IMG/VR virus record: IMGVR_UViG_3300030102_002684
Location: 3,437 to 28,766 of that record
DNA: 25,330 bases
Reading direction: 5' to 3' (one strand)
Source of the DNA: a virus
Shown here: positions 1 through 25,330 of the stretch, one piece after another
Numbering within the stretch: the first letter of the stretch is position 1
How the letters are laid out: each line of letters begins with the position of its first letter
Notes under the pieces: generated by a model
Database searches by the model: none
What the model was told of the DNA's origin: nothing
The model's input: only the letters and a program-made list of their open reading frames with translations
Program-made: the position numbers and the translations under genes

Positions 1-285
1 GTAATCAAACCTAGCAAGCTTGCGTATACCAAAACCGTAGCGATAATCAAAGTCGTAATAATCAGTACCATCGACTACAACTGGTGGCTCATATATATTT
101 CCGCTAGGATTAGTTCTTACAAAATAATCTTTAGGATTTTCTTTTGGGTTTTGTACATCGCCTGCTACATAAATACTACTGTATTTAAATATGTCTTCGT
201 ATATACTTTTAAATAAGTTTTTCTTATCTTGTGCATTACTTACAAATACACACAGGGCAAAAAGGACAGTTAAAATTTGTTTCAT
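1..285 (-). CDS. Secreted protein with signal peptide, C-terminal part cut by left edge
   Basis: The frame starts at the ATG at 283-285 and stays open to the left edge, giving 95 visible residues. It begins MKQILTVLFALCVFVSNAQ, a signal peptide that matches the preceding gene in design; the cysteine is not in a lipobox context. The mature part reads SIYEDIFKYSSIYVAGDVQ, then NPKENPKDYFVRTNPSG, and ends at the edge with DYRYGFGIRKLARFDY. The alternating aromatic pattern near the end could be the start of an outer-membrane-type or beta-rich fold. I have a weak memory of similar small secreted proteins near the tail genes of marine Bacteroidetes phages, with no known function. The start overlaps the preceding stop by one base (TAATG). 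Confidence 0.75.
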   Translation of the reverse strand, partial: MKQILTVLFALCVFVSNAQDKKNLFKSIYEDIFKYSSIYVAGDVQNPKENPKDYFVRTNPSGNIYEPPVVVDGTDYYDFDYRYGFGIRKLARFDY

Positions 286-512
286 TAGTCATTTTTTCTT
301 TTTTTACGTTGCTTTTGTTTTTTATTCCACTCATGTCGTAAATAAGCTTGTATAGTAATTTCTTTAGGTTCTACACAGTTATTTATTTTTGTTACTTTTA
401 CTCTATAAGCGTCTAACTTTTCTACTTTTACTTCTACACATTTTTTGATTTTAGCTTCTTGCGCGTTAGTTGTTAGTGTAAAAGCTAATAAAATTATAAT
501 TAATTGTTTCAT
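285..512 (-). CDS. Small secreted protein with signal peptide
   Basis: This 75-aa protein begins MKQLIIILLAFTLTTNAQ, a textbook signal peptide with a probable cut after NAQ, a form common in Flavobacteriia. The mature part of about 57 residues has two cysteines (KKCVEVKV and NNCVEPKE) that could form a disulfide in the periplasm. A strongly basic end follows (WNKKQKQRKKRKND). It overlaps the giant gene by ATGA and its own TAA overlaps the next ATG by one base (TAATG), so it is translated as part of the late operon. I do not recognise the family. A lysis accessory, a periplasmic inhibitor, or a factor in superinfection exclusion are possible, with nothing to choose between them. Confidence 0.72.
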   Translation of the reverse strand: MKQLIIILLAFTLTTNAQEAKIKKCVEVKVEKLDAYRVKVTKINNCVEPKEITIQAYLRHEWNKKQKQRKKRKND

Positions 513-3500
513 GGTTTTATATAATATTGAATTTCGCCACTGGGTCTTTCTACTTGTACATAATCAACACCTAATTTACCCGTTGGCTTATAATGATTTG
601 GTCCTGATAAGGGGATTTTTTTAGTAAATCCCTTACTTTTTATTTCTTTAACTTTCTTTTCGTAATTTTCTTTTACTTTTTCAGCATCTTTGTTTTCTTG
701 ATCTATAGTGCTTTGTCTTCCCCAATATGGTAAACCAAAGTTCCAACCGTTCCAACCCATTACTAAAGCAACTCGCTGCCACATTCTAGTTGACTCATCA
801 GAAGCTTGTCTTAAATTATTTACTTTTTGCAATACTCTATCTATAGGAGCATTAGTAGCAGCAGATATTATTTGAGCTACAGCTAAATAAGCTGGATTGT
901 CTAAGCTCCAACCTCTTTCTTTTATTTCTTTTCTATTAAAAGTAAATGTTCTAGCAGCTGTTTTAAGTTTTCTATATTTAGCGTCAACAACAGAGCTAAC
1001 ATCAAATACATCATCAGGTATATCTCTATAGTCTGGTTTCTTTTTAGTAGTTTCATCAGCTATACGCATTAATATATTCTTAGTTGTAGCTACTATAGCG
1101 CCACCAAAACCAAGACCAAATAATAATGAATCAGTCATACCGTTTGCAATGTTTGCTACTCTTTCTTTTTTTGTTAAGTTTTGTTCTTCTTCATCATCTT
1201 CAAAAGCTAAAGCAAATATAGCTTGCTGCAGCGCGTTAAACATTACGTTTTGTATACCTACATAATAAATAATACTAGATAAATTACTTAAATCACTTTC
1301 ACGCTGAGTCATACCAGGTTTTTTACGTCTATTGTAAAGATCTTGTATAGACTTTTTAGTTTTTCTATTAAACTGCATTGTAACGTTTTGAAACGACAAC
1401 AATATACGTCCAGCAAAACTAGCTTGTTGTGATGATATTTTGCTAGGATTACTTGACTGTTGTGTTTCTTCAGCTACTTGATAAAAATCTTCAAAAGCTT
1501 GTTGATCAGCTTCTGCTTCAGTATACAACTCACCTGTTTTTTCATTTACTCTTTTTAATAAAGCTTTTTTACGATTAATAAAAAATGTAGAACCACCAAG
1601 CGCAATAGCAAAACTATCCATTATTCTAGTAATAGCAAAACCTTTGTCTAACAAATAACTAAAAGCACCTTTAATACCACCTTTTTTAGCAGCATCAGCG
1701 AGTTCTGCTTCGTTAACATTTATTTTTAATCCATCACGTCTATTTACTAGATAATCAGAGTTCATTAACCTCATAAATGTTGGCCACATTTCTTTACTAG
1801 CAAATGCTTTAGCGGCGTTATATATATTATTATCACCCCAATTTATGAAATTTACCGTAGATAATGTTTGTAATAAACCAGATCTCATGTTTAAGAACAT
1901 TACGTTTGCCACAGAAGCATTTAACCAGTCTAACATTTCATTAACTAAACTAGCACCTGCACCAACAATTACAGGTCTGTTATTACCAGACTTCATTCTA
2001 CGTAATGAATCTTTTAAAGCCTCTACATATTTGCTTCCATAAATAGCTTCAAGCTTGTTAAACATTTCAGGAGTAAATATAGCATCAGCATTTTCGTTAA
2101 ACTCTTTCATTAACTGAGCTCTAAAAGAAGTATCTAAACCGTCTAGTATATCATTTTTAATACTACCACCTAACCAATTTTTTCCTGGAGCTGGATAATC
2201 TTTACTTTTTTGAATTAATTGTAATTCATCTGCAAATATATTTAATTCCGGATCTGCTTCAACGGCTTTAACAAGTCTATTTATATCTCGTTTAGACATG
2301 TCTGGTATTTCCATACCTTGTTTATTCCATATATAAACTCTTACAGCTTGTTCTTTGTTAAATGGTCCTCCATCTATTTCTTTTAGTAATGGATTAGCAA
2401 AACTTAGCTTACTACCTTTTAATGTTGGAAACTTGCTTCTTAATGCTGCAAAATCTCTAGCTACAGATACCTTAGCTGATAACAGTTGTTGCTCAGCTCT
2501 ATCATATACATCTACTAAATTATCTTTTATAAACTTTAAATGTTTATTACCTTGTTCGCCTTTACCAACAATAGCATACATTAAACCTAAAAAATCATCA
2601 GCTGATGGTGTTATTGTAAACTGTCTAGCAAATCTTTTTATAAAGCCACCGTCTTTTTTCTTTCCTTCTAATCTTGCTCTTGCTGTAGAGTATTGTTTAA
2701 ATTTACCTACACCTGTAACTTCTTCTATTTGCTTATTAAAATCTTCATTTAATTTTCTAGCTTTACTTTCCTTAGCTTGTTGTACATCATTTTTAACATC
2801 AACAGCATCTAAAACTTGTTTAACAGCTTCTACGTTTGCAAATGAATCATCTGCAAAATAAAAATCATTATATCCTTCAGCTGTTTTGTTTAATACCCAA
2901 TCAACTTTAGCTTGTGGTGAGCCATCTTCTAAACCTGTTATATTTTTTAAAGGTATGTTTATACCTATACTTTTTAAAAATTGCTGTATTGCAGGACCAG
3001 CAGCGTTTGGTCTTGCGGTTAAAACAAATATATCACCTGAACCAAATTTGCCTTGACGTTTTCTAGCTAGATCAGCTAATGGACCTTGTTTTGTATCTGC
3101 TGCAACTTTTTCAAAATTACTAAAATCAAAAGTAGCACCAGCCTCGGTGAGATTACCAGCTTCTCTTGCAAATTCTGCAGCGCTTATTTCTGTTACTTTA
3201 CCATCACGATCAGTAACTATAACTTTTTCTTTAGTCTTAGCCAATGTATCATCAAAATCAAACACGCTAATACCTTTTTGCTCAGGATTAATTTTAGCAG
3301 CATTTTCTTTTGTTTTTAATGAATTAATCATAACATTTTTTTGCTGCTCACTAGTCATGTTTTCTGTAACTATCGGCGTGCCTATACCTTTAGCAAATTC
3401 TCTGGCTCTACTATTTTTAGCCTGTTGTACAGGTATACTTTTCTTTAATCGTGTTTTAGCTTGATTAATATCAAAGTCACTATCTTGCGCTACTTTAAGT

Positions 3501-6500
3501 AGTAATTCATTTTGATAATTTACAGATTCTGGATTATTCCACTCTGATTCTGGCAAAGGTAATCCCATTATTTCAGCAATTGGTTTACCTGTTTTTAAAT
3601 CAGTAATTGTATTTAAATTTATACCAGCAGCAGCTAACCTTACAAAACCTACATTTGGAGTAAAAATACTTGTGCCTTCAGGTATTTTAGCATCTAAACC
3701 TGCTTTATCTAATAAATAGTCAGATTTATTTGATAATTGCACTTGAACAGCATTCGCCTCAATAGCATCCATTATAATATCACTAGCGTTGTTTTTATAA
3801 CCCCAAAGCATTGCAGCTCCAAGTGATGATACTGGTGGTGAGTGCTCTTCTATAGCTCCTTTACCTTTACTTTTTCTTTTACCACCTTCAGCTGCTTCAA
3901 ATTTATTAGACACAGCAGTAAATGGTATAGCTATTTTTAATATACCATTACTAGACTGATAAGCAGATGAAATCATTAACGCAGCATCATTCATTGGTAT
4001 AGTTTTGTTTTGAACACCGTCATTAATAACTTTGTTCATAAACTTCAAAGCGTCCATGTTAATTTTTTCTTGCTCAGCTACAGTTCTTCCGTTATCTAAC
4101 TTTGTATTCCTATTTATCCTAGTTCCTTTAGGTATAGTAATTCTTTGAACATTGTTAAAATTATCTACATTACTTGCGTCATATAAATCATTATTAGCAT
4201 TAGCTACTGCTTTAGCTTCTTTATAAGCAGGATCGCTTTTACCGTAATATAAATCACCTTTTCTAGCAGCCCAATCTGTTCTAGCACTTAGTTTACCGCC
4301 TTTAGTTTTAGTATTAAAATACTGACCATCAGTAGTAACAGCGTATTGTATAGGATTTGCTATACCTGCTTCTATAGCTTTTGCTCTAGTAGGAAATTTA
4401 CGGTTACGATTACCATAAGCCATTTTTCTACCAAAATTAGCTAATTGCAGTTTATCAAACATAGGTCCAGGTATTTTACCTTTTTCAATTGTTTTAAGCA
4501 TATCAGCTTGTCTCGCTTTTCTATTTGAATCGTTGACAGTTACATCGCTTTTTATTTTAAGACTTTCTCTAACTTTAGCTATATCCCTAAGTTCCATTAT
4601 TTTTGAAACATTTTCAGGATTTATTTGATCTATGGTTTTTTGTGGTTGTATTTTTACTTCTGTTTTTGCAGTAGATCTTTTAGATGTTTTAGGAGTTTTT
4701 CTAGCTTTACTGAACTTAGCACCACCGGCTTTTCTTGAAGCAGGATCAGGATTAGCTGTTTCTAAAATACGATTACGTATATGCAGTGATAACAAACCTC
4801 TAATAGTACCAACTTTAGCACTATCTCTATAAATCTTTTTTGTTTGTGGTATTTTAATAAGATCTTTATAATCTTTTAAAGTACCTGTTTTTTTACCGTC
4901 AGTATACAAAGCTTTTTTAACATTAAGTGGTATAAATGTACCTTTACCACTAGCATCTAATGCTTCAGGTAATCTATTAAAATCAGCTTGAGCATTTTTA
5001 TCTAAAAAAACTTTAGCATTTCTTAAACCAGCTTCGTCAGTTACGGAAAAAGTTTGAGATTTATCTGTTAATCTATTAGGATTAGTTATTCCTAACATTT
5101 CTGTATACACCTCTGCAACTTCTTTTGGTATATTTCTAGTTTCAGCTAACTTTACATCTGTTCTACCTGGATATGATTCTTGAACTGCTTCTGTTATTCT
5201 AGTTTCTAATCCAGCTTTATCTGTGTTTACTCTTTGTAATATTTCATCAGAATATGTAGTAGTTTCACTTGGTGTAGGTTTAGTTGTTTCAACTTCAGCA
5301 GTTTCTACTTGTGTAACTGTACCACCAGTAATATCTGGGTTTACTTCAATACCAGCTTTTACTTCATCAACTATAGCCGCGTCAATTTCAGGTTTTCTTT
5401 TTGAAAATGTTTCTTGCATATACGTGCTAACTTGAGCAGCTGCAGATCCACCTTCAGGATCTAATGAAAAACCTTGCAGCGCACTAGTATTTCTTGGTGG
5501 ATATTTTATAGAGCCAGTTTCTACAACTCCAGAACCTTTAAATTCACCAATTAATTGATCTAAAACGATTCTTTTAGCAGCATCCATTTCAGCTTCGCTG
5601 TTGATGTTTAAATTTTTACTTATTAAAGGCCAGTTTTTTTCTAACAAAGCTTGAGCCAGTGGTATTGCCACCGCTTTATTTTCTTTATTTTGTGAAAGTT
5701 CAGATATTAATCCTTGTTGTAAAATATTATTAGGTGTTTCCATGTAAGGATCAGCTAATTCTCTTAATTCTCTAGCTCTAGACTCTCTATTTGTTTGACC
5801 CGTAGCAATACCTCTTCTCGATGCTCTAGTTACTATTTCGCCTTCTGCTGATCCTTCTAATAGTTTTCTTTGAGCCCTGTTTAATTTTCCTTTTTCTATA
5901 CTTTTATTATAGTCTTTTAAGAAATTAACTACATCTTTACCTTCGTTAAATCTTATATTTTTAATTCCCATAGACTGCAATAGTCTTCTGAGCATGTCTT
6001 TAAAACCTTGTATAGCACCTTCATTTAATTGTATATCACCTCTAGCTAAACCATCAGCAAATAATATTAATGCTTCTTCAGAAAACTCAGTTGAAGGCTT
6101 GTCTAAATATTGCATTAAATTTTGACCATATTCAGAATCTAAATCTATACCTTCTACATCTATAGACTGTAGATACTTATTCATTTCAGTTTGCATTTCA
6201 GTAGCAACTTCTGGATTAGCGTCTAAAGTTTTCTTTAAAACACTATGTAAAAATTCATGAGCACCTACATTTACATTACCTACAAATCCACTTTTACCAG
6301 CTGCTACTTCATTGTTTATAAGTAAAACTTCTTTTCCAGTTTTTTCATTTACCATTTGTACACCATGACTATTACTAGCTGCTGCTTTAGTATAACCTTC
6401 TTTTTCTAATTGATCTGCTATTTCTTGAGCTTCTTTAGCGCTTTGCACATCTCTAAACTCAATCATAGGATTTCCATCAGAATCTTTTGGCCCAACGTCT

Positions 6501-9280
6501 GATATTATTTTTCTTACATTACCAGAGGTATTATATAATTTTTGCTCTGCTACTACGTCTCTTAGCTGCTTTTTAACTTCTTTTAATCTTGCTTCTTGCT
6601 CTACTGTTAAATCTGAATCATCTATTTGTTTTATTTCTCGCTGAAGTTTGTTTCGCTCAACCATTAAGTCAAGCTGTCTAGTTCTAACGCTTTGATCTGC
6701 ATTAGCATCTATTTTTAAACCTGCATTACGAGTATCAGCTAACGTTTGTGATTCTTCTTTATATTCAGCTTCAGTTATTTGTTCATTAGCAAGTTTAGTA
6801 TCTAAATTAGTTTGAGCTGAATCAAAATATTTTTCTACTTCTATAGCAAATTTACCATATTTAGAATCTGGTGCAAATTTAATAGCTACATCTCGCGATA
6901 CATTTCTTATTTCAACAGCTGTTTGAGTAGCTACACTGCTTGCAAATGGTATCATTACACCTACTACACCACCAGCTTTTCCAGCTTCTAAAGAAGCGCC
7001 CCAGTCTAGTTGTTCAGTCATAGAACCTCCTCCTTGCAAACCAGTACTTATTTGCCCTAATACTTCCTGTGAAAATTCTGTAGCAAACTCTGTTAATCCC
7101 GCTTCACCTTTACGTAAGGCAGATCTTAATAATGCTTCACCACTATCTTTCCAAGATCCTTTATAAAAAGATACTAAACCACCTTTTCCTAAACCTAAAG
7201 CCTCTTCTGTTTTTGATAGTATTTTATTAGCACCTATTTGTTCTGCAAGCGTCATAACACCAGCAAACGCCGCAGACGTAGCCATATTAGCATGTTTTCC
7301 TTCTTCTAATGCTTTTATTTCAAAAGCTCTTCTTTCTTCTGGGGTCATAGAGTTTAGATCAATGCCCATTGCTTTAGCATCTTTTTGTATACCTTCTTGA
7401 TATGCAGACCAATAATTATCTCCATACATTTGAGTAAACATTGCCGCTGTTCCTAAACCTGCTAAAACAGGATTACCAGTAAGTGTACCACCCACAGCTA
7501 AACCAATTTGAGGTAAAGCTTCTGCTGTTACAAATACAGCATCTTGAAAACTAATACCATCAGATAAATCAGCTGACTTAAACAAACTAGTAAGCTGTTC
7601 ATCTTCTTTAATACTATCAAATAAATTTTCTACATCTTTTTTTTGCTCCATTAATTCTAATAAAGGAGTCATTATTTTTCCACCATCAACGTATTCTTTA
7701 TTTTTAAGTTTTTCCCCTTCTTCAGCAGATATTTCACCGCTTCTAACTCTTTCATTTATCTTATCTATTTCACGTTGAGCTATTCTTACGCCTTTAGCTT
7801 CTACACTAGCTAGTGCTTTTTTACCGGACGAATATATATTAAGACCTCCTTTTGCAACACCTTCAATTAAATTAGCTAAAGTATCATTAAAAGGTATAAA
7901 ATCATTTTCACTTCCTCTTAACGCATCTGTACGGCTAAGAAAATAATTTTGAGATCTTTGATAAGCTGTACTGGTTTGAGACATAGCTCTATCCATAACT
8001 GTACCTAAATCAGTTAATCTTTGTTTATAAAGATTAGAGCCTTCAAACTTGTCTAAAGTTATACTTCTTGCATATGCCTCTAGATCAGCATTAGCCGCGT
8101 CAACACCTTCTTTAGTTGTTAAGTCGTATTTATTACTAGCTAAAAGCTCGTTTTCATATTTTTTTATATCAGCGGCAGCGGCTTTTTGAATAGAATCCCA
8201 AGCTGTAGACAAAATTTCATCATTCATAACAAACTCCCTATATGATTCTTTCATGGTGTTATCTAAATCATCTTGATTTGATATACCTGAGAAATCATCT
8301 GGTAAATAAGTTAAAGCTTTTTGTAAAGCTGGCTCAGAAACTTTTGAAGCTTTTCTTACTTCAATTCTTGTTTTACCACTACCAATTATATTTTCTTTTG
8401 TTTTATCAGCTTTTTTACTTTTGCTTTCGTTATAAGGAGCTATTAATTCACCTCTTTGTGATCTTAATTCATTTATTTTAGTTAATGTTTGATCATATTT
8501 GGTTTTCATATTACCATAAGGCATGCCTGTTTTTTGATTTGTCATACCTCGTAATGATGATGTAAGAGATTCAAGATTGTCTTCAATCTCCATAAATTTT
8601 TTGTAATTATTAAAATCTTCGTCACTATCAAATCTTGCTCTAACGTCTTCTTCGTTCATTGTAGACCAAGTTACAGAGTTATCTCGCCACTCATCTTCAA
8701 TATTTTGAATAACCACTTCTTCATCAAATTCTTCTATTAATGGTGCTGGTTTAATTTTTGATTGAGCTTCTAGTTTTTGTTGAGTAGTTAAATTAGGATC
8801 TTCACTTATTTTTTTAGTAGCTTCAAGAAAGTTTTTATTTTCTTGATCATATTGAAATTTTAATAATTCCTTATCTTGTTGCATTTGTTCAGCTCTTTCA
8901 GCTTCTTCATCAAAGTCAAAAATACCAAAAGTAATCATGTCAGCGAAAGCATCATAACCACCTGAAGTATCTACATCAGCATAACTTTGATCAGTTCTAG
9001 TATTAGCATTTAACCAAGCTACTTTTTCTTCGTTAGTAGCATTAGCAGCTTGATTATATAAATCTTCTTCTTCATCACTCATAAATGCAGAACGTTTAAG
9101 AGCAGGGTTATATCTTGCGTATAAAACATCTACTTGGTTTTGCTCTGGAGTAGATTCAACTTCTTCTACTTCTTCAACTTCAGGTTGAGGATTTTCTGCT
9201 CGCCACGCTCTAAGCCTTTCATCTTTTTCATCAGGTGTTAGATTTTGAGGCAAGGATAGCGAAAATTCTAATTCTGTCAT
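509..9280 (-). CDS. Giant polyvalent ejection/cargo protein with metallopeptidase-like and HAD-phosphatase domains
   Basis: This 2923-aa protein fills about a third of the window. Residues 1-330 are acidic and helical. About 583-620, 660-690 and 765-790 are hydrophobic and glycine-rich. HEFLH at 1008-1012 with glutamates near 1068-1069 resembles a zinc metallopeptidase. About 1500-1550 is basic linker. About 1560-1990 is an uncharacterised region with a histidine-containing motif (AIEEHSPPVSSLGAAMLW). About 2003-2165 is a HAD domain with D2008, D2010, T2012, T2088, K2125 and D2144-D2145. The C-terminal 700 residues are helical (MLDWLNASVANVMFLNMRSG, about 2445) with hydrophobic segments near 2663-2694 and 2717-2740. 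Such mosaics are known as large polyvalent or cargo proteins, packed in the head and injected. T7 gp16, by comparison, is about 1300 aa. Its TGA overlaps the next ATG (ATGA). The role is inferred; the motifs are seen directly. Confidence 0.82.
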   Translation of the reverse strand: MTELEFSLSLPQNLTPDEKDERLRAWRAENPQPEVEEVEEVESTPEQNQVDVLYARYNPALKRSAFMSDEEEDLYNQAANATNEEKVAWLNANTRTDQSYADVDTSGGYDAFADMITFGIFDFDEEAERAEQMQQDKELLKFQYDQENKNFLEATKKISEDPNLTTQQKLEAQSKIKPAPLIEEFDEEVVIQNIEDEWRDNSVTWSTMNEEDVRARFDSDEDFNNYKKFMEIEDNLESLTSSLRGMTNQKTGMPYGNMKTKYDQTLTKINELRSQRGELIAPYNESKSKKADKTKENIIGSGKTRIEVRKASKVSEPALQKALTYLPDDFSGISNQDDLDNTMKESYREFVMNDEILSTAWDSIQKAAAADIKKYENELLASNKYDLTTKEGVDAANADLEAYARSITLDKFEGSNLYKQRLTDLGTVMDRAMSQTSTAYQRSQNYFLSRTDALRGSENDFIPFNDTLANLIEGVAKGGLNIYSSGKKALASVEAKGVRIAQREIDKINERVRSGEISAEEGEKLKNKEYVDGGKIMTPLLELMEQKKDVENLFDSIKEDEQLTSLFKSADLSDGISFQDAVFVTAEALPQIGLAVGGTLTGNPVLAGLGTAAMFTQMYGDNYWSAYQEGIQKDAKAMGIDLNSMTPEERRAFEIKALEEGKHANMATSAAFAGVMTLAEQIGANKILSKTEEALGLGKGGLVSFYKGSWKDSGEALLRSALRKGEAGLTEFATEFSQEVLGQISTGLQGGGSMTEQLDWGASLEAGKAGGVVGVMIPFASSVATQTAVEIRNVSRDVAIKFAPDSKYGKFAIEVEKYFDSAQTNLDTKLANEQITEAEYKEESQTLADTRNAGLKIDANADQSVRTRQLDLMVERNKLQREIKQIDDSDLTVEQEARLKEVKKQLRDVVAEQKLYNTSGNVRKIISDVGPKDSDGNPMIEFRDVQSAKEAQEIADQLEKEGYTKAAASNSHGVQMVNEKTGKEVLLINNEVAAGKSGFVGNVNVGAHEFLHSVLKKTLDANPEVATEMQTEMNKYLQSIDVEGIDLDSEYGQNLMQYLDKPSTEFSEEALILFADGLARGDIQLNEGAIQGFKDMLRRLLQSMGIKNIRFNEGKDVVNFLKDYNKSIEKGKLNRAQRKLLEGSAEGEIVTRASRRGIATGQTNRESRARELRELADPYMETPNNILQQGLISELSQNKENKAVAIPLAQALLEKNWPLISKNLNINSEAEMDAAKRIVLDQLIGEFKGSGVVETGSIKYPPRNTSALQGFSLDPEGGSAAAQVSTYMQETFSKRKPEIDAAIVDEVKAGIEVNPDITGGTVTQVETAEVETTKPTPSETTTYSDEILQRVNTDKAGLETRITEAVQESYPGRTDVKLAETRNIPKEVAEVYTEMLGITNPNRLTDKSQTFSVTDEAGLRNAKVFLDKNAQADFNRLPEALDASGKGTFIPLNVKKALYTDGKKTGTLKDYKDLIKIPQTKKIYRDSAKVGTIRGLLSLHIRNRILETANPDPASRKAGGAKFSKARKTPKTSKRSTAKTEVKIQPQKTIDQINPENVSKIMELRDIAKVRESLKIKSDVTVNDSNRKARQADMLKTIEKGKIPGPMFDKLQLANFGRKMAYGNRNRKFPTRAKAIEAGIANPIQYAVTTDGQYFNTKTKGGKLSARTDWAARKGDLYYGKSDPAYKEAKAVANANNDLYDASNVDNFNNVQRITIPKGTRINRNTKLDNGRTVAEQEKINMDALKFMNKVINDGVQNKTIPMNDAALMISSAYQSSNGILKIAIPFTAVSNKFEAAEGGKRKSKGKGAIEEHSPPVSSLGAAMLWGYKNNASDIIMDAIEANAVQVQLSNKSDYLLDKAGLDAKIPEGTSIFTPNVGFVRLAAAGINLNTITDLKTGKPIAEIMGLPLPESEWNNPESVNYQNELLLKVAQDSDFDINQAKTRLKKSIPVQQAKNSRAREFAKGIGTPIVTENMTSEQQKNVMINSLKTKENAAKINPEQKGISVFDFDDTLAKTKEKVIVTDRDGKVTEISAAEFAREAGNLTEAGATFDFSNFEKVAADTKQGPLADLARKRQGKFGSGDIFVLTARPNAAGPAIQQFLKSIGINIPLKNITGLEDGSPQAKVDWVLNKTAEGYNDFYFADDSFANVEAVKQVLDAVDVKNDVQQAKESKARKLNEDFNKQIEEVTGVGKFKQYSTARARLEGKKKDGGFIKRFARQFTITPSADDFLGLMYAIVGKGEQGNKHLKFIKDNLVDVYDRAEQQLLSAKVSVARDFAALRSKFPTLKGSKLSFANPLLKEIDGGPFNKEQAVRVYIWNKQGMEIPDMSKRDINRLVKAVEADPELNIFADELQLIQKSKDYPAPGKNWLGGSIKNDILDGLDTSFRAQLMKEFNENADAIFTPEMFNKLEAIYGSKYVEALKDSLRRMKSGNNRPVIVGAGASLVNEMLDWLNASVANVMFLNMRSGLLQTLSTVNFINWGDNNIYNAAKAFASKEMWPTFMRLMNSDYLVNRRDGLKINVNEAELADAAKKGGIKGAFSYLLDKGFAITRIMDSFAIALGGSTFFINRKKALLKRVNEKTGELYTEAEADQQAFEDFYQVAEETQQSSNPSKISSQQASFAGRILLSFQNVTMQFNRKTKKSIQDLYNRRKKPGMTQRESDLSNLSSIIYYVGIQNVMFNALQQAIFALAFEDDEEEQNLTKKERVANIANGMTDSLLFGLGFGGAIVATTKNILMRIADETTKKKPDYRDIPDDVFDVSSVVDAKYRKLKTAARTFTFNRKEIKERGWSLDNPAYLAVAQIISAATNAPIDRVLQKVNNLRQASDESTRMWQRVALVMGWNGWNFGLPYWGRQSTIDQENKDAEKVKENYEKKVKEIKSKGFTKKIPLSGPNHYKPTGKLGVDYVQVERPSGEIQYYIKP

Positions 9281-9286
9281 TTAATT

Positions 9287-10390
9287 TTATTTACGTGGAT
9301 TTCTTTTTAAAAAAGCTTCAGCTTGTTTTTTCTTACCCTCTTCTAAATCAAACACTGCCGCATCTGCTTTAACAGTAGGAATTTGATTAGTAGTAAATTG
9401 TTTTAAGTAATTATTCATAAAATATTCTTTATATTTAGTCATAAATAATTCTTTTTTATCTTGTTGTAATGGTAAATCTTTTTCATAATCCCAAGCTACA
9501 AAACCAGCGTTAGCATTTTGTGCCATTTGATCATCTTCCGAAACGCTAGTATCAGCACCAATAAACACGTTCCAAGCTGCAACTACTGATTGCTCAGAGC
9601 TTAACATACCTGCAACTTCTGCATTTATAAACGGTGTTACTTTTCTTTCGATTTTATCTAAATCAAATTTAAGTAAATTTCTACCTTTACCATTACCAAT
9701 GTCTACTATTTCATAATCATAACTACCATCAGAATTTTTTAATACAAACTCATCTGCTATTTTAGCTTTAGGCATTAATTCACCTGTTTCAGGATTAGTT
9801 GATCCTCCTGCCATAACTCCTACTTCACTTAATAATCTAAGCATGTCTTTGTTAACATCAGGAGTTTCAGCAATTATACCTGTGCCTGAGTCTAATAATG
9901 TTTCTAATGCAGAGCTATTTATAATAAAAGGTTTTTCTAATAAAGGTCCTTTAAATATTATAGTTTGACTACCATCTTCATTTAAATACAAAGATACATC
10001 GTAGCCATCACTTTTAGCAAATGTAGGTTTACCGGTAAGTATAGCGTTTGCTACAGAATATTTATAATGCTGATTAACATCATAATAGTTGTCATCAGTA
10101 ATAATTAGTTGAGATCCAATGTTTGTTAAAAAGTCTAAAGATTTTTGAGGAGCTTCCATTAATCTATTTAATTGTTGGTTTTCCATAAAACAAGTAGGAT
10201 CTTGGCATGTATTATTTTGTATAATAGTTTTTAATTTTGCATATAGTTTACCAGTATTTTCATAAGCTCTATCTAATAATTTAAAATTATAATTAGGTTG
10301 ACTGGCAACATAAGCATTGTTATATCCAAGTGCGTTACTCTTGTTTAGTTGTTTTATAAACAGATTAATTTTTATATTTTTATCTTCCAT
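9287..10390 (-). CDS. Unknown protein, probable virion component
   Basis: I do not recognise this 367-aa protein. It starts with a lysine- and asparagine-rich segment (MEDKNIKINLFIKQLNKSN). A Cys pair lies at about residue 62-67 (TCQDPTCF), and a beta-rich middle (DVSLYLNEDGSQTIIFKGP) precedes acidic helical stretches (VTPFINAEVAGMLSSEQSV followed by VAAWNVFIG). The end is basic (EGKKKQAEAFLKRNPRK). There is no signal peptide or clear membrane segment. Ten bases separate it from the preceding ejection-type gene and six from the giant gene, so it is very likely co-expressed with them. A virion or ejection-complex component is the simplest guess; a chaperone for packaging the giant protein is possible. 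Confidence 0.75.
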   Translation of the reverse strand: MEDKNIKINLFIKQLNKSNALGYNNAYVASQPNYNFKLLDRAYENTGKLYAKLKTIIQNNTCQDPTCFMENQQLNRLMEAPQKSLDFLTNIGSQLIITDDNYYDVNQHYKYSVANAILTGKPTFAKSDGYDVSLYLNEDGSQTIIFKGPLLEKPFIINSSALETLLDSGTGIIAETPDVNKDMLRLLSEVGVMAGGSTNPETGELMPKAKIADEFVLKNSDGSYDYEIVDIGNGKGRNLLKFDLDKIERKVTPFINAEVAGMLSSEQSVVAAWNVFIGADTSVSEDDQMAQNANAGFVAWDYEKDLPLQQDKKELFMTKYKEYFMNNYLKQFTTNQIPTVKADAAVFDLEEGKKKQAEAFLKRNPRK

Positions 10391-10400
10391 TATAATTTAT

Positions 10401-11066
10401 TTATTCACTAGAAAAATCAGCGCTACCTATTAAACTAGCAGCGGCTCCAATACCACCAGTTAATGCAGCTGTTGCATCTGCGTTAGCTTGTGCCGCGGCA
10501 CCACGTAAAGCACCGATCTGATTAGATAATCTATTAAGTTGTTGCATTTCTCTTGCTTCTTGTTGTTGAAAAGTAAACTGAGCACCTGAAACATCTGCTT
10601 GTTGTTGTCTTCTAGCTTCGGACATACGTTGTTGCATCAGCGTAGCTTCACCTTGAGCTCTTTGCTTTTCGTTAGCTGCTTCTTGAGCTTCAATATTAGC
10701 AGCAACTCCTTTTTTGGCTTGCAACGCCGCTTGTGCTAAAGCCGTTGCTCCACCAGCACTACCACCTGTAGCTCTAATAGTATCTAGTGTGTTAGCTAAA
10801 GCAATATCAGTTTGCTCCATTTGCATTTCGGTAGATTTAGTTGCTACAGACAAATTTGCAAACGGATTTGAAAGCATTGAGCTTAAATCGGTTATATTAG
10901 CATAAGGATCAATAATTTCTTGTCTATTAGCTTCTAATTCATTTAGTTTAGATTCTAAAGCTCTAGCTTGATTTTCTCTACGTCTTGCTTCTCTTCTAGC
11001 TCTACTAGAACCGAAAATACCACCTATGACACTAACTGCGCCACCTATAATTGCACCTGCTGCCAT
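10401..11066 (-). CDS. Small internal virion / ejection-type protein
   Basis: This 221-aa protein begins with a glycine/alanine-rich hydrophobic segment (MAAGAIIGGAVSVIGGIFG) and an arginine-rich patch (SRARREARRRENQARALE). A long Q/A/E-rich helical middle follows (about residues 35-185, for example AANEKQRAQGEATLMQQRM), and the end is another Ala/Gly-rich hydrophobic stretch (LTGGIGAAASLIGSADFSSE). Hydrophobic ends around an alpha-helical body are the usual look of podoviral proteins ejected into the cell envelope (P22 gp7 or T7 gp14 type). Position after the tail tip and before the giant protein fits. It is probably packaged in the head or tail and forms part of the trans-envelope channel. 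No enzymatic motif was seen. Confidence 0.6.
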   Translation of the reverse strand: MAAGAIIGGAVSVIGGIFGSSRARREARRRENQARALESKLNELEANRQEIIDPYANITDLSSMLSNPFANLSVATKSTEMQMEQTDIALANTLDTIRATGGSAGGATALAQAALQAKKGVAANIEAQEAANEKQRAQGEATLMQQRMSEARRQQQADVSGAQFTFQQQEAREMQQLNRLSNQIGALRGAAAQANADATAALTGGIGAAASLIGSADFSSE

Positions 11067-11081
11067 TTATTTAAATTTTTA

Positions 11082-12584
11082 TTAATATCCATTATTTGAA
11101 TCAAATTTTGCTCCTACAGAAAATAAAGTTTTTAAACCTCCTTTATTAGTAACTTCGTCAGTTGAAAAAGTTGCTGTAGTATAATATCCTTTTATTCCAC
11201 TTATAGCATTACCAAATATAATTTCTCTATTTGTAGTAAAACTATTGTTTATTACGTTTGCTACGTAATGATTTTCTTTTCTAATAAAACCAGCATTGTA
11301 TCTGTCTAGTGCTGGGTTTTCTGTACCAAATACAGCTGCATATCCTGCGCCATATACTCCTCCAGCAACAGCACTTACAACCGCTCCGCCCGCAGGATTA
11401 AACACATATTCTCCTTCATAATAACTTGGTATACTAGCAGTTATATCATTTGTAAATTCAAAGTTTCCGCTTATATTTTTATCTTCACCTGTTTCATCTG
11501 AAATTAAAGAGTTTAATCTCCAACCGTTACTTCCTTCATAGCCAATTGTACTAAATGTTTTAGATCTTGTAGGCTCAGGATTAAACACAACAGTTATAGT
11601 ACTTGGATATTCTACATCGTAAAATTGACCTCTTGGAACGTTGATACTGTAGTGTTGATATAAACTAGAAGCTGTAGTACTATAAAAATTATTTCTTAAA
11701 CTAAACATTTGATCAGGCCTGTAATCAAACAAACTTGTCCAACCTTGAACTCCTTCATCATATGCTACAGTGTTATATTCTGTCTCTGATGATTTTATTT
11801 CATCTTGTTGTTGTAAAGATATTACATATTGTTGATTATATATATCCCAACCACCAACTGCTTTACCTCTTATAGCATTAATATCTAATTCATTTAATTT
11901 ATCTCTAAAAAAGTCTCTCATACCTAATTGAGATATTTCAACTATATTACCGCCTCGTAGTGATAAAACAACATTATTGTTTTTATCTGTAAAATACTTA
12001 TTAGTTCCATATATGGCAAAACTTTCTGGGTTTTTACTTATACCATATTTACCTGGAACTGGTTGTATAACTCCAATAACTAAATTACTCGATGTAACAT
12101 TTGGATTACCTTCTGCAGTAAAAATAGCGTCTTTATCTATTAACGCTCTACTTACTTTAAGTTCTTGGAATATATTTAAATTAGTATCTTCTGCATAAAG
12201 TTTTTGTATACTACCATTTGCTGGATCAGCAGCTTTTTCAATATCATCAGCGGTGCTAAATACATTAGTATTGTTTATTCCAGTTCTAGAGTTAAATATA
12301 CCTGAATATATTAAAGCATTAAATCTTATATAACCAGCTGGTTCTTCTTCTACTAAATAAGCTTTTGCTCCATAATCTGTGGCTGTATTATTAAAACCAC
12401 CTCTTATTCTAGCTTCTTCAATTGCAAAGTCTTCACTATCTATACCTGCTGTAGTAACGGGATAACCGCCAGGCAAAGTAGCTGGTATACCAAAAGATCC
12501 GTTCCAAATAAGATCATTACCAGCATTTATTATCTTCTTCAATACAAAAGAGTTAAAAAACTTTACTTCAACTACTGCTCCCAT
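11082..12584 (-). CDS. Tail protein, propeller-like; probable partner or split-off part of the muzzle protein
   Basis: This 500-aa beta-rich protein contains GKAVGGWDIYNQQYVISLQ at about residues 240-258 and YDEGVQGWTSLFDYRPDQ followed by MFSLRNNFYS at about 273-300. It continues with VEYPSTITVVFNPEPTRSK and IGYEGSNGWRLNSLISD. I associate this string of motifs with the C-terminal propeller and fold of large tail proteins in Bacteroidetes phages, where it usually sits in the same polypeptide as the N-terminal part seen in the preceding gene. Here the two are separate, in different frames, with 19 bases between stop and ATG. The last 100 residues include YHVAN-like and VGAKFDSNNGY segments of unknown role. 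The start ATG lies in a TAATAATAATTATG leader without Shine-Dalgarno. Functions in the virion tail tip are inferred. Confidence 0.65.
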   Translation of the reverse strand: MGAVVEVKFFNSFVLKKIINAGNDLIWNGSFGIPATLPGGYPVTTAGIDSEDFAIEEARIRGGFNNTATDYGAKAYLVEEEPAGYIRFNALIYSGIFNSRTGINNTNVFSTADDIEKAADPANGSIQKLYAEDTNLNIFQELKVSRALIDKDAIFTAEGNPNVTSSNLVIGVIQPVPGKYGISKNPESFAIYGTNKYFTDKNNNVVLSLRGGNIVEISQLGMRDFFRDKLNELDINAIRGKAVGGWDIYNQQYVISLQQQDEIKSSETEYNTVAYDEGVQGWTSLFDYRPDQMFSLRNNFYSTTASSLYQHYSINVPRGQFYDVEYPSTITVVFNPEPTRSKTFSTIGYEGSNGWRLNSLISDETGEDKNISGNFEFTNDITASIPSYYEGEYVFNPAGGAVVSAVAGGVYGAGYAAVFGTENPALDRYNAGFIRKENHYVANVINNSFTTNREIIFGNAISGIKGYYTTATFSTDEVTNKGGLKTLFSVGAKFDSNNGY

Positions 12585-12603
12585 AATTATTATTACATAT
12601 TTT

Positions 12604-15600
12604 TTATATTATTTCTAAAACATAACCAGTTGTATCTATTACAGGTCCTACATCCCACTCCGTGGGAATATTGTTATCATTATAATCTTCACAATTTTCT
12701 ACTTGCTGTGAACAACCACTTGCCAACGCCATTGCTCTCAAGGTGTCAAAATCACTACCACCACCTAAAGGTGCATAGAAAAAGTCCACTTGACAATTAG
12801 CTGGAACTAATGTTGAAGTTGCTGCGTTTGTTCTATCTACTGTAATTGTTGTGCTACTATTTGTTAACTGGTTAAATGATCCATGAAACAAATAATAACC
12901 ATTATCAGCTGGGTCAGTAGCATTATCAATAAATATTTGACAATAAGGATCTGGCTGAAGGGTGTTGTCAGGACCAGGACAAACTCGGAATATTTCACGT
13001 ACTCCAGGTTCTGGAGTTCCTGTTCCTAAAGCTCCTACTTCATTTAAAATAACTTGATAACTTTCAGAACTAGCTTCAGCCGCATCTACGTATTCAAGAG
13101 TTAAACTATAATTAGCTACAGGTATTGAAGAATTGCTAAACGATATTTGATTAACTAATTCATCAGTAATATTGTCAATAAAAGATGTAGAATTAAAATA
13201 CAACCCAAAATCATCAGAATTTACAGGTGTTATTACACCATTTACATCAAAAGACATAGCTGTTATTAAAGCGGTTAAATCTTGAGCTCGTAAATCAGAG
13301 TTATTAGCCCCATTATTTCCTCTTGTTTCAAACAACACGCTAGTATCTAGTCTATCTGTAGTAACTGGAGAAATTGCTGGTGTTATAATAGGCGCTATAT
13401 TTCCAGGTCCTCTATTAGTAATAGGAACTTGAACATTTGTTGTTTCACCATCATAAACAGTAGTTATATTAAATAAAAAGTTAAATAACCTTTGTTCAGC
13501 TACATATTCAAAAAATACCGCATTATAATAATCAGTAGTAGTTTCTACTTGAAACTTTATTTCAACATCACCTACTACACCATCTTGAACTAAATTAAAA
13601 TAATTATCAACATTATTTCCAGGAGTATTAGCGTCAGTAACTGACATTGTAACTGTTAATTGAGTTAATAAAGGATCAGCAGTATCTATTGGCACTCCAA
13701 ATAAATCTACTATTTGAAATTCAGTATCTAAAATATCACCACCACTAGCAAGTCCTTCGTCCCAACTACCAGTATCAAAAGAACTAATATCTGCTCCACC
13801 TTGACTTTCTGATAAAACTAAAGAGTTTAAATCGCTAATTAATCCACTAGTAGCTGTTTCCCAATATATATCTAAATTAGATACAACTGGAGAAGTTTCA
13901 TAAATACCTAAATATTGTAATCCAGGCAGTATTAACGATCCTTGATTAGCAGTGTCACTAGCTCCAGGAGTTATATATAAAACATCACCTTCTTCAAGAA
14001 CAGCTCTAAATGTACCACCATTTTCATCTACTAATGTTAGTACATCAGTACCACCTGTTCCAGTACCAATGGCAAAATTACTAACAACTATTCCTTCTGG
14101 CAAATTAGCACCTGTTACTAAATCAAACGGTTCAGGTGCAAATCCTACTGAAGCAACAGGAATAGTATTTACCTCGACTGTTGAACTACCAGGACTAGCT
14201 ATACTAGTTGCTACGGTACAAGCAAATGGTTCATAGTTAGTGTTTGACGTTTGACCTATTTTATTTTCTGTGCTTATTTTAGCTATTAATGGATTAGAAT
14301 TTACTTGGTAAAATTGTGGGAAAAAATTAGGTTTTGGTGGATCAATAGGATCATAATCAAATAAATCAACAACTGTTGATATAGTTGAAACAGTATCAGA
14401 CTGTCTACCAGGATAATATTGTTCGTTAGATTGTCCCATGTTAATAGCAACTATAAAATCTTCTACATCATCTTCATAGTTAATAAGCTGATTAGTATTT
14501 TGAACTCTACCAAACAGCTGTACAGAACTTCTAAACTGTCTTTGAGTTGGTCCAACTTCATTTAAATCTCTAGGTACTTTATTTATATTGTCATTTATTA
14601 AAACAACATGTGATGTTTGATTTACTTCTAGTGTAATATCTTCAGGATAAGCAGCCATAATACCAGGTAAATATACATTGTAATATTCTTGCTCTGTTTG
14701 CTTTACAACTATTTTATAAGAATACCAACCTAGCGGATTATAATCTACGCTACTAACATCACCATTATATAAACCTGGATAATAAGTTTGAGGTATTTTA
14801 GCTGTAGGACTAATAGGATCATTAAATAAAACTTTTAATGAATTACCAGGCCAATTAACTTGTTCAGTTCCATCTGGCAAATATGCTGAATAAACAGTAT
14901 CACCAATAAACGAAGCTCCGCTTGGAAGTGTAACTAACTCTTTATTATTAGATAATATAACAGATGATTGTCTTCCATATCTATCTGAAAGTACAACTCC
15001 AACTTGATAATTTCTATTTTGTTTTAAAGTATGATTTGGATATTCAACTATACTTGTAGTATTTACATCAGGTCCAACAGGATTAAATGTTACTGCAATA
15101 TTACCTAATGAAACACTTTGATCTAATGTTATAAATGTAGCTCCATCAGTATCTGTAACAGTTCCAATATTTACACCGCCAACACTAGCTGTATCTCCAA
15201 TGTCTATATCACCAGTCACACCAGTTATAGTAAATGTAGTTCCTGTTGTTGGAGGAGTTGGTTCATCTATTGTTGCTGTAGCAATATTAAGATCAAATTG
15301 AGACTTATCACTAACTGATACATTGTAGTTTAATGTTTGAGGAGGAGTGTGTTTATTTAAATAATTACCATAAATAACTCTATTGCCACTTAATTCTTGA
15401 GCTAAAGCTCTAACAGGTATTTTATCAAAAACTCTTGTTATTTCATTACTCGGTAATGTTTTAATAGGTTTTTTAGATAAATAATCAAAAACATAAAAAC
15501 TTTGAGTACCACTTTCAGTTTCAATAGTATCTATTGTAATTGTATCAACTACTCTTAATGCTAATCCATCAGATTCTTTTTGTACTATTTCTAATTCTTT

Positions 15601-16857
15601 TATTTTTAAATTATTTCTAATTTCATCAGCTCCAAAAGGTAAAGGTATTATTAATTTTACTTCATCTACTTTATTTTCCATAAACTCGACAATAGTACTC
15701 TGATAAGCAGTAGCCATATCATCTTTATCTATATTAGGATTATTTTGTTTTTTATAAATAAAATAACCATCTTGTTTAGGAATAAATGCTATTTGAGTAA
15801 AAGGAGCTAATATAGAATATTCATTATCTTCATATCTAAATCTATAACTAAATCTAACAAATTTATCATCTAAATAAGCTGGATCACCCGCGAAATTACA
15901 GTCATAATATGGATTAGGATTTATTAACACTTCGTCACCAATAGATACAGCGTAAGGTAAAGCACTTGTTGTAATGCTAGTAGGAGCTGCGCTAGGTGTT
16001 GGAGGCGTTGCTGCTGTAAAACTTATATTTGTTAAATCAGCAAAATCATCTTTTAAACATCCATTGTTAGTTAAAAAACCTACTTTACTATCAGGATAAG
16101 CACTAAGTAATGTTGAGCCAGGTAAGCATTCTTTCCAACCATTATAAGTAGAACTATTTACAGCTATTGAGAAACTTCCTGCTGCTGAAGGTGCAGCTGC
16201 TTCAAAAGTAGCACCATTAGGTAGAACTTTACTAGTTACATCTTTCATTGTGGTTTCATATTCACCACTGCTTGTTTGTTGCCACAAAGTTATAGCTTCA
16301 TATGGGTTATATTTAGCTACAGATATTTGATCTTCATTAGTGTAATGAGGATTAGGTGAATTATAAGGATTAGCTAAAGCTTTTTCTAAATTTATTACCC
16401 TAGGTTGATTTCTATTATCAGTCCAAAATAATAAGTTTTCTACTATATTTGCACCAAAAATAGGATTTGTAGTAGAAAAATTTAAATAATTACCTTGTAA
16501 TAAAACAGTACTAGTATTATTAAAAGCATCGAACTTAATTATTTGGCTTAAGTTTCCAGGCGTGTAAGTAAAGTTTAAAGGATTAGGATCGGTATATGAT
16601 GTTAAAAATAAATAAGCGCAATTGTTTAAATCATCGGTTACATATCCAATACAAGTTGCACTTATTTTACTCAAACCGCTATCCCAGTCAAATATTTTTT
16701 CATTACCTAATGTATTTTCTAATTCACCTACATCAGGACCTTCTGATTTACTAACTTGAATATTTCTAGCATCTCTATACTCTCCATTTGGTATTAAACG
16801 GGCTTCTAGGTCTTTATTTAATTTTCCTTTAACAAAGGTATTAACTATTCTAGCCAT
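12604..16857 (-). CDS. Large tail muzzle/nozzle-like protein with beta-sandwich insertions
   Basis: This 1417-aa protein has the start expected of the propeller-type tail tip of short-tailed phages (T7 gp12, P22 gp10, crAss-like muzzle): VNTFVKGKLNKDLEARLIPN, then YRDARNIQVSKSEG, and LLFWTDNRNQPRVINLEKAL at about residues 140-162. It would form the distal tube through which DNA exits. The rest is almost all beta-rich and full of T, S, N and D. A Thr/Gly/Asp-rich segment (about 535-600) and others at about 875-960 and 1140-1260 look like inserted Ig-like or beta-sandwich domains, perhaps host-surface binding. The C-terminal 130 residues contain several cysteines (CPGPDNTLQPDPYCQIF, GCSQQVENCEDYND). 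It is followed after 19 bases by a gene carrying motifs that I would expect in the same propeller family. Confidence 0.7.
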   Translation of the reverse strand: MARIVNTFVKGKLNKDLEARLIPNGEYRDARNIQVSKSEGPDVGELENTLGNEKIFDWDSGLSKISATCIGYVTDDLNNCAYLFLTSYTDPNPLNFTYTPGNLSQIIKFDAFNNTSTVLLQGNYLNFSTTNPIFGANIVENLLFWTDNRNQPRVINLEKALANPYNSPNPHYTNEDQISVAKYNPYEAITLWQQTSSGEYETTMKDVTSKVLPNGATFEAAAPSAAGSFSIAVNSSTYNGWKECLPGSTLLSAYPDSKVGFLTNNGCLKDDFADLTNISFTAATPPTPSAAPTSITTSALPYAVSIGDEVLINPNPYYDCNFAGDPAYLDDKFVRFSYRFRYEDNEYSILAPFTQIAFIPKQDGYFIYKKQNNPNIDKDDMATAYQSTIVEFMENKVDEVKLIIPLPFGADEIRNNLKIKELEIVQKESDGLALRVVDTITIDTIETESGTQSFYVFDYLSKKPIKTLPSNEITRVFDKIPVRALAQELSGNRVIYGNYLNKHTPPQTLNYNVSVSDKSQFDLNIATATIDEPTPPTTGTTFTITGVTGDIDIGDTASVGGVNIGTVTDTDGATFITLDQSVSLGNIAVTFNPVGPDVNTTSIVEYPNHTLKQNRNYQVGVVLSDRYGRQSSVILSNNKELVTLPSGASFIGDTVYSAYLPDGTEQVNWPGNSLKVLFNDPISPTAKIPQTYYPGLYNGDVSSVDYNPLGWYSYKIVVKQTEQEYYNVYLPGIMAAYPEDITLEVNQTSHVVLINDNINKVPRDLNEVGPTQRQFRSSVQLFGRVQNTNQLINYEDDVEDFIVAINMGQSNEQYYPGRQSDTVSTISTVVDLFDYDPIDPPKPNFFPQFYQVNSNPLIAKISTENKIGQTSNTNYEPFACTVATSIASPGSSTVEVNTIPVASVGFAPEPFDLVTGANLPEGIVVSNFAIGTGTGGTDVLTLVDENGGTFRAVLEEGDVLYITPGASDTANQGSLILPGLQYLGIYETSPVVSNLDIYWETATSGLISDLNSLVLSESQGGADISSFDTGSWDEGLASGGDILDTEFQIVDLFGVPIDTADPLLTQLTVTMSVTDANTPGNNVDNYFNLVQDGVVGDVEIKFQVETTTDYYNAVFFEYVAEQRLFNFLFNITTVYDGETTNVQVPITNRGPGNIAPIITPAISPVTTDRLDTSVLFETRGNNGANNSDLRAQDLTALITAMSFDVNGVITPVNSDDFGLYFNSTSFIDNITDELVNQISFSNSSIPVANYSLTLEYVDAAEASSESYQVILNEVGALGTGTPEPGVREIFRVCPGPDNTLQPDPYCQIFIDNATDPADNGYYLFHGSFNQLTNSSTTITVDRTNAATSTLVPANCQVDFFYAPLGGGSDFDTLRAMALASGCSQQVENCEDYNDNNIPTEWDVGPVIDTTGYVLEII

Positions 16858-16863
16858 TAAATT

Positions 16864-18102
16864 TTAGTGTTTTATCCATTTAGATTTACCACGCATTACT
16901 TGAGTAAACTCTTCTAGCTTGATATTAGATAATCTTATTTTAGCGTTTCGTAAAGCAGCGTATCTATCTTTTTTATATCTTTGAACTATTCCTTCTGGTT
17001 GATTTGCTCTAACTGATACAATGTTATATAATATGCTTTTATACATCGCTTCTTCAGCTAATTTAGGTACTTTAGTATCTAAATCATAAGCTAATCCATC
17101 AGATATATATTCTATAACAATTAATTTATTTAATAAGTTACTTGAAAAAGTAAATTTATTTTCTCTTTCATTAATACCAAACCAACCATTAAAATTACTT
17201 CTTTGTGGTTCAATACCATATAATCTACCCCAGTTCCATGGTCCATTTAAACTCCACAAGTCTGGATTAGCATATCCAAAAAATTCAAAATCTGCATACC
17301 AACTTCCGTTTATAAGTCTTTGGTTTGCTTTTTTCCATCGCTCTTCGGTTATTGAAGTTCCTTCTATATTTTCACCAAAATTATCTTGAGTAGGAATACC
17401 TGCATTGTCTTGTATATTTGTATAATATGGATCAATAGTTAAATTATTTGCAGGATAAATAGGGTGTTTAACTCCTAAACGATCTATCCAAGATAATGAA
17501 ACATAGTTAACATAATCTTGAGGTATTACTAAAGACAATGAATCTGGTATTGTTAATTCAGTAGATTTAATACTTTTTAAAGTGTCATAACTAAACTCTT
17601 GTAAACTTCTTTTAGCAAAAAATACAACGTCAGATTTTTTACATTTTTGTATAACTTTACCATCACCAACATAACCAACCATAAAGTTATTAACTATATC
17701 AATTAATTTTACATATTGATAGCCACCATAATTATCTTCTACTGTTTGTCCAAAAGCTTTTTCTTGTTCTGTTTGACCATATAATCCTCCATCTAATTTT
17801 TTTAATTGAACAGCTATATATGTTCCAGCAGGCGGTTCTAGTCCTACAGCAAATATAATTTTATTATTTTCAACGCTGTAAGGTTCAGGTAGTCCAGCTA
17901 CTTCTACATAAGTTCCAGGCATACCTGTAGCGCTAGAATAAACTTTAAAATTATTTCTACCATAATCAATAGCATTAGGATCTGATGTAAAAAAAACTAA
18001 ACCAGTATCAAAAGTAGTTTTATACTCTGTAGCAGCTCCTGCAGATTGAAATATCTGTGCACCTTGATAATATTGCGCGTTTGTTTCTAGTATTTGTTCC
18101 AT
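16864..18102 (-). CDS. Ring / tail-tubular protein
   Basis: This 412-aa protein is probably the second ring of the short tail. Visible landmarks are DIVNNFMVGYVGDGKVIQK at about residues 136-155, FAKRSLQEFSYDTLKSIKS, a conserved-looking aromatic stretch (NPDLWSLNGPWNWGRLYG), KLIVIEYISDGLAYDLDTK, and a basic C-terminus with LSNIKLEEFTQVMRGKSKWI followed by K-H. A terminal R-G-K-S-K-W-I-K is, to my memory, typical of crAss-like and related tail ring proteins. The N-terminal 120 residues look beta-rich. Coupling to the preceding gene by a one-base overlap fits two subunits needed in fixed ratio. Only 6 bases separate its stop from the start of the large tail protein. Confidence 0.68.
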   Translation of the reverse strand: MEQILETNAQYYQGAQIFQSAGAATEYKTTFDTGLVFFTSDPNAIDYGRNNFKVYSSATGMPGTYVEVAGLPEPYSVENNKIIFAVGLEPPAGTYIAVQLKKLDGGLYGQTEQEKAFGQTVEDNYGGYQYVKLIDIVNNFMVGYVGDGKVIQKCKKSDVVFFAKRSLQEFSYDTLKSIKSTELTIPDSLSLVIPQDYVNYVSLSWIDRLGVKHPIYPANNLTIDPYYTNIQDNAGIPTQDNFGENIEGTSITEERWKKANQRLINGSWYADFEFFGYANPDLWSLNGPWNWGRLYGIEPQRSNFNGWFGINERENKFTFSSNLLNKLIVIEYISDGLAYDLDTKVPKLAEEAMYKSILYNIVSVRANQPEGIVQRYKKDRYAALRNAKIRLSNIKLEEFTQVMRGKSKWIKH

Positions 18103-18866
18103 TATGCTTTTTCGTTTTGTTCTACTTTAGCGGCTTCTTGCGTAGCTGTTTGAATAATTTCAGGATCTCTTATTATTATACCTGTATATTTTAATATATT
18201 TATAATTAAATTAGTTTGTTCTGATGTATCTAATTGAAAATTAATAGAATTTGTAGGGTCATAAACATATTGACCTAAAGTACCAATAGTAAAAGCCCAA
18301 AGCGGAGCAGAGGGTTTAAATATACAGTTAACCATTACGCTTGTTGGCAATGGACTTATTTTTAACATAGGTAAAGGATCAGGGAAAGCAGGTGGATTAA
18401 CATAATTAGTTAAATAAGCAATAGGAAATTGCTCGCTTGCTTGTGTTAGTTTAGATTTTTCAGTTATAGTATATTCTTTTTTACTAAGTAAATCAGTAAT
18501 AGACTCCACATTACCACTTGTATTGTTATAAGTTGATAATATTTCACCTATTCTATATAATGTTTTATTTGGACTGTTTACTAACCATCCATTGTATGGA
18601 GCACCTGCAAATGTAAATTGATTTTCTTCTTCAAAAGGATATAGTTTATAAGCATTATCTTCATACATGTTAAAAAACTCAGTATCGTTTTGTATGTTTT
18701 GTTGAGTTGCTCTATTTAATTGGTTACCATCTGGAAAATATGATTCAAATATTTCTTCTTGTACTTGAACCGCTAAGCTATTAAATTCAGCTGGAGTTAC
18801 ATAACCTCTTTGTTCTTTGTTTAAAATGTACAAGACTGTATTATATACTGTATTTATATTTACCAT
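18102..18866 (-). CDS. Head-tail adaptor / ring protein
   Basis: I place the start at the ATG at 18864-18866, giving 254 aa beginning MVNINTVYNTVLYILNKEQR. A longer reading with a TTG start at 18899 would begin inside the hairpin and is unlikely. The N-terminal pattern, a short helix then GYVTPAEFNSLAVQVQEEIF, is one I associate with connector or ring proteins of Bacteroidetes podoviruses, including crAss-like phages. These sit under the portal and join it to the tail, the role of T7 gp11 or P22 gp4. A charged tail (AAKVEQNEKA) closes the protein. Its TAA overlaps the ATG of the next gene by one base (TAATG), pointing to translational coupling with the second ring protein. The assignment is from remembered family pattern plus position. 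Confidence 0.68.
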   Translation of the reverse strand: MVNINTVYNTVLYILNKEQRGYVTPAEFNSLAVQVQEEIFESYFPDGNQLNRATQQNIQNDTEFFNMYEDNAYKLYPFEEENQFTFAGAPYNGWLVNSPNKTLYRIGEILSTYNNTSGNVESITDLLSKKEYTITEKSKLTQASEQFPIAYLTNYVNPPAFPDPLPMLKISPLPTSVMVNCIFKPSAPLWAFTIGTLGQYVYDPTNSINFQLDTSEQTNLIINILKYTGIIIRDPEIIQTATQEAAKVEQNEKA

Positions 18867-18886
18867 TCTAATATTTTTATTATAAT

Positions 18887-18912
18887 ACAAAGGCAGCAAG
18901 CGCTGCCCTTAT
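18887..18912 (-). terminator. Strong hairpin in gap before ring-protein gene
   Basis: On the minus strand ATAAGGGCAGC pairs with GCTGCCTTTGT around a four-base GCTT loop, giving an 11-pair stem with two G-T wobbles and a six-pair perfect core (GGCAGC/GCTGCC). It begins about 15 bases after the stop of the 273-aa gene and ends 20 bases before the next ATG. The downstream sequence (ATTATAATAAAAAT) is not a U-tract, so an attenuator, mRNA-stability or processing element is more likely than full termination. Confidence 0.5.
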
Positions 18913-18926
18913 ATTATTATCACTTG

Positions 18927-19748
18927 TTAATTTATTTTTTTCTCTATAGATTTAAAAACTTCAACACCTTCGTCAGTCTTTAAATAAGCTGCGAAAGCTG
19001 AATATGGATTTTCATCAAATGGAACGTTCATTAACTTTCTATTAGTTGAACCCCATGTAAATGTTCTTTGATCTTGAGATAATTTTATTACACCTAACTC
19101 TTGAGCTCTAATTGCTAGGTTTCTTAACATTACGTTTTCATCATTAGCTAACTGTAAGAATAACTGAGGATTTTTCTTAGCAAACAATAACACGTCTCTT
19201 TTTATTTCTTTAGAACTCATTGTGTTTACTTTTGATCCTAACTCAACTCTCATTATTGCTTCAGCTTGATCAATATCAATTGATCTAGCAGCATTTAAAG
19301 CGTCAATTTCCCACTCAAGAATATCAAGTTCATTTTCTGCTACAGCAGCTGGTTGCCATTCGTAATATAATTTATTTTTTAAAGGGTGATATAAACTTAA
19401 CAGTTTTTGTAAACCTATATCACTTTTAGGAACCATAAGCACACCATTTTTAAAAGTAATATGTCCTAATGTAACTTCACCGTTTTGCTCATCAACAAAA
19501 CAACTAGACATGTTTGTTGCATATCTAAGTTCTCTTTGCTTTTGCTTTTCAGTGTCAAACCATAGTAAAGCATGCTTTCTTGTATGCTTAGCTGGTATAG
19601 TTAAAGTTAATGGACTTTTAGTTCCTTTTAAATAATATGTTCTATCTTTAGTTTCCCATTTAGGTTGTTCAACCTTTTTTTCTTTTTTGACAGGTTTAGT
19701 CTCAACAACTGTTTCTTCGACTACTACCTCTTTTTTTTCTTTTGCCAT
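18927..19748 (-). CDS. Conserved phage protein of unknown function between capsid and ring genes
   Basis: This 273-aa protein starts with a charged, probably disordered tail (residues 1-35, rich in K, E and V). A folded region follows with TYYLKGTKSPLTLTIPAKH, KHALLWFDTEKQKQRELRYA and DEQNGEVTLGHITFKNGVL at about residues 37-110. A mostly helical region comes next (ENELDILEWEIDALNAARS, SSKEIKRDVLLFAKKNPQ), and the end is NPYSAFAAYLKTDEGVEVFK. The pattern resembles conserved hypothetical proteins found beside the capsid gene in marine phages, but I know of no assigned function. A head-completion, decoration or assembly role is suggested only by location. The gene is set apart from both neighbours by the two largest gaps in the window, each with a GC-rich hairpin, so its expression may be tuned separately. 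Confidence 0.8.
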   Translation of the reverse strand: MAKEKKEVVVEETVVETKPVKKEKKVEQPKWETKDRTYYLKGTKSPLTLTIPAKHTRKHALLWFDTEKQKQRELRYATNMSSCFVDEQNGEVTLGHITFKNGVLMVPKSDIGLQKLLSLYHPLKNKLYYEWQPAAVAENELDILEWEIDALNAARSIDIDQAEAIMRVELGSKVNTMSSKEIKRDVLLFAKKNPQLFLQLANDENVMLRNLAIRAQELGVIKLSQDQRTFTWGSTNRKLMNVPFDENPYSAFAAYLKTDEGVEVFKSIEKKIN

Positions 19749-19767
19749 AATATAATATAATTAAATA
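19746..19767 (-). repeat. Repeated AT-rich start-codon leader, copy 1
   Basis: The 22 bases that include the ATG of the 273-aa gene and its upstream leader are identical to those at the start of the scaffold gene (22543-22564). Read on the minus strand the leader ends TTATATTATATTATG. It carries no Shine-Dalgarno sequence. An exact match of this length at the same place relative to two starts suggests a shared translation-enhancing leader or local duplication, although the extreme AT content makes chance similarity easier. Confidence 0.55.
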
Positions 19768-19769
19768 GT

Positions 19770-19818
19770 TAAAGGCATATGGGCGCCTTTTTGAGCATTT
19801 GCTTTTTGGCGCCCTTTA
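19770..19818 (-). terminator. GC-rich inverted repeat after capsid gene (attenuator or RNA-processing hairpin)
   Basis: In the 83-base gap between the capsid stop and the next ATG, GGGCGCC at 19781-19787 pairs with GGCGCCC at 19808-19814 across a 20-base loop that itself contains the short repeat AGC/GCT. An outer pair, TAAAGG at 19770-19775 with CCTTTA at 19813-19818, can form an alternative longer stem with a bulge. No clean U-tract follows on the minus strand, so it is not a textbook intrinsic terminator. A partial attenuator or a stabilising 3' end for capsid mRNA is more likely. GC runs like this are rare in this sequence. Confidence 0.5.
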
Positions 19819-19831
19819 CCTTATATAAATA

Positions 19832-21319
19832 CTAGATACCTTTGAATAATACAAAGTTATTAGCAGCTTGTGTTACTAAACATCTTTCTGAAAGGAAGTT
19901 AACCTCCATTGCGTCAAGAGTTGAAGTAAACGCACCACCTGCAGAACCAGTAATCCAAGACTTCATTCTTCTATCGTCAGCTTGAGAAGCTCTATATCTA
20001 ACGTGTAAGAAAGGTCTTCTGATATTAGTTCCTAGGATTTGATCGTAAACAGTAGAAGTTCCAGCTGGAATTAATACACCTTCGATTGAGTTAATACCAT
20101 TAATACCACCTCTAGTTGAAGCGTCATTTAAGTATTTCCAATCAGTTTTGTAAAAATCATAAGAACCTCTTCTGAATCCTGAGAATCCAAGGTTAAGTGC
20201 CATTTCTTCTGAATTTTCAAATAATCCATAAGCAACACCACCACTGACTCCAGATGAAATTGCAGCAAGCATATCATCAAAGTCAAGAGCAGTTTGTCTT
20301 TGTAAGAAAAGCATGTTTTCTTCAATTGCTCCTTGAGTATCTAAGTTTCTAAGAATTTCATCAAAGTCATTAATACCGCTTGCAGCAGAAAATCCTACTT
20401 CAACATTACCTCTTTCTTCGATAGCAGAGAATAAACCTTGCGTACCTGGTAAATCAATAGCTGCATAACCTGCATTTGCAATACCAGCGTTACGCTCGCC
20501 TTCTATACATACCATTTCTAGGTAGTCTTCAAATCTTAGTCTAGTTTCAGATTCAGCTTTTAAATACCATAAGTACCCAGAAGCACCATCTTCAGTTGCG
20601 ATTTCGATCCAACCAATTTGAGCCATATCAGAACCTGATACAACATATTGATCTCTAATAATAACTGGTGAGTTAGAGAATTGAGTAAAGCTAGGCTCTA
20701 CGCTAGTTCTAACCGCTGAGTTACCAGCACCAGCACCGATTGTAGTTCCTTTTGTATAAGCAGAACCATATACAAATACTTTACAACCATTTACTGAGAA
20801 TCCTTGACCAACACCAGGGCCACCTGGTAGTGGTGTTACAGGATCAAAACATTGCACATCTACGTCACCACCAGCGCCTAAGTTGTTTACATCAGTTACA
20901 ATACATTTAGCTTCTAATCCAGTAGCTGGATCTAAAACTACAACAGTATCGTTTACACTCATCACCATGTCAGCGTTAGCTGCAACTTGGATGTTTGTAG
21001 AGTTTGCAGCAGCACCTGCGCCTAAAGTAACATTATCATATGCAATATGTAATCTATTTTGTTCAGACCAGATTACTTGATCTGAGGTCATTGGCATTTC
21101 TGCACCAACCATTCTTAAAAAACCAGATAACGTTCTGTTTCCATAACGCTCTACTTCTTGTTCGTAGACCTCTGGTAAGTATTGCTGAGCGAAGTCAGCG
21201 AAATTATCGGGAATACCAGCACCACCACCGTTATTAGTAAACTGTAAATAGTTTGTAGCTAATAATTGTTGCGTTTGCGATGGTATTAAACTCCCAAATT
21301 GTGGACTTAATGTACCCAT
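19832..21319 (-). CDS. Major capsid protein (probably HK97-type fold)
   Basis: This 495-aa protein builds the icosahedral shell. The N-terminus (MGTLSPQFGSLIPSQTQQ) leads to YLPEVYEQEVERYGNRTL and an alanine/glycine/valine-rich beta region. The middle has SGDSMAQ-like and helix landmarks (VVSGSDMAQIGWIEIATED, ETRLRFEDYLEMV). The C-terminal third has NLGFSGFRRGSYDFYKTDW, PFLHVRYRASQADDRRMKSW and the ending LSERCLVTQAANNFVLFKGI, which I recognise as typical of capsid proteins in marine and Bacteroidetes podoviruses. Position after portal and scaffold agrees. Its DNA is visibly less AT-rich than neighbouring genes, with fewer A/T-only codons, as expected for the most abundant virion protein. It is the only complete gene here that ends in TAG. 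A GC-rich inverted repeat follows the stop. The fold assignment is from family knowledge, not shown directly. Confidence 0.88.
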   Translation of the reverse strand: MGTLSPQFGSLIPSQTQQLLATNYLQFTNNGGGAGIPDNFADFAQQYLPEVYEQEVERYGNRTLSGFLRMVGAEMPMTSDQVIWSEQNRLHIAYDNVTLGAGAAANSTNIQVAANADMVMSVNDTVVVLDPATGLEAKCIVTDVNNLGAGGDVDVQCFDPVTPLPGGPGVGQGFSVNGCKVFVYGSAYTKGTTIGAGAGNSAVRTSVEPSFTQFSNSPVIIRDQYVVSGSDMAQIGWIEIATEDGASGYLWYLKAESETRLRFEDYLEMVCIEGERNAGIANAGYAAIDLPGTQGLFSAIEERGNVEVGFSAASGINDFDEILRNLDTQGAIEENMLFLQRQTALDFDDMLAAISSGVSGGVAYGLFENSEEMALNLGFSGFRRGSYDFYKTDWKYLNDASTRGGINGINSIEGVLIPAGTSTVYDQILGTNIRRPFLHVRYRASQADDRRMKSWITGSAGGAFTSTLDAMEVNFLSERCLVTQAANNFVLFKGI

Positions 21320-21333
21320 AATTATTAAATTAA

Positions 21334-22545
21334 TTAGTTAAACTTACGTGTTTTGATTTTCAATTTTGTAGAATCTGCACCGCTAATAGATTTAACTTTA
21401 AAGCCACCGACAAAGACTTCACCTGTATTACCTTGTCTTGCTTTCACATCAGAAAGGTTTTTAGATGATTTAACTACGTCTTTAACTGCATCGGCTTTGC
21501 CTTGTTCGTAAAAATGTGTAGCGATTTTATCTACGTTTTCAGCAGCATACATTGCTTTGTGATAACCGCTCGGGTCTACTACATTTCCGTCTGCATCTAG
21601 GAACTTCCCTATCAGATTTTCAATGTTTGATTGGTTTTCTGCAACTGCATCTCGGTTTTGTATGTTATACTTGTACTTTTTACCTCCGACTTCAAAATCA
21701 AAACCTTTGAAATTTTCGCCAAATAGCTCTTTAGTACGCTGTTTAAACTCCGTGTGCATTTGCTCGGCCTGTTCTTGCTGTTTATTGTAACGATTAAAAA
21801 AATCCATTGCTTTTTGTTGCTCTTGCGTAACACCTGGACGTAGCTTAATTTCGTCGTAGTATTTACCTTTTAACTCATCTAAATAAGTTTTAGCTTTTGC
21901 AACTTCTTCTTTAAAAGCTAGTTTTTTCTTTCGTATTTCTTTTTCCTCATGTATATCTTCGTCCCATTGATAATCTTCTAAAATAAGACTTATATCATCT
22001 GAATCTAAATGAGGTTTATGTTTTTTATAATATTCTCTTAATAAAGTTTTTTCATCAACATTGCTATAGTCAGCATTTAATCTAACATAGTCTTCTACAG
22101 TGCCACCTGTTTCTTCCATAAAGCTTACAAGTTTTTCTACATTTTCAGGTAATTGTCTACCTAATACTTGTTCATCTCTTTTAGCTTCTTTAACTTCAGC
22201 TTTAACTTGTTTTACTTCTTCTTCTGTAACTTCTTGGATCGGAGAAAACCCTTCAGTAGTCTCGTCGGACTTTTGTACAGGTTCTCCCACCTTTGCGCTA
22301 TCTCCGGATGGAACTTCCACAGATACCTCCTTTGTTTCTCCGATTTGAATGGCATCTTCTTCTTCTTTTTTTATTTCTACTTTTGTAACATTAGGTTCAA
22401 TATCTACTAAAGGTTCTTTTAAATTAACCTTTGTTATTTCTTGTTCTTTATTGCCTAATTGTTTTGGTTTTTTAGGTTTTGTTTTACCTTTTAAAGTAAA
22501 TTCACCTTCTTGCTTTGCCTCTACGGCAGCTTGTTTTTCTGACAT
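21334..22545 (-). CDS. Probable capsid scaffolding protein
   Basis: This 403-aa, very charged protein is best read as the internal scaffold that guides capsid assembly and then leaves or is retained in the head. Residues 1-130 are low-complexity and rich in K and E (for example KTKPKKPKQLGNKEQE and TEEEVKQVKAEVKEAKRDE), so probably disordered or helical. From about residue 135 a conserved-looking helical region begins (VEKLVSFMEETGGTVEDYV, then LLREYYKKHKP), followed by a long charged helix at roughly 190-245. The C-terminus is strongly basic (STKLKIKTRKFN), as expected for a scaffold tail that contacts the coat protein. Position between portal and capsid genes is classical for a scaffold, and only 14 bases separate it from the capsid ATG. 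No protease motif was seen. The role is inferred from position and composition. Confidence 0.7.
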   Translation of the reverse strand: MSEKQAAVEAKQEGEFTLKGKTKPKKPKQLGNKEQEITKVNLKEPLVDIEPNVTKVEIKKEEEDAIQIGETKEVSVEVPSGDSAKVGEPVQKSDETTEGFSPIQEVTEEEVKQVKAEVKEAKRDEQVLGRQLPENVEKLVSFMEETGGTVEDYVRLNADYSNVDEKTLLREYYKKHKPHLDSDDISLILEDYQWDEDIHEEKEIRKKKLAFKEEVAKAKTYLDELKGKYYDEIKLRPGVTQEQQKAMDFFNRYNKQQEQAEQMHTEFKQRTKELFGENFKGFDFEVGGKKYKYNIQNRDAVAENQSNIENLIGKFLDADGNVVDPSGYHKAMYAAENVDKIATHFYEQGKADAVKDVVKSSKNLSDVKARQGNTGEVFVGGFKVKSISGADSTKLKIKTRKFN

Positions 22546-22564
22546 AATATAATATAATTAAATA
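22543..22564 (-). repeat. Repeated AT-rich start-codon leader, copy 2
   Basis: This is the start-codon and leader sequence of the scaffold gene, identical over 22 bases to the one at 19746-19767. It lies within the 27-base gap after the portal stop. The capsid leader (minus strand TTAATTTAATAATTATG) is similar in character but not identical. Confidence 0.55.
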
Positions 22565-22572
22565 ATTAATAA

Positions 22573-24981
22573 TTAAGCTATTGGAGCTTGTTGACCCATT
22601 TGATTAGCTTGTTCATCAACAGTAGTTTTTTCAAAATCAATTGGTAATAAATCATTTTTTCTTTGATCTATCATTTGGCTTTGTTGACTACCCTCCATTT
22701 TTATTCTTTTATCTTTTGCTGCTTCTCTTTGTTGCTCTCTTTGATTAGTAGCGTCTTGTTGAAGCTTGGCTAACTCCATATCATTTTTATGTTTCATCAT
22801 CATTTTCTGTTGATCAATTTGAGACTGGAGTTGCATACGATCTTTTTCAAATTCACTTTTTGCTTTTTCATATTCTACATTAGCGCCTGATATAGCTTGT
22901 TGTTTTTGTACTTCGGCCATTGCAGTTTTTTCAGCAGCAGCTGCTTGCGCTTCGCTTTGAGCAGCTATATTAGCTTGCTGATTAGCTTGATCTTGTTTAG
23001 CTTTTTCTTTACGCTTAACCTTTAGCATTTGATTAGCTAATTTAAGATTTTTTATTTGTCTTAAATCAATAGCGTCTTCTACATCAATATTTTTAGCTTG
23101 TAAAGCTATTTGTATATTAGCTTCTAATTGTTGTTTTTCTTCTTCATCTGGTTCTAATTCTAAGAATATACCAAAGTCATGTAAATTAAGATTAACAACT
23201 TCAGATAATGTTTTAATATTATAAGTTGATATAGAGTTTTGTAATGAAGCTTTTGTTAATGGAAACTCTAAAGCATCAGCTACTTTTAAGCTTACATTTT
23301 CTGCTAATTTAAGAGTCAAATATAAACTAGACTGTGTAATATGTCTAGTTGCAACATTTGATGCGTTAGCGGCTAATTTCTGTAATCCTACTAGCGTATT
23401 ACGATCTGGTAAACTACCATCTCTAGCTTCATTTAGTCCCGTCACATCTCTAATCATCTGTAAATAATATTGATATGTGCTAATTAAGCTTTGTATTTTG
23501 CCTTGACCAGTTCCTGATTGTAATTCTTGTATTGGAACTTTACCAGGATTCATATCACCTTCTTGTGTTAATGATCTACCTACAATACTACCAGTTTGAA
23601 AATACATATTTAATGCTTCAGCAGGATTATAATTAGTACCATTGCCTAAATCTACTTCTGCAAGTCCGTCCATGTCTAAATAAACACCATCAGGAACCAT
23701 ACGAGAAATAACTTGTTGTAATTTTAAATGTGTAAGCTGAATCATATCTGCAAAACCTGTACACTTGCTAACTAAAGATTCTATTTTACCTTTATAAATT
23801 CTAGGCGCACAAATAGCATAATTCATTTTTACTTTAGTAGTATCTGCTAAAGGTCTGGACATGTTTTCTGCTAATTCCCATTTTAGCATTGTATCTGTTC
23901 CTAAAACTTTAGCACCACTATATAATACTTCTATTGATCTACTAACTCTTTCAAACATTTCGCTTTCTGGCGGATTAAATGTATCTGGTTTTTCAATAGC
24001 TTTAACTAAACCTTGATCAGTTTGTTTTATTTTAAATACTTGATTGTGATAAGTTTTATAATCAAAATATAATACTTGGACCGTATTATAATCATAATCA
24101 CCCCAACCAGTAATATAAGATCTGTTTCCAGGCATAGCTTGTATTCTTTCTAATTCTTTTTTAGAAATATTTGGAAACTCTTTTTTAAGTTCTGGTATAG
24201 TAATTGCTTTTAATTCACCTACATAATATATATCTTCAAAATTAGGATCTTCTGTGTAAGAATATACCATATAAGCTGGATCAACATAATCTACAGTAAT
24301 ACCTTCAGCTGTATTAAAATTAGTTTTAGCTGCAGCAATACCACAAGTAACTAAGTCCATGTTTAACCTACGTCTAGTTAAATCATATTTGTTTTGAGCT
24401 AGTACACTAGATATTGCCTCTTCTTCTGCTATCTCTACACTTTGTTTATAAGAAAGCTGCATATGTAGTTCTAGTTCTTCAGTAGTTTCAGGAACTATAT
24501 CTTTATTAGGAGCTTGATATAAATCTATACCTAATGTTTGATTTAAATTATTTAAATACTCTTGAGAAAGCATGTCTTCATATATTTTAGAAGCATAACT
24601 AGTTCTTTTCTTTATTGACTCAGGATCTTGAGCGTATGCTTTTATATCATAAGTCTTTGATGAAATACCGTTTACAACTATATCTACAAACTTAGATAAT
24701 ATTGCTACTGGTTTCCAGTCTAAATTTAAATAAGACAAATCGCCATTAATAGCTAATTCATCTTTATATTTTTGTATTGATTGCTCTCCTCTTGCATATG
24801 ATCTTAACATGTGGAAGTTATTCCAATTAGTTAAGTATCTATTACCGCTAGTTCTTCCTCGTGAAAACCACTCTTGTTCAATGGCTTGAGCTACTTGAGA
24901 GCCATATTCCCAACTAGCTTTTTCTGCGTCACTTACTACTTGACTCGGAAAAGGACTATTAGTATTAGTATATATATTCAT
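22573..24981 (-). CDS. Portal protein with long C-terminal coiled coil
   Basis: This 802-aa protein is the probable dodecameric portal, the capsid vertex through which DNA enters and leaves and on which the tail is built. The N-terminal 600 residues look like a globular podoviral portal. A well-marked helical segment around residues 505-550 contains MIRDVTGLNEARDGS and LVGLQKLAANASNVATRHI, typical of portals in Bacteroidetes and marine phages. Residues about 620-785 are almost entirely Q/K/E/A-rich helix (for example KRKEKAKQDQANQQAN and QLQSQIDQQKMMMKHKND), predicted to form a barrel or coiled coil reaching into the capsid. The terminase stop directly abuts its ATG and the scaffold gene starts 27 bases after its stop. 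The start lacks a Shine-Dalgarno sequence, like all others here. Length is in the upper range for podoviral portals. Confidence 0.88.
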   Translation of the reverse strand: MNIYTNTNSPFPSQVVSDAEKASWEYGSQVAQAIEQEWFSRGRTSGNRYLTNWNNFHMLRSYARGEQSIQKYKDELAINGDLSYLNLDWKPVAILSKFVDIVVNGISSKTYDIKAYAQDPESIKKRTSYASKIYEDMLSQEYLNNLNQTLGIDLYQAPNKDIVPETTEELELHMQLSYKQSVEIAEEEAISSVLAQNKYDLTRRRLNMDLVTCGIAAAKTNFNTAEGITVDYVDPAYMVYSYTEDPNFEDIYYVGELKAITIPELKKEFPNISKKELERIQAMPGNRSYITGWGDYDYNTVQVLYFDYKTYHNQVFKIKQTDQGLVKAIEKPDTFNPPESEMFERVSRSIEVLYSGAKVLGTDTMLKWELAENMSRPLADTTKVKMNYAICAPRIYKGKIESLVSKCTGFADMIQLTHLKLQQVISRMVPDGVYLDMDGLAEVDLGNGTNYNPAEALNMYFQTGSIVGRSLTQEGDMNPGKVPIQELQSGTGQGKIQSLISTYQYYLQMIRDVTGLNEARDGSLPDRNTLVGLQKLAANASNVATRHITQSSLYLTLKLAENVSLKVADALEFPLTKASLQNSISTYNIKTLSEVVNLNLHDFGIFLELEPDEEEKQQLEANIQIALQAKNIDVEDAIDLRQIKNLKLANQMLKVKRKEKAKQDQANQQANIAAQSEAQAAAAEKTAMAEVQKQQAISGANVEYEKAKSEFEKDRMQLQSQIDQQKMMMKHKNDMELAKLQQDATNQREQQREAAKDKRIKMEGSQQSQMIDQRKNDLLPIDFEKTTVDEQANQMGQQAPIA

Positions 24982-25330
24982 TTAATCTATAATTTTTGAT
25001 GTAGCTCCTTGATTGTTATATCTTTTTATACCTAAATCAACTGCTTTTAATTCTCTTTTAACTGATGGCGTGTATCTATGCTTGTTACATGCCATTAAAG
25101 CTAGGCCAGAACTTATTGACGCATCATGAGTTGTTCTATTATTTATATTAAATTTAGCCCAGTCTTCTAATGTTCTTTGAAAATACATATCTCCATATCC
25201 AGTTTCTTTTAAACCTACAAAATGTTCTATATATGTTTCAATAGCAGCAGCATGAGCTTGCTTTATATCTTCACTAGAATTAGGTATACCACCTATTTCT
25301 CTTTCTGTTACCGATAATTTATTTCTTTTT
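24982..25330 (-). CDS. Terminase large subunit, C-terminal part (cut by right edge)
   Basis: The reading frame is open through the right edge, so only the last 115 residues or so are visible and the true start lies outside; the internal ATG at 25186-25188 is not the real start. Visible landmarks are EREIGGIPNSSEDIK, HFVGLKETGYGDMYFQR, LEDWAKF and THDASISSGLALMAC. The last resembles the end of a terminase RNase H-like nuclease domain, where an aspartate precedes a small-residue helix near the C-terminus. In tailed phages this ATP-driven motor cuts and packages DNA through the portal. The position directly upstream of the portal gene supports the call: its TAA stop is followed at once by the portal ATG, with no gap. 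The ATPase motifs are not in the window, so the identification rests mainly on context. Confidence 0.62.
   Translation of the reverse strand, partial: KRNKLSVTEREIGGIPNSSEDIKQAHAAAIETYIEHFVGLKETGYGDMYFQRTLEDWAKFNINNRTTHDASISSGLALMACNKHRYTPSVKRELKAVDLGIKRYNNQGATSKIID

Follow-up and report, generated by a model that had tools for sequence, protein, structure and literature searches.

N4 gp50 is a loosely connected, multi-domain chain of ~3,500 aa that is ejected along with companion ejection proteins (PMC12633501), and in phiCrAss001 the products of genes located after the muzzle gene (gp45, gp46, gp47, gp49 and gp50) make up cargo that was detected in virions and is ejected in the published model (PMC10172136). 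Polyvalent proteins, described by Iyer et al. (2017), combine unrelated enzyme domains in one chain; their zincin metallopeptidase (MPTase) is built from a three-stranded sheet, a HEXXH helix and a next helix carrying a Glu, and it has been proposed that the zincin of such a chain processes it, inside the head or once in the host (PMC5512222). Nowhere does the main text of that paper use the terms sigma, phosphatase, haloacid or polynucleotide kinase (PMC5512222). In T7, the structural genes end with gp14, gp15 and gp16, a small, a middle and a giant gene in that order.

Here we analyse a 25,330-nucleotide stretch of viral DNA (the window; G000:C1:3437-28766) taken from a linear 39,239-bp IMG/VR virus record. 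It encodes a giant protein, P0001, in one uninterrupted frame of 2,923 codons at 509..9280 on the minus strand, as given by the ORF listing and the translation, while the plus strand across the same interval contains stops throughout. Homologues of the same size class are also single-frame in the 73 viral contigs retrieved by close sequence similarity, and the P0001 ORF is therefore real and far beyond chance. A preliminary description of this DNA had reported a single-frame giant of 2,923 aa about twice the size of T7 gp16; both statements hold, as T7 gp16 has 1,318 aa. Its acidic, hydrophobic, peptidase-like and phosphatase-like parts are likewise all found, as a net charge of -24, four hydrophobic segments, an HEFLH motif and a set of HAD motifs. 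The description had the gene and its parts right but gave neither the strand nor the phage group and overlooked a segment resembling region 2 of sigma-70 factors.

P0001 closes a head/tail operon as its final large gene. The large genes of the window all lie on the minus strand, as do the window's features given below, and nearly abut. In order of transcription, the genes leading to the giant encode the portal, an acidic 403-aa protein, the major capsid protein, a 273-aa protein, a 265-aa ring-like protein, 412-aa and 1,417-aa tail proteins, a 500-aa muzzle-like protein, and proteins of 221 and 367 aa. The portal protein (22573..24981) matches PHROG 6547 (2e-139) and the portals of Flavobacterium, Cellulophaga, Maribacter and Tenacibaculum phages, and the major capsid protein (19832..21319) matches PHROG 13704 (1.1e-87) and shares 40-46% identity with its counterparts in Elemovirus, Panino and MW202828. 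The ring-like structural protein (18102..18899; PHROG 14543, virion structural protein, 2.6e-20) takes its name from its place in the operon, and the 412-aa tail protein (16864..18102) matches PHROG 13977 (1.2e-42). The 500-aa muzzle-like tail protein (11082..12584) matches Pfam crAss_MUZ_C over the cut-off (6.7e-10) and PHROG 14478 (1.2e-39). The 1,417-aa tail protein (12604..16857) is probably the remainder of the muzzle, and in L025 and L029 one 1,491-aa ORF replaces both genes. More generally, the muzzle-like protein appears to be split here into two genes (1,417 + 500 aa, 11082-16857) and by one ORF of 1,096-1,491 aa in L025, L029, L052, L053 and L055. With genes for a portal, a major capsid protein, a ring-like protein and a muzzle-like protein ahead of the giant, the earlier assignment of the giant to an operon of virion genes is borne out. 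Outside the window and upstream of the structural genes, the minus strand of the contig also encodes a 102-aa protein with a metallopeptidase-like NHEMVHIDQM motif (L003:6776-7084).

Two smaller genes separate the muzzle-like gene from the giant. The first, of 221 aa (10401..11066), has hydrophobic N- and C-terminal segments and an HMM match to phi38:1 gp99 (1.2e-8). The second, of 367 aa (9287..10390), is the middle gene of the trio and adjoins the giant upstream; a gene of 360-701 aa occupies the same place in the relatives examined, and the middle gene has no significant match.

By its sequence, the window's phage is a marine flavobacterial podovirus of the Cellulophaga phi38:1 / Elemovirus kind. 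Capsid and portal searches returned flavobacterial phages plus one uncultured spring phage and nothing else, with relatives in Elemovirus, the Pervagoviridae (Cellulophaga phi38:1/phi40:1), the Pachyviridae (phi13:2/18:3/19:3) and Maribacter Panino; Tenacibaculum Gundel was matched by the portal alone. Gundel and Calle are podoviral in TEM (PMC8776804). Nishimura et al. placed phi38:1, phi40:1 and IAS virus in an environmental-genome "group 2" (PMC5332604), in which GroEL genes and one sigma-70 gene were noted (PMC5332604). GroES-like and GroEL-like frames lie at the end of the window's contig, outside the window (L003:10607-11240), and are consistent with relatives of phi38:1 and of "group 2".

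To place the giant in a family, we extended the set of 73 close relatives by profile search. The C-terminal module is encoded in at least 598 viral contigs, and the enlarged set comprises 120 non-redundant giants, 104 of them complete, with lengths of 2,017-3,323 aa (median 2,813) and, among those examined, no split giants. The giant mostly sits right behind the muzzle-like, 219-350-aa and 360-701-aa genes, and the order 1,417-aa gene, muzzle, 221-aa gene, middle gene, giant is retained with few exceptions wherever enough upstream sequence is available. Fifteen matches fall in contigs of bacterial or archaeal MAGs. As the same phage genes flank the giant in most of those with long flanks, these look like binned phage contigs; MAG labels such as Woesearchaeota, Aliivibrio and Maricaulis (L085-L089, L091, L094) probably reflect binning contamination. 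Mean column identity is roughly 10-30% over residues 1-1000 and 54-78% over residues 2165-2850, so that conservation increases toward the C-terminus. Pfam, PHROG and PDB searched directly with P0001 gave nothing significant. A set of 50,697 phage genomes searched by tblastn with P0001 yielded no match; homology to the giants of cultured phages emerged with family profiles only. No entry in the libraries searched describes the whole protein.

The N-terminus (residues 1-150; 8831..9280) is acidic, with a net charge of -24, and poorly conserved. Hydrophobic segments lie near residues 580-610, 765-791, 2548-2568 and 2711-2741, the first two within a Gly/Ala-rich, partly hydrophobic module (residues 550-860; 6701..7633) whose HMM matches the giants of cultured flavobacterial podoviruses: elemoE gp18 (1.7e-20), phi38:1 gp101 (9.5e-19), phi19:3 (6.1e-18), phi18:3 gp123 (9.5e-18), phi13:2 (1.1e-17) and Panino (2.8e-14). 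Shuffled sequences gave no matches to this HMM. Strong homology to the cultured giants is confined to residues 550-860; elsewhere elemoE and MW202828 alone match, in the zincin. Both marks of the Pervagoviridae, Pachyviridae and Elemovirus giants, the homologous module and the operon position, are found in P0001, and the module is probably an old, shared virion part. In MW202828, an uncultured spring podovirus, the operon ends in a giant of 3,859 aa with two HExxH motifs (L078:741-12320); its annotation as "reticulocyte binding/rhoptry protein" is probably misleading.

The records of phi40:1 gp099, gp100 and gp101 and of phi18:3 gp123 carry the remark "annotation based on experimental MS/MS proteomics analysis". 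The three phi40:1 genes are the positional counterparts of the 221-aa gene, the 367-aa gene and the giant, and the phi40:1 giant is 99.9% identical to that of phi38:1. Because these counterpart products were detected in phi40:1 and phi18:3 virions, a virion role is well supported, and by homology over ~300 residues together with synteny P0001 is probably packaged too. The earlier proposal of a podovirus-type virion protein at the ejection-protein position is thus upheld. That the gene encodes an early intracellular host-takeover protein merely located at the end of a late operon is very improbable: its enzyme domains are of a type expected for takeover, but it shares the strand of the structural genes and nearly abuts them, with gaps of 6-20 bp, and homologues are detected in virions. 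We also consider it unlikely that P0001 is a structural or scaffold-like virion protein (an internal core or tape-like component) that never enters the host and whose enzymes serve maturation within the particle, the zincin for example as a prohead-type peptidase. MS/MS demonstrates virion presence alone, and a head-maturation protease would account for the conservation of the zincin; however, the gene follows the muzzle rather than adjoining the capsid genes, and further evidence against such a role comes from the enzyme domains themselves. Our preferred reading is that this marine flavobacterial podovirus likely packages P0001 in its virion as a "polyvalent" ejection protein that acts in the host after entry.

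The first of these domains is a predicted zincin-like metallopeptidase (residues 930-1105; 5966..6493) with a conserved HExxH...E signature, in which HEFLH spans residues 1008-1012 (6245-6259) and the third ligand is E1069 (6074-6076) in the zincin Glu helix. H1008, E1009, H1012 and E1069 are complete in 36 of 42 relatives, and E1009 and E1069 are present in all 42. The AF2 model (in its own numbering) has strands at 81-86, 114-119 and 125-130, the HExxH helix at 146-162 and a helix at 204-221 bearing E210, so that motif and secondary structure correspond to those described by Iyer et al. for the MPTase of polyvalent proteins (PMC5512222). The elemoE zincin matches that of the P0001 family (2.5e-7), and the best PDB profile matches are zinc endoproteases, at a non-significant E of 0.14. 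In six of the 42 relatives (L004, L045, L030, L048, L054, L073) the first zinc His is replaced, by Glu in four and by Gln and Phe in the others, and the catalytic Glu and third-ligand Glu are kept; these proteins are possibly inactive or altered peptidases.

The second is a HAD-superfamily phosphatase domain (residues 1998-2172; 2765..3289), with motifs running from DFDDT (2008) to DD (2144-2145). Motifs I (DxDxT), II (T), III (K) and IV (DD) are invariant in alignment A6. All catalytic positions are present in 30 of the 42 relatives; in most of the others the whole set is missing together. PHROG 415 (polynucleotide kinase) matches the domain in 15 members, at up to 3.7e-7, and the NCBIfam matches are to HAD-IA (1.8e-4) and DNA 3'-phosphatase (5.8e-4), with printed scores under the curated cut-offs; the PHROG 415 and DNA 3'-phosphatase matches suggest a nucleic-acid phosphatase. 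The conserved catalytic residues of both domains support the peptidase-type and phosphatase-type assignments made earlier. In about a dozen relatives, including L047, L049, L052, L055 and L075, the HAD is missing from its aligned position and its flanks are kept, indicating modular gain or loss. Each domain seems dispensable, since 6/42 relatives are without the first zinc His and 12/42 without intact HAD residues. A HAD that comes and goes in an unchanged operon argues against the purely structural role considered above, and both the HAD and the sigma-2-like part discussed below would make little sense within a particle.

Preceding the HAD is an alpha/beta domain (residues 1700-1960; 3401..4183) with a near-invariant EEH (1811-1813), in which E1812 and H1813 are invariant in alignment A7. 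It is confidently modelled, with pLDDT of 93-98 over most of its length, and has no match in Pfam, PHROG or PDB; scanning with residues 1681-1960 as a single sequence retrieved no relatives. An EHxxP-like appearance prompted us to consider an HNH-like nuclease, for which Pfam, PHROGs and PDB give no support. The most conserved part of the giant is an all-helical C-terminal module (residues 2165-2850; 731..2788), for which AF2 gave a model of middling confidence (mean pLDDT 71, pTM 0.57). Its fold matches in BFVD are to proteins labelled PolyVal ART and Large polyvalent protein-associated domain and to structural proteins of Gundel_1 and elemoC, and PDB fold searches with both AF2 models returned nothing at E <= 0.001.

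Between the zincin and the HAD lies a candidate sigma-70 region-2-like segment (approximately residues 1200-1305; 5366..5683), identified by profile matches of relatives. In sigma factors, region 2 comprises core helices with an FDPxxGxFxTY-type motif. For L073, the corresponding stretch hits PHROG 1025 (RNA polymerase sigma factor; 1.7e-5), and for L047 (0.00076), L208 (0.0022), L049 (0.0024) and L096 (0.01) the highest-ranking Pfam family is Sigma70_r2, each time under the 24-bit cut-off. As the best Sigma70_r2 score in the giants is 19.7 bits against this curated cut-off of 24, we call the segment "sigma-2-like" and do not file it as a sigma factor. In six-frame searches of the L047 and L049 contigs, the sole Sigma70_r2 match falls within the giant (9.9e-6 and 3.2e-5). 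When 35 aligned cellular sigma factors were compared by hhalign with slices of the giant's family, slice 1165-1345 was the best of 32, scoring 28.4 against 20.7 for the next non-overlapping slice, over 74 columns at a probability of 18%. The best match to a region-2 HMM falls 90-430 residues past the HExxH in 27 of 50 giants versus 6.6 expected and 4 of 53 reversed controls, counts that are not independent because the giants are related to each other. The best PDB profile match, the sigma factor WhiG, is not significant (E 0.46). P0001's own segment is a weak match with a poor AF2 model: no library identifies it as a sigma factor, and the Sigma70_r2 search of the window contig was negative. 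The segment aligns no better with standalone phage sigma factors than with cellular ones, and the sigma-2 search of the cultured giants was negative. The sigma-2-like segment is new here and, with several profile tests behind it, moderately supported; in our judgement, homology to sigma region 2 is somewhat favoured, and a sigma-type function is less likely than not.

A standalone sigma-70 protein of 251-261 aa is encoded, one each, in 12 other contigs of 50-77 kb (L219-L230, in G001, G002, G003, G004, G006, G007, G008, G011, G013, G020, G021 and G022). These proteins share a conserved M(K/R)KYN..NY.R(Y/F)K start, and eight of the 12 score above the Pfam Sigma70_r2 cut-off. Given these standalone factors, phage-directed use of the host RNA polymerase fits the biology of the group. 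They also bear on the idea that P0001 is itself a virion RNA polymerase delivered by ejection, comparable to N4 gp50 or to the cargo polymerases of crAss-like phages. Its size, its place behind the muzzle and the accompanying zincin, as in the N4 vRNAP (PMC5512222), would speak for this idea. Such an activity is disfavoured and most improbable, because P0001 is without DxDGD/DFDxD, the few chance matches in its relatives are at non-conserved positions, Pfam, PHROG and PDB give no polymerase match, and the sigma-70 genes in the 12 longer relatives point to host RNA polymerase use. A PF00940 search gave no match in these genomes or in the control genomes and is hence not evidence of absence.

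Taken as an ejection protein, P0001 would be made late and packed in the particle with the products of the two upstream genes, and all three would then leave by way of the portal and muzzle, either before the DNA or together with it. Extrusion may resemble the partial-unfolding model for crassviruses (PMC10172136) or the beads-on-a-string model for N4 (PMC12633501). The zincin would probably cleave either P0001 or a protein of the host, upon entry or afterwards, and the HAD would probably remove phosphates from nucleic-acid 3' ends or from nucleotides in the cell just infected. A general polyvalent-protein module, probably serving packaging or translocation, would make up the helical C-terminus, and the segment between the zincin and the HAD may attach to the RNA polymerase of the host in the manner of sigma region 2. 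What we observe directly is the gene with its conservation and its conserved catalytic residues, the order of the operon and remote homologues in virions; packaging of P0001 itself, its ejection, membrane passage, cleavage and substrates, and any sigma activity are inferred. A more speculative extension, which we regard as doubtful, is that the virion delivers a sigma-like domain within a giant ejected chain, that the zincin frees this domain, and that host RNA polymerase is thereby sent to the first phage promoters before phage expression. The literature searched, which included few subscription journals, gave no report of a virion-carried sigma factor. If true, this would be a sigma-based alternative to the ejected RNA polymerases of N4 and crAss-like phages and to T4 Alt; a working sigma-2-like segment would give phages a further route for bringing transcription control in the particle. 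If ejected, P0001 would also be a ready model for a ~300-kDa chain passing a podovirus tail. The cultured relatives phi40:1, phi18:3, Calle and elemo allow tests of virion localisation and ejection, with the caveat that the cultured giants searched are without the sigma-like part.

Among the closest known systems are the giants encoded by the last operon gene of phi38:1/phi40:1 (gp101), phi18:3 (gp123), phi13:2 (gp127), elemoE (gp18) and Panino (CDS0069), the same position as that of P0001. These have 1,691-3,694 aa; the Cellulophaga ones show no zincin, HAD or C-terminal sequence match, and the cultured giants searched show no sigma-2-like match. The T7 succession of small, middle and giant gene also closes the structural genes here, with P0001 more than twice as large as gp16 and no sequence similarity found. 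The likeness to gp16 drawn in the preliminary description therefore stands for position and size but does not extend to sequence: the upstream genes, when compared with T7 gp14/gp15, showed no similarity, and Pfam and PHROG profile searches revealed no lysozyme/transglycosylase family in P0001. N4 gp50 is, like P0001, a giant with a zincin (PMC5512222), whereas P0001 has no detected polymerase. The phiCrAss001 cargo likewise lies behind a muzzle gene, as P0001 does in a window with a crAss_MUZ_C match; that cargo includes RNA polymerase subunits (PMC10172136), and its likeness to P0001 is positional. Having no transglycosylase, P0001 is not classed with T7 gp16, nor, as no polymerase was found, with the N4 vRNAP.

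The polyvalent proteins of Iyer et al. 2017 (PMC5512222) offer the closest general description, as P0001 also holds unrelated enzyme domains, the conserved zincin and HAD, in one chain, and its modelled C-terminal fold appears to resemble that of proteins so labelled in BFVD. Named polyvalent-associated Pfam domains were not found in P0001 at the cut-off; LPD38, the LPD searched directly, had no match in the window contig and an LPD38-like match below the cut-off in the Panino giant (1.8e-5). P0001 is a real, widespread and conserved protein of a known general kind, with the sigma-like part possibly a new ingredient. It is best filed as a polyvalent virion protein that would work like others of that kind and occupies the genomic place of T7 gp16, N4 gp50 and the crassvirus cargo.
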